Of a DNA stretch of 64,000 nucleotides, positions 1 through 64,000 are shown piece after piece. The position numbers were made by a program, and so were the translations under genes. The stretch's first letter is position 1; each line of letters begins with the position of its first letter. The stretch is from Bolinopsis microptera (lineage: Eukaryota; Ctenophora; Tentaculata; Lobata; Bolinopsidae), in NCBI RefSeq assembly GCF_026151205.1, contig NC_087084.1, forward strand, positions 124,001-188,000, in the 5' to 3' direction. The notes below the pieces were generated by a model that had not been told where the DNA came from, searched no databases, and saw only the letters and a list, made by a program, of their open reading frames with translations.

Positions 1-345
1 TTCTTCCATGTTTCCAACGAAGAAGTTCTTAGGAGGGCTGGCATCAAGTCAGTCGAGACTTTCATCAGTGCTGCCAGGCTACGTTGGTATGGACATGTAG
101 TTAGAATGCCAGACTCTAGACTACCGAGGTTTCTGTTGAACTGGAAGCCAAATTATGGAAAGAGGTCAGGGGTAGACCCCGTAAGAACTGGAAGACCTGC
201 GTACTTGAAGATGCTGCTAAGTTTACAGGTGTTGAAAACATCGACAACAACACAACAGAAGCTCTGGCTACCAACCGAGTACAGTGGAGACATATGCTAC
301 GCCGCCAACGCGATGTGTTATGCAGGCCACTCCAACGACTAGGAG
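1..345 (+). pseudogene. LINE ORF2 C-terminal fragment (truncated, frameshifted)
   Basis: Frame 1 from the window edge reads FFHVSNEEVLRRAG, then AARLRWYGHVVRMP. This matches the C-terminal end of the LINE ORF at 57216-59210 (FYHVSNADVLKRAN, then AARLRWFGHVVRMP). At about 160, after GKRS, one base is missing relative to that copy. The homologous reading then continues one frame over (GRPRKNW-like, then VQWRHMLRR), and a further change near 315 brings back the shared end GHSND and stop, followed in both copies by ggaggagacct. This is therefore the 3' tail of an element of the same family; its 5' part lies beyond the window or was lost. The region downstream of RT in such LINEs has a poorly defined role. 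It is surely broken here. Confidence 0.85.
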
Positions 346-392
346 GAGACCTTACCATGTAACATGTATGCAACATGTAACCATAGTAACAC

Positions 393-670
393 TACCATAG
401 TAACACTACCTTATAAGAATAAGATATTATCCAGCCTAATGCTCTGAACAATTGGTCGTAGTTGTAAAGACAAGACACGCTTTAAGGACTTTCGAGAGGG
501 TTTGAAAGTTATACGCAGTTATACACGCTTTTACCATAGTAACACTACCTTATAAGAATAAGATATTATCCAGCCTAATGCTCTGAACAATTGGTCGTAG
601 TTGTAAAGACAAGACACGCTTTAAGGCCTTTCGAGAGGGTTTGAAAGTTATACGCAGTTATACACGCTTT
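393..670 (+). repeat. 139-bp tandem duplication upstream of LINE ORF1
   Basis: The segment 393-531, beginning taccatagtaacactacct, is repeated almost perfectly at 532-670; one visible difference is aaggact versus aaggcct. The second copy leads after about 120 nt into the ORF1-like frame at 792. Tandem 5' monomers are known in several LINE families, where they carry promoter activity, so this may be the 5' UTR of that element. That role is inference; the duplication itself is directly visible. Confidence 0.9.
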
Positions 671-791
671 TATTTCGTTGCTAATTTGTGCCTCTGTTAT
701 CAGCAGCGCTTATCATCTCAACAACTATCTCATACTCGCAGCTACAGCTTGTTTTACGGATACTGTACACTGTGTATAACTGATCAACGAT

Positions 792-1667
792 ATGCCGACA
801 GTAGCAGAACGTTTCAAATTTGACTTAGTAGAGACCGATGGACAAAAGTTCCTACTTGATACCGTGAAACAGTGTAAAGTCGATTGTGTTCAAGAACTAA
901 ATCATGAGAGCGTGAACAAAATTGGTAACAAGGGGGATTTAGCGGCAAAGTTTTTGCAAGCCATGCAGCTCATTGAGAGACAGCATAACATGATCATAAA
1001 TCAGAGGGTACACGTTAGTTAGTATCAGTCTAGTATGATACAGCTGCAGGACCAAGTTATAAAACTACAGGAGCAACTATTATCTGCAAAAGAAGGACTT
1101 TCTAAGGCGATAGAGTTTAACGAACATCTCAAGACTGAGTTTTTTGAGGGTGTTCAGAAAGAAGTCAGTTCAGTTAAACAAAGTTTTAGCGATGTGGTGA
1201 AATCCGATAGTATCGAGAACTCAGCTGCGATTTCTACAGAATCCATTAAATCAGTTGCCAAGCAAATTGCTTTGGAGGAGGAGTTGGGTAGGAACATCAT
1301 GGTCTTTGGGCTATGCGAGGAGGTCAATGAGGAGATCAATACAAAAGTCGCTGAAGTATTGGAATCATTGGGAGAGAAACCCCGAGTTGAGGCTTGTAGA
1401 ATCGGCAAAAAATCACCGTCAGCTGCAAGACCGGTTAAAGTTTCCTTTTCCAGTTCTTCGATTGTGCAACAAATACTGAAGAAGTCGAGTAAACTGTGTG
1501 GAACAGAGAGATTTAAGAGGGTGTTCCTAGCTCCAGATCGTACAGCAGAAGAGAGAGCTCAGCGTAAAGAACTTGTCCTAGAGCTAAAAAGAAGAGCTGG
1601 TATTGAGAAGGACAAAAAACTCTTCATTCGTGAAGGGAAGATTTGTAGCCTTGAGAGGCAAAAATGA
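792..1667 (+). pseudogene. Non-LTR retrotransposon ORF1-like protein (coiled coil plus RRM-like), one in-frame stop
   Basis: ATG at 792 opens MPTVAERFKFDLVETDGQKF. A TAG at 1020-1022 stops it, but the same frame resumes from 1023 and runs to the TGA ending at 1667, about 290 codons in total. The middle is Gln/Leu/Glu-rich (MIQLQDQVIKLQEQLLSAK) and looks like a coiled coil. The C-terminal half (NIMVFGLCEE, then GEKPRVEACRIGKK, RPVKVSF, RVFLAPDRTAEERAQRKELV and FIREGKI) has the pattern I associate with the RRM-type RNA-binding ORF1 proteins of CR1/L2-like LINEs in invertebrates. No endonuclease or RT follows, so the element is 3'-truncated or rearranged. A host gene derived from an ORF1 is possible, but the internal stop argues against it. 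Confidence 0.75.
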
Positions 1668-2808
1668 GTTTCTAAATATTTTTCGTGTTGTGAGCAAATC
1701 AAAAAGTTTAGCTCTATGAGTATTTGTCTTCTGTGTGCTTAGTTTTTGTCGAAGGATCTAACCATTTTATTTCACTTATACAAAACTGTATAGTTTTCAA
1801 GGGATTAATCTGGTTTTAGGCGAATCTTGTTCAGAGATCGCTGTTTCATTACTCTTAGTCAGCTGGTGCAGCCTTTATACATACTTTTATATGTATATTT
1901 ACAATTTTAAATTGCTGTTCAATATCTATTTTTAGTAAACATTAACTGGGGTAGTAAAACCCAGTTCCCAATCAATCAAGTTGGGGAATAACGCGGAATA
2001 ATGAACGTATAATCAGTGAAAATGAAATTGATAAGGAAACGTTAGTGTGCTGCTGAACTGAAGTAGCTAAAGAAACTAATGAAAAAGTAAAATCGGAGAC
2101 AGTCGCTCAAGAAAAGTGGTATAAAAAAAGTATACCAAGTGTTACTATTTTTGGAACCGAATTGATTGGTTAAGTTCGAATGAAACTAGGTCTGTGACTT
2201 TTATTGCCTTTTTACTGGTTCTCTTACATTGCATAAATTATTTATTCGTATGTACACTTATTTTACCATCGAACATGTTTTGAGTTTGGCAATGTTTTTG
2301 AAAACTCATTCAATTGTGCACGCTTTGACTGAAAAATAAGCCCAAACGTATGTTCACTGACTTTTTCGCCTCTCCAGAATAAAGTAATAGAAATAAAAGC
2401 AAAAAAAGTTTACAGTATGTTAACTGCACCACTTTACATGTGAACCACGCATACCAATGAAGCTGTGAGCCCACTGAGATAAATACATGTGAGAATTACT
2501 CTTTTTAACCTTATTTACATAAATTTGTTTGTCATTACTTACTTTGAATACTTAAATTATTGCTATCACGACACTTCTTTTGAGACATGGAATTTGTATG
2601 GTCTCCACCATAGTTGGTTCGTGCGTTACTTTTCCAGGAAAAGTGCGTTTAGTTCGTGATATAATAGCAAATATGAAACAGCTAAATATATTCAACAACT
2701 TCCCTCCACAGTCTGTAGTGTACAAATGTTACTGGCTGGACCAGAATAAACACCAGAAATACTGAAAAAGAGCGGCATTTGTCGTAGTGAGTTGTATTGA
2801 TGCCAACT
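1668..2808. other. AT-rich non-coding stretch, no gene seen
   Basis: No convincing reading frame. The only recognisable piece is at about 2345-2370, where acgtatgttcactgactt resembles the terminal inverted repeat of the DNA element at 29338-31859 and a similar end near 45090. A 61-codon frame at 2580 has no recognisable features. Confidence 0.5.
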
Positions 2809-2809
2809 T

Positions 2810-3587
2810 ACTTTATCTTTCTTCTCTTTTTAACGTGAGTATTATTACTTACCTTATCTTTCTTCTCTTTTTAACGTGAGTATTATTACTTACCTTATCT
2901 TTCTTCTCTTTTTAACGTGAGTATTATTACTTACCTTATCTTTCTTCTCTTTTTAACGTGAGTATTATTACTTACCTTATCTTTCTTCTCTTTTTAACGT
3001 GAGTATTATTACTTACCTTATCTTTCTTCTCTTTTTAACGTGAGTATTATTACTTACCTTATCTTTCTTCTCTTTTTAACGTGAGTATTATTACTTACCT
3101 TATCTTTCTTCTCTTTTTAACGTAAGTATTATTACTTACCTTATCTTTCTTCTCTTTTTAACGTGAGTATTATTACTTACCTTATCTTTCTTCTCTTTTT
3201 AACGTGAGTATTATTACTTACCTTATCTTTCTTCTCTTTTTAACGTGAGTATTATTACTTACCTTATCTTTCTTCTCTTTTTAACGTGAGTATTATTACT
3301 TACCTTATCTTTCTTCTCTTTTTAACGTGAGTATTATTACTTACCTTATCTTTCTTCTCTTTTTAACGTGAGTATTATTACTTACCTTATCTTTCTTCTC
3401 TTTTTAACGTGAGTATTATTACTTACCTTATCTTTCTTCTCTTTTTAATGTGAGTATTATTACTTACCTTATCTTTCTTCTCTTTTTAATGTGAGTATTA
3501 TTACTTACCTTATCTTTCTTCTCTTTTTAATGTGAGTATTATTACTTACCTTATCTTTCTTCTCTTTTTAACGTGAGTATTATTATC
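2810..3587. repeat. 41-bp minisatellite, about 19 copies
   Basis: The 41-bp unit comprises cttatctttcttctcttttt, aacgtgagtattattactta and a final c. It repeats with almost no variation; the exceptions are an acgtaag variant near 3120 and atgtgag variants near 3449, 3490 and 3531. It precedes the EGF exon at 3917, so it probably lies in an intron. Each unit has a pyrimidine tract and a GTGAGT donor-like hexamer. Confidence 0.95.
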
Positions 3588-3916
3588 CTTGTTTAATATT
3601 AAAATTAATATTACTCACTCAAACATGGGTATGTACATACAAAGAGTGACCAGGTATTTATTCAAAGTGTGTTACTTTCCAATACATATTAAACTTTTCT
3701 ACTGTTTGATATTTTCTCACGTATAGTAACATTACCAAATAAGGTAATGTTAAATGAAACCATAGTACCTTATATGGTAATGTAACCATAGTAACACAAC
3801 CATATAAGGTAGTTTTACCATAAATACACATCCAAATAAGGTAATGTAACAATAGTATCACTTCCAAATAAGGTATAAGAAAGAAAAATATATATATATA
3901 AACGAAATTTTCTCAG
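3588..3916. other. Intronic sequence with degenerate CCATAGTAAC/AAGGTAATG repeats
   Basis: Between about 3725 and 3875 the motif (a)taaggtaatgt plus accatagtaac occurs four to five times in degenerate form, the same family as the array at 6295-6490. One perfect X-box-like site, gtaaccatagtaac, is at 3782-3795. A pyrimidine-rich acceptor (tttctcag) ends at 3916. Confidence 0.6.
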
Positions 3917-4059
3917 GTTATGCAGCAATGCAGAGGGTTTTTGTCCGGAGAATACCTATATAACTAGTGATGGATGCGCTTGCAAAGCACAGGGATATTA
4001 CTTTGACGGAGTGTCTTGTATCGACATTAACGAGTGCGTGTTCCAGCCTTGCACTAACG
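3917..4059 (+). CDS. Exon of cbEGF/36-aa-repeat gene: EGF module end and start of the next
   Basis: The acceptor tttctcag ends at 3916 and the donor g|gtaagt follows 4059. The 143-nt exon reads LCSNAEGFCPENTY, then DGCACKAQGYYFDGVSC, then IDINECVFQPCTNG. C-x-C..GYxFDG..C closes one EGF-like module, and DINEC opens a calcium-binding EGF module (consensus D-I-N-E-C). The intron falls after the second Cys at phase 1, as is common in cbEGF proteins. Spliced to 5472 it continues G-HCINLLGSYFCLC, giving a correct six-Cys module. The 5' border is less certain: an AG at 3934 inside the exon would also be possible and would give phase 1. Earlier exons must lie upstream of, or hidden in, the first 3.9 kb. 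cbEGF modules act in extracellular or secreted proteins. Confidence 0.75.
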
Positions 4060-4327
4060 GTAAGTGTCTTGTATCGACATTAACGAGTGCGTGTTCCAGC
4101 CTTGCACTAACGGTAAGTGTCTTGTATCTACATTAACGAGTGCGTGTTCCAGCCTTGCACTAACGGTAAGTGTCTTGTATCGACATTAACGAGTGCGTGT
4201 TCCAGCCTTGCACTAACGGTAAGTGTCTTGTATCGACATTAACGAGTGCGTGTTCCAGCCTTGCACTAACGGTAAGTGTCTTGTATCTACATTAACGAGT
4301 GCGTGTTCCAGCCTTGCACTAATGGAA
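4012..4327 (+). repeat. 53-bp tandem repeat of exon end plus splice donor, 6 copies
   Basis: The last 48 nt of the exon at 3917-4059 plus the donor start are repeated at a 53-bp period (copies begin near 4012, 4065, 4118, 4171, 4224 and 4277). The first five copies end aacggtaag; the sixth ends aatggaaaa and has lost the donor. The array therefore has five equal GTAAGT donors. Because 53 is not a multiple of 3, use of a later donor shifts the frame, and read-through from the true exon reaches a TAA in the third copy. Confidence 0.95.
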
Positions 4328-4463
4328 AAACGTAACTGATAATTATCTTCAATAAAGGTTTAAAAAACTTCATATGTATTATCAGGTCAATATTTGCCGG
4401 ACATTATTGCTTTTTATAGGACCGAGTATTAAATGCAGAAAAGGTATTTCAAACATGAATTAG

Positions 4464-5434
4464 CATACACTAACACACACTAACATACACTAACATACAC
4501 TAACATACACTAACATACACTAACATACACTAACATACACTAACATACTCTAACATACACTAACATACACTAACATACACCAACATACACTAACATACAC
4601 TAACATACACCAACATACACTAACATACACTAACATACACTAACATACTCTAACATACACTAACATACACTACCGATACACTAACATACACTAACATACA
4701 CTAACATACACTACCAATACACTAACATACACTAACATACTCTAACATACACTAACATACACTAACATACACTAACATACACTAACATACACTAACATAC
4801 ACTAACATACACCAACATACACTAACATACACTAACATACACTAACATACACTAACATACTCTAACATACACTAACATACACTACCAATACACTAACATA
4901 CACTAACATACACTAACATACACTAACATACACTAACATACACTAACATACACTAACATACACTAACATACACTAACATACACTAACATACACTAACATA
5001 CACTAACATACACTAACATACACTAACATACACTAACATACACCAACATACACTAACATACACTAACATACACTACCAATACACTAACATACACTAACAT
5101 ACACTAACATACACTAACATACTCTAACATACACTAACATACACTAACATACACTAACATACACTAACATACACTAACATACACTAACATACACTAACAT
5201 ACACTAACATACACTAACATACACTAACATACTCTAACATACACTAACATACACTACCAATACACTAACATACACTAACATACACTAACATACACTAACA
5301 TACACTAACATACACTAAAATACACTAACATACACTAACATACACTAACATACACTAACATACACTAACATACACTAACATACACTAACATACACTAACA
5401 TACACTAACATACACTAACATACACTAACATACG
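4464..5434. repeat. 10-bp satellite (actaacatac), about 97 copies
   Basis: The array is a decamer, actaacatac, with occasional variants (tactc, caccaac, and 9-bp taccaatac units). It fills most of the intron between the EGF exons at 4059 and 5472. Each unit contains ctaac, which fits the metazoan branch-point consensus YTNAY, so the intron carries roughly a hundred candidate branch points. Confidence 0.97.
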
Positions 5435-5471
5435 TATGTACAAAATTCAGCCTTACGATTTGATCACACAG

Positions 5472-5591
5472 GGCACTGTATAAATCTACTGGGAAGTTAT
5501 TTCTGCCTGTGTAGGGCCGGTTACCAATGGGACGGAACAACGTGCAGAGACATAAATGAGTGCTCGGAAAATCCACAGCTTTGCAATACAG
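5472..5591 (+). CDS. Exon of cbEGF/36-aa-repeat gene: second half of one cbEGF, start of the next
   Basis: The acceptor cacacag ends at 5471; the exon starts ggcactgt and ends at 5591 before gtaatt (120 nt, phase 1 at both ends). With the 'g' carried from 4059 it reads HCINLLGSYFCLCRAGYQWD, then GTTC, then RDINECSENPQLCNTG. It supplies Cys 3-6 of the module opened in the previous exon and Cys 1-2 of the next, whose remaining cysteines lie at the start of the giant exon at 6666. The symmetrical phase allows skipping without a frameshift. The polypyrimidine tract is weak, but the decamer satellite just upstream offers many branch-point-like sites. Confidence 0.85.
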
Positions 5592-5699
5592 GTAATTGTA
5601 CCATAGTAACATTATTATTATTAAGAAACTGTTTACACCATTAAAATATTCAAAACCCCTAAAAGAAATCAAGTCATCCTAAAATGGTGATCAGTACAG

Positions 5700-6275
5700 A
5701 TCAAGACAGCTAGAGTTAAAATTTGTTTCTCCAAGCAACTCTATCATCGGCTAATATCTTAAGCTTATTAAGATCATTCAAAGAGTTAAGTTTTAAACCT
5801 CTACTGGTCAAATCATTCACAATAATCTTGAACAAATTCTTACGATGCGCACCGACGCGCCCTTTACAGTTTGTTGTGACAGCAAACTTTAACGCTAATG
5901 CAGCGGGGGAGTCATCAGCACTACGCAAGATATGACCTAGGAGCTTCCACCTTGCTTTAGGGACACGATCTGATAGCTTTACTGAGTTACATCTTAGGTA
6001 TAAGTTTGCATTGGATATTGTTCCATGAGGCCAATCAATGTTCAGTAATGATCTAAGGTGTTTTCTATGGCAAATGTCTAGTTTTTCTAGTGACTTTGCA
6101 GTAGGACACCAACTACTGCAATTGTACATGATGATTGATACAATTTGAGCTTCGTATACTGCTATCTTTCTGGTAACGGAGATATTCTGCTGAGACCAGA
6201 TCTTGGTGAACTTATAGAAGGCATTGTTCCCAGCAATGCATCGAGCAGCTATATCACTTTCACTACACAACAATA
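5700..6275 (-). pseudogene. LINE ORF2 C-terminal fragment inside an intron
   Basis: On the minus strand the frame reads SESDIAARCIAGNNAFYKF, then RKIAVYEAQIVSIIMYNCSS, then WPHGTISNANLYLRC, KARWKLLGHILRSADDSP and GAHRKNLFKIIVNDLTSRGL, ending RVAWRNKF and a stop at about 5716. This arrangement (post-RT region, a Trp/His-rich segment, GRVGAHRKNLFKII) is the C-terminus of a LINE polyprotein. The RT core is missing, so the copy is 5'-truncated. The same family supplied the RT scrap at 36586-36816 and the GAHRKNLF piece in both inverted arms at 36.9 and 44.3 kb. It lies antisense in the intron before the giant exon. Confidence 0.8.
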
Positions 6276-6294
6276 ACCCAAGAATTAGTATTAG

Positions 6295-6490
6295 TATTAC
6301 CATATAATTAGAATTAGTATTAGTATTACCATATAAGGTAATTTTACCATAGTAACACTACAATATAAGGTAATGTTACCATAGTAACACTACAATATAA
6401 GGTAATGTTACCATAGTAACACTACAATATAAGGTAATGTTACCATAGTAACACTACAATATAAGGTAATGTTACCATAGTAACACTACA
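6295..6490. repeat. 32-bp tandem repeat carrying RFX X-box-like palindromes
   Basis: The unit is gttaccatagtaacactaca plus atataaggtaat, 32 bp. Perfect gttaccatagtaac cores start at 6375, 6407, 6439 and 6471, with more degenerate copies before. The core fits the X-box consensus GTNRCC-N(0-3)-RGYAAC bound by RFX factors. Single copies recur at 377, 3782, 6638, 7067, 37238 and 47867. Confidence 0.9.
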
Positions 6491-6610
6491 ATTGCACAAA
6501 GGTTATACTGGTCGTTGTAATGACACTCTAATTGCACAAAGGTTATACTGGTCGTTGTAATGACACTCTAATTGCACAAAGGTTATACTGGTCGTTGTAA
6601 TGACACTCTA
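6491..6610 (+). repeat. 40-bp triplication with an EGF-like reading
   Basis: The segment starting attgcacaaaggttatactg is present three times at exactly 40-bp spacing (6491, 6531, 6571). One frame reads HKGYTGRCNDTL, resembling the end of an EGF module, and the last copy is followed by ctaag|gtggga, a possible donor. It may be the relic of a duplicated EGF exon. Forty is not a multiple of three, so the three copies cannot all be read in one frame. Confidence 0.85.
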
Positions 6611-6623
6611 AGGTGGGAATTAA

Positions 6624-6665
6624 CAAATCCCTCCTCAGTTACCATAGTAACAAATCCCTCCTCAG
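6624..6665 (+). promoter_or_regulatory. Tandem splice acceptors of the giant exon
   Basis: Two copies of aaatccctcctcag stand 27 nt apart, separated by ttaccatagtaac. Their AGs end at 6638 and 6665. Both preserve phase 1 from the donor at 5591: the downstream one gives GTCRNRAGSYYC, and the upstream one adds nine codons (VTIVTNPSS). A third copy lies in the coding region with its AG ending at 7067. I take the 6665 acceptor as the main one because it joins directly onto the cbEGF cysteines. Confidence 0.7.
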
Positions 6666-9600
6666 GGACGTGTCGAAACAGGGCGGGATCTTATTACTGT
6701 GACTGTGATGAGGACGCTGTCAACTGTATGGGCACCTGTATAACAGAGACTGAGTGCAATGTGTTCAAAGGAATCACAACGGAAGTAAAGAAATCCAGAC
6801 ACAAGAGAAATTTAGAAAACGACTACGAAACAATGTTAGTGAATGGTGGGTCGTATGAATCAACAGATTTCAATTTTATTGGTCAACGAAATGAGCTCAA
6901 TTCACTTGATTATGATTCTAGAAACCAAAAAGATGCTAAAATAGAAGTGGATTATATTTTTCCGCTAATAAAAGACAGAACTGATCGTAAAGACGAATTT
7001 GATGCACAGATTTTAAACAAATTCGGCCCTGAGAACACAATTGGACCACCCCTCAATCCCTCCTCAGTTACCATAGTAACACCGATAAACAATATTGAAA
7101 ATGATGTCACCGATAATACAATAAAACTGATAGACGATATTATCTCAAAACAAATTTATAATTTTCAGAATTATCTAAGTCCACAAGAAATAGCTGGTGT
7201 AGAATTCGGCACAACCGAAGGAAAAATTAGGTCGGATAGCAGTAAATTCTACGATGATGATTCTGCCATGGAATTCAAAGATGGAGAAACTGGTCAATTC
7301 TTTAGTGGTAATTCTGCTGAAGGATTTGAGATCAGTCTTGCTGGTGATGAATATGGTACAGCTGGCGGAATTGGCTTCGTAGATATGATGTCCGATGATA
7401 ATCAATTGTTCAATGGTGCTTCTGCCAAAGGATTCAAGATTAATGATGCTGGTGATGAATATGGTACACCTGGTGTAGTTGGCTTCGGAGATATGATTTC
7501 CAATGATAGTCAATTGTTTAATGATAATTCAGATGAAGGATTGGAGATCAGTGTTTCTGGTAATGAATATGGTACAGCTAGAGGAGTTGGCTTTGGAGAA
7601 ATGATGTCCGGTGGGAGTCAATTGTTCTTTGAGGATGGTGCTGGTGCTGAATACAGTACAGCTGGTGGAGTTGGCTTCGGAGATATGATGTCCGATGATG
7701 GTCAGTTCGTCAGTGGTGCTTCTGCTAAAACATTCACCGAGGATGGTGCTGGTGCTGAAAACAGTACAGCTGGTGGAGTTGGCTTCGCAGATAAGATGTC
7801 TGATGATGGTCAGTTCGTCAGTGGTGCTTCTGCAGAAATATTCACTGAGGATGGTGATAATGCTGAATACGGTACAGCTGGTGGAGTTGGCTTCGCAGAT
7901 ATGATGTCTGATGATGGTCAATTCTTTAGTGGTGCTTCAGCTGAAACATTCACTGAGGATGAAGCTGGTGATAAATATGATACAGCTGGTGGAGTTGGCT
8001 TCGGAAATATGATGTCCGATAATGGTCAGTTCTTCAGTGGTGCTTCAGCTGAAACATTCACTGAGGATGGTGCTAGTGCTGAATACAGTACAGCTGATGG
8101 AGTTGGCTTCGGAGATATGATGTCCGATGATGGTCAGTTCGTCAGTGGTGCTTCTGCTAAAACATTCACCGAGGATGGTGCTGGTGCTGAAAACAGTACA
8201 GCTGGTGGAGTTGGCTTCGCAGATAAGATGTCTGATGATGGTCAGTTCGTCAGTGGTGCTTCTGCAGAAATATTCACTGAGGATGGTGATAATGCTGAAT
8301 ACGGTACAGCTGGTGGAGTTGGCTTCGCAGATATGATGTCTGATGATGGTCAATTCTTTAGTGGTGCTTCAGCTGAAACATTCACTGAGGATGAAGCTGG
8401 TGATAAATATGATACAGCTGGTGGAGTTGGCTTCGGAGATATGATGTCCGATAATGGTCAGTTCTTCAGTGGTGCTTCAGCTGAAACATTCACTGAGGAT
8501 GGTGCTAGTGCTGAATACAGTACAGCTGATGGAGTTGGCTTCGGAGATATGATGTCCGATGATGGTCAGTTCGTCAGTGGTGCTTCTGCAGAAATATTCA
8601 CTGAGGATGGTGCTAGTGCTGAATACAGTACAGCTGGTGGAGTTGGCTTCGGAGATATGATGTCTGATAATGGTCAGTTCGTCAGTGGTGCTTCTGCAGA
8701 AATATTCACTGAGGATGGTGCTAGTGCTGAATACAGTACAGCTGATGGAGTTGGCTTCGGAAATATGATGTCTGATGATGGTCAGTTCGTCAGTGGTGCT
8801 TCTGCAGAAATATTCACTGAGGATGGTGCTAGTGCTGAATACAGTACAGCTGGTGGAGTTGGCTTCGGAGATATGATGTCCGATAATGGTCAGTTCGTCA
8901 GTGGTGCTTCTGCAGAAATATTCACTGAGGATGGTGCTATTGCTGAATACAGTACAGCTGGTGGAGTTGGCTTCGGAGATATGATGTCTGATGATGGTCA
9001 GTTCGTCAGTGGTGCTTCTGCAGAAATATTCACTGAGGATGGTGCTAATGCTGAATACGGTACAGCTGGTGGAGTTGGCTTCGGAGATATGATGTCCGAT
9101 AATGGTCAGTTCTTCAGTGGTGCTTCAGCTGAAACATTCACTGAGGATGGTGCTAGTGCTGAATACAGTACAGCTGATGGAGTTGGCTTCGGAGATATGA
9201 TGTCCGATGATGGTCAGTTCGTCAGTGGTGCTTCTGCAGAAATATTCACTGAGGATGGTGCTAGTGCTGAATACAGTACAGCTGGTGGAGTTGGCTTCGG
9301 AGATATGATGTCTGATAATGGTCAGTTCGTCAGTGGTGCTTCTGCAGAAATATTCACTGAGGATGGTGCTAGTGCTGAATACAGTACAGCTGATGGAGTT
9401 GGCTTCGGAAATACGATGTCTGATGATGGTCAGTTCGTCAGTGGTGCTTCTGCAGAAATATTCACTGAGGATGGTGCTAGTGCTGAATACAGTACAGCTG
9501 GTGGAGTTGGCTTCGGAGATATGATGTCCGATAATGGTCAGTTCGTCAGTGGTGCTTCTGCAGAAATATTCACTGAGGATGGTGCTATTGCTGAATACAG

Positions 9601-12600
9601 TACAGCTGGTGGAGTTGGCTTCGGAGATATGATGTCTGATGATGGTCAGTTCGTCAGTGGTGCTTCTGCAGAAATATTCACTGAGGATGGTGCTAGTGCT
9701 GAATACGGTACAGCTGGTGGAGTTGGCTTCGGAGATATGATGTCCGATAATGGTCAGTTCTTCAGTGGTGCTTCAGCTGAAACATTCACTGAGGATGGTG
9801 CTAGTGCTGAATACAGTACAGCTGATGGAGTTGGCTTCGGAGATATGATGTCCGATGATGGTCAGTTCGTCAGTGGTGCTTCTGCAGAAATATTCACTGA
9901 GGATGGTGCTAGTGCTGAATACAGTACAGCTGGTGGAGTTGGTTTCGGAGATATGATGTCCGATAATGGTCAGTTCGTCAGTGGTGCTTCTGCAGAAATA
10001 TTCACTGAGGATGGTGCTAGTGCTGAATACAGTACAGCTGATGGAGTTGGCTTCGGAAATATGATGTCTGATGATAGTCAGTTCGTCAGTGGTGCTTCTG
10101 CAGAAATATTCACTGAGGATGGTGCTAGTGCTGAATACAGTACAGCTGGTGGAGTTGGCTTCGGAGATATGATGTCTGATAATGGTCAGTTCGTCAGTGG
10201 TGCTTCTGCAGAAATATTCACTGAGGATGGTGCTAGTGCTGAATACAGTACAGCTGGTGGAGTTGGCTTCGGAGATATGATGTCTGATAATGGTCAGTTC
10301 GTCAGTGGTGCTTCTGCAGAAATATTCACTGAGGATGGTGCTAGTGCTGAATACAGTACAGCTGATGGAGTTGGCTTCGGAAATATGATGTCTGATGATG
10401 GTCAGTTCGTCAGTGGTGCTTCTGCAGAAATATTCACTGAGGATGGTGCTAGTGCTGAATACAGTACAGCTGGTGGAGTTGGCTTCGGAGATATGATGTC
10501 CGATAATGGTCAGTTCGTCAGTGGTGCTTCTGCAGAAATATTCACTGAGGATGGTGCTATTGCTGAATACAGTACAGCTGGTGGAGTTGGCTTCGGAGAT
10601 ATGATGTCTGATGATGGTCAGTTCGTCAGTGGTGCTTCTGCAGAAATATTCACTGAGGATGGTGCTAGTGCTGAATACGGTACAGCTGGTGGAGTTGGCT
10701 TCGGAGATATGATGTCCGATAATGGTCAGTTCTTCAGTGGTGCTTCTGCAGAAATATTCACTGAGGATGGTGCTAGTGCTGAATACAGTACAGCTGGTGG
10801 AGTTGGTTTCGGAGATATGATGTCCGATAATGGTCAGTTCGTCAGTGGTGCTTCTGCAGAAATATTCACTGAGGATGGTGCTAGTGCTGAATACAGTACA
10901 GCTGATGGAGTTGGCTTGGGAAATATGATGTCTGATGATGGTCAGTTCGTCAGTGGTGCTTCTGCAAAAATATTCACTGAGGATGGTGCTAGTGCTGAAT
11001 ACAGTACAGCTGGTGGAGTTGGCTTCGGAGATATGATGTCCGATAATGGTCAGTTCGTCAGTGGTGCTTCTGCAGAAATATTCACTGAGGATGGTGCTAT
11101 TGCTGAATACAGTACAGCTGGTGGAGTTGGCTTCGGAGATATGATGTCTGATGATGGTCAGTTCGTCAGTGGTGCTTCTGCAGAAATATTCACTGAGGAT
11201 GGTGCTAGTGCTGAATACGGTACAGCTGATGGAGTTGGCTTCGCAGATATGATGTCAGATGATGGTCAATTCTTTAGTTTTGCTTCAGCTGAAACATTCA
11301 CTGAGGATGAAGCTGGTGATAAATATGGTACAGCTGGTGGAGTTGGCTTCGGAGATATGATGTCCGGTGAGAGTCAATTGTTCTTTGAGGATGGTGCTAA
11401 TGCTGAATACTGTACAGCTGGTGGAGTTGGCTTCGCAGATATGATGTCTGATGATGGTAAATTCTTTAGTGGTGCTTCAGCTGAAACAATCATTGAGGAT
11501 GGTGCTAGTGCTGAATACGGTACAGCTGGTGCAGTTGGCTTCGCAGATATGATGTCTGATGATGGTCAATTCTTTAGTGGTGCTTCAGCTGAAACATTCA
11601 CTGAGGATGAAGCTGGTGATAAATATGGTACAGCTGGTGGAGTTGGCTTCGGAGATATGATGTCCGATAATGGTCAGTTCTTCAGTGGTGCTTCAGCTGA
11701 AACATTCACTGAGGATGGAGATAGTGCTGAATACAGTACAGCTGGTGGAGTTGGCTTCGGAGATATGATGTCCGATAATGGTCAGTTCGTCAGTGGTGCT
11801 TCTGCAGAAATATTCACTGAGGATGGTGCTATTGCTGAATACAGTACAGCTGGTGGAGTTGGCTTCGGAGATATGATGTCTGATGATGGTCAGTTCGTCA
11901 GTGGTGCTTCTGCCGAAACATTCACTGAGGATGGTGCTAGTGCTGAATACGGTACAGCTGGTGGAGTTGGCTTCGGAGATATGATATCCGATGATGGTCA
12001 ATTCTTAAGTGGTGCTTCTGCTGAAACATTCCCTGAGGATGAAGCTGGTGATAAATATGACACAGCTGGTGGAGTTGGCTTAGAAGATATGAGGTCCGAT
12101 GATGATCAATTCTTCAGTGGTGCTTCTGCCGAAGGATTCAAGATCATTGCTGCTGGTGATGAATATGATACAGCTGGTGGAGTTGGCTTCGGAGATATGA
12201 TGTCTGATCATGGTCAATTCTATAGTGGTGCTTTTGCTGAAACATTCACTGAGGATGGAGCTGGTGATGAATACAATTCAGCTGGTGGAGTTGGCTTCGG
12301 AGATATGATGTCTGATGATGGTCAATTCTTTAGTGGTGCTTCAGCTGAAACATTCACTGAGGATGAAGATGGTGATGGATACGCTACAGCCGGTGGAGTT
12401 GGCTTAGAAGATATGAAGTCCGATGATGATCAATTCTTCAGTGGTGCTTCTGCCGAAGGATTCAAGATCAGTGCTGCTGGTGATGAATATGGTACAGCTG
12501 CTGGAGTTGGCTTCGGAGATATGATGTCCGATCATGGTCAATTCGTCAGTGGTAATTCAGCCGAAGGATTCAAGATCAGAGCTGCTGGTGATGAATATGA

Positions 12601-15600
12601 TACAGCTGGTGGAGTTGGCTTCGGAGATATGATGTCTGATGATAGTCAATTCTTTAGTGGTGCTTCTGCTGAAACATTCACTGAGGATGGAGCTGGCGAT
12701 GGATATATTACGGATGGTGGAGTCGACTTCGGAGATATGATGTCCGATGATGGTCAATTCTTCATTGGTAATTCAGCTATAGAATTCAATATCAGTGCTG
12801 CTGGTGATGAATATGGTACAGCTGTTGGAGTTGGCTTCGGAGATATGATGTCTGATGATGGTCAATTCTTCAAAGGTGCTTCTGCTGAAAAATTCACTGA
12901 GGATGGAGCTGGTGATGGATACGCTACAGCTGGTGGAGTTGGCTTCGTAGATATGATGTCCGATGATGGTCAATTCTTCAAAGGTGCTTCTGCAGAAACA
13001 TTCACTGACGATGGAGCTGGTGATGGATACGCTACAGCTGGTGAAGTTGGCTTCGTAGATATGACGTCCGATGATGGTCAATTCTTCAAAGGTGGTTCTG
13101 CAGAAACATTCACTGACGATGGAGCTGGTGAAGGATACGCTACAGCTGGTGGAGTTAGCTTCGGAGATATGATGTCCGATGATGATCAATTCTTCAGTGG
13201 TGCTTCTGCCGAAGGATTTGAGATTAGTGTTGCTGCTAATGAATATGGTACAGCTGGTGGAGTTGGCTTCGGAGATATGATGTCTGATGATGGTCAATTG
13301 TTCAAAGGTGCTTTTGCTGAAGCAGTCACTGAGGATGGAGCTGGTGATGGATACGCTACAGCTGGTGGAGTTGGCTTCGTAGATATGATGTCCGATGATG
13401 GTCAATTCTTCAAAGGTGCTTCTGCAGAAACATTCACTGACGATGGAGCTGGTGATGGATACGCTACAGCTGGTGAAGTTGGCTTCGGATATATGATGTC
13501 CGATGATGGTCAATTCTTCAAAGGTGCTTCTGCCGAAGGATTCAAGATCAGTGCTGCTGGTGATGAATATGGTACAGCTGGTGGAGTTGGCTTCGGAGAT
13601 ATGATGTCCGATGATGGTCAATTCTTCAGTGGTAATTCAGCCGATGGATTCAAGATCATAGCTGCTGGTGATGAATATGATACAGCTGGTGGAGTTGGCT
13701 TCGTAGATATGATGTCCGATGATGGTCAATTCTTCAAAGGTGCTTCTGCAGAAACATTCACTGACGATGGAGCTGGTGATGGATACGCTACAGCTGGTGA
13801 AGTTGGCTTCGTAGATATGATGTCCGATGATGATCAATTCTTCAGTGGTGCTTCTGCCGAAGGATTCGAGATTATTGTTGCTGCTTATGAATATGGTACA
13901 GTTGGTGGAGTTGGCTTCGGAGATATGATGTCTGATGATGGTCAATTGTTCAAAGGTGCTTCTGCTGAAGCAGTCACTGAAGATGGAGGTGGTGATGGAA
14001 ACGCTACAGCTGGTGAAGTTGGCTTCAGAGATATGATGTCCGATGATGGTCAATTGTTCAAAGGTGCTTCTGCAGAATCATTCACTGAGGATGGAGCTGG
14101 TGATGCATACACTACATCTGGTGGAGTTAGCTTCGGAGATATGATGTCCGATGATGATCAATTTTTCAGTGGTGCTTCTGCCGAAGGATTCGAGATTAGT
14201 GTTGCTGCTGATGAATATGGTACAGCTGGTGTAGTTGGCTTCGGAGATATGATGTCTGATGATGGTCAATTGTTCAAAGGTGCTTCTGCTGAAGCAGTCA
14301 CTGAGGATGGAGCTGGTGATGGATACGCTACAGCTGGTGGAGTTGACTTCGGAGAAATGAAGTCCGATGATAATCAATTCTTTAGTGTTGCTTCTGCTAA
14401 AACATTCACTAAGGATGGAGCTGGTGATGGATACGCTACGGCTAGTGGAGTCGACTTCGGAGATATGATGTCCGATGATGATCAATTCGTCAGTGGTAAT
14501 TCAGCCGAAGGATTCAAGATCAGTGCTCCTGGTAATGAATATGGTACAGCTGGTGGAGTTGACTTCGGAGATATGATGTACGATGATGGTCAATTCTTCA
14601 AAGGTGCTTCTGCTGAAACATTCACTGAGGATGGAACTGGTGATGGATATGCTACAGCTGGTGGAGTTGGCTTCGAAGATATGATGTCCGATGATGGTCA
14701 ATTGTTCAGTGGTAATTCAGCCGAAGGATTCAAGATCAGTGCTGCTGGTGATGAATATGGTACAGCTGGTGGAGTTGGCTTCGGAGATATGATAACTGAT
14801 GATGGTCAATTCGTCAGTGGTAATTCAGCCGAAGGATTCAAGATCAGTGCTGCTGGTGATGAATATGATACAGCTGGAGGAGTTGGCTTCGTAGATATGT
14901 TGTCCGATCATGGTCAATTCTATAGTGGTGCTTCTGCTGAAATATTCACTAAGGATGGAGCTGGTGATGGATACGCTTCAGCCGGTGGAGTCGGCTTCGA
15001 AGATATGATGTCCGATGATGGTCAATTGTTCGAAGGTGCTTCTGCAGAATCATTCACTGAGGATGGAGCTGGTGATGGATACGCTACAGCTGGTGGAGTT
15101 GGCTTCGTAGATATGATGTCCGATGATGGTCAATTCTTCAAAGGTGCTTCTGCAGAAACATTCACTGACGATGGAGCTGGTGATGGATACGCTACAGCTG
15201 GTGAAGTCGGCTTCGGAGATATGATGTCTGATGATGGTCAATTGTTCAAAGGTGCTTCTGCAGAATCATTCACTGAGGATGGAGCTGGTGATGGATACGC
15301 TACAGCTGGTGGAGTTCGCTTCGTAGATATGATGTCCGATGATGGTCAATTCTTCAAAGGTGCTTCTGCTGAAACATTCGCTGAGGATGGAGCTGGTGAT
15401 GGATACGCTACAGCTGGTGCAGTTGGCCTCGAAGATATGATGTCCGATGATGATCAATTCTTCAGTGGTGCTTCTGCCGAAGGATTCAAGATCAGTGCTG
15501 CTGGTGATGAATATGGTACAGCTGGTGGAGTTGGCTTCGGAGATATGATAACTGATGATAGTCAATTCGTCAGTGGTAATTCAGCCGAAGGATTCAAGAT

Positions 15601-18600
15601 CAGTGCTGCTGGTGATGAATATGATACAGCTGGTGGAGTTGGCTTCGTAGATATGATGTCCGATCATGGTCAATTCTCAAAGTGTGCTTCTGCTGAAATA
15701 TTCACTAAGGATGGAGCTGGTGATGGATACGCTACAGCCGGTGCAGTCGGCTTCGAAGATATGATGTCCGATGATGGTCAATTCTTCGAGGTGCTTCTGC
15801 CAAAGGATTCAAGATCAGTGCTGCTGGTGATGGATATGCTACAGCTGGTGGAGTTGGCTTCGGAGATATGATGTCCAATGATGGTCAATTCTTTAAAGGT
15901 GTTTCTGCTGAAACATTCACTGAGGATGGAGCTGGTGATGGATACGCTACAGCTGGTGAGTTAGCTCCGAAGATATGATGTCTGATGATGATCAATTCTT
16001 CAGTGGTGCTTCTGCCGAAGGATTCAAGATCAGTGCTGCTGGTGATGAATATGGTACAGCTGGTGGAGTTGGCTTCGGAGATATGATGTCCGATGATGGT
16101 CAATTCTTCAAAGGTGCTTCTGCTGAAACATTCGTTGAGGATGGAGCTGGTGATGGATACGCTACAGCTGGTGCAGTTGGCTTTGAAGATATGATGCCTG
16201 ATGATGATCAATTCTTCAGTGGTGCTTCTGCCGAAGTATTCAAGAACAGTGCTGCTGGTGATGAATATGGTACAGCTGGTGGAGTTGGCTTCGGAGATTT
16301 AATGTCCAATGATGGTCAATTCTTCAAAGGTGTTTCTGCTGAAACATTCACTGAGGATGGAGCTGGTGATGGATACGCTACAGCTGGTGGAGTTGGCTTC
16401 GAAGATATGATGTCCGATGATGGTCAATTCTTCAGTGGTGCTTCTGCCGAAGGATTCAAGATCAGTGCTGCTGGTGATGAATATGGTACAGCTGGTGGAG
16501 TTGGCTTCGGAGATATGATTACCGATGATGGTCAATTCGTCAATGGTAATTCAGCCGAAGGATTCAAGATCAGTGCTGCTGGTGATGAATATGGTACAGC
16601 TGGTGGAGTTGGCTTCGGAGATATGATGTCCGATGATGGTCAATTCTTCAAAGGTGCTAAAGCTGAAACATTCGCTGAGGATGGAGCTGGTGATGGATAC
16701 GCTACAGCTGGTGCAGTTGGCTTCAAAGATATGATGTCCGATGATGATCAATTATTCAGTGGTGCTTCTGCCGAAGGATTCAAGATCAGTGCTGCTGGTG
16801 ATGAATATGGTACAGCTGGTGGAGTTGGCTTCGGAGATATGATAACCGATGATGGTCAATTCTTCAGTGGTAATTCAGTTGAAGGATTCAAGATCAGTGC
16901 TGCTGGTGATGAATATGGTACAGCTGGTGGAGTTGGCTTCGAAGATATGATGTCCGATGATGAACAATTATTCAGTGGTAATTCAGCCGAAGGATTCAAG
17001 ATCATTGCTGCTGCTGATGAATATGGTACAGCTGGTGAAGTTGGCTTCGGAGAAATGAAAACCGATGATGATCAATTATTCAGTGGTAATTCAGCCGAAG
17101 GATTCAAGATCAGTGCTGCTGGTGATGAATATGGTACAGCTGGTGGAGTTGGCTTCGGAGATATGATAACCGATGATGGTCAATTCGTCAGTGGTAATTC
17201 AGCCGAAGGATTCAAGATCAGTGCTGCTGGTGATGAATATGATACAGCTGGAGGAGTTGGCTTTGTAGATATGTTGTCCGATCATGGTCAATTCTATAGT
17301 GGTGCTTCTGCTGAAATATTCACTGAGGATGGAGCTGGTGATGGATACACTTCAGCCGGTGGAGTCGGCTTCGAAGATACGATGTCCGATGATGGTCAAT
17401 TGTTCGAAGGTGCTTCTGCACAATCATTCACTGAGGATGGAGCTGGTGATGGATACGCTACAGCTGGTGGAGTTCGCTTCGTAGATATGATGTCCGATGA
17501 TGGTCAATTCTTCAAAGGTGCTTCTGCAGAAACATTCACTGACGATGGAGCTGGTGATGGATACGCTACAGCTGGTGAAGTCGGCTTCGGAGATATGATG
17601 TCCGATGATGGTCAATTGTTCAAAGGTGCTTCTGCAGAATCATTCACTGAGGATGGAGCTGGTGATGGATACGCTACAGCTGGTGGAGTTGGCTTCGTAA
17701 ATATGATGTCCGATGATGGTCAATTCTTCAAAGGTGCTTCTGCTGAAACATTCGCTGAGGATGGAGCTGGTGATGGATACGCTACAGCTGGTGTAGTTGG
17801 CCTCGAAGATATGATGTCCGATGATGATCAATTCTTCAGTGGTGCTTCTGCCGAAGGATTCAAGATCAGTGCTGCTGGTGATGAATATGTTACAGCTGGT
17901 GGAGTTGGCTTCGGAGATATGATAACCGATGATGGTCAATTCGTCAGTGGTAATTCAGCCGAAGGATTTAAGATCAGTGCTGCTGGTGATGAATATGGTA
18001 CAGCTGGTGGAGTTGGCTTCGGAGATATGATGTCCGATGATGGACAATTCTTCAAAGATGCTTCTGCTGAAACATTCGCTGAGGATGGAGCTGGTGATGG
18101 ATACGTTACAGCTGGTGCAGTTGGCCTCGAAGATATGATGTCCGATGATGATCAATTCTTCAGTGGTGCTTCTGCCGAAGGATTCAAGATCAGTGCTGCT
18201 GGTGATGAATATGTTACAGCTGGTGGAGTTGGCTTCGGAGATATGATTACCGATGATGGTCAATTCGTCAGTGGTAATTCAGCCGAAGGATTCAAGATCA
18301 GTGCTGCTGGTGATGAATATGGTACAGCTGGTGGAGTTGGCTTCGGAGATATGATGTCCGATGATGGTCAATTCTTCAAAGATGCTTCTGCTGAAACATT
18401 CGCTGAGGATGGAGCTGGTGATGGATACGCTACAGCTGGTGCAGTTGGCTTTGAAGATATGATGCCTGATGATGATCAATTCTTCAGTGGTGCTTCTGCC
18501 AAAGGATTCAAGATCAGTGCTGCTGGTGATGAATATGGTACAGCTGGTGGAGTTGGCTTCGGAGATTTGATGTCCAATGATGGTCAATTCTTCAAAGGTG

Positions 18601-21600
18601 CTTCTGCAGAATCATTCACTGAGGATGGAGCTGGTGATGGATACGCTACAGCTGGTGGAGTTGGCTTCGTAGATATGATGTCCGATGATGGTCAATTCTT
18701 CAAAGGTGCTTCTGCTGAAACATTCGCTGAGGATGGAGCTGGTGATGGATACGCTACAGCTGGTGCAGTTGGCCTCGAAGATATGATGTCCGATGATGAT
18801 CAATTCTTCAGTGGTGCTTCTGCCGAAGGATTCAAGATCAGTGCTGCTGGTGATGAATATGTTACAGCTGGTGGAGTTGGCTCCGGAGATATGATTACCG
18901 ATGATGGTCAATTCGTCAGTGGTAATTCAGCCGAAGGATTCAAGATCAGTGCTGCTGGTGATGAATATGGTACAGCTGGTGGAGTTGGCTTCGGAGATAT
19001 GATGTCCGATGATGGTCAATTCTTCAAAGATGCTTCTGCTGAAACATTCGCTGAGGATGGAGCTGGTGATGGATACGCTACAGCTGGTGGAGTTAGCTCC
19101 GAAGATATGATGTCCGATGATGGTCAATTCGTCAATGGTAATTCAGCCGAAGGATTCAATATCAGTGCTGCTGGTGATGGATACGCTACAGCTGGTGCAG
19201 TTGGCTTTGAAGATATGATGCCTGATGATGATCAATTCGTCAATGGTAATTCAGCCGAAGGATTCAAGATCAGTGCTGCTGGTGATGGATACGCTACAGC
19301 TGGTGCAGTTGGCTTTGAAGATATGATGCCTGATGATGATCAATTCTTCAGTGGTGCTTCTGCCAAAGGATTCAAGATCAGTGCTGCTGGTGATGGATAC
19401 GCTACAGCTGGTGCAGTTGGCTTTGAAGATATGATGCCTGATGATGATCAATTCTTCAGTGGTGCTTCTGCCAAAGGATTCAAGATCAGTGCTGCTGGTG
19501 ATGAATATGGTACAGCTGGTGCAGTTGGCCTCGAAGATATGATGTCCGATGATGATCAATTCTTCAGTGGTGCTTCTGCCGAAGGATTCAAGATCAGTGC
19601 TGCTGGTGATGAATATGTTACAGCTGGTGGAGTTGGCTTCGGAGATATGATTACCGATGATGGTCAATTCGTCAGTGGTAATTCAGCCGAAGGATTCAAG
19701 ATCAGTGCTGCTGGTGATGAATATGGTACAGCTGGTGGAGTTGGCTTCGGAGATATGATGTCCGATGATGGTCAATTCTTCAAAGATGCTTCTGCTGAAA
19801 CATTCGCTGAGGATGGAGCTGGTGATGGATACGCTACAGCTGGTGCAGTTGGCCTCGAAGATATGATTACCGATGATGGTCAATTCTTCAGTGGTGCTTC
19901 TGCCGAAGGATTCAAGATCAGTGCTGCTGGTGATGAATATGGTACAGCTGGTGGAGTTGGCTTCGGAGATATGATTACCGATGATGGTCAATTCGTCAAT
20001 GGTAATTCAGCCGAAGGATTCAAGATCATTGCTGCTGCTGATGAATATGGTACAGCTGGTGAAGTTGGCTTCGGAGAAATGATAACCGATGATGATCAAT
20101 TATTCAGTGGTAATTCAGCCGAAGGATTCAAGATCAGTGCTGCTGGTGATGAATATGGTACAGCTGGTGGAGTTGGCTTCGGAGATATGATAACCGATGA
20201 TGGTCAATTCGTCAGTGGTAATTCAGCCGAAGGATTCAAGATCAGTGCTGCTGGTGATGAATATGATACAGCTGGAGGAGTTGGCTTCGTAGATATGTTG
20301 TCCGATCATGGTCAATTCTATAGTTGTGCTTCTGCTGAAATATTCACTGAGGATGGAGCTGGTGATGGATACACTTCAGCCGTTGGAGTCGGCTTCGAAG
20401 ATATGATGTCCGATGATGGTCAATTGTTCGAAGGTGCTTCTGCAGAATCATTCACTGAGGATGGAGCTGGTGATGGATACGCTACAGCTGGTGGAGTTCG
20501 CTTCGTAGATATGATGTCCGATGATGGTCAATTCTTCAAAGGTGATTCTGCAGAAACATTCACTGACGATGGAGCTGGTGATGGATACGCTACAGCTGGT
20601 GAAGTCGGCTTCGGAGATATGATGTCCGATGATGGTCAATTGTTCAAAGGTGCTTCTGCAGAATCATTCACTGAGGATGGAGTTGGTGATGGATACGCTA
20701 CAGCTGGTGGAGTTGGCTTCGTAGATATGATGTCCGATGATGGTCAATTCTTCAAAGGTGCTTCTGCTGAAACATTCGCTGAGGATGGAGCTGGTGATGC
20801 ATACTCTACAGCTGGTGCAGTTGGCCTCGAAGATATGATGTCCGATAATGATCAATTCTTCAGTGGTGCTTCTGCCGAAGGATTCAAGATCGGTGCTGCT
20901 GGTGATGAATATGGTACAGCTGGTGGAGTTGGCTTCGGAGATATGATTACCGATGATGGATAATTCGTCAATGGTAATTCAGCCGAAGGATTCAAGATCA
21001 GTGCTGCTGGTGATGAATATGGTACAGCTGGTGGAGTTGGCTTCAGAGATATGATGTCCGATGATGGTCAATTCTTCAAAGGTGCTAAAGCTGAAACATT
21101 CGCTGAGGATGGAGCTGGTGATGGATACGCTACAGCTGGTGCAGTTGGCTTCAAAGATATGATGACCGATGATGATCAATTCTTCAGTGGTGCTTCTGCC
21201 GAAGGATTCAAGATCAGTGCTGTTGGTGATGAATATGGTACAGCTGGTGGAGTTGGCTTCGGAGATATGATAACCGATGATGGTCAATTCTTCAGTGGTA
21301 ATTCAGCCGAAGGATTCAAGATCAGTGCTGCTGGTGATGAATATGGTACAGCTGGTGGAGTTGGCTTCGAAGATATGATGTCCGATGATGATCAATTATT
21401 CAGTGGTAATTCAGCCGAAGGATTCAAGATCATTGCTGCTGCTGATGAATATGGTACAGCTGGTGAAGTTGGCTTCGGAGAAGCCGAAGGATTCAAGATC
21501 AGTGCTGCTGGTGATGAATATGGTATAGCTGGTGGAGTTGGGTTCGAAGATATGATGTCCGATGATGGTCAATTCTTTAAAGGTGGTTCTACTGAAACAT

Positions 21601-24600
21601 TCGCTGAGGATGGAGCTGGTGATGGATACGCTACAGCTGGTGCAGTTGGCTTCGAAGATATGATGTCCGATGATGGTCAATTCGTCAGTGGTAATTCAGC
21701 CGAAGGATTCAAGATCAGTGCTGCTGGTAATGAATATGGAACAGCTGGTCGAGTTGGCTTCGGAGATATGATGTCCGATGATGGTCAATTCTTCAAAGGT
21801 GCTTCTGCTGAAACATTCATAGAAGATGGAGCTGGTGATGGATACGCTACAGCTGGTGGAGTTAGCTTCGAAGATATGATGTCTGATGATGATCAATTCT
21901 TCAGTGGTGCTTCTGCCGAAGGATTCAAGATCAGTGCTGCTGGTGATGAATATGGTACAGCTGGTGGAGTTGGCTTCGGAGATATGATAACCGATGATGG
22001 TCAATTCGTCAGTGGTAATTCAGCCGAAGGATTCAAGATCAGTGCTGCTGGTGATGAATATGGTACAGCTGGTGGAGTTGGCTTCGGAGATATGATGTCC
22101 GATGATGGTCAATTCTATAGTGGTGCTTCTGCTGAAATATTCACTGAGGATGGAGCTGGTGATGGATACGCTACAACTGGTGCAGTTGGCTTCGAAGATA
22201 TGATGTCCGATGATGATCAATTCTTCAGTGGTGCTTCTGCCGAAAGATTCAAGATCAGTACTGCTGGTGATGAATATGGTACAGCTGGTGGAGTTGGCTT
22301 CGGAGATATGATGTCCGATGATGGTCAATTCTTCAAAGGTGCTTCTGCTGAAACATTCGTTGAGGATGGAGCTGTTGATGGATACGCTGCAGCTGGTGCA
22401 GTTGGCTTCAGAGATATGATAACTGATGATAGTCAATACGTCAATGGTAATTCAGCCGAAGGATTCAAGATCAGTGCTGCTGGTGATGAATATGGTACAG
22501 CTGGTGGAGTTGGCTTCGGAAATATGATATCCAATGATGGTCAATTCTTCAAAGGTGCTTCTGCTAAAACATTCATAGAGGATGGAGCTGGTGATGGATA
22601 CGCTACAGCTGGTGGAGTTAGCTTCGAAGATATGATGTCCGATGATGATCAATTCTTCAGTGGTGCTTCTGCCGAAGGATTCAAGATCAGTGCTGCTGGT
22701 GATGAATTTGGTACAGCTGGTGGAGTTGGCTTCGGAGATATGATAACCGATGATGGTCAATTCGTCAGTGGTAATTCAGCTGAAGGATTCAAGATCAGTG
22801 CTGCTGGTGATGAATATGGTACAGCTGGTGGAGTTGGCTTCGGAGATATGATGTCCGATGATGGTCAATTCTATAGTGGTGCTTCTGCTGAATTATTCAC
22901 TGAGGATGGAGCTGGTGATGAATACGCTACAGCTGGTGGAGTTGGCTTCGGAAATATGATGTCCGATGATGGTCAATTCTTCAAAGGTGCTTCTGCTAAA
23001 ACATTCGCTGAGGATGGAGCTGGTGATGGATACGCTACAGCTGGTGTAGTTGGCTTCGAAGATATGATGTCCGATGATGATCAATACTTCAGTGGTGCTT
23101 CTGCCGAAAGATTTAAGATCAGTACTGCTGGTGATGAATATGGTACAGCTGGTGGAGTTGGCTTCGGAGATATGATTACCGATGATGGTCAATTCGTCAG
23201 TGGTAATTCAGCCGAAGGATTCAAGATCAGTGCTGCTGGTGATGAATATGGTACAGCTGGTGGAGTTGGATTCGGAGATATGATAACCGATGATGGTCAA
23301 TTTGTCAGTGGTAATTCAGCCGAAGGATTCAAGATCAGTGCTGCTGGTGATGAATATGGTACAGCTGGTGGAGTTGGCTTCGGAGATTTGATGTCCGATG
23401 ATGGTCAATTCTTTAGTGTTGCTTCTGCTGAAATATTCACTGAGGATGGAGCTGGTGATGGATACGCTACGGCTAGTGGAGTCGACTTCGGAGATATGAT
23501 GTCCGATCATGATCAATTCGTCAGTGGTAATTCAGCCGAAGGATTCAAGATCAGTGCTGCTGGTGATGAATATGGTACAGCTGTTGGAGTTGGCTTCGGA
23601 GATATGATGTCCGATGATGGTCAATTTTATAGTGGTGCTTCTGCTGAAATATTCACTGAGGATGGAGCTGGTGATGGATTCGCTACAGCTGGTGGAGTTG
23701 GCTTCAGAAATATGATGTCCGATGATGGTCAATTCTTCAAAGGTGCTTCTGCTGAAACATTCGCTGAGGATGGAGCTGGTGATGAATACGCTACAGCTGG
23801 TGCGGTTGGCTTCGAAGATATGATGTCCGATGATGATCAATTCTTCAGTGGTGCTTCTGCCGAAGGATTCAAGATCAGTGCTGCTGGTGATGAATATGGT
23901 ACAGCTGGTGGAGTTGGCTTCGGAGATATGATAACTGATGATGGTCAATTCGTCAGTGGTAATTCAGCCGAAGGATTCAAGATCAGTGCTGCTGGTGATG
24001 AATATGGTACATCTGGTGTAGTTGGCTTCGGAGATATGATGTCCGATGATGGTCAATTCTTTAGTGGTAATTCAGCCGAAGGATTCAAGATCAGTGCTGC
24101 TGGTAATGAATATGGTACAGCTGGTGGAGTTGGCTACGGAGATATGATGTCCGATGATGGTCAATTCTTCAAAGGTGCTTCTGCTGAAACATTTACTGAG
24201 GATGGAGCTGGTGATGGATACGCTACAGCTAGTGGAGTCGACTTCGGAGATATGATGTCCGATCATGATCAATTCGTCAGTGGTAATTCAGCGGAAGGAT
24301 TCAAGATCAGTGCTGCTGGTGATGAATATGGTACAGCTGTTGGAGTTGGCTTCGGAGATATGATGTCCGATGATGGTCAATTCTTCAGTGGTGCTTCTGC
24401 CAAAGGATTCAAGATCAGTGCTGCTGGTGATGAATATGGTACAGCTGGTGGAGTTGGCTTCGAAGATATGATGTCTGATGATGGTCAATTCTTCAAAAGT
24501 GCTTCTGCTGAAACATTCGCTAAGGATGGAGCTGGTGATGGATACGCTACAGCTGGTGCAGTTGGCTTCGAAGATATGATGTCCGATGATGATCAATTCT

Positions 24601-27600
24601 TCAGTGGTGCTTCTGCCGAAGGATTCAAGATCAGTGCTGCTGGTGATGAATATGGTACAGTTGGTGGAGTTGGCTTCGGAGATATGATTACCGATGATGG
24701 TCAATTCGTCAGTGGTAATTCAGCCGAAGGATTCAAGATCAGTGCTGCTGGTGATGAATATGGTACATCTGGTGTAGTTGGCTTCGGAGATATGATGTCC
24801 GATGATGGTCAATTCTTCAGTGGTAATTCAGCCGAAGGATTCAAGATCAGTGCTGCTGGTAATGAATATGGTACAGCTGGTGGAATTAGCTACGGAGATA
24901 TGATGCCCGATGATGGTCAATTCTTTAAAGGTGCTTCTGCTGAAACATTCACTGAGGATGGAGCTGGTGATGGATACGCTACGGCTAGTGGAGTCGACTT
25001 CGGAGATATGATGTCCGATCATGATCAATTCGTCAGTGGTAATTCAGCCGAAGGATTCAAGATCAGTGCTGCTGGTGATGAATATGGTACAGCTGTTGGA
25101 GTTGGCTTCGGAGATATGATGTCCGATGATGGTCAATTTTATAGTGGTGATTCTGCTGAAATATTCACTGAGGATAGAGCTGGTGATGGATACGCTACAG
25201 CTAGTGGAGTTGGCTTTGGAAATATGATGTCTGATGATGGTCAATTCTTCAAAGGTGCTTCTGCTGAAACATTCGCTGAGGATGGAGCTGGTGATGAATA
25301 CGCTACAGCTGGTGCAGTTGGCTTCGAAGATATGATGTCCGATGATGATCAATTCTTCAGTGGTGCTTCTGCCGAAGGATTCAAGATCAGTGCTGCTGGT
25401 GATGAATATGGTACAGCTGGTGGAGTTGGCTTCGGAGATATAATTACCGATGATGGTCAATTCGTCAGTGGTAATTCAGCCGAAGGCTTCAAGATCAGTG
25501 CTGCTGGTGATGAATATGGTACAGCTGGTGGAGTTGGCTTCGGAGATATGATAACCGATGATGGTCAATTCGTCAGTGGTAATTCAGCCGAAGGATTCAA
25601 GATCAGTGCTGCTGGTGATGAATATGGTACAGCTGGTGGAGTTGGCTTCGGAGATATGATGTCCTATGATGGTCAATTCTATAGTGGTGCTTCTGCTGAA
25701 ATATTCACTGAGGATGGAGCTGGTGATGGATACGCTACAGCTGGTGGAGTTAGCTCCGAAGATATGAAGTCCGATGATGATCAATTCTTCAGTGGTGCTT
25801 CTGCCGAAGGATTCAAGATCAGTGCTGCTGGTGATGAATATGGAACAGCTGGTGGAGTTGGTTTCGGAGATATGATGTCCGATGATGGTCAATTCTATAG
25901 TGGTGCTTCTGCTGAAATATTCACTGAGGATATAGCTGGTGATGGATACGTTACAGCTGGTGGAGTTGGCTTCGGAGATATGATGTCCGATGATGGTCAA
26001 TTCTTCAAAGGTGCTTCTGCTGAAACATTCGCTGAGGATGGAGCTGGTGATGAATACGCTACAGCTGGTGCAGTTGGCTTCGAAGATATGATGTCCGATG
26101 ATGATCAATTCTTCAGTGGTGCTTCTGCCGAAGGATTCAAGATCAGTGCTGCTGGTGATGAATATGGTACATCTGGTGTAGTTGGCTTCGGAGATATAAT
26201 TACCGATGATGGTCAATTCTTCAGTGGTAATTCAGCCGAAGGATTCAAGATCAGTGCTGCTGGTAATGAATATGGTACAGCTGGTGGAATTAGCTACGGA
26301 GATATAATGCCCGATGATGGTCAATTCGTCAGTGGTAATTCAACCGAAGGATTCAAGATCAGTGCTGCTGGTGATGAATATGGTACAGCTGGTGGAGTTG
26401 GCTTCGGAGATATGATGTCCGATGATGGTCAATTCTATAGTGGTGCTTCTGCTGAAATATTCACTGAGGATTGAGCTGGTGATGGATACGCTACAGCTGG
26501 TGGAGTTAGCTCCGAAGATATGAAGTCCGATGATGATCAATTCTTCAGTGGTGCTTCTGCCGAAGGATTCAAGATCAGTGCTGCTGGTGATGAATATGGT
26601 ACAGCTGGTGGAGTTGGCTTCGGAGATATGATTACCGATGATGGTCAATTCGTCAGTGGTAATTCAGCCGAAGGATTCAAGATCAGTGCTGCTGGTGATG
26701 AATATGGTACAGCTGGTGGAGTTGGCTTCGGAGATATGATGTCCGATGATGGTCAATTCTATAGTGGTGCTTCTGCTGAAATATTCACTGAGGATATAGC
26801 TGGTGATGGATACGCTACAGCTGGTGGAGTTGGCTTTGGAAATATGATGTCCGATGATGGTCAATTCTTCAAAGGTGCTTCTGCTGAAGGATTCAAGATC
26901 AGTGCTGCTGGTGATGAATATGGTACAGCTGTTGGAGTTGGCTTCGGAGATATGATGTCCGATGATGGTCAATTTTATAGTGGTGCTTCTGCTGAAATAT
27001 TCACTGAGGATGGAGCTGGTGATGGATACGCTACAGCTAGTGGAGTTGGCTTTGGAAATATGATGTCTGATGATGGTCAATTCTTCAAAGGTGCTTCTGC
27101 TGAAACATTCGCTAAGGATGGAGCTGGTGATGGATACGCTACAGCTGGTGCAGTTGGCTTCGAAGATATGATGTCCGATGATGATCAATTCTTCAGTGGT
27201 GCTTCTGCCGAAGGATTCAAGATCAGTGCTGCTGGTGATGAATATGGTACAGCTGGTGGAGTTGGCTTCGGAGATATGATTACCGATGATGGTCAATTCG
27301 TCAGTGGTAATTCAGCCGAAGGATTCAAGATCAGTGCTGCTGGTGATGAATATGGTACAGCTGGTGGAGTTGGCTTCGGAGATATGATAACCGATGATGG
27401 TCAATTCGTCAGTGGTAATTCAGCCGAAGGATTCAAGATCAGTGCTGCTGGTGATGAATATGGTACAGCTGGTGGAGTTGGCTTCGGAGATATGATGTCC
27501 GATGATGGTCAATTCTATAGTGGTGCTTCTGCTGAAATATTCACTGAGGATGGAGCTGGTGATGGATACGCTACAGCTGGTGGAGTTAGCTTCGAAGATA

Positions 27601-28456
27601 TGAAGTCCGATGATGATCAATTCTTCAGTGGTGCTTCTGCCGAAGGATTCAAGATCAGTGCTGCTGGTGATGAATATGGTACAGCTGGTGGAGTTGGCTT
27701 CGGAGATATGATAACCGATGATGGTCAATTCGTCAGTGGTAATTCAGCCGAAGGATTCAAGATCAGTGCTGCTGGTGATGAATATGGTACAGCTGGTGGA
27801 GTTGGCTTCGGAGATATGATGTCCGATGATGGTCAATTCTTCAGTGGTGCTTCTGCTGAAGGATTCAAGAGGATGGAGCTGGTGATGAATACGCTACAGC
27901 TGGTGGAGTTGGCTTCGGAGATATGATGTCCGATGATGGTCAATTCTTCAGTGGTAATTCAGCCGAAGGATTCAAGATCAGTGCTGCTGGTGATGAATAT
28001 GGTACAGCTGGTGTAGTTGGCTTCGGAGATATGATGTCCGATGATGGTCAATTCTTCAGTGGTAATTCAGCCGAAGGATTCAAGATCAGTGCTGCTGGTG
28101 ATGAATATGGTACATCTGGTGTAGTTGGCTTCGGAGATATGATGTCCGATGATGGTCAATTCTTCAGTGGTAATTCAGCCGAAGGATTCAAGATCAGTGC
28201 TGCTGGTGATGAATATGGTACAGCTGGTGGAGTTGGCTTCGGATATATGATGTCCGATGATGGTCAATTCTTAAGTGGTGCCTCTGCCGAAGGATTTGAT
28301 GGTATTAAATCTAGTGTTTACGATGTTGAATTTACGGCTGATGAAGACTCTGTCAATTCCAAACTTTTCAGTGATATATACTACAGTAGAGCATCTTCTG
28401 TTGGCTCCACTTGTAAGGAACTGAAACGGCAATATGAAGAATTATGTGGGGCTTGA
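6666..28456 (+). CDS. Giant terminal exon: cbEGF end, furin-type site, ~194 acidic 36-aa repeats, Cys-containing tail (frame broken in five places)
   Basis: The exon opens GTCRNRAGSYYCDC, completing a cbEGF module, then CMGTCITETEC. A furin-type R-H-K-R motif lies at 6797-6808, followed by about 150 unique residues. From about 7280 the protein is a 36-residue tandem repeat to about 28290, then a tail containing GSTCKELKRQYEELCGA and a TGA at 28456. If intact it would be roughly 7,260 residues from this exon alone. A typical unit is DDGQFFSGNSAEGFKISA followed by AGDEYGTAGGVGFGDMMS, with about five net negative charges and almost no Cys. Lesions: 1-nt deletions near 15789, 15958 and 27868, TAA at 20961-20963 (GGTCAA to GGATAA) and TGA at 26472-26474 (GGA to TGA). 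Either a decaying gene or sequencing errors in a hard repeat. Likely a secreted or extracellular structural or adhesive protein (inference from EGF modules, furin site and low complexity); I recognise no named family. Confidence 0.8.
7689..8480 (+). repeat. 4-unit (432-bp) duplication inside the array
   Basis: The stretch containing SGASAKTFTEDGAGAENST near 7710 recurs almost identically 432 bp later (the tctgctaaaa marker at 7721 and 8153). The four units in each copy match in order, showing one block duplication. Confidence 0.9.
8447..11240 (+). repeat. 6-unit (648-bp) higher-order repeat
   Basis: The marker tccgataatggtcagttctt lies at 8447, 9095 and 9743, exactly 648 bp apart, and again in modified form near 10.7 kb. 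Within each block the six units keep a fixed order of ADG/AGG, GN/GD and SDN/SDD variants, so amplification acted on six-unit blocks. Confidence 0.9.
23300..27430 (+). repeat. 7-unit (756-bp) higher-order repeat
   Basis: Equivalent blocks begin at about 23316, 24072 and 24828 (756-bp spacing), and further pairs at 25584/26340 and 26664/27420 share that spacing. Marker features such as ATASGVDFGDMMSDHDQF recur once per block. This 3' part of the array is more homogeneous than the middle, suggesting recent amplification. Confidence 0.85.
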
Positions 28457-28616
28457 AAACTAACTGATTAATTGTGTTATATTGTTTTCGGATGTTTGAT
28501 TTTTGTTCTATCACCATTTTCATATTTTTTGTGCTAGTCTATACAGCTCCTTCTTTTTTAATTACAAATACCAACATAATTTGTTGTTCTTTACCTAATA
28601 GAATTTTTCTTTACCT

Positions 28617-28662
28617 AATAAAATTGTATCCATAACTCTTAGCTTAGTGTATGTGTAATAAA
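28617..28662 (+). terminator. Polyadenylation signals of the giant-exon gene
   Basis: AATAAA hexamers occur at 28617-28622 and 28657-28662, about 160-200 nt after the stop at 28456, in an AT-rich stretch. They fit a normal 3' UTR end for the gene. Confidence 0.65.
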
Positions 28663-28748
28663 ATGAATGTTTTTTTCTGAAATTGTGCTGCTATGTGTAG
28701 AAGTACGAGTGTTGAGTAACTACAACAACAACAACATGTTGAACCTAG

Positions 28749-29024
28749 TTAGCTAGGAGCAAGTGGCCGATCTCCTTTTCTTTTGCAGTCGGTCCTCTTG
28801 GTACATATTTCCTTGCAGTCGGGACGCATATGTACTGGTGTTATTTTCGCAGCCCTAATGAAGTAATGAGAGCCACTATCATTCACACTGGTATTCGGGC
28901 CAGTAAACAAGCGAATAAACAACTTAGCCACTGAGCCACTAGTAAGCATCAACATTTTGAAATTTATTATTGACAGAATAACAGTCAATAAAGTTGGCAT
29001 ACGATACAATAATTGACGTGACAA
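28749..29024 (-). other. Minus-strand 91-codon frame of unknown nature
   Basis: The minus frame ends MRPDCKEICTKRTDCKRKGD, then RPLAPS and a stop. The cysteine pattern and basic composition are not random-looking, and it could be the last piece of a mobile-element protein, but I do not recognise it. The surrounding 28.69-29.33 kb shows no other coding sequence. Confidence 0.25.
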
Positions 29025-29337
29025 CTGACATTATTATTATACATTATTATTATACCTGATGTGTGCATTATTTACACTAGCAGGAAAAAAATCGCGATTC
29101 TGTACATGCCGCGATTTCCTTTTGTCCCAGCTTGGGGTCCAGATTTTGGGCTCTAAAATTCCTATTCCTTGGCCAATTTTTTATTTTTCATGCTGATTTG
29201 GAGGCCATTAAATCATTTCACCTAGTCAAAAAAGTTTCAGTTGTATATCTTGTACGATTTTGCGGAAAGTCGCATTAAAGTTGATGCCGTGGCGGCCGTG
29301 GTGTCAGTAAAACGGTACGGATAAACACACATATATA

Positions 29338-31859
29338 CAGGGGGGCCAAAAGTCAGTACCCATATGTTTTTCCTGAAAAAATTAGAACTGTAGAACAAGC
29401 ACAGTTAATTCCACAGCACTTAAGGTGTTGCAAAAAAAGAGGAAGAGGAAACGGGAAAATCATTACAACGATCCTAATATTGCACTCCATCGCAATTACC
29501 TAAAGGATGCGTCCCTGGGTCACAGGATTTCCCCCTCTTTTTCGTCCAAGGAAAAGCTTGAAGATGCAAAGAAGCAACTGGACGAAGCTTATAATGCTGC
29601 TACTTCACAGCACATTCGACAACAGACTAACCGTCTGGAGAAAACTAACCCTGAGCACAGGCATCGCATTTTCTGGCACATCATCAGACTACTAACATCC
29701 TCCGACACTGTGCCATACTGCAAAGTGCCAGGAGGCACTATCGAAGAACGACTCAACATCTGGTTCGAGCACTTCAACTCCCTTCTAGGCACAGAACATC
29801 CTCCACCTGACCTCACCCTCCCCTTCTTCAACCAGCGAGTCTCTGACACCCTGCCCATCAGCTGCTCATCCTTCAGCATGTCAGAACTCGACACGGTTCT
29901 GAAGTCCTCCAAGTCACCCGGTCTAGATAGCATCCCTCCCTCAGTCTGGAAGCTTCCCCAGCTACGTGAAAACCTCCTCGGATTCTGTAACAAAGCACTC
30001 ATGGATGGTGTGATAGCTCAAGCCTGGAAAACGGCCTCTATCATTCCTATCCCCAAAAAGGGAGATCTTACTCATCCAGGAAACTACCGTGGCATTTCAC
30101 TGGCACCGGTTGCAGCGAAAGTTTTTAACAAGCTCATCCTCAACCGGATCTACCCATTCATTGATCCCCTCTTGCGACCAAACCAAATTGGTTTCCGTAG
30201 AGGAAGATACACACTCCCACAGGTCCTTGCCCTACCGCCCCTACGTCGTATACTCGAGGAATGCAAGATCGGAAATCGCTCAGCCGCAATTGTGTTTGTC
30301 GATTTTTCGAAAGCATTCGACAGCATTAACCGGGATGCCCTTTTCCACATCCTCTCCCTCTACGGTATCCCTGCTCCACTAGTAGATGCTATCAGGCTAC
30401 GTTATGACTCATCGTTCTCTCGTTTCCAGACCATCGACGGCCTTACTGACATTTTTAGGACACTTATTGGAGTTCTTCAAGGGGACACTCTGGCACCCTT
30501 TCTTTTCATCATATGTCCTCAGAAGCTGCATGGCTGAAGAATTCGGTCTTACCATCGTGCCTACGAAAAGTCGAAGAGTGCCTGCGGTCAAAATCACAGA
30601 CCTTGACTTTGCTGATGATTTGGCCTTAATTTCAGACACCATAGAGCAAGTCCAACTTCTGCTGACAGACCTTGAAAATGCGGCCGCACAAGTTGGTCTT
30701 GCTATGAATGCTTCTAAGACCTCTTCATGACCATCAACATCCCTGACACTGTCGACCTACATTCCATCTCAGGCCGCCAGATTAAACAGGTGATGACTTT
30801 AAATACCTCGGTTCTTTCATTGCGGACAGTAGAAAGGATTTCAACACAAGGAAAGGAATGGCCTGGTCAGCCTGTATTAAACTGCAAAAAGTCTGGTCCT
30901 CTGGCATTTCCGAACAACTGAAAGTCAAGTTCTTTAGAGCCTGTGTCGAATCAGTATTGCTGTATGGATCAGAGACATGGACCATAAACAAGCAGCTTGA
31001 GAAGCGCCTCAACGGATGCTACACCCGTCTTTTAATGAAGGCCAAGAACATCTCGTGGAAGAAGCATCCAACCCTCAAGCAGATCTATGGCAACTTTCCA
31101 TCTATTGCCTCAGTGGTTGCGTCAAGGCGTTCCAGATTTGCTGGGCATTGCATGAGGGCTTCTGACCAAGTTATCTCCTCTATCCTCCCCTGGCGACTTG
31201 CCCAGTCCGGCCGTGGAAGGAGACCACTCACCTTCCTGGACGTAGTAGCTCGAGACACTGGGATCCAGTTGAACTGTTATGATCGAGACGTGTGGACGCA
31301 GACAGTGAATGGGATTTCGATTGAGGATCGCCCAATCGTAAAAAGTAAGTAGAACTGTAGCTTCTCAGATCACCGAGATACGGAGCATAACGAGTTTATT
31401 CATTACGTGTGATCAGGTGATTGGCTTACCTAATCACGTGATAAGGTGACCCCGTTAACCACCCCGTTAAACATTATGGGCATTGTTAAGGGTGCCCAAT
31501 TAAGGTGTCGTGTCACGGTGTCACATAATCACCCAGTAAATTTTGTTAACGAGATACAGAAAAAGCTTGATAACTTCGTCATTTCTAATCCGTTTTGCCT
31601 CATGTTTTCAGATCATATGCAACATATAATAATTTACTGTCTCTAAAAAAATTAGGCGTTCAGCATGTTCAGAGAAAACAATATAGGTGTTTTAATATTG
31701 AATGGGCGTGGTCTAAAATATTCTAATTTTAAAATTTTGAAGACGGAATCCTCGAACCAGTAAGTTCAGTATGCCATTTGCAAAGCAACAGCTCTCAAAT
31801 ATAAAACACGGCGGAGCTATTAAGACCAACGTATGTCCACTGACTTTTGGCCCACCCTG
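29338..31859 (+). mobile_element. TIR DNA element (mariner/Tc-like ends), TA-flanked, with a LINE fragment inside
   Basis: The left end at 29338 is caggggggccaaaagtcagt; the right end at 31859, read on the minus strand, is cagggtgggccaaaagtcag. Both are directly flanked by TA (29336-29337, 31860-31861), which fits the TA target of Tc1/mariner elements. No transposase is visible; the interior is a broken LINE RT (29425-31352) plus AT-rich sequence. The right ~190 bp is similar to 44.94-45.12 kb, which supports an element family rather than chance. The terminal repeats are imperfect, so they could also be ends of two separate copies. Confidence 0.6.
29425..31352 (+). pseudogene. LINE reverse transcriptase, 5'-truncated, three frameshifts
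   Basis: Frame 29425-30537 carries the RT fingers and palm: KSPGLDSIPPSVWKLP, then ASIIPIPKKGD, NYRGISLAPVAAKVFNKLIL, FVDFSKAFDSINRDALF (catalytic Asp box A) and GVLQGDTLAPFLF (box B). Frame 30386-30730 continues with ITDLDFADDLALISD, the intact FADD box C. After shifts near 30515, 30725 and 30800, frame 30858-31352 holds the C-terminal region (LLYGSETWTINKQLEKRL, then GCYTRLLMKAKNISWKKH). The endonuclease is absent. The order of boxes identifies a LINE RT; the clade is not certain. It lies wholly inside the TIR element, so either the LINE inserted into it or it was captured. Confidence 0.85.
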
Positions 31860-31869
31860 TATATATATA

Positions 31870-32378
31870 TATCTTAGACCTCCTGAACGAGCTCCCTTTT
31901 AGTGACATCATTAAAGAAGACGAAGTCCATTTGCTTAAAGAATGTCCAGTCTACAAGGAGATCAGACAAAGAAACAGCACAGAACTTCACAACATGCTCA
32001 CAAATAGTGAATTCAGTAAATTATTTAATGAGAATTACATTCTTGAGACTAGAAATTTTGTTTATAATTTATTTCGTGAAAGATTTCCTAAAAGTAAGCT
32101 GTGATTTAGTATCCATATTCCGTGCACACTTTGAAACCATTTCTTTATTTATGATATTATGTTTTTTGTTTGGTTGAATAATTTTCATTTAATTGATTTG
32201 GATCTGACACATGTAATTTTGTAATTTTTGTTTGTTTGTTTGGGGACCGGTTTTTGGTACACCGGCCAATGTTTACAAAATCATAATATGATACATAACA
32301 ATATAATTGTATTTAATATACGTGAATAATGATCTTTCTAATTTCTAATTTCTAATTTCTAATTTCTAATTTCTAATC
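31870..32378 (+). pseudogene. 3' end of another LINE with its 3' UTR and terminal (aatttct)n
   Basis: From about 31870 the frame reads EDEVHLLKECPVYKEIRQ, then ILETRNFVYNLFRERF, stopping at 32104. The EDExHLLxxCPxYxxxR pattern is the usual last segment of many LINE ORF2 proteins. The following ~240 nt of 3' UTR end in five to six copies of aatttct (about 32340-32377), a short terminal repeat of the type seen at 3' ends of CR1/L2-like LINEs. The insertion starts directly at the TIR element's right end, so the boundary is abrupt. Confidence 0.75.
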
Positions 32379-32504
32379 ACAGTGCTGGCAAGCACGAGCG
32401 GTGTCTTTATTGGGGGAATACTATGTACCCCCTTTACTATTGTACCCCCATTTACTATTATAACCCCTTTACACCCCCTTTGGTACACGTTGGAAGCCTC
32501 TTTC

Positions 32505-32576
32505 GTGCACGCGAAGCGTGCACTCCGGCCGGAGGCGGCGGCCGAAGGCCGCCTCCTCCGGCAGGAGTTTTTCAGG
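32505..32576. other. GC-rich cluster of GAA-capped hairpins
   Basis: In AT-rich surroundings, gtgcacgcGAAgcgtgcac (32505-32523) is a perfect 8-bp stem with a GAA loop. It is followed by the palindrome ctccggccggag and by a second GAA-capped stem built from ggaggc, ggcc-GAA-ggcc and gcctcc. The heptamer GCGAAGC (32511-32517) is known to form an exceptionally stable DNA mini-hairpin. No gene overlaps convincingly. Confidence 0.75.
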
Positions 32577-32939
32577 CATTAAGACTCATCGGAAGTCGTT
32601 CAGCAGATTTATTTTTAGTTCAAAACATTCTAATTTGATGTCAAAGATGACAGAAATAAGAAATAGTTATGTTGAGATTTTTAAGAAATTTGCTTAAAAT
32701 ACGCGCCAGCACTGTTATACGAAATTCGGTAAAAACCCGAAATCGCCATATTCAGGTGCCTTAAAAACCATGTTAAAATTGAGTTAGAGATCTGAAATTT
32801 TTCAGGGCGTCTAGACGTTGACCAAATCGACAGCAAAAAAAGTTTCAAGTTTCAGGAGCATCGGGAAATGGGTTTTCTAGAACCCCTGTTTTACGACAGA
32901 TTGTCGTGATATATACATACATATGAGGGACCACATGCA

Positions 32940-33155
32940 AAACTGGTATATCTGTTTTTGATAGTTTTGAGATAAATGTATTTTACTGATTTAAAAGATT
33001 CTATATCATGTGTAAAAAACACTTCTAAAAAATGGTATATCTGTCTATATACCATTTTAAAAACTAGAATTGTTCCAAACTGGTATATCTCACGATATAC
33101 CATTTTTTCTATACTATTAACAATAAAATAATTTAACTGAGAATGGTATATCTGA
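32940..33155. repeat. Repeated tggtatatct hairpins before the Penelope-like element
   Basis: tggtatatct occurs near 32944, 33033, 33081 and 33144. Two are paired with an inverted atatacca after a short loop, giving stem-loops at about 33033-33055 and 33081-33102. They sit directly upstream of the truncated Penelope-like RT. Confidence 0.7.
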
Positions 33156-33161
33156 AGATAT

Positions 33162-34923
33162 TTGTACCCTGGGAGGATGATTACTACTGGATGTGGTTCG
33201 TACATTGAGAACCTATCTGCCCTGACTGCATACGAATTGAAGAAGGCTATTTTAGATTATAGAATTATTGACACCCCTCATTTTTTGAGGAAGATTGATA
33301 GCTTGAATGAGTCCACCATATTGTTGGGTAAGGAGGTGATACATGTTGCCATAGATATATCCAACATGTTCACCAATATCCCCAGGGATATGGGGATCCA
33401 ACAATGCACCAAGCACCTGAATGAAAGAAGTAGTTATGATCAATTGTTCAGTACAGAATGCATTATTAGTGCTCTAGAAATCACTCTTGATTACAACATA
33501 GCTTCGTTCAACGGTATAACATACCGTCAGGAGCGTGGAGCGGCGATGGGTCCTAAGAACTCATGTGAGTATGCAGATTGTGCTATGGATAAGATCGATA
33601 TTTTAGTTAATGAAAGAGATTTAGAACATGGCCCGCCACACAGACCAGCATTTTGGGGTAGGTTGCGTGACGATATATACATGGCCTGGCCTGGTACTGT
33701 TGAGGAGCTTCTACAATTTATGGAATGGCTCAATAGTATCCATCCGGACCTTGTGTTTACTTACGACTACTCTAAGGATGGTGTTGAGTTTTTAAACACC
33801 TATGTCTATGCTGTTGGCGATGTTATTCATACCAAACTTTACTCTAAGCCCAGTGACACCCACTGCTATCTCATCCCCACCTCATTTCATAGGAGCCATG
33901 TTCTCAAAAACATACCCTATGGTGTGGCGAGGCGAGTGAGGCAGAACAATAGTGAAGACACTAATTTCTTAGAGCAAAGGGAGGTATATACTGGTTACCT
34001 TGTAGCCCGTGGTTACCATTCTAGTATTATAGACGATGCTTTCAACAAATTTAGTGATATAACCAATAGGAAAAACTTGTATGCCCCTAAAAATAAGGAT
34101 GAGACGACTACTTGTCTAATACCCATGGTGATGGATCAGAATCCAGCACTTCCCAACATGGGGAGCATTATTCACAAGTATAAGCACCTTCTTAATCTCG
34201 ATCCAGCCTTGAAGAAGCTAGTACGTGCTGACACTTGACAGTGTCTTTGTAAGTCACCGAAAGAATCAAACTATCGGTGGCATGCTTGTACACAATAAGT
34301 ATCGTGCTAGTGGAACTGTAAGCAGTGATAGAGATGGAGAAGCCACTGCTAGTCAATTTCTTGAACCAGACGCTGCAATATTGCCGGCTGTTCGGGAGGC
34401 TGACAACGCAGGGTGCCATGCCTGTGGAAAATGCTATGTTTGTAAGCAAAGTTTCCTGTCCCCTTGTTCCAAATTTAGTAGTCACCATTCCAAACAAGTT
34501 TTCCCTATTACTAAATATATAACTTGTCAGAGTAATAACCTTATTTATTTAATGGAGTGTAGAACTTGTAAACAGTCGTATGTAGGATATACTACTTCTA
34601 ATCTCCCTAAGAGATTTTCTAATCATAAGAGCCACATTAAGAAAGGTATCAGAAGTTGTAAGTTAGTAAATCACTTTTTAGATATTGATCATGATTTAGA
34701 TTTTAGTTCAGTAGCCTTTTATAACTCTTCACTTAGTACGCACCTTTCTGTTATTATAGTGGACGCTCTAGAATTTAAACCTGAAATAAGTCAAGCAGAT
34801 CGGGAAAAGGCCATGGAAGCTAGAGAGGGGTTCTACCAGACCCAATTGAAAACCCTTGAGCGTTATGGGGGTATGAACACCCTCGATAGTAACCACATCC
34901 TTTTTAAATCCGCTGGAGCTTAG
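33162..34923 (+). pseudogene. Penelope-like element: RT plus GIY-YIG endonuclease, 5'-truncated with one frameshift
   Basis: The first frame (33162-34238) has GRMITTGCGSYIENLSA, then FTNIPRDMGI, RQERGAAMGPKNSCEYADCA, GRLRDDIYMAW and DGVEFLNTYVY. The AMGPxxSxxYAD and RxRDDI boxes are characteristic of Penelope-like RTs, with the double Asp retained. A +1 shift near 34230 leads into 34225-34923, which has a Cys-rich linker (GCHACGKCYVCKQSFLSPC) and then NLIYLMECRTCKQSYVGYTT with LPKRFSNHKSHI, a GIY-YIG-type endonuclease pattern. The stop is at 34921-34923. Intact elements have an N-terminal region before RT, missing here. It is surely inactive in this form, though otherwise well preserved. Confidence 0.85.
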
Positions 34924-36344
34924 TGTTTAGTTTATTTATTTTATTTAATATGATCTTAGCCTATAAACCCGTGTTTAGTTTACAATATTGCTATCAGAGA
35001 CGTGTTATATTCATTACTATTTATATATTTTTACTGCTTGATTCAGAGAAATCTAGCTTTTTCCGAGAAACTAATCTTTAATAGATTAGATAAAATGTAC
35101 TCAGCTATTCTTTTCGTTTGATTATTTATACTCAGTATATTTAAGTTTTGTACCGTTTTAAGTCACATAGTTTTGTACGTCTTCCTAAGACTTGTTTCCC
35201 TTTCCTAGTTTGTAAGTTATTTTAAAGATTTGTGAATGTTCCAGTTGCTTTTAGAACAATTTTATCTCAGATAACGATGTTTAATAAAATGATGCAAAGA
35301 CTTATTTCGAAGATCTAATCAACACCGACTTTTAATGTGTAGGAGTACAGCGACAAAATACATATAATATATATTCAGGGATAGACGCTTTGCCAGTCAA
35401 TTATAGGCTATATTTATAGCCTATAATCCGTAGATTCAGAAGCTTTAAAGATACAGCCATTTTGGACCACAGGTCTTGAAGGTAATTGTTTAGAATTTAG
35501 TTTACATTATGTTAAAAAGTAATTCAACGTCATCATCACCACTTGATGACGTCATCAAGTTAACCATTTTTAAAACTTGATTTTTCACAAAGTAATCATT
35601 TTTAAAATCAATTTTTCGCCATTAAGGAGTAATTTTATTCAAAATTTGAGGACAAAGAAGTTAGATAATTGTTTAAGCATTCTGAAAATCTACCGGAAAG
35701 TGTTTTTAGCTTGCTCCTTCATAAAGATATTCGCTATTGAAGTTAGTGCTTTTTTAAAGAATAATTTTATAAAAACGCTAATTTTACGTTCTAGTATTCT
35801 CTGGTGTTGCACCATCCCTTGGGTTGTGGAGCTCAATTTTGCTTCATAAAGGTCTAAATTGTGTCATAGGCTAGTTTTAAAGTTGAAAATCGAAAAGTTG
35901 CACACGTGGGGCCACACCCAAATTGATAGAAAATTGCTAAAATCACTGAATATTGCTGTTTTCACCGATTTCCGTCAACTTTGGAGTGCCGTTGTGATTA
36001 CAGTTCTTCTTGAAATACTTTGAAGATTTTTATGCTTATCAAAATTCAGACTATATATAAAACACCATCATGCAAAAATTTACGGTGATTCAATATTGGA
36101 TGCGCACGCAACTTCCGCTCAAGGTTTGCACGTGCGAAAGGTTCAAATTTTGCTCATTCGTGATTTTGAACAAATTCTGCTTTGCCACGACAGTTCAATG
36201 TCATTATATATGAATTTAATGCCAACTTGAATGAGTATAAAGTGGCATATTCAGTCAGTGATCGAATTGTAAAAGAATGGGAAAAGCGAGCGACCGATTT
36301 CATTCTCGGTATCATTTTGCATTTGATAACGGTCATTCAAATTG
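34924..36344. other. AT-rich non-coding stretch; one perfect 20-bp palindrome with a CRE core
   Basis: No coding sequence is supported. At 35541-35560 acttgatgacgtcatcaagt is a perfect 20-bp palindrome centred on TGACGTCA, the CREB/ATF consensus. The remaining sequence is probably the 3' UTR of the Penelope-like element followed by unassigned sequence. Confidence 0.6.
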
Positions 36345-36420
36345 ATATCATTGCCTTTTGTTTGGGAAAGAGAGACACTGGCAGCAGTCCACTCTACCCA
36401 TGATTTTGGGTTTTGGTAAA
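36345..36420 (-). mobile_element. Half copy of the foldback MITE seen at 48548-48665
   Basis: gagacactggcagcagtcca, then ctctacccatgattttggg, matches in reverse complement the left half of the foldback element at 48.55 kb, including part of its centre (gatatcatt). Only one arm is present. Confidence 0.7.
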
Positions 36421-36445
36421 ATTTCTATATACATATATCGTCTCG

Positions 36446-36965
36446 CTTTATATAGTAAGATAAAACAAAATAACGCGTAAAATTAGAAGTGAGCTACAAC
36501 CAAACCAAATACAAATCGACGGCGACACAAAAATGCGCGCATATTATTAAAAGTTTTGTAGGCAAGAGATCAGGAACTTCAACTAGTGATTGTGAAATTT
36601 ACCATAGTCCGTACCCCTGGAGATTGTAATTTTGTAGAGATAGAATCCCTAGAAGCTATCCTCCCAATAACCATGGAAGTCTTGATCAAGGAGTTAAACT
36701 TATTCAACTTATTCATCAATACAGAGAAAACAGAATTCACCCATGTTTTCCTCGCTCCAGTTGGTGAAACTATTTTTGGTCGTGATTATATCATGTTACG
36801 TGGCAACGAGGATTAGCGGAAGAGTAAGACCCTTGGCTTGGGTCATTGTTTTGTAGTGAAAATGAATAGTTGCTCGATGCATATTCGTTGTTTCACAATA
36901 ATCTTGAACAAATTCTTACGATGCGCACCAACACACCCTTTAAACTTTGGGCCAGTTGGTAATCT
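36446..36965 (+). repeat. Left arm of a ~520-bp inverted repeat pair
   Basis: This stretch (ctttatatagtaag to gccagttggtaatct) is the reverse complement of 44315-44850, apart from 16 nt (tcagcgtgctctgacg) present in the right arm and absent here near 36613. Inside it are a LINE RT scrap on the plus strand and, abutting it, an inverted GAHRKNLF C-terminal LINE piece, so the ancestral unit was itself a LINE-derived rearrangement. Its distal end is interrupted by the Gypsy insertion at 36967. Confidence 0.95.
36586..36835 (+). pseudogene. Scrap of LINE reverse transcriptase
   Basis: The frame reads LEAILPITMEVLIKELNLFN, then LFINTEKTEFTHVFLAP and MLRGNED, a stop, then RKSKTLGLG. This is the thumb/after-palm region of a LINE RT (INTEKTEF then GNE..RKSKTLG), probably the same family as the C-terminal piece at 5700-6275, which begins just after such a segment. 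The fragment has no catalytic box and is short. The 16-nt difference from the right arm falls in this frame at about 36613. Confidence 0.6.
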
Positions 36966-37137
36966 ATGTTGTAGTATTATATCATATTGATTATTTATAT
37001 GTACTAACCTATTGATTGTTCCATAGGTCCCTTTATGATTTGATCTAGTTCTCAAGAAACGGCTACGTGTTTTATTACCCACTCAAGCAATCATTACATG
37101 GTGTCAGATCAAGTAAACAGTTCAAGGTTGCCAGTAT

Positions 37138-37545
37138 CATGAACTCAGTAACAATCACGGTCGGTCCCTATAGAATTGGAAATTCCATTGTGGAGTGGTT
37201 AGAGAAGGTAGACTATTGGAGAGGACTGCTACTAACTGTAACCATGGTAACTGACTGCTCAGCACCGAGGAAGCTTGCTATCCTAAAAACAGTAATAGGC
37301 GAGGAAGCCAGCGGCACGATCAAGAACTTTAGTGCAGAAGAACGAAGCAGTTATGACAATCTGGTCAAGAAGTTGGAATCCTACAACAGACCATCTGTCA
37401 GTACTTCAACGTACTGACACCAGTTCTATTCCATGTATCTGGAGGAAGCAGAAAGTGTTGAGGATTTTGTTAACAGATTGTTGGACTTAGCTGTGAAATG
37501 TGGTTTTAAGTTTCTTTGCAAGGCTGCAGAAGGTGCCACAGCAGC
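37138..37545 (+). pseudogene. Gypsy Gag fragment
   Basis: The frame from 37138 (MNSVTITVGPYRIGNSIVEW, then LAILKTVIGEEASGTIKNF) stops at 37417. One frame over, YLEEAESVEDFVNRLLDLAV and KCGF follow. The ESVEDFVNRLxxLAxxC pattern is typical of Gypsy/Ty3 Gag capsid regions, so a small indel near 37410 splits the protein. It follows the 5' LTR by about 40 nt. It is cut off near 37545 where the LINE begins. Confidence 0.7.
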
Positions 37546-37559
37546 ATCGAAGACATCGA

Positions 37560-40339
37560 AACAAAAATATCATACTGGCTGGTGATACTAACATAGACCT
37601 ATAACTAGATTACGGGAGAATAGACTCCGTTACTAAGTGTGTGGACACTTTAGCAGAGCACGGATTCGCTCCTGTGATATCAAGACCAACTAGAGTCACA
37701 GATCACAGTGCGACTATCATTGACCATATTTTCGTCAATAATTGCCACGCTGTTACAAAATCGGGAGTAAATTCTGAATCAATCTCTGACCACTTGGCAA
37801 CTTGTCACAATTATGGTTGATCAGAATAGGCTCAGTTGTAAACTTCAAGAAGATACAACAGAAACATCTTCTCGAGTAATAAACGATGACAGCATCAAAA
37901 AGTTCGAGAACGACATTTCTGCCGTAGACCATTGACCATATTTTCGTCAATAATTGCCACGCTGTTACAAAATCGGGAGTAAATTCTGAATCAATCTCTG
38001 ACCACTTGGCAACTTGTCACAATTATGGTTGATCAGAATAGGCTCAGTTGTAAACTTCAAGAAGATACAACAGAAACATCTTCTCGAGTAATAAACGATG
38101 ACAGCATCAAAAAGTTCGAGAACGACATTTCTGCCGTAGACTGGAACTTGGTTAATAACTATGATTCTGCAGATGAAAAATTTGAGGCTTTCGAGAAAAA
38201 ATATAGTGAACTATACGACCGAAATTTCCCAATTAAGGCAAAAAAGAGTAAACCAGGCCGCCGTAAAAACACAAAGCCGTGGATCCAAGAATGGTTACGG
38301 TGCGCATGTGATCGCAAAAATAAATTTTATGAAGATTTTGTCACAAACCCGACCACTGAAAATGATATTAGGTACAAGAAAATGAAGAAATTTGTGAATA
38401 AACACGTGGATAAGGCCAAAAACAAATATTACAACGCATACTTTACAAAATATTCTAGCGACAGCAGAAAACAATGGCAAATGGTTAATAACTTGTTAAA
38501 CAGAAAGAAAAAAGGCAAAATTAAGATAAACAAAATTAACTATAATGGGAGCGAGATAACAGATTCTCAGCAAATTGCGAATAGCTTCAATGACTATTTC
38601 TGCAATATAGCTGAGACTCTTAAGAGAGAAAATGGTCTCGTATGCTCCGAGGGCCGGACTATCGTAACAGAAACTCAAGACAGCAAATGCCAGCGGAGCA
38701 TGAATCTAGAAGATTCGTCCGCATCAGAAATAATTGAAATAGTTAAGGGTCTGAAAATTAAGTCGACTTCTGATATGAGTATACTTCCCCTGAAAAAAGT
38801 GAGCAATATACTTGCGCCAGTGCTTAGCTGCCTAGTCTCTGCGTCTCTACATCAGGGGAAGTTTCCACATAAATTGAAAATCGCGAAAGTAATTCCACTT
38901 CACAAAGGTGGGTCACGTGCTGAAGTTTCAAACTATCGACCTATCTCACTACTTTCGTGTTTCTCAAAAATCTTTGAAAAAATTATGCAAGCGCGACTAT
39001 TAGATCACTTAAAGACAGAGAAAATCCTATTTGACTCTCAATACGGATTTCGAGCTGGGCATAGCTGTGAACATGCTTTACTAGAAGCCCAAAACCATAT
39101 CCACAGGGCACTAGAAAAAAGCAGGTCACAGCATTGCTTCTATTGGACTACAGCAAGGCCTTTGACATGGTTGACAGCAGTATTCTTCTGAGAAAACTTG
39201 AGCACTATGGAGTTCGGGGATTGGCTTTATCTTGGTTTGACTCATATCTTACCGATAGAGAGCAATACGTGAGCGTCAACAACTGCAAGTCCTCTCACCT
39301 CAAACTTAACTACGGAGTACCACAGGGCTCCATTCTCGGACCAATTCTGTTCATAATTTACATCAACGACCTTCCTCAGATTAGTAATTTAGCTAAACAT
39401 ATTTATTTCGCTGACGACGCAAACCTAATAATAAGTACAAATACAGTTGAACAACTTAATGCAATGGTGAATGAGATTCTGACTTTGATAATTGATTGGG
39501 CTACTAATAACGGGCTTAAATTAAATGCTAGCAAAACTAAATATATGATCTTTACAAATAAGAAAACTGAGGATATAGAAATTTACATGGGAGGTGAACG
39601 ATTAAAGCAAAGTGATCACGAAAAGTTTCTTGGCGTGATCATTGATACCAAGCTAAATTGGGCCCACCACATTAGACATTTAGCCACTAAAGTATCTAGA
39701 AATGCGGGCATTCTCTACAAACTCAAAGGCTCTGTACCTAACAAAGCACTCAAGTTGATATACAACAGCTTTGTTCAGTCTCACTTGTACTACTGCTGCA
39801 CAGTTTGGGGAACAAGATCGCTAAACTCCGTTAAAAGAGTCTTCTCGGCCCAGAAAAAGGGCATTCGCGCTGCAGATAACCAATACCACCGCTATTTTTA
39901 TGACAAAGATCTGAACAGTACACCTTCACACACAAAGGAAATTTTCAATAAACTAGAAGTATTAGCTTTACCGAACGTGATAGCTAAATATATATTATGC
40001 TTAATGCACAAAGTTTATTCTAACACTGCACCACCAAATATTATAAGAATGTTCACTGTTTCAAACTTAAACGCACCTAGAAGAGAACCTGAGTTCTTTG
40101 CAGTACCATTTAACCGTTTATGTAATTCAGACAAGAGCATTTCTTACATTGGGCCTAAGTTATATAACAAAACAGTCAACATTATTAACAAGGACATAAA
40201 ATATGTCACGACTTGCCTACAAGACAAATTCCTAAATTCATTCAAGTCTACAGTCAGCAAGCATGTGCTTACTGCACAAGCACTTAACCCGGATGACAAG
40301 GACTGGAACAACTCAAATTTCGTACTTTTAGAAATTTAA
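37560..40339 (+). pseudogene. LINE (Jockey/CR1-like) endonuclease end plus RT, inserted in the Gypsy element
   Basis: The start shows the C-terminal part of an AP-type endonuclease: LAGDTNIDL, then RPTRVTDHSATIIDHIFVNN and SISDHLAT (the SDH box), broken by a stop and a 212-bp duplication. Frame 38025-39191 has KIAKVIPLHKGGSRAEVSNY and FDSQYGFRAGHSCEHAL. A shift near 39120 leads to 39134-40339, which has LLLDYSKAFDMVDSSIL, YGVPQGSILGPILFIIYIND and YFADDANLI, so the three catalytic aspartates are present. The C-terminus ends VLLEI and a TAA. It is 5'-truncated. The YSKAFD, GVPQGSILGP and FADD spacing fits the Jockey/CR1 group; the exact family is unknown. Confidence 0.85.
37719..38142 (+). repeat. 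212-bp perfect-looking tandem duplication within the LINE
   Basis: 37719-37930 (starting attgaccatattttcgtcaa) is repeated at 37931-38142. Because 212 is not a multiple of three, it breaks the endonuclease-RT frame. I saw no base differences between the two copies, so the event is recent or an assembly artefact. Confidence 0.9.
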
Positions 40340-40559
40340 ATAATTTGGTACAACATACGTTGATAATAACGAGCAACAAAACTTTAACCTCATAACGAAA
40401 TATGACTATCTTCGAGCATTTTTTACAATGCTATCGCTACCGCGCAATTTCACTCTCATTTACAAGACAAAAATATCACCGCGCATTCTTCAGACCCTGT
40501 GTCGCTGTTCTAAATTTATGTCAAGAGATAAGAGTTATTTAGAAATTCTTAATAGTAGT

Positions 40560-41175
40560 ACTATTCAAATTTGCTTCCGGCAGTATTTGTACGGAAAACA
40601 AGTCACCGTACACACCGACCACAAGCCGTTAATCAATATCGTGAACAAGACACTTCACGATAACCCAAAGCGTATCCAACGTTTACTGCTTAGGCTACAG
40701 TGCTTTAACCTTATATTACAGTACGTTCCAGGGAGAGATCTACATGTTCCCGATATGCTATCACGTGCATGTTCAATTACTTACAGCCCAAGCACTAATG
40801 AAACGTTGTTAACTGATGAGGCCGATTATCAAATTTACGTGGTTATTGAAAATCTGAAATGCAGTGATATTATGAGAAGTAAGATTAAGAATGAAACATT
40901 GAATGATAGTGAAATGAGACAAGTTATAGATTATATAGTTAATGGATGGCCTAAGTACAAATGTGATTGTACAGAAACTACCAAGCTGTATTGGCCACAC
41001 CGCGCAGAACTCTGTGTTTATGATGGCTATATTATTTTCCATGATAGGATTGTGATACCAACGGCATTAAGAGCTGAAATTCTTGAACGTATCCATACTG
41101 GCCATCAAGGTCGGGAACGTTGCAAGAGATCAGCTCGAAGTGCTGTTTTCTGGCCACGCATAAACCAAGATATTG
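40560..41175 (+). pseudogene. Gypsy RNase H to integrase zinc-binding region
   Basis: From about 40575 the frame reads FRQYLYGKQVTVHTDHKPLI, then LRLQCFNLILQYVPGRDLHV and PDMLSRAC: the connection and RNase H region of a Ty3/Gypsy pol (YLYG...TDHKPL...YxPGxxxxxxDxLSR). It continues to ERIHTGHQGRERCKRSARSA and VFWPRINQDIE, the HHCC zinc-binding start of integrase (H..G..G...K....A....FWP). The preceding RT is missing. The frame ends where LTR-derived sequence intrudes at 41176. Confidence 0.85.
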
Positions 41176-41395
41176 AATTATATTGATTATTTATATGTTA
41201 TACTAACCTATTGATTGTTCTATAGGTCCCTTTATGATTTGATCTAGTTCTCAAGAAACGGCTACGTGTTTTATTACCCACACAAGCAAACATTACAATC
41301 TAGCTAGGCACACTTGGGGCATAGTTGGGGCAAATACAGTTTGGGCACACTACCTACCTTGGATTCGTTTCGGGCTTCGTTTCGGGCGCGACAGT
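41176..41395 (+). mobile_element. Copy of the 3' LTR plus host flank lodged inside the integrase gene
   Basis: 41176-41297 matches the last 122 bp of the LTR, ending attaca. It continues with the same flank found outside the element (atctagctaggcacacttgg to gattcgtttcgggct, 41298-41376), identical to 42522-42600. An internal copy therefore includes sequence from beyond the element's edge. The junction lies at a shared aattatattgattattta-like stretch. Confidence 0.9.
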
Positions 41396-42106
41396 TTAAG
41401 ATCACACACACTACCCAATAGAGCATGGCAGAAAATAGGAATAGATATGTTTAGTTTTGATCCTCTGTATACAAGTAGTAGATTTAAAACTTTTTGTGTT
41501 AACAATGAGATTGATTACGATTTTAGTTCTGCTAGATACCCGCAATCGAATGGACAGAGTGAAAGAAGCATCCAACATATCAAAAACATGTTAAGAAAAT
41601 GTGCTGCAGATGGCAGTGATTTTAAGAAAGCTTTACTAATGTATAGGACTACACCCCTAGATAGTAAACTGCCAAGCCCTTCTATGTTGTTTTTTAATCG
41701 TAAGCTCAGAACTAACTTACCCATGTTAAACGTAACAACTGATAGTGATATTGAAAACAGGAAGATGTTAAAGTGCAGGCAGGAGAAATCAAGTGATTTC
41801 TATAACAGACACGTCAGAAATGAGGTAAGAAGAGAGTTTAAAGAAGGTGACTTAGTGCAGTTCAAAAACTTTAATGGAGACCGAAATTGGCATCCAGACC
41901 AAATAGTGTCAGTTCGCAACCCTGATCGCTCATACACTCTGCAAAACAAGTTTGGCAACTTGGTAAACAGAAACCGAAGACTTATGTTACACGATAGAGC
42001 TAGTAAGGAGATGAAATATGATATAGATTTACCTGAAAACCAAGTCGCCACACCAAGTAAGGTTACAAAACCACTTGAAAATTTCATTTTACATTTGGAT
42101 GTTTAG
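41396..42106 (+). pseudogene. Gypsy integrase core remnant and C-terminal domain
   Basis: Directly after the intruding LTR copy the frame reads LPNRAWQKIGIDMFSF, the usual entry to the integrase core. The core then jumps to YTSSRFKTFCVNNEIDY, SSARYPQSNGQSERSIQHIK (with the catalytic Glu of the DDE triad), YRTTPLDS and the SH3-like tail KEGDLVQFKN with WHPDQIVSVRNPDRSYTL. The region holding the first two Asp of the DDE triad is deleted. Stop at 42104-42106, followed by about 270 nt of 3' non-coding sequence, a polypurine tract and the LTR. A near-identical copy is at 54950-55638. Confidence 0.85.
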
Positions 42107-42600
42107 AGTGTATCACAGTTTAGAATTATTTTAGATGTAGATAAGCCAGTTAAGGCCTTATCAGTAAAAATCAGTGGATTTGAGTGTAATAGACATTGAA
42201 TTGTGTTATCGCAGTTCTTTCACAGTTATATTTTATATTTGTCAGAAAGGGTTAATAGTTGTATTCTATAGATAAGAAACATGCTGATAAATTTGATTTT
42301 CGACTGGTACTGTATGGAAAACGCGAAAGTTTTTCTGTGTTAGAAGGGAGATGGATACATAGACTTTTAAAAGGGAAGTTGTTGTAGTAATATATTATTA
42401 ATTATATTGATTATTTATATGTTATACTAACCTATTGATTGTTCTATAGGTCCCTTTATGATTTGATCTAGTTCTCAAGAAACGGCTACGTGTTTTATTA
42501 CCCACACAAGCAAACATTACAATCTAGCTAGGCACACTTGGGGCATAGTTGGGGCAAATACAGTTTGGGCACACTACCTACCTTGGATTCGTTTCGGGCT

Positions 42601-43960
42601 AGCACGCCCAGGCCAAGACATCTTGCGTCTCCACCACCGGTGTCTCCGTTATCATGACTTGCTCACAGCCCATTCCAAGATTTAATTGCTATTAGCCTCT
42701 GTATATCCAGGGGTAGGAGGGGTGTCGGGGATGGTATGAAGAAAGCGATCAAGTGCTGCCTTGAATTTTGGCAAGGTTGGGATAGACTTGATGTCGTGAG
42801 GCACAGCGTTATACAAAGCAGAGGCCACTGAAGGGAAAGAATGGAACCTCATGGTGTTGGTGCTTTTGTATTTTGATCCGCCAAGAGGACGAAGACATGT
42901 TACACCTTTTCTTTGAGAGTGTTGGAAAGAAATGTTTACACTGTTGGGAATCTCACCGTAGTAAATTTTCCAGACAAGGATGATCATGTACCTCTCGCGG
43001 CAGCGCTGTAAGGAGTAGGCGCTCCCAGTAGCTAAGATGCTTGTATCCTGCTATTTTTGCAGTGAATGAGCGTTGGATCGACTCAATCATGATTATTTCA
43101 CACTGCAGGCGAGGCGACCAGAGAGCACAACAATACTCGGTAATAGAGCGGACGTATGTCTTGAAGAGCATCTTCATCGTGTCTTTGTCTCTGGTAGAGA
43201 AAGTTCTCAGTACCCATCCAGCTTTGCTCGCTGCCTCAGAGGACTTTCTTGTGATGTGTTGGCGCCAGGAGAGATCACTGTCAACATACATACCGAAATC
43301 TTTCACGACATCATCAGAAGATATCGATGCACCAGATGGTAATGTAATTGTAGGGTTTCTTTAGCTCAGGGTTCTTACCATGCTGGAGAAGTTGGAACTT
43401 ACTCTCGTTTAGCTCCATGTTGTTTGTACTGCCCATCGCACTACTGCACAGAGATCTTCCTGGAGACATTAGCAGTCGGACGGGGAGCTGTTGTTTTTGT
43501 GGAGCTTGGAGTCATCCGCAAACACTTTTACTTTGCAATGTTTTACAACTAGGAACAGGTCGTTGATATACAAAATAAATAGCAGTGGGCATAACACAGT
43601 GCCCTGTGGTACCCCACTTAGCACCATTATGACGAGAGATTCAATACCATCTACAACGACATGTTGGGTTCTTCCACTGAGGAAGCTTTCAAGCCAACGG
43701 TGGGCGTTGCCCTGGATACCGTACATATGGAGCTTGTTCAGAAGTGTAGCGTGGTCTACCTTATCGAAGGCTTTGCTGAAATCAAGATACAGAATATCAG
43801 CATTTTCGTCACCATCTAATATAAGTCATCCATGATGTCCTGGACGTGGTGAAGAAGTTGAGTAAGACAGCTTCTTCCAGCTTGGAAGCCGTGTTGATCG
43901 TGTTTGATGATATTTGAGCTACAATGTAGTCAACCAGCTTAGCACATATGGAGGCACTTG
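42601..43960 (-). pseudogene. LINE RT and C-terminus, minus strand, frameshifted
   Basis: Read on the minus strand from about 43960: QHGFQAGRSCLTQLLHHVQD, then after a shift LYLDFSKAFDKVDHATLL, HRWLESFLSGRTQHVVVDG, LSGVPQGTVLCPLLFILYIN and KVFADDSKL (catalytic FADD retained). After another break comes MYVDSDLSWRQHITRKSSEA and SITEYCCALWSPRLQ, then RPLGGSKYKSTNTMRFHSFP, ending TPGYTEANSN and a stop at 42682. This is the RT and C-terminal region of a CR1/Jockey-type LINE. It interrupts the sequence that continues the inverted arms beyond the Gypsy insertion site. Breaks lie near 43815, 43340-43470 and 42980. Confidence 0.85.
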
Positions 43961-43984
43961 GGCCTGAGGCACAGTCGAGCCGTC

Positions 43985-44314
43985 GAGGCAAAATATTACT
44001 TGAAGCAAAATTTTGGGAAACGAAACACACTTGTAACACCATTGGGGCACATCTGGGTCAAAAAGTTACTTGGGGCACAATCGGGGCAAAAACAATTTGC
44101 TTCTTCAGGCCTCAACTTCAGGGCTCAACTGTGCCCCAAGTATGAAGTAACTCTTTGCCCCAACTGTGTTCAGTTTCCCTTCTTAGTTTCTCAACTGTGC
44201 TTCAACTGTTTTTGCCCCAATGGTGTCCCAAGTGTGTTTAGGTTCCCAAAACTGTGCTTCAAGTAATTTTTTGCTCCAAGTGTGCTCCAAGTGTGCCCCA
44301 AGTGTGCCCCAGCT
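43985..44314. repeat. Foldback of (c)ttggggca-rich sequence beside the right inverted arm
   Basis: 43989-44100 (aaaatattacttgaagcaaa ... accattggggcac) and 44165-44275 (reverse complement of ggagcaaaaaattacttgaag ... acaccattggggcaaaa) form imperfect inverted arms around a short centre near 44110-44130. The octamer ttggggca or its complement recurs throughout. A similar stretch flanks the Gypsy 3' LTR (42522-42600). Confidence 0.75.
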
Positions 44315-44850
44315 AGATTACCAACTGGCCCAAAGTTTAAAGGGTGTGTTGGTGCGCATCGTAAGAATTTGTTCAAGATTATTGTGAAACAACGAATATG
44401 CATCGAGCAACTATTCATTTTCACTACAAAACAATGACCCAAGCCAAGGGTCTTACTCTTCCGCTAATCCTCGTTGCCACGTAACATGATATAATCACGA
44501 CCAAAAATAGTTTCACCAACTGGAGCGAGGAAAACATGGGTGAATTCTGTTTTCTCTGTATTGATGAATAAGTTGAATAAGTTTAACTCCTTGATCAAGA
44601 CTTCCATGGTTATTGGGAGGATAGCTTCTAGGGATTCTATCTCTACAAAATTACAATCGTCAGAGCACGCTGACTCCAGGGGTACGGACTATGGTAAATT
44701 TCACAATAACTAGTTGAAGTTCCTGATCTCTTGCCTACAAAACTTTTAATAATATGCGCGCATTTTTGTGTCGCCGTCGATTTGTATTTGGTTTGGTTGT
44801 AGCTCACTTCTAATTTTACGCGTTATTTTGTTTTATCTTACTATATAAAG
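44315..44850 (-). repeat. Right arm of the ~520-bp inverted repeat pair (with empty Gypsy site)
   Basis: Reverse complement of 36446-36965 with an extra 16 nt near 44660-44675. At 44311-44325 it reads cagctagattaccaa, i.e. ggtaatctagctg on the other strand. This is the uninterrupted target sequence into which the Gypsy element inserted in the left arm. Confidence 0.95.
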
Positions 44851-44934
44851 CTTTGACCCGCAGAGGTTTAAAACTTAACTCTTTGAAAGAGCTTATCGTT
44901 AGGCCATCGTTTCAGATCATATTCCTGATTCTTG

Positions 44935-45118
44935 ACCTACAGCGATAGAGTTTCTAACATGTTCACAAACACGAGTATAAGCGATTTAATGTTGATTGGG
45001 TGTGGCCCCTAAAAATCGAGTTTTAAAATTTTGGCGACGGAATGCTCGAATGAGTAGTTACAGTATACCATCTGCAAAGTAACAACGTATATACTTATGT
45101 ACACTGACTTTTGCACTG
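44935..45118 (+). mobile_element. 3' end of a mariner-like TIR element
   Basis: 44960-45110 resembles 31680-31850 (ttaatgttgattgggtgtgg versus ttaatattgaatgggcgtgg, then attttaaaattttggcgacg and ggaatgctcgaa). It ends cttatgtacactgactttt, like the right TIR of 29338-31859. The terminal CAGGG is lost next to the AGT microsatellite. Confidence 0.6.
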
Positions 45119-45157
45119 ATGTTAAATACATACAACCACTCAAATTATGTTCATCAA

Positions 45158-46277
<1,120 letters not shown>

Positions 46278-47340
46278 CCTGTAGCAAGCTGATCAAGGAC
46301 TAAATAAAACGTAAGGCATGTTTATGCACTACTGAAAAAAAATACATTAAATTTGAAACTTGTTTCATAATTTAATTTGGAAAACACGCAGAGAAAGTGT
46401 TGACAAATTTAATAGCATATATATTTTCATATTTTTTTCATTTCATTTCATTTAATATTCTAACACATTAAAGCTCAAAAAACAACAACTTGATTAGTAA
46501 ACTGTCTTAAGATTAACACGTGATGTCCTTATAAGGGCATCACGTGACATGGTCCCTTCTTCTGCGATCAGTCGTCTGGGGTCCAAGAATTAGACTGGAG
46601 TCCAGCAGTTGCTGTAACAGTCGTACATAGGCTCCCAGCCCACCTCATACGTATCTATAGTACTGTGGCACTGGGAATTGGGGCGGTGAAATTTACCACT
46701 TTATTATAATATATATATATATATATATTTATAAATAATAAATAATAAATAGTTGTTGCTTGGTTTCCCAAAGAGAGTGCTCGACTGCAGTCAAGCAGGA
46801 GCATTATAATTCGAACAATTGAAACAAATCAAGGCACTGATGATTGGTATTGTTTTATACATATCATGAAACAGATCGTTTGCCCGCCAATTTGATTTGT
46901 TTCAATTGTTCGAATTATATATATTTATATATATATACTATGTATAGAACAAATGAAACAAAGTTCGAATGGCAAGTTCAATTTCAAGTTTCATACTATA
47001 GCAATTCAACTAAAGCAATCGTCAGGAACTTAGATTAGATCTAAAAATATTGCTCCTTCATAAACTTAACAACAGTGCATTATTCATTATTGAACTTGCC
47101 AATTGAACTTTGTTTTATTTGTTCTATACTTTGCTCCTTGACATCAAGTTGAGCACTACAGTAGTACAGATAAAGGAAATAGCACCATATTATATACTAT
47201 GTAAATAATTCATATATACATTATTTACATATATAGTCTGTGTAATTTATGTACTACGAATTATAAATAATTTGACAAGCTCATAATTAATTTGCTTAAC
47301 AAACATAGCTGCATTGTTCAGTTTGTCAGCACAGCTCTTA
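46278..47340. other. AT-rich non-coding stretch with a 30-bp CACGTG hairpin and (AT)n
   Basis: At 46517-46546 cacgtgatgtccttataagg plus gcatcacgtg forms a near-perfect palindrome with a CACGTG E-box on each side. An (AT)n run lies at about 46708-46728. 46749-46836 (gttgttgcttggtttcccaa ... gcaggagcatt) is the inverted counterpart of about 50330-50430. No coding sequence is supported. Confidence 0.7.
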
Positions 47341-47351
47341 AAATAGTTTTA

Positions 47352-47563
47352 TGTGTTGCTATGTATTCCTATGTGTTGCTATGTGTTGCTATGTGTTGCT
47401 ATGTATGCCTATGTGTTGCTATGTGTTGCTATGTATTCCTATGTGTTGCTATGTGTTGCTATGTATATTGTATTCCTATGTGTTGCTATGTGTTGCTATG
47501 TATTCCTATGTGTTGCTATGTGTTGCTATGTATTCCTATGTGTTGCTATGTGTTGCTATGACG
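47352..47563. repeat. 10-bp satellite atgtgttgct/atgtattcct
   Basis: About 20 decamers alternate between atgtgttgct and atgtattcct, with one longer spacer (atgtatattgt) at 47461. Frames through it give only Cys/Tyr/Val/Leu low-complexity peptides and are not genes. Confidence 0.95.
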
Positions 47564-48547
47564 TGTTACTATGTGATGTTAATAACTCACATTGTCAACA
47601 CACTTGTTGAGATAGTCTCCAGTAAAATCTCCAGCTCCAGCCGTCACTGCAGACAGCAGCAAGAAGGCGAGCGCAACAACACACATTCTCCACACACGAG
47701 CCATTCTATACTGAAACAGTATTAACATTTTTTACTTAAAAACACTATTATTTTTTTAAAACATCATGTCACGTGCAATTATACTGTAGTAGAACTACAC
47801 TCCTACCCGGGGGTGTAGAACACACTAAACCCCTCACCAGGAATATAACGTATTATATTCAGGAGTGTTACTATGGTTACACCACCAGGAGTAAACGATT
47901 AAACGATTAAACGATTAAACGATTAAACGATTAAACGATTCAAAAGTCAAATTACAATGGTAATGTCTGACCAGATATAAAAAATTAAATTTACCCAAAA
48001 GTCATAAAATATATAATATATACAATGAACAGTTCTGTACTGAATGGTAAAAAACGAATAGCTTGTTTAAATCGGATCTTACTTTGCATAAACATTCAAA
48101 TGAGATTGCGCTATGCGGCATGCTACTAAAAAATCTCATATCAAACCAAAGGCTTAATGGTGCTGTACCGTGTACGAGTATGGGTAAGCACCAAAATTTT
48201 TCAATTCGCTAAAATATCATCAAATTTATTAGTGAATGTTAGATGACAAATTCATTCATACAACATACACAAATAAACTTTTAACTAGTAGAACTGAACT
48301 GGTTAAACACCCTAAAAAGTAAATAATTCTATACTATTTTCGCAACTACAATTAAATAAATTTTGATTTATTGAGGTAATGTTGACATACGAAAAAATAT
48401 TATCTCTGATATTGGGATACGAAACATGTATCAAAGGTAATGATGTAACACTAACGAGAGTCGATATATTTTAATGCTGCCATGGGTTGGCAAGTCCCCA
48501 TTTATCGTAGTCCGACAGTTTTACTGCATGCTAATGTATATTTTTTA
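47564..48547. other. Non-coding stretch; short aaacgatt tandem and an X-box-like site
   Basis: 47893-47940 is six copies of the octamer aaacgatt. gttactatggttac at 47867-47880 is the complement of the X-box-like motif found near the EGF gene. No gene is visible. Confidence 0.6.
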
Positions 48548-48665
48548 CCAAAACCCAAAATTGGGTAGAGTGGACCATTGCCAGTGTCTCCCTTTCCCGG
48601 GAATGAAATGATTGATATCATGATTGACACTGGCAACGGTCCACTCTACACAATTTTGGGTTTTG
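48548..48665. mobile_element. Foldback MITE-like element
   Basis: The left arm (aaaacccaaaattgggtag, agtggaccattgccagtgtc) and the right arm (reverse complement aaaacccaaaattgtgtag, agtggaccgttgccagtgtc) are 39 bp with two mismatches, around a ~37-nt centre. A half copy is at 36345-36420, so this is a dispersed family. Confidence 0.85.
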
Positions 48666-49536
48666 TTTAAAGATATCATCCTTTTTTGGTTAATGTCATG
48701 GCAGGGGTGTCAATTGTCATGTGACCCCTGTGTCAAAATGTGAAACTGGGAACTTCATTGAATAGTGAGGTAATTTTAATATATATGTATATACTAAAGT
48801 TCTAAGTAACAGATAGCTAAAAACTTAACAATAATATCGTAAATTTTGGTATGTGTATATTTTATGTAGTTTAATAAGCATGTGAAGTTTTAGAAGATTT
48901 TAAGTCAAACTCTGATCAAAACGGGACTCCAAAGTTGATAAAAATAGTAAAAACTTCAGTGATTTTTGCGATTTCTCATGGATATCAGTCAACAAATTAC
49001 GCAGTAACCCCGAGAAGTTTATAACTCAAAACGTTAAAAAATAACCCTCGTTATACGCACATTGTCGTGCTAACCCTAAAATGTTTCTCTATTTGTAAAA
49101 CTAAAGATGACAAAATAATGAATTATATCAATAATTTTGGAGGGGGTTCTCAAAGATAAAATTGATTATAGAAGCTGTTGTTTTAAAAGCTTTTGTAAGA
49201 CCATCTCTAAACTAGTTTCTGTTAATATTTTTCAGCTGATAAGAGCGCTGTGATAGTACTTACGCAAGATCGAAGATGAACTGAGCAAGCCACGACAAAG
49301 TCGTTACAAAATACGGCGTATTTTCAATATGCACGAAAATGTCCTCATTTTCGAAACTTCATCAGGCTGATTAAAAAAATGATTGGACAGCGAATATTAT
49401 AGACTTGCTGCCCCGCAATGATAAAAATGAACAATTTCGAACAATCTTGTTCAAAAAGAAGTATGCTTTAACAATAAGGTTGTCTGAAAAGATGAGAGTT
49501 AAATAATTAATTTGAAGACATACAACTGAGAGAGAT
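48666..49536. other. Non-coding stretch, nothing recognised
   Basis: AT-rich, with no supported coding frame, RNA gene or tandem repeat. Confidence 0.5.
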
Positions 49537-49820
<284 letters not shown>

Positions 49821-49864
49821 TTGGTTGGAATAGGAGGTGGAGGTGTAGCTATGCTTTTTCGTGG

Positions 49865-50005
49865 CATGATCGGACCTTTACCGATAGTTGAAATATTTGA
49901 CATCTAGCGTATCTATAGCATCATTTCACGCTAGATGACGCTAGATACTGATAACGCTAGATATCGCTAGATGTCTTTCAACTATCTGCAAAGGTCCGCA
50001 TGATC
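49865..50005. mobile_element. Small foldback element with CGCTAGAT motifs
   Basis: The left arm gatcggacctttaccgatag, then ttgaaatatttgacatctag, mirrors the right arm (complement gatcatgcggacctttgcag, atagttgaaagacatctagc). The centre contains several gctagat copies. It resembles a MITE; no target duplication was identified. Confidence 0.7.
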
Positions 50006-50077
50006 CAGTTAAAGTGTAATAGTAAGTATAATAAATTTTGTCAAGTAATGGAGTCACGTCTAAAATCCCGACTAGAT

Positions 50078-50287
50078 AAGTAAGGCTTGTCAATATATAC
50101 CGATCTCCAAGAAGGCCGGTACACGGACTGTGCCTTCCTAGAAGAATTTGAAGATTACTTTAAAGACCTCACAGTCACAGTGAAGTCTGGTTCTCCAGCT
50201 GGAGACTTTAACTTTCATATGGAACACTATCCAAAGAACCAACTCTTAGAGGAGTGTGACTTATGCCAACATGTTCCACTCGTTTGT
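50078..50287 (+). pseudogene. LINE endonuclease fragment
   Basis: The plus frame reads FLEEFEDYFKDLTVTV, then GDFNFHMEHYP and CDLCQHVPL. FxEEFxDxLxxL...GDFNFHxD...LxQHV is the central part of the AP-type endonuclease of CR1/L2-like LINEs. Both ends are missing. The 3' side ends abruptly in a decamer repeat at 50284. Confidence 0.65.
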
Positions 50288-50352
50288 ATTGATTTGTAAT
50301 GATTTGTATTGATTTGTATTGATTTGTATTGATTTGTATTGATTTGTATCGA
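50284..50352. repeat. 10-bp repeat gtattgattt
   Basis: Six to seven copies of gtattgattt, followed by the inverted relative of 46749-46836 (to about 50430), which reads gcaggagcatt and gtttcccaa on the minus strand. Confidence 0.9.
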
Positions 50353-50620
50353 TTGTTTCACTTTTTTGAAATATAATGCTCCTGCTTGTCTGCAGTTGAG
50401 CACTTTTGGGAAACAAAGCAACAACTAATAATTGCATAAATCATTAGGTGAGAATCAGCAGGGGTGTCCCGCTTCCTACACCCCTGGGAGTCAGTGTATA
50501 ATTCTTGTTGTGAAATAATGTGTCCTTATAGTTATACATTATGCAGCAATAGGACGCAGCGGGTGGCCGACAACTGAACTCAATTGAACATAATTCCCAC
50601 TTACCAATCAGCTTAATTTG

Positions 50621-50839
50621 TTAGGGTTAGGGTTAGGGTTAGGGTTAGGGTTAGGGTTAGGGTTAGGGTTATGGTTAGGGTTAGGGTTAGGGTTAGAGTT
50701 AGGGTTAGAGTTAGGGTTAGGGTTAGGGTTAGGGTTAGGGTTAGGGTTAGGGTTAGGGTTAGGGTTAGGGTTAGGGTTAGGGTTAGGGTTAGGGTTAGGG
50801 TTAGGGTTAGGGTTAGGGTTAGGGTTAGGGTTAGGGTTA
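50621..50839. repeat. Interstitial telomere-type (TTAGGG)n, about 36 copies
   Basis: TTAGGG repeats with only three variant units (atggtt near 50670, agagtt near 50695 and 50707). This is the common metazoan telomere unit; its position inside the sequence means an interstitial array. Confidence 0.98.
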
Positions 50840-50845
50840 ATCTAA

Positions 50846-51488
50846 ATGTCTTAATTGGGTTCAGTTGTCCGGTAGCCGACGCAGCGAAGAAGTTTCAAGT
50901 TGTGGAAAATGAAACCTCTTATAAATATAAATTGCTAACAGAATTCTATTAAAATTCCATCAATCTTATAAAATCTTCCTTTGGGAGCTAAGGTTGAGTA
51001 CTACTACTACTACTACTACTACCAGGCCAGTCAAATCATTGTGACTGAAACTCTGGTTCAGTTGTGACATTTAAAGCAATTCAGAACAGTTATAATAGAG
51101 CACGTGCAGCGCAGGGAACCATGCTGCACGTGCAGACACTAAGTAATCAGATCAGGACCTGGTCCGCTAAAAAAAGCTGCAACCAATGGTTATCATAGTG
51201 ACTATACAATTAGGAAACCTCTGGTGTATCACAGATTCGGTTAATAACCCGATGAAATTTATTCACAGCTCGTTTTTTAAAGAGATCGGGCACCTGCAGG
51301 GAACACGTGATGACCATAAAAGGATATACCCGGGCGCTGGTCATGTAGCTAGACATTTTAATTTACTTTTTGTCTTGATTAAACTGAAACAATTCTTTCA
51401 ATTTTATAGATTGGATGGTGGTGTAGATGTAGTTGTGTCTAAAAAACTGCAGCATGGCTTTAAAATTCAGTACTACTGTGGTACAAAT
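50846..51488. other. Non-coding stretch with an (ACT)n tract and a 10-bp-stem hairpin
   Basis: (ACT)n lies at about 51000-51021. At about 51100-51131 cacgtgcagc and gctgcacgtg form a 10-bp stem around gcagggaaccat. A 107-codon frame at 51186 shows no recognised features and ends in the minisatellite. Confidence 0.55.
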
Positions 51489-54400
51489 ATAAAGGGGGGA
51501 CTACTGTAGTACCAGTTATAGAGGGGGACTACTGTAATACCAGTTATAGAGGGGACTACAGTAGTACCAGTTATAGAGGGGGACTACAGTAGTACCAGTT
51601 ATAGAGAGGGACTACTGTAGTACCAGTTATAGAGGGGGACTACTGTAGTACCTATTATAGAGGGGGACTACTGTAGTATCAGTTATAGAGGGGGACTACT
51701 GTAGTACCAGTTAAAGAGGGGACTACTGTAGTACCAGTTATAGAGGGGGACTACTGTAGTACCAGTTATAGAGGGGGACTACTGTTGTACCAGTTATAGA
51801 GGGGGACTACTGTAGTACCAGTTACAGAGGGGGACTACTGTAGTACCAGTTAAAGAGGGGACTACTGTAGTATCAGTTATAGAGGGGACTACTGTAGTAC
51901 CAGTTATAGAGGGGGACTACTGTAGTACCAGTTATAGAGGGGGACTACAGTAGTACCAGTTATAGAGGGGGACTACTGTAGTACCAGTTATAGAGGGGGA
52001 CTACTGTAGTACCAGTTATAGAGGGGACTACTGTAGTACCAGTTATAGAGGGGGACTACAGTAGTACCAGTTATAGAGAGGACTACTGTAGTACCAGTTA
52101 TAGAGGGGACTACTGTAGTACCAGTTATAGAGGGGGACTACTGTAGTACCAGTTAAAGAGGGGACTACTGTAGTATCAGTTATAGAGGGGACTACTGTAG
52201 TACCAGTTATAGAGGGGACTACTGTAGTACCAGTTATAGAGAGGGACTGCTGTAGTACCAGTTATAGAGGGGACTACTGTAGTACCAGTTATAGAGAAGG
52301 ACTACTGTAGTACCAGTTATAGAGGGGGACTACTGTAGTATCAGTTATAGAGGGGGACTACTGTAGTACCAGTTATAGAGGGGGACTACTGTAGTACCAG
52401 TTATAGAGGGGGACTACTGTAGTACCAGTTATAGAGGGGAACTACTGTAGTATCAGTTATAGAGGGGGACTACTGTAGTACCTATTATAGAGGGTGACTA
52501 CTGTAGTATCAGTTATAGAGGGGGACTACTGTAGTACCAGTTATAGAGGGGGACTACTGTAGTATCAGTTATAGAGGGGGACTACTGTAGTACCAGTTAT
52601 AGAGGGGGACTACTGTAGTACCAGTTATAGAGGGGGACTACTGTAGTATCAGTTATAGAGGGGGACTACTGTAGTACCAGTTATAGAGGGGGACTACTGT
52701 AGTACCAGTTATAGAGGGGGACTACTGTAATATCAGTTATACAGGGGGACTACTGTAGTACCAGTTATAGAGGGGGACTACTGTAGTACCAGTTATAGAG
52801 GGGGACTACTGTAGTACCAGTTATAGAGGGGGACTACTGTAGTACCAGTTAAAGAGGGGACTACTGTAGTATCAGTTATAGAGGGGACTACTGTAGTACC
52901 AGTTATAGAGGGGACTACTGTAGTACCAGTTATAGAGAGGGACTGCTGTAGTACCAGTTATAGAGGGGAACTACTGTAGTACCAGTTATAGAGGGGGACT
53001 ACTGTAGTACCAGTTATAGAGTGGGACTACTGTAGTATCAGTTATAGAGGGGGACTACTGTAGTACCAGTTATAGAGGGGGACTACTGTAATACCAGTTA
53101 TAGAGGGGGACTACTGTAGTACCAGTTATAGAGGGGGACTACTGTAGTATCAGTTATAGAGGGGGACTACTGTAGTACCTATTATAGAGGGGGACTACTG
53201 TAGTATCAGTTATAGAGGGGGACTACTGTAGTACCAGTTATAGAGGGGGACTACTGTAGTATCAGTTATAGAGGGGGACTACTGTAGTATCAGTTATAGA
53301 GGGGGACTACTGTAGTACCAGTTATAGAGGGGGACTACTGTAGTATCAGTTATAGAGGGGGACTACTGTAGTACCAGTTATAGAGGGGGACTACTGTAGT
53401 ACCAGTTATAGAGGGGGACTACTGTAGTACCAGTTATAGAGGGGGACTACTGTAGTATCAGTTATAGAGGGGGACTACTGTAGTACCAGTTATAGAGGGG
53501 GACTACTGTAGTACCAGTTATAGAGGGGGACTACTGTAGTACCAGTTATAGAGGGGGACTACTGTAGTATCAGTTATAGAGGGGGACTACTGTAGTACCA
53601 GTTATAGAGGGGGACTACTGTAGTATCAGTTATAGAGGGGGACTACTGTAGTACCAGTTATAGAGAGGGGCTACTGTAGTACCAGTTATATAGGGGGACT
53701 ACTGTAGTACCAGTTATAGAGGGGGACTACTGTAGTATCAGTTATAGAGGGGACTACTGTAGTACCAGTTATAGAGGGGGACTACTGTAGTACCAGTTAT
53801 AGAGAGGGACTACTGTAGTACCAGTTATAGAGGGGGACTACTGTAGTACCAGTTATAGAGGGGACTACTGTAGCACCAGTTATAGAGGGGGACTACTGTA
53901 GTACCAGTTATAGAGGGGGGACTACTGTAGTACCAGTTATAGAGGGGGACTACTGTAGTACCAGTTATAGAGGGGACTACTGTAGCACCAGTTATAGAGG
54001 GGGACTACTGTAGCACCAGTTATATAGGGGACTACTGTAGTACCAGTTATAGAGGGGGACTACTGTAGTACCAGTTATAGAGGGGGACTACTGTAGTACC
54101 AGTTATAGAGGGGGACTACTGTAGTACCAGTTATAGAGGGGGACTACTGTAGTACCAGTTATAGAGGGGGACTACTGTAGTACCAGTTATAGAGGGGACT
54201 ACTGTAGTACCAGTTATAGAGGGGGACTACTGTAGTACCAGTTATAGAGGGGGACTACTGTAGTACCAGTTATAGAGGGGGACTACTGTAGTACCAGTTA
54301 TAGAGGGGGACTACTGTAGTACCAGTTATAGAGGGGGACTACTGTAGTACCAGTTATAGAGGGGGACTACTGTAGTACCAGTTATAGAGGGGGACTACTG

Positions 54401-54946
54401 TAGTACCAGTTATAGAGGGGGACTACTGTAGTACCAGTTATAGAGGGGGACTACTGTAGTACCAGTTATAGAGGGGGACTAATGTAGTACCAGTTATAGA
54501 GGGGGACTACTGTAGTACCAGTTATAGAGGGGGACTACTGTAGTACCAGTTATAGAGGTGGACTAATGTAGTACCAGTTATAGAGGGGGACTACAGTAGT
54601 ACCAGTTATAGAGGGGGACTACTGTAGTTCCAGTTATAGAGGGGACTACTGTAGTATCAGTTATAGAGGGGGACTACTGTAGTACCAGTTATAGAGGGGG
54701 ACTACTGTAGTACCAGTTATATAGGGGGACTACTGTAGTACCAGTTATAGAGGGGACTAATGTAGTACCAGTTATAGAGGGGGACTACTGTAGTACCAGT
54801 TATAGAGGGGACTACTGTAGTACCAGTTATAGAGGGGGACTACTGTAGTACCAGTTATAGAGGGGGACTACTGTAGTACCAGTTATAGAGGGGACTACTG
54901 TAGTACCAGTTATAGAGGGGGACTACTGTAGTACCAGTTATAGAGG
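51489..54946. repeat. 28-bp minisatellite, first block (~3.5 kb, about 125 units)
   Basis: The unit is gtaccagttatagaggggga plus ctactgta. The G run varies from 4 to 6, and ctactgta/ctacagta, agtacc/agtatc and atagag/aaagag variants are scattered. The same unit makes up 61272-64000. Confidence 0.98.
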
Positions 54947-54949
54947 GGG

Positions 54950-55638
54950 AAGTAATGATGTTATAATGCACCTTGATGATGTATTTTCACGATTCGGTTT
55001 ACCCGAGAGTATTATGAGTGATGGTGATCCTCTGTATATGTAGTAGATTTAAAACTTTTTGTGTTAACAATGAGATTGATCACGATTTTAGTTCTGCTAG
55101 ATACCCGCAATCGAATGGACAGAGTGAAAGAAGCATCCAACATATCAAAAACATGTTAAGAAAGTGTGCTGCAGATGGCAGTGATATTAAGAAAGGTTTA
55201 CTAATATATAGGACTACACCCCTAGATAGTAAACTGTCAAGCCCTGCTATCTTGTTTTTTAATCGTAAGCTAAGAACTAACTTACCCATGTTAAACGTAA
55301 CAACTGATAGTGATATTGAAAACAGGAAGATGTTAAAGTGCAGGCAGGAGAAATCAAGTGATTTCTATAACAGACACGTAAGAAATGAGGTAAGAAGAGA
55401 GTTTAAAGAAGGTGACTTAGTGCAGTTCAAAAACTTTAATGGAGACCGAAATTGGCATCCAGGCCAAATAATTTCAGTTCGCAACCCTGATCGCTCATAC
55501 ACTCTGCAAAACAAGTTTGGCAACTTGGTAAACAGAAACCGAAGACTTATGTTACATGATAGAGCTAGTAAGGAGATGAGATATGATATAGATTTACCTG
55601 AAAACCAAGTTGCCACACCAAGTATGGTTACAAAACCA
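54950..55638 (+). pseudogene. Second Gypsy integrase fragment
   Basis: It begins directly at the minisatellite edge with DDVFSRFGLPESIMSDGDPL (an integrase core piece holding the second Asp region), then after two stops RFKTFCVNNEID, SSARYPQSNGQSERSIQHIK and FKEGDLVQFKNFNGDRNWHP. It is nearly identical to 41460-42075 but includes core sequence deleted there. It is interrupted at 55639 within the last codons; its 3' end (ENFILHLDV, non-coding tail and LTR) resumes at 59259. Confidence 0.85.
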
Positions 55639-55665
55639 ACCGTACCGAACCCGGCGTTTGTCCCT

Positions 55666-56967
55666 GGATGAGGGGACCTTAGAAAAAGTTTTTTTCTCGT
55701 GCAAATCCTTTTATTACATTAATCGTATAAACCACTTTAGTGAAATCCGCAAAGTTGTATTTCATTCGCGCGCCGAGATATCCAGCCAAAACAATTTGAA
55801 CCTGTGACGTCAATTATGTGAGTTGCTCTGATCCGCGCATATAGAAATACAGGTAAAATGAGCGTGCGGGCCGACTAAATAACTAATTAAGAATAAATTA
55901 ACAATTTACGATACTAACGAGCCTATAACCAATGGAGAGGAGACTTTATATGACCGGTTGAAAAAAGAATTATCACCCTACGATAACCATGAGCCGAGAT
56001 ACACCTGGAATAAGATTGAAGTCACACAGAAAGGCATGTAAATTATGTATATTTATAGCTCCTAACGCGACGTAACACCTAGCAACTCCCTGTTTCGTAC
56101 CACAGTTGATATATCAACATGTCATATCAACACAACACGGTCCTAATAAAAATGGATCGGGTAGGTATGAAATGCATGTCTTCATTCCAGTTGGACAAGC
56201 ACCAAGCACCAAGCTTTTAAGTTCTAACTCACTATGTGACACGACTTATAACGTAAGCAAGATTTGCAACTACTACACCAAGCAATATTATACAATAATG
56301 TTATACCAAGCATAGCAGACGAACACATCCACATTCGTTACGCTTTACACTCAAGTCACAGCAAACTAAAACGGTAAATTATAAATGAGTGTACAACTAA
56401 AGGCCGGTACACGCGCAGTGTCAAACCGCACGTGCGTACTCAGATAGGACTAGAGGCGCCAAGGGCCAACTAGTAAAATGTCTTCTACTACATCATACAT
56501 TCTTTTTAATTGTGTCCATATCGGGTTTCAAACAAGTCAAAACAAAATAGCAGTTTGTGGTTTAGTTAGCGGATGCTACTTATCTTTGCTATTTATAAAT
56601 AGAAATACCTACTACAACTACAAGAAAGCCTTTCTGAGTTACATTTAACTATTATTATTAAAGAGAATTATTCGTAACTTAGACTAATTCAGTGCAACCA
56701 AAGATACCGCTCTCGCAAACGCCAAAGGTAACACGACGTAATTAAAACAGAACAGAACAAAATGTTGACACGAGCAAAAGGTGCGCGCGCACGTTGGTCT
56801 TAACACATAAGTGACGTCACAGCCCAAAATTGCTATCAGCCAATAGGAGCGCGGCGTGATATTGCACGAATTATCGATTTCACAGTCCGGCGTATTTTTT
56901 GATTCTACACACTTTCACAGGACTTAAACGCGAATATTTGGAAGTAAATTCTAAGGTCCCCTCATCC
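55666..56967. mobile_element. Non-autonomous TIR element, 1.3 kb
   Basis: It has perfect 19-bp terminal inverted repeats, ggatgaggggaccttagaa at 55666 and its complement ending at 56967. There is no coding sequence. I could not identify a target duplication. Near the right end (about 56812-56855) are a CRE (tgacgtca), a CCAAT box (agccaatagg) and gcgcgg, a promoter-like cluster. Confidence 0.75.
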
Positions 56968-57215
56968 TTAAGCCCCCCTGCACCGCTCACAGCGATCGAC
57001 CAGGAAACCAGAGTTTTATGGTAATCCTGTGGCCCTTTAAAGTTGAACTAAATATTGAGGCTTAGTTTACAGCCAATGCTAGTTAATTGTTTTATAAAGA
57101 TTGATATTTCTACTTTATTCTCACAGAGTTTTATAAGATTTGTAATTCCGATATTATAACTTATTCAGATTTTCATGCGTAGTTATATCAGAGAGTTTCA
57201 CGATTTACAGAATTA

Positions 57216-59210
57216 TTGAAGAACCGTAAGGAATTTAGGCGTAAAGACCCTAATTCGAACACTAACAGGTCAGAGTATTCTAGATTGAATAAGCTCTTTA
57301 AAAAAAGTAGCAAGGTGGACGATAACAACTGGGCACGTAGAATGGCCAATGACTTGGAAGAAGCTGCGAGAAAAGGTCAGCAACGTGAGGTATGGCAGAA
57401 GATCAATGTCATATCTGGAAAGAAGAAGAAGCAGTCAACTGCAGTTAGAGACGTACCTGGCCAGTTGATTGCCGACCCTCATGCCCAGAAAGAAAGGTGG
57501 AAAGAGCACTTCTCTAGGCTATTGAACCCTCCCCCGCAAGAGGCCAATATTTCTGACCTAGACAACATCCCTCCGCAACCCAGTTTTGACGACCTTTCCG
57601 ATTCGGATGAGGCTCCTACAAGAAACGAGATTGTTGATGCCCTCAAAAAACTCAAGAATCACAAAAGTCCAGGAGTGGATGGTATCACCAACGAGCAACT
57701 TAAGTATGGACAGGATGGGTTGGTTGATCAACTAGTTGTGTTGTTCAAGAAAGTGTGGGAAGATGAGAAGATTCCTGAGGATTGGTCCAAAGGTGTTATT
57801 ATCATCGTTGGAAAGAAAGGTGACACCTCTCATTGCGCTAACAACAGAGGCATTACATTAAGATCCACAGCCTCGAAGCTCCTGCAGATGATACTCCTGC
57901 GGAGACTTAGCAATGGCATGGAAAAATTTCTTCGGGAGAATCAAAGTGGTTTTAGACAGAATCGCTCATGTATTGACCAGGTTTATTCACTCCGCTGTAT
58001 TATACACCAATGCATTGAGTATAATATTCCTCTGTATATTAATTTTGTTGATTTCAAAGCAGCTTTTGATTCGATTGACAGGCAGTTCATTTGGAGAAGT
58101 ATGCAGCACTACGGCTTACCTGACAAGTACATTAGAATTATGAAGGCGTTCTTCACTCACGCAGTTAGTGCTGTTAGGGTCAATGGAGAGGTTTCAGGTT
58201 GGTTTGATGTCAACTCGGGAACTGGGCAAGGTGATATACAGGGACCACCAGTCTTCAACTTTTGTTTGAATTTTTCGGCATACCTTATGGAACTAAACAA
58301 AGTCATTAGCAAGGGGGCTTTATTACAGCTGCCAGCCCCCGGGGTAGAAGAGAAACATCTCTTGGACACTGATTACGCTGATGTCATGGCCATGTTAGAT
58401 AACTCAAAAGAGGGGCTGCAGGAAACTACTGACCTTCTCTGCAAATACAGTGCCTATGCGGGTCTGAAGATTAATGCTGGCAAAACACAGAGCATGGTTG
58501 TCAGCAAAAGTGCATCGCAGAGGCCGTATTCTAAAGACGACACTATGGACATCAATGTGGAAGGTCTCCCAATACAGCAGGTCAGCAATTTCACTTACTT
58601 GGGTGCAATCATCAGTGCGAATGGAACAATTGACAAAGAACTATCAGCTCGAATTCGAAAGGGATCTGGGGCATTCTATCAGCTTAGCAGTATATGGTAC
58701 AGTCGCAGCATTAAGACTCCAACTAAAATCAGGATTTACAAAGCGGCTGTGCTCACTATACTGCTTTATGGAAGTGAGGTATGGAATACCACACAGACGC
58801 AGATGAAAAGATTTGAGGTGTTCCATCATAGATGTCTGAGGAGAATCCTGAAAATCAAATGGTTTTATCATGTATCTAATGCTGATGTACTTAAGCGGGC
58901 TAACATCGCCCCTGTTGATACTTTCGTACGAGCAGCTAGACTCCGATGGTTTGGCCATGTGGTGAGGATGCCAGAAGAAAGAATACCCAACTATCTTCTG
59001 CACTGGATCCCAAAGCATGGTAAAAGGTCAAGAGGTAGACCTCGGAAAAACTGGTTGTCATGTGTCCGGGAGGATGCAGCAATCTTCACAGGTGTCGATA
59101 ACATCACGATAGAAGATGCAGAACAACAAGCTACAGACAGGGTTCACTGGAGAGGTCTAATACACCGGAGAAAGGAGTTACTATGTGGTGCAGGCCACTC
59201 CAACGACTAG
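57216..59210 (+). CDS. LINE reverse transcriptase ORF, uninterrupted 664 codons, catalytic box altered
   Basis: An unbroken frame with a full RT: KNHKSPGVDGITNEQLKYG, then SKGVIIIVGKKGDTS, NNRGITLRSTASKLLQ, ENQSGFRQNRSCIDQVYSL, FVDFKAAFDSIDRQFIW (box A Asp), GTGQGDIQGPPVFNFCLNF (box B) and DTDYADVMAML (box C). The usual YADD is YADV: codon 390 (58383-58385) is GTC, so the second Asp is lost. The C-terminal part includes LLYGSEVWNTTQTQMKRFEV, HHRCLRRIL and AARLRWFGHVVRMPEERIPN, ending GHSND. No endonuclease is visible upstream, so it is 5'-truncated and the ATG may not be the real start. It is the same family as the fragment at 1-345 and shares its 3' tail (ggaggagacct). The RT would probably be inactive. 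Confidence 0.85.
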   Translation: MKNRKEFRRKDPNSNTNRSEYSRLNKLFKKSSKVDDNNWARRMANDLEEAARKGQQREVWQKINVISGKKKKQSTAVRDVPGQLIADPHAQKERWKEHFSRLLNPPPQEANISDLDNIPPQPSFDDLSDSDEAPTRNEIVDALKKLKNHKSPGVDGITNEQLKYGQDGLVDQLVVLFKKVWEDEKIPEDWSKGVIIIVGKKGDTSHCANNRGITLRSTASKLLQMILLRRLSNGMEKFLRENQSGFRQNRSCIDQVYSLRCIIHQCIEYNIPLYINFVDFKAAFDSIDRQFIWRSMQHYGLPDKYIRIMKAFFTHAVSAVRVNGEVSGWFDVNSGTGQGDIQGPPVFNFCLNFSAYLMELNKVISKGALLQLPAPGVEEKHLLDTDYADVMAMLDNSKEGLQETTDLLCKYSAYAGLKINAGKTQSMVVSKSASQRPYSKDDTMDINVEGLPIQQVSNFTYLGAIISANGTIDKELSARIRKGSGAFYQLSSIWYSRSIKTPTKIRIYKAAVLTILLYGSEVWNTTQTQMKRFEVFHHRCLRRILKIKWFYHVSNADVLKRANIAPVDTFVRAARLRWFGHVVRMPEERIPNYLLHWIPKHGKRSRGRPRKNWLSCVREDAAIFTGVDNITIEDAEQQATDRVHWRGLIHRRKELLCGAGHSND

Positions 59211-59258
59211 GAGGAGACCTTTTCAAGTACAAGTAAGTAAGTACAATTAGTACAAATA

Positions 59259-59698
59259 CTTGAAAATTTCATTTTACATTTGGATGTTTAGAGTGTATCA
59301 CAGTTTATAATTATTTTAGATGTAGATAAGCCAGTTAAGGCCTTATCAGTAAGAATCAGTGGATTTGAGTGTAATAGACATTGAATTGTGTTATCGCAGT
59401 TCTTTCGCAGTTATATTTTATTTTTGTCAGAAAGGGTTAATAGTTGTATTTTATAGATAAGAAACATGCTGATAAATTTGATTTTCGAATGGTACTGTAT
59501 GTAAAACGCGAAAGTTTTTCTGTGTTAGAAGGGAGATGGATACATAGACTTTAAAAGGGAAGTTGTTGTAGTATTATATTCTATTGATTATTTATATGTT
59601 ATACTAACCTATTGATTGTTCTATAGGTCCCTTTATGATTTGATCTAGTTCTCAAGAAACGGCTACGTGTTTGATTACCCACTCAAGCAATCATTACA
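59259..59698 (+). mobile_element. 3' end of the second Gypsy copy with LTR (59564-59698)
   Basis: It resumes at cttgaaaatttcattttaca with codons for ENFILHLDV and stop. The same ~280-nt non-coding tail and polypurine tract (aaaagggaag) as the first copy follow. LTR 59564-59698 runs TGTTGTAG...ATTACA, 135 bp, closer to the 5' LTR at 36967 (tcaagcaatcattaca) than to the 3' LTR at 42380. Confidence 0.9.
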
Positions 59699-59771
59699 CT
59701 GTGAACGTGTCAAATCCTGGGGTTACACGAGACATGCGGTAGCCTGTGAGCGTGTAGACCGCTCCTCTATC

Positions 59772-60445
59772 GCGCTCCTACTAAATCGCTCGCCCAAATT
59801 TTAAGAAAATTCTAGTGAAAAGGCCCTTTGGGGATTAAATTGACCAGAATCGGTGTATTTTTGGACGCTGATTCCGAATTACCCGCCATGACGTAGGGTA
59901 AAAATGCTTCCCTGGAGAGTTATGGGAAAAAAACCGTTTTGGTCACGTGACAGGCTTGTAAAACATGAATTCGATTGTTTTTGTAGGTTTACAACCTACC
60001 AGGACGCGCGCCGAGTTGGACTCGTCGACGGTATATGGAACAGATATTTTACGAGTATCACCCGTTAAGGGCTTATTCCTAATTCGCTCGCCCAAAAATT
60101 TCACGTGACTTTGGTTTTTATGGTTTTTCAGCCGTACAAACGGTTTTACATAAACCCTAATCCCAACCCTAACCCTAGCCATAACCCCGAAGCTAACCAT
60201 AACCCTTACCACAACCCTAACCCTAACTTGAACCCTAAACAATCGAATTCATGTTTTACTAGCCTGTCACGTGACCAAAACGGTTTTTTGCCCATAACTC
60301 TCCGTGGAAGCATTTTTACCCTACGTCATGTGGGGTGATTCGGAATCAGCGTCCAAAAATACACCGATTCAGATCATTTTCACACCCAAAGGGCCTTTTC
60401 ACAAGAATTTTCTTAAAATTTGGGCTAGCGATTTAGTAGGAGCGC
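59772..60445. repeat. ~205-bp inverted repeat A/A' (59772-59980 and 60237-60445)
   Basis: Arm A (gcgctcctactaaatcgct ... aattcgattgttt) is matched in reverse complement by A' (aaacaatcgaattcatg ... gatttagtaggagcgc) with scattered differences. Each arm has ccgttttggtcacgtgac and a gacgtagggtaaaaatgctt stretch. Confidence 0.9.
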
Positions 60446-60625
60446 CCGTTAAGATTGTTTAGGAGCTCAGGTTAGGGTTAGGGTTGTGGTACGGGATATG
60501 GATAGCTTCGTGGTTATGGTTAGGGTTAAGGTTGGGATTAGGGTTTATGTAAAACCGTTTTGTACGGCTGCAAAACCATAAAAACCAAAGTCACGTGAAA
60601 TTTTTGGGCGAGCGAATTAGTAAAA
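60081..60625. repeat. ~150-bp inverted repeat B/B' (60081-60230 and 60461-60625) with telomere-like tracts
   Basis: B (aattcgctcgcccaaaaattt ... aaacggttttacataaaccc, then degenerate ccctaa repeats) is mirrored by B' (ttagggtta ... gtaaaaccgttttgtacgg ... gggcgagcgaatt). B lies inside the A-A' loop and B' lies outside, so the two inverted pairs interlock. Confidence 0.9.
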
Positions 60626-60725
60626 GCCCCTCTATCGTTTTTTTGAGTGTCCGATCCAAAATCAAATCCTAGGGTACACGAGACGTGGAAGCCTGTGAGC
60701 GTGTTAAATCCTGGGGTTACACGAA

Positions 60726-60770
60726 ACATGGTAGCCTGTGAGCGTGTAGACCGCTCACAGGCTACCATGT
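60726..60770. other. Perfect 19-bp stem hairpin
   Basis: acatggtagcctgtgagcg, loop tgtagac, then cgctcacaggctaccatgt: a perfect 19-bp stem made from two opposed copies of the local repeat unit. It can be extended by a few base pairs with one mismatch (cacgaa/ctcgtg). Confidence 0.95.
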
Positions 60771-61271
60771 CTCGTGTGTTTTGAGTGTCCGATCCTAGGG
60801 TAAACAAGACGTGGTAACGAGACGTGGTAAACGAGACGTAGAAGCCTGTGAACGTGTCAAATCCTGGGGTTACACGAGACATGGTAGCCTTCGAGCGTGT
60901 AGTCCGCTCCTCTATCGTTGTTTTGAGTGTCCGATCCAAAACCAAATCCTAGGGTACACGAGACGTGGTAACCTGTGAGCGTGTTAAATCCTAGGGTCAC
61001 ACGAAACGTGGTAGCCTGTGAGCGTGTTAAATCCTAGGGTTCACGAGACGTGGTAGCCTGTGAGCGTGTTAGTTTCCCGTGGAAGGTGTCATTTGCCTGT
61101 GGGAAAAGCGGTTATGCTGTGGTTCTTAAGTTAGTAGAGGCTATTAAAGCCTTTCCTTTGTTGTAGAGATGGCTAGTCCCTTCCTTTGCATAGGTTAGAA
61201 ACACCCATGCACCTCCCGTTCGAGCCACCAACCCCACACCGCGTGGAGGTTCGGTGAGGTTTTCTTGGGGC

Positions 61272-64000
61272 TGTAGTACCAGTTATAGAACGGGACTACT
61301 GTCGTACCAGTTATAGAGGGGGACTACCGTAGTACCAGTTATAGAGGGGGACTACTGTCGTACCAGTTATAGAGGGGACAACTGTGGCACCAGTTATAGA
61401 GGGGGACTACTGTCGTACCAGTTATATAGGGGGACTACTGTACTACCAGTTATAGATGGGGACTACTGTCGTACCAGTTATATAGGGGGACTACTGTAGT
61501 ACCATTTATAGAGGGGACTACTGTAGTACCAGTTATAGAGGGGGACTACTGTAGTATCAGTTATAGAGGGGGACTACTGTAGTACCAGCTATAGAGGGGG
61601 ACTACTGTAGTACCAGTTAAAGAGGGGGACTACTGTAGTACCAGTTATAGAGGGGGACTACTGTAGTACCAGTTATAGAGGGAGACTACTGTAGTACCAG
61701 TTATAGAGGGGGACTACTGTAGTACCAGTTATAGAGGGGGACTACTGTAGTATCAGTTATAGGAGGGGGACTACTGTAGTACCAGTTATAGAGGGGGACT
61801 ACTGTAGTACCAGTTATAGAGGGGACTACAGTAGTACCAGTTATAGGAGGGGGACTACTGTAGTACCAGTTATAGAGGGGGACTACTGTAGTACCAGTTA
61901 TAGAGGGGACTACAGTAGTACCTATTATAGAGGGGACTACTGTAGTACCAGTTATAGGAGGGGGACTACTGTAGTACCAGTTATAGAGGGGGACTACTGT
62001 AGTACCAGTTATAGAGGGGACTACAGTAGTACCTATTATAGAGGGGGACTACTGTAGTACCAGTTATAGAGGGGACTACAGTAGTACCTATTATAGAGGG
62101 AGACTACTGTAGTGCCAGTTATAGAGGGGGACTACTGTAGTACCAGTTATAGAGGGGGACTACTGTAGTATCAGTTATAGAAGTGGACTACTGTAGTACC
62201 AGTTATAGAGGGGGACTACTGTAGTATCAGTTATAGAGGGGGACTACTGTAGTACCAGTTATAGAGGGGGACTACTGTAGTACCAGTTATAGAGGGGGAC
62301 TACTGTAGTACCAGTTATAGAGGGGGACTACTGTAGTACCAGTTATAGAGGGGGACTACTGTAGTACCAGTTAAAGAGGGGGACTACTGTAGTACCAGTT
62401 ATAGAGGGTGACTACTCTAGTATCAGTTATAGAGGGGGACTACTGTAGTACCAGTTATAGAGGGGGACTACTGTAGTACCAGTTATAGAGGGGGACTACT
62501 GTAGTACCAGTTAAAGAGGGGGACTACTGTAGTACCAGTTATAGAGGGGGACTACTGTAGTATCAGTTATAGAGGGGGACTACTGTAGTACCAGTTATAG
62601 AGGGGACTGCAGTAGTACCAGTTATAGAGGGGGACTACTGTAGTACCAGTTATAGAGGGGACTACTGTAGTACCAGTTATAGGAGGGGGACTACAGTAGT
62701 ACCTATTATAGAGGGGGACTACTGTAGTACCAGTTATAGAGGGGACTACAGTAGTACCTATTATAGAGGGAGACTACTGTAGTACCAGTTATAGAGGGGG
62801 ACTACTGTAGTACCAGTTATAGAGGGGGACTACTGTAGTATCAGTTATAGAGGGGGACTACTATAGTACCAGTTATAGAGGGGACTACTGTAGTACCAGT
62901 TATAGAGGGGACTACAGTAGTACCAGTTATAGAGGGGGACTACTGTAGTACCAGTTATAGAGGGGGACTACTGTAGTAGCAGTTATAGAGGGGGACTACT
63001 GCAGTACCTATTATAGAGGGGGACTACTGTAGTACCAGTTATAGAGGGGACTGCAGTAGTACCAGTTATAGAGGGGGACTACTGTAGTACCAGTTATATA
63101 GGGGGACTACTGTAGTACCAGTTATAGAGGGGACTACTGTAGTACCAGTTATAGATGGGGACTACTGTAGTACCAGTTATAGAGGGGGACTACTATAGTG
63201 CCAGTTATAGAGGGGACTGCAGTAGTACCAGTTATATAGGGGGACTACTGTAGTACCAGTTAAAGAGGGGGACTACTGTAGTACCAGTTATAGAAGGGGA
63301 CTACAGTAGTACCAGTTATAGAGGGGGCCTACTATAGTACCAGTTATAGAGGGGACTACTGTAGTACCAGTTATAGAGGGGGACTACTGTAGTACCAGTT
63401 ATAGAGGGGGACTACTGTGGTACCAGTTATAGAGGGGACTACTGTAGTACCAGTTATAGAGGGGACTACTGCAGTACCAGTTTTAGAGGGGACTACTGTG
63501 GTACCAGTTATAGAGGGGACTACAGTAGTACCAGTTATAGAGGGGGACTACTATAGTACCAGTTATAGAGGGGACTACTGTAGTACCAGTTATAGAGGGG
63601 ACTACAGTAGTACCAGTTATAGAGGGGGACTACTGTAGTACCAGTTATAGAGGGGGACTACTGTAGTAGCAGTTATAGAGGGGGACTACTGCAGTACCTA
63701 TTATAGAGGGGGACTACTGTAGTACCAGTTATAGAGGGGACTGCAGTAGTACCAGTTATAGAGGGGGACTACTGTAGTACCAGTTATAGAGGGGGACTAC
63801 TGTAGTACCAGTTATAGAGGGGACTACTGTAGTACCAGTTATAGATGGGGACTACTGTAGTACCAGATATAGAGGGGACTACAGTAGTACCAGTTATAGA
63901 GGGGGACTACTATAGTACCAGTTATAGAGGGGACTACTGTAGTACCAGTTATAGAGGGGACTACAGTAGTACCAGTTATAGAGGGGGACTACTGTAGTAC
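61272..64000. repeat. 28-bp minisatellite, second block (runs off the window)
   Basis: The same unit as 51489-54946 in the same orientation. The start is more diverged (actgtcgtaccagttatag variants at 61272-61500); cctattatagag and gttataggaggggg variants are frequent. The array continues to the last base. Confidence 0.98.

Follow-up and report, generated by a model that had tools for sequence, protein, structure and literature searches.

A tandem array of acidic 36-residue units downstream of calcium-binding EGF exons in the ctenophore Bolinopsis microptera: coding exon or satellite?

In the genome of the ctenophore Bolinopsis microptera a long array of 108-bp units lies downstream of exons for calcium-binding EGF (cbEGF) modules. 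This raises the question whether the array is the coding end of a giant secreted protein or an untranslated satellite in which one frame happens to be open. We analysed the locus in a window of 64,000 nucleotides (contig NC_087084.1, positions 124,001 to 188,000, assembly GCF_026151205.1). The preliminary description of this DNA had proposed one open exon of more than 7,000 residues with about 194 acidic 36-residue tandem repeats of no recognised family, preceded by cbEGF modules and an R-H-K-R motif and closed by a non-repeat tail with two Cys. The features of the locus are listed in Table 1.

Table 1. Features of the cbEGF exons and the repeat array (positions in the window).
Feature	Position	Strand	Basis
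cbEGF exon A, with the C-terminal end of an EGF and the beginning of the next (DINEC); donor GTAAGT	3917..4059	+	Pfam EGF_CA/cEGF in spliced product
53-bp tandem duplication, 5.9 copies, of exon-A end and splice donor	4010..4322	+
cbEGF exon B	5472..5591	+	EGF_CA, 33.3 bits on own peptide
Giant exon C, readable part: closing part of the final EGF, R-H-K-R, linker, units 1 to 78 complete and 79 in part, some 27 residues out of frame, then stop	6666..15871	+
R-H-K-R, furin-type motif	6797..6808	+	Motif
Unique linker, in frame	6809..7318	+	Single locus in genome
Array of 195 units of 36 residues (108 bp)	7319..28296	+	Tandem Repeats Finder for end; unit spacing
Frameshift by loss of 1 bp; TTCTTCGAGGTGC here, TTGTTCGAAGGTGC in the nearest counterparts (units 15026, 17400 and 20424)	15789..15790	+
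1-bp deletion, second frameshift; reads GGTGAGTTAGCTCCGAAG, counterparts 19086, 25743 and 26499 have one extra G	15958..15959	+
In-frame TAA; CAA or CAG in most units	20961..20963	+
In-frame TGA; GGA, GGT or GCT in most units	26472..26474	+
Third 1-bp deletion; reads TTCAAGAGGATGG, no full counterpart found; frame of exon start restored	27868..27870	+	Unit spacing
Unique C-terminal tail with two Cys and stop codon	28297..28456	+

The cbEGF exons and the repeat array

When joined, the exons 3917–4059, 5472–5591 and 6666 onwards form a single open frame, and the spliced peptide matches EGF_CA in two stretches with 45.0 bits (cut-off 27), which identifies calcium-binding EGF domains. The peptide of exon A alone reaches 23.9 bits for cEGF against a cut-off of 26.6, and read-through from this exon into the 53-bp copies leads to stops. 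R-H-K-R is the sole R-x-[KR]-R in the 3041 residues read from 6668 to 15790. The unique part of exon C (6666–7318) was open in none of 5000 shuffles. Together, the common frame and the EGF_CA score argue for a real coding exon, whose cbEGF protein is probably secreted. A motif search of the 40 kb upstream revealed no further EGF exon, and the part of the gene examined contained no second matrix domain. A heuristic scan for a signal-peptide exon, reaching to −14 kb, gave no convincing candidate; its sole start, at −152, by eye resembles a retroelement ORF.

The array consists of 195 units, the first at 7319 and the last starting at 28181. Two unit types are interleaved, and aligning all of them to one consensus produces false indels; indels were therefore read from the unit spacing. 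Among the 194 spacings 188 measure 108 bp, two 84 bp, one 69 bp and three 107 bp, the in-frame size changes being two losses of 24 bp and one of 39 bp. The unit (with peptides such as TAGGVGFGDMMSDDGQF) is acidic, with a mean net charge of −6.0 in the 187 units of exact length and register, and contains four to five aromatic residues. Aromatics recur about every nine residues (positions 3, 12, 20 and 30); this periodicity has P 0.001 at period 9 and 0.066 over all harmonics, in a count including the off-register unit 27857. The 2824 residues of the 5’ open array comprise 19.7% G, 13.2% A, 12.2% D, 10.2% S, 9.3% F, 7.4% E, 5.8% T and 0.1% P. Downstream of the tail AATAAA occurs at 28617 and 28657. 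The repeat number, the acidic unit, the cbEGF modules, the furin-type motif and the tail of the preliminary description were thus all borne out.

Unit, linker and tail each occur at one locus in the organism’s own genome, which was the sole animal collection covered in our search for relatives of the unit; none were found. Noncoding tandem arrays are abundant around the locus. Neither unit nor linker matched a family above cut-off in Pfam, NCBIfam or PDB, in agreement with the earlier statement that the unit was not recognised. A 35-row profile of the unit found no PDB match at E up to 1, while a single-sequence search gave one match with E 0.42. DUF7213 (26.1 bits, cut-off 27) and TAA-Trp-ring (18.8 bits, cut-off 25.8) were treated as composition effects. 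In viral and prokaryote genomes the unit profile gave 37 and 55 pattern matches, respectively, none of which was confirmed. Rfam returned nothing in the window at gathering scores. Among titles and beginnings of abstracts in the open-access literature we found nothing on the unit or on a ctenophore protein of this kind.

An open frame in a tandem array is poor evidence on its own: for 68% of 5000 mononucleotide-shuffled units, set in tandem, at least one of the six frames is open, and the minus strand of the unit consensus is open too.

Interruptions of the reading frame

The proposed single open exon of more than 7,000 residues did not hold. The frame of exon C spans 6572–15871 only and breaks in unit 79. 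Between 15958 and about 27868 the units follow a different frame, which is interrupted by stops at 20961 and 26472, and the last units and the tail return to the first frame. All three 1-bp deletions and both in-frame stops are located in the 3’ 60% of the array, from unit 79 on; the 5’ half is free of them. Since the net change of the three deletions is 3, the tail lies in the frame of the exon. The counterparts of the first deletion differ from it in one other base as well. What looks like the third deletion could also be two unit flavours joined imprecisely.

Two ways around the frameshifts were considered. The second deletion creates GTGAGT at 15956, the sole donor-like site found in the array; this site is located beyond the stop at 15871, and splicing would therefore not rescue the frame as assembled. 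For a programmed frameshift, no classic slippery heptamer could be seen by eye at 15782–15797. We infer that the 3’ breaks reflect either a recent truncation or residual assembly error.

Sequence variation among the units

The main recount of variants left out units 15909 and 27857, in which an internal deletion puts the first bases off register. Synonymous and replacement changes occurred in neutral proportion in nearly every test. Block duplicates of the 3’ part showed 55 synonymous changes where 54.7 were expected. Among the first 36 units, nearest neighbours gave a pN/pS of 0.51; we did not accept this as a sign of constraint, as block duplicates there are neutral (5’ part, 30 observed versus 30.0 expected). 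Codons for aromatic residues, acidic residues or Gly showed no constraint in a count including the off-register unit 27857.

The reading frame gave a different result. None of the 132 distinct variants in the 5’ half (76 units) is a nonsense change, where 4.3 are expected (P 0.010), and the wrong frames of the same units contain stops at about the expected number (6 versus 6.3 and 18 versus 16.9). Likewise no frameshift indel is found beside these 132 substitutions. As a control we used noncoding tandem arrays of the same window, which have 5 indel sites beside 49 distinct substitutions. With two blocks of one satellite merged in this control, the frameshift deficit of the 5’ half has a Fisher P of 0.0018; counting the blocks separately gives 6:61 and P 0.0012. 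The indel control is small and weak, nearly all its deletions being located in one G run of one satellite, and without this run the ratio is 3:49 with a one-sided P of about 0.02 calculated by hand. In the 3’ half neither measure departs significantly from the neutral expectation or the control, with two nonsense changes versus 4.5 expected (P 0.16) and a frameshift ratio of 3:116 versus 5:49 (P 0.11).

According to the preliminary description, equally common synonymous and nonsynonymous changes would indicate an untranslated satellite. This equality is what we found, but the 5’ half has kept its frame, which speaks against an untranslated satellite.

Interpretation and comparison with known systems

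The explanation we favour, and to which we give an even chance, is a real gene that ends with exon C and encodes a secreted protein of several cbEGF modules and a C-terminal tandem-repeat polymer, in which the frame is kept and residues are interchangeable. We read the array as a translated, residue-tolerant acidic bulk repeat, comparable to a mucin or filaggrin VNTR exon. Unequal exchange would have multiplied the 108-bp unit in a region that is prone to repeats and close to the end of the contig. At roughly six net negative charges per 36 residues, together with four to five aromatics, the repeat would act as bulk, so that individual residues could be swapped while the reading frame is maintained. 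The chain would be secreted, possibly cleaved after R-H-K-R, and outside the cells it may form a hydrated polyanion that binds calcium, either a matrix or a mucus-like polymer. Filament or gel behaviour, a calcium response and cross-linking via the tail Cys, as suggested in the preliminary description, would be conceivable further properties. In the assembly only 78 whole units are readable. The 116 units past unit 79 would have been coding until recently; the frameshift that cuts them off may be an assembly error left uncorrected or an allele that is really truncated.

That the array is instead an untranslated satellite with one frame open by chance appears distinctly unlikely to us. The neutral proportion of changes, the frequent openness of shuffled units and of the consensus minus strand, and the many noncoding arrays nearby would fit such a satellite, but its first units continue in frame a stretch that was never open in the shuffles, an in-frame tail closes the array, no copy exists at a second locus, and the 5’ half contains neither nonsense nor frameshift changes. 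The other two readings are versions of the explanation we favour, not alternatives to it, and they differ in what they make of the 3’ breaks. One of them, for which we see slightly less than an even chance, ascribes the three 1-bp deletions, possibly along with the stops, to assembly errors, so that exon C with its 195 units would truly encode some 7,260 residues in one chain. It agrees with the finding that, judged from unit spacing, every one of the three indels is the loss of a single base, with loss from a 2-base run clear for one and probable for another, with the net change of 3 that places the tail in the exon frame, and with a coding unit kept over about 110 3’ copies that contain two stops only. 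The B. microptera assembly is reported to have been built by wtdbg, with pilon and Illumina reads used for polishing (PMC10232365). Short reads could hardly be placed uniquely in 20 kb of similar units. However, both nonsense changes are substitutions, which are unexpected from such consensus errors, and their number is within the neutral expectation.

In the other version, which we hold possible but doubtful, the gene is truncated: translation stops at 15871, and everything in the array past unit 79, 116 units in all, is dead sequence of a 3’ UTR or intron that drifts neutrally. The restriction of all five disabling changes to unit 79 and beyond argues for this, as does the creation of the only donor-like site by the second deletion; a stop codon in a last exon normally does not trigger nonsense-mediated decay, which we also count for truncation. 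Against it, the satellite ratio of 5:49 predicts about 12 frameshift indels beside 116 substitutions, and only three are found, a difference that is not significant (P 0.11). These are few defects for a long drift, and the loss would therefore be recent.

If expressed, the locus would present a giant repeat exon in an early-branching animal phylum, in which residues are neutral while selection guards the frame only, and its product would be a candidate for what makes up mesoglea, mucus or tentacle glue in ctenophores. A farther-reaching claim is that this comb jelly makes a secreted protein that ranks among the longest encoded in a single exon, with about 7,260 residues from exon C alone and a net negative charge above 1,100 (195 × −6.0), furin-released from its cbEGF modules, built of a unit without known counterpart in any other organism and serving a proteoglycan- or mucin-like role. 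We consider this rather unlikely; if true, a protein polyanion would fill the role that sulfated proteoglycans or mucins have elsewhere. More generally, a giant-protein claim based on an open-looking array needs checks for frame breaks and residue constraint first.

Among known systems, the unit resembles the RTX nonapeptide calcium beta-roll in being rich in Gly and Asp and in the spacing of its aromatics. The RTX motif is GGxGxDxUx; the Asp of our unit does not fall on the corresponding position, and the RTX family is absent from the Pfam matches with E up to 1 over 6668–9400 and 15999–19500, where most weak matches are lost to the HMMER filters. The repeats of mucins are O-glycosylated and abound in Pro, Thr and Ser. 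For secreted and membrane mucins of the MUC family a single large VNTR exon is reported (PMC13345508), and the present array likewise occupies one large exon. In contrast to mucins its charge derives from Asp and Glu, and with 0.1% Pro, 5.8% Thr and 10.2% Ser in 2824 residues it is not a Pro/Thr/Ser-rich VNTR. Profilaggrin also has its array in one giant exon, and truncating alleles are common. It is an intracellular protein with an S100 EF-hand N-terminus and a histidine-rich unit of 324 residues, unlike the extracellular cbEGF modules and the acidic 36-residue unit described here. Profilaggrin is described as a giant repetitive polyprotein that proteases cut into units (PMC5053269). With fibrillin, hemicentin and similar cbEGF matrix proteins the locus shares EGF_CA modules on cassette exons. 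We know of no cbEGF matrix protein that ends in such an acidic array. For ctenophore colloblasts, Babonis et al. 2018 report that the domains of colloblast candidates do not overlap significantly overall with those of known adhesives, that low-complexity regions are not enriched in the candidates, and that EGF_CA is the one Pfam domain common to these two groups only (PMC6278862). Compared by domain only, the protein described here resembles these colloblast and tentacle candidates in its EGF_CA modules.

The repeat unit and its exon

Exons A, B and C, which encode cbEGF modules, are joined by GT-AG borders in one open frame, and their spliced product scores 45.0 bits against EGF_CA, for which the cut-off is 27. 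Since exon A begins within an EGF module, we infer at least one further exon preceding it. A motif search of the 40 kb upstream revealed no additional EGF exon, and a purely heuristic scan reaching -14 kb returned no convincing candidate for one encoding a signal peptide. The end of exon A is multiplied together with its donor as a 53-bp tandem of 5.9 copies (4010–4322). Like this array, a 41-bp array further upstream, whose plus strand contains donor-like GTGAGT and whose minus strand contains AGGTAAGT, may represent a multiplied exon/intron border. A near-palindromic element, GTTACCATAGTAACA, is found at 11 sites in the window at ≤1 mismatch (0.01 expected), mostly upstream of exon C; one copy with CCTCCTCAG lies inside exon C and is read through as part of the linker, the unique sequence before the array.

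The array itself comprises 195 units of 108 bp, encoding 36 residues each (consensus ERFTEDGAGDEYGTAGGVGFGDMMSDDGQFFSGASA). Spacing is exactly 108 bp in 188 of 194 cases, the others being 84 bp (two), 69 bp (one) and 107 bp (three). Among the 187 units that have the exact length and are in register the net charge per unit is -6.0 and the mean pairwise difference 16.8%. Two flavours, xxFTEDGAGDGYATA and EGFKISAAGDEYGTA, are interleaved; by a simple letter rule units 4–45 are of the first flavour throughout. When the unit was compared with the genome (264.65 Mb in 232 contigs, with 258.07 Mb or 97.51% in thirteen contigs sized between 15.2 and 26.2 Mb; the window is C13:124001-188000), all 53 matches fell within 7319–28306. 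Linker and tail each gave one match, so that all three are confined to this locus.

Positions of features in the window
Feature	Position	Remarks
41-bp array	2806–3585	19 copies, 99% alike
Exon A	3917–4059
Exon B	5472–5591
GTTACCATAGTAACA sites upstream of exon C	6327–6652
Exon C	from 6666
R-H-K-R	6797–6808
Linker	6809–7318
GTTACCATAGTAACA copy in exon C	7053–7081
Array	7319 to about 28290
First deletion	about 15789	one base lost; nearest counterparts (units 15026, 17400, 20424) carry an extra A, one other base different
Second deletion	about 15958	one G fewer than in the matching words at 19086, 25743 and 26499
Stop codon	20961	TAA
Stop codon	26472	TGA
Third deletion	near 27869	from unit spacing; no exact counterpart
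Tail	28297–28456
Retroelement remains	29425–31349, 33162–34920, 38025–41183, 57216–59207	reverse transcriptase; GIY-YIG domain ORF; RNase H/H2C2 integrase ORF
Tandem duplication	37718–38141	perfect, 212 bp, adjoining retroelement ORFs
TAG array	45159–46277	373 copies; ORFs of 380–395 codons on both strands
Telomere-like array	50620–50839	GTTAGG x 37, internal, about 175 kb from contig end
28-bp satellite	51472–54950, 61271–64000	125 and at least 98 copies; length variation almost confined to its G run

Breaks in the reading frame

The preliminary description had proposed one exon, open throughout and coding for more than 7,000 residues. Such an exon is absent from this sequence because single-base losses shift the frame: it is open over 6572–15871 only, with 78 whole units readable (79 start at or before 15695, and the first deletion lies within the 79th). 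Owing to these losses the units of 15958–27868 stand in another frame, where both stop codons occur, after which the exon's own frame resumes for the final units and the tail. The giant repeat exon is real, unusual and was correctly spotted, its length being over-read.

The Bolinopsis microptera assembly described in PMC10232365 was built with wtdbg, gap-closed and polished by pilon with Illumina reads, and the annotation drew on Iso-Seq and RNA-seq. We infer that short-read polishing is poor within 20 kb of similar units; single-base losses may for this reason persist in the array as uncorrected leftovers of assembly. Poor polishing accounts less readily for the two stop codons, both of them substitutions.

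Openness of the array by itself means little as evidence of translation, because 68% of 5000 shuffled units, when made tandem, had one or more of the six frames open and the array consensus can also be read through on the minus strand. The TAG array serves as a warning: it is open and no gene. The unique part of exon C (6666–7318) was open in 0 of 5000 shuffles.

Tests of selection on frame and residues

None of the 132 distinct variants in the 5’ half of the array (76 units) is nonsense against 4.3 expected, which at P 0.010 is only modest because several subsets were tested, five in one round and six in another (P = 0.14 and 0.055 for this half in the latter). Stops in its wrong frames occur as expected (6 vs 6.3 and 18 vs 16.9). 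For the 3’ half (108 units) we counted 2 nonsense variants vs 4.5 expected (P 0.16), and for all 187 units 2 vs 5.7 (P 0.07). For frameshift indels the control was the window's noncoding tandem arrays, which, with the two satellite blocks merged, show 5 indel sites to 49 distinct substitutions. In the repeat array, 0 such indels accompany the 132 substitutions of the 5’ half (Fisher P 0.0018) and 3 accompany the 116 of the 3’ half (P 0.11). Counting the blocks separately gives a control of 6:61 and P-values of 0.0012 and 0.07, respectively. This control is small, and 50 of its deletions fall in a single G run; without the two sites there the ratio is 3:49 and the one-sided P, calculated by hand, about 0.02. 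On these counts the 5’ half shows signs of a protected reading frame.

Residues within the array show no protection against substitution. Distinct variants in the 187 units comprise 32 synonymous (32.6 expected) and 131 replacement changes (126.7 expected). Synonymous changes in block duplicates number 55 vs 54.7 expected in the 3’ part (8 pairs), 30 vs 30.0 in the 5’ part (5 pairs) and 8 vs 9.1 in pairs spanning the break (2 pairs). The 15 pairs were hand-picked from 40 listed runs and partly share units. None of the aromatic, hydrophobic, acidic and Gly codon classes is protected; nearest-neighbour comparison gives pN/pS values of 0.51 (first 36 units), 1.15 (next 40) and 1.03 (109 units of the 3’ part). 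Equal synonymous and nonsynonymous change had been named beforehand as a mark of an untranslated satellite. The proportions are indeed neutral, but the 5’ half keeps its frame and is free of nonsense variants. We conclude that the array was probably translated while spreading and that it can accommodate nearly every residue change. Today its 3’ part is either cut off or only appears to be.

Comparison with known systems

In line with the preliminary description, which recognised no described family for the unit, NCBIfam and PDB gave no match to it, nor did Pfam above its cut-off. A mucin identity was rejected, Pro making up only 0.1% of the open 5’ array. Aromatic residues recur about every nine positions (3, 12, 20, 30; P 0.001 at period 9, P 0.066 over all harmonics), a spacing compatible with four short strands in each unit and no more than suggestive.

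Babonis et al. (PMC6278862) report EGF_CA as the sole Pfam domain common only to colloblast candidates and known adhesives; there the overall domain overlap is not significant and the candidates are not enriched in low-complexity regions. A role as glue is therefore one option beside matrix and mucus. We think the array would work like the VNTR exons of mucin or filaggrin, as a bulk repeat in which, by this analogy, composition and length would count for more than the exact letters.
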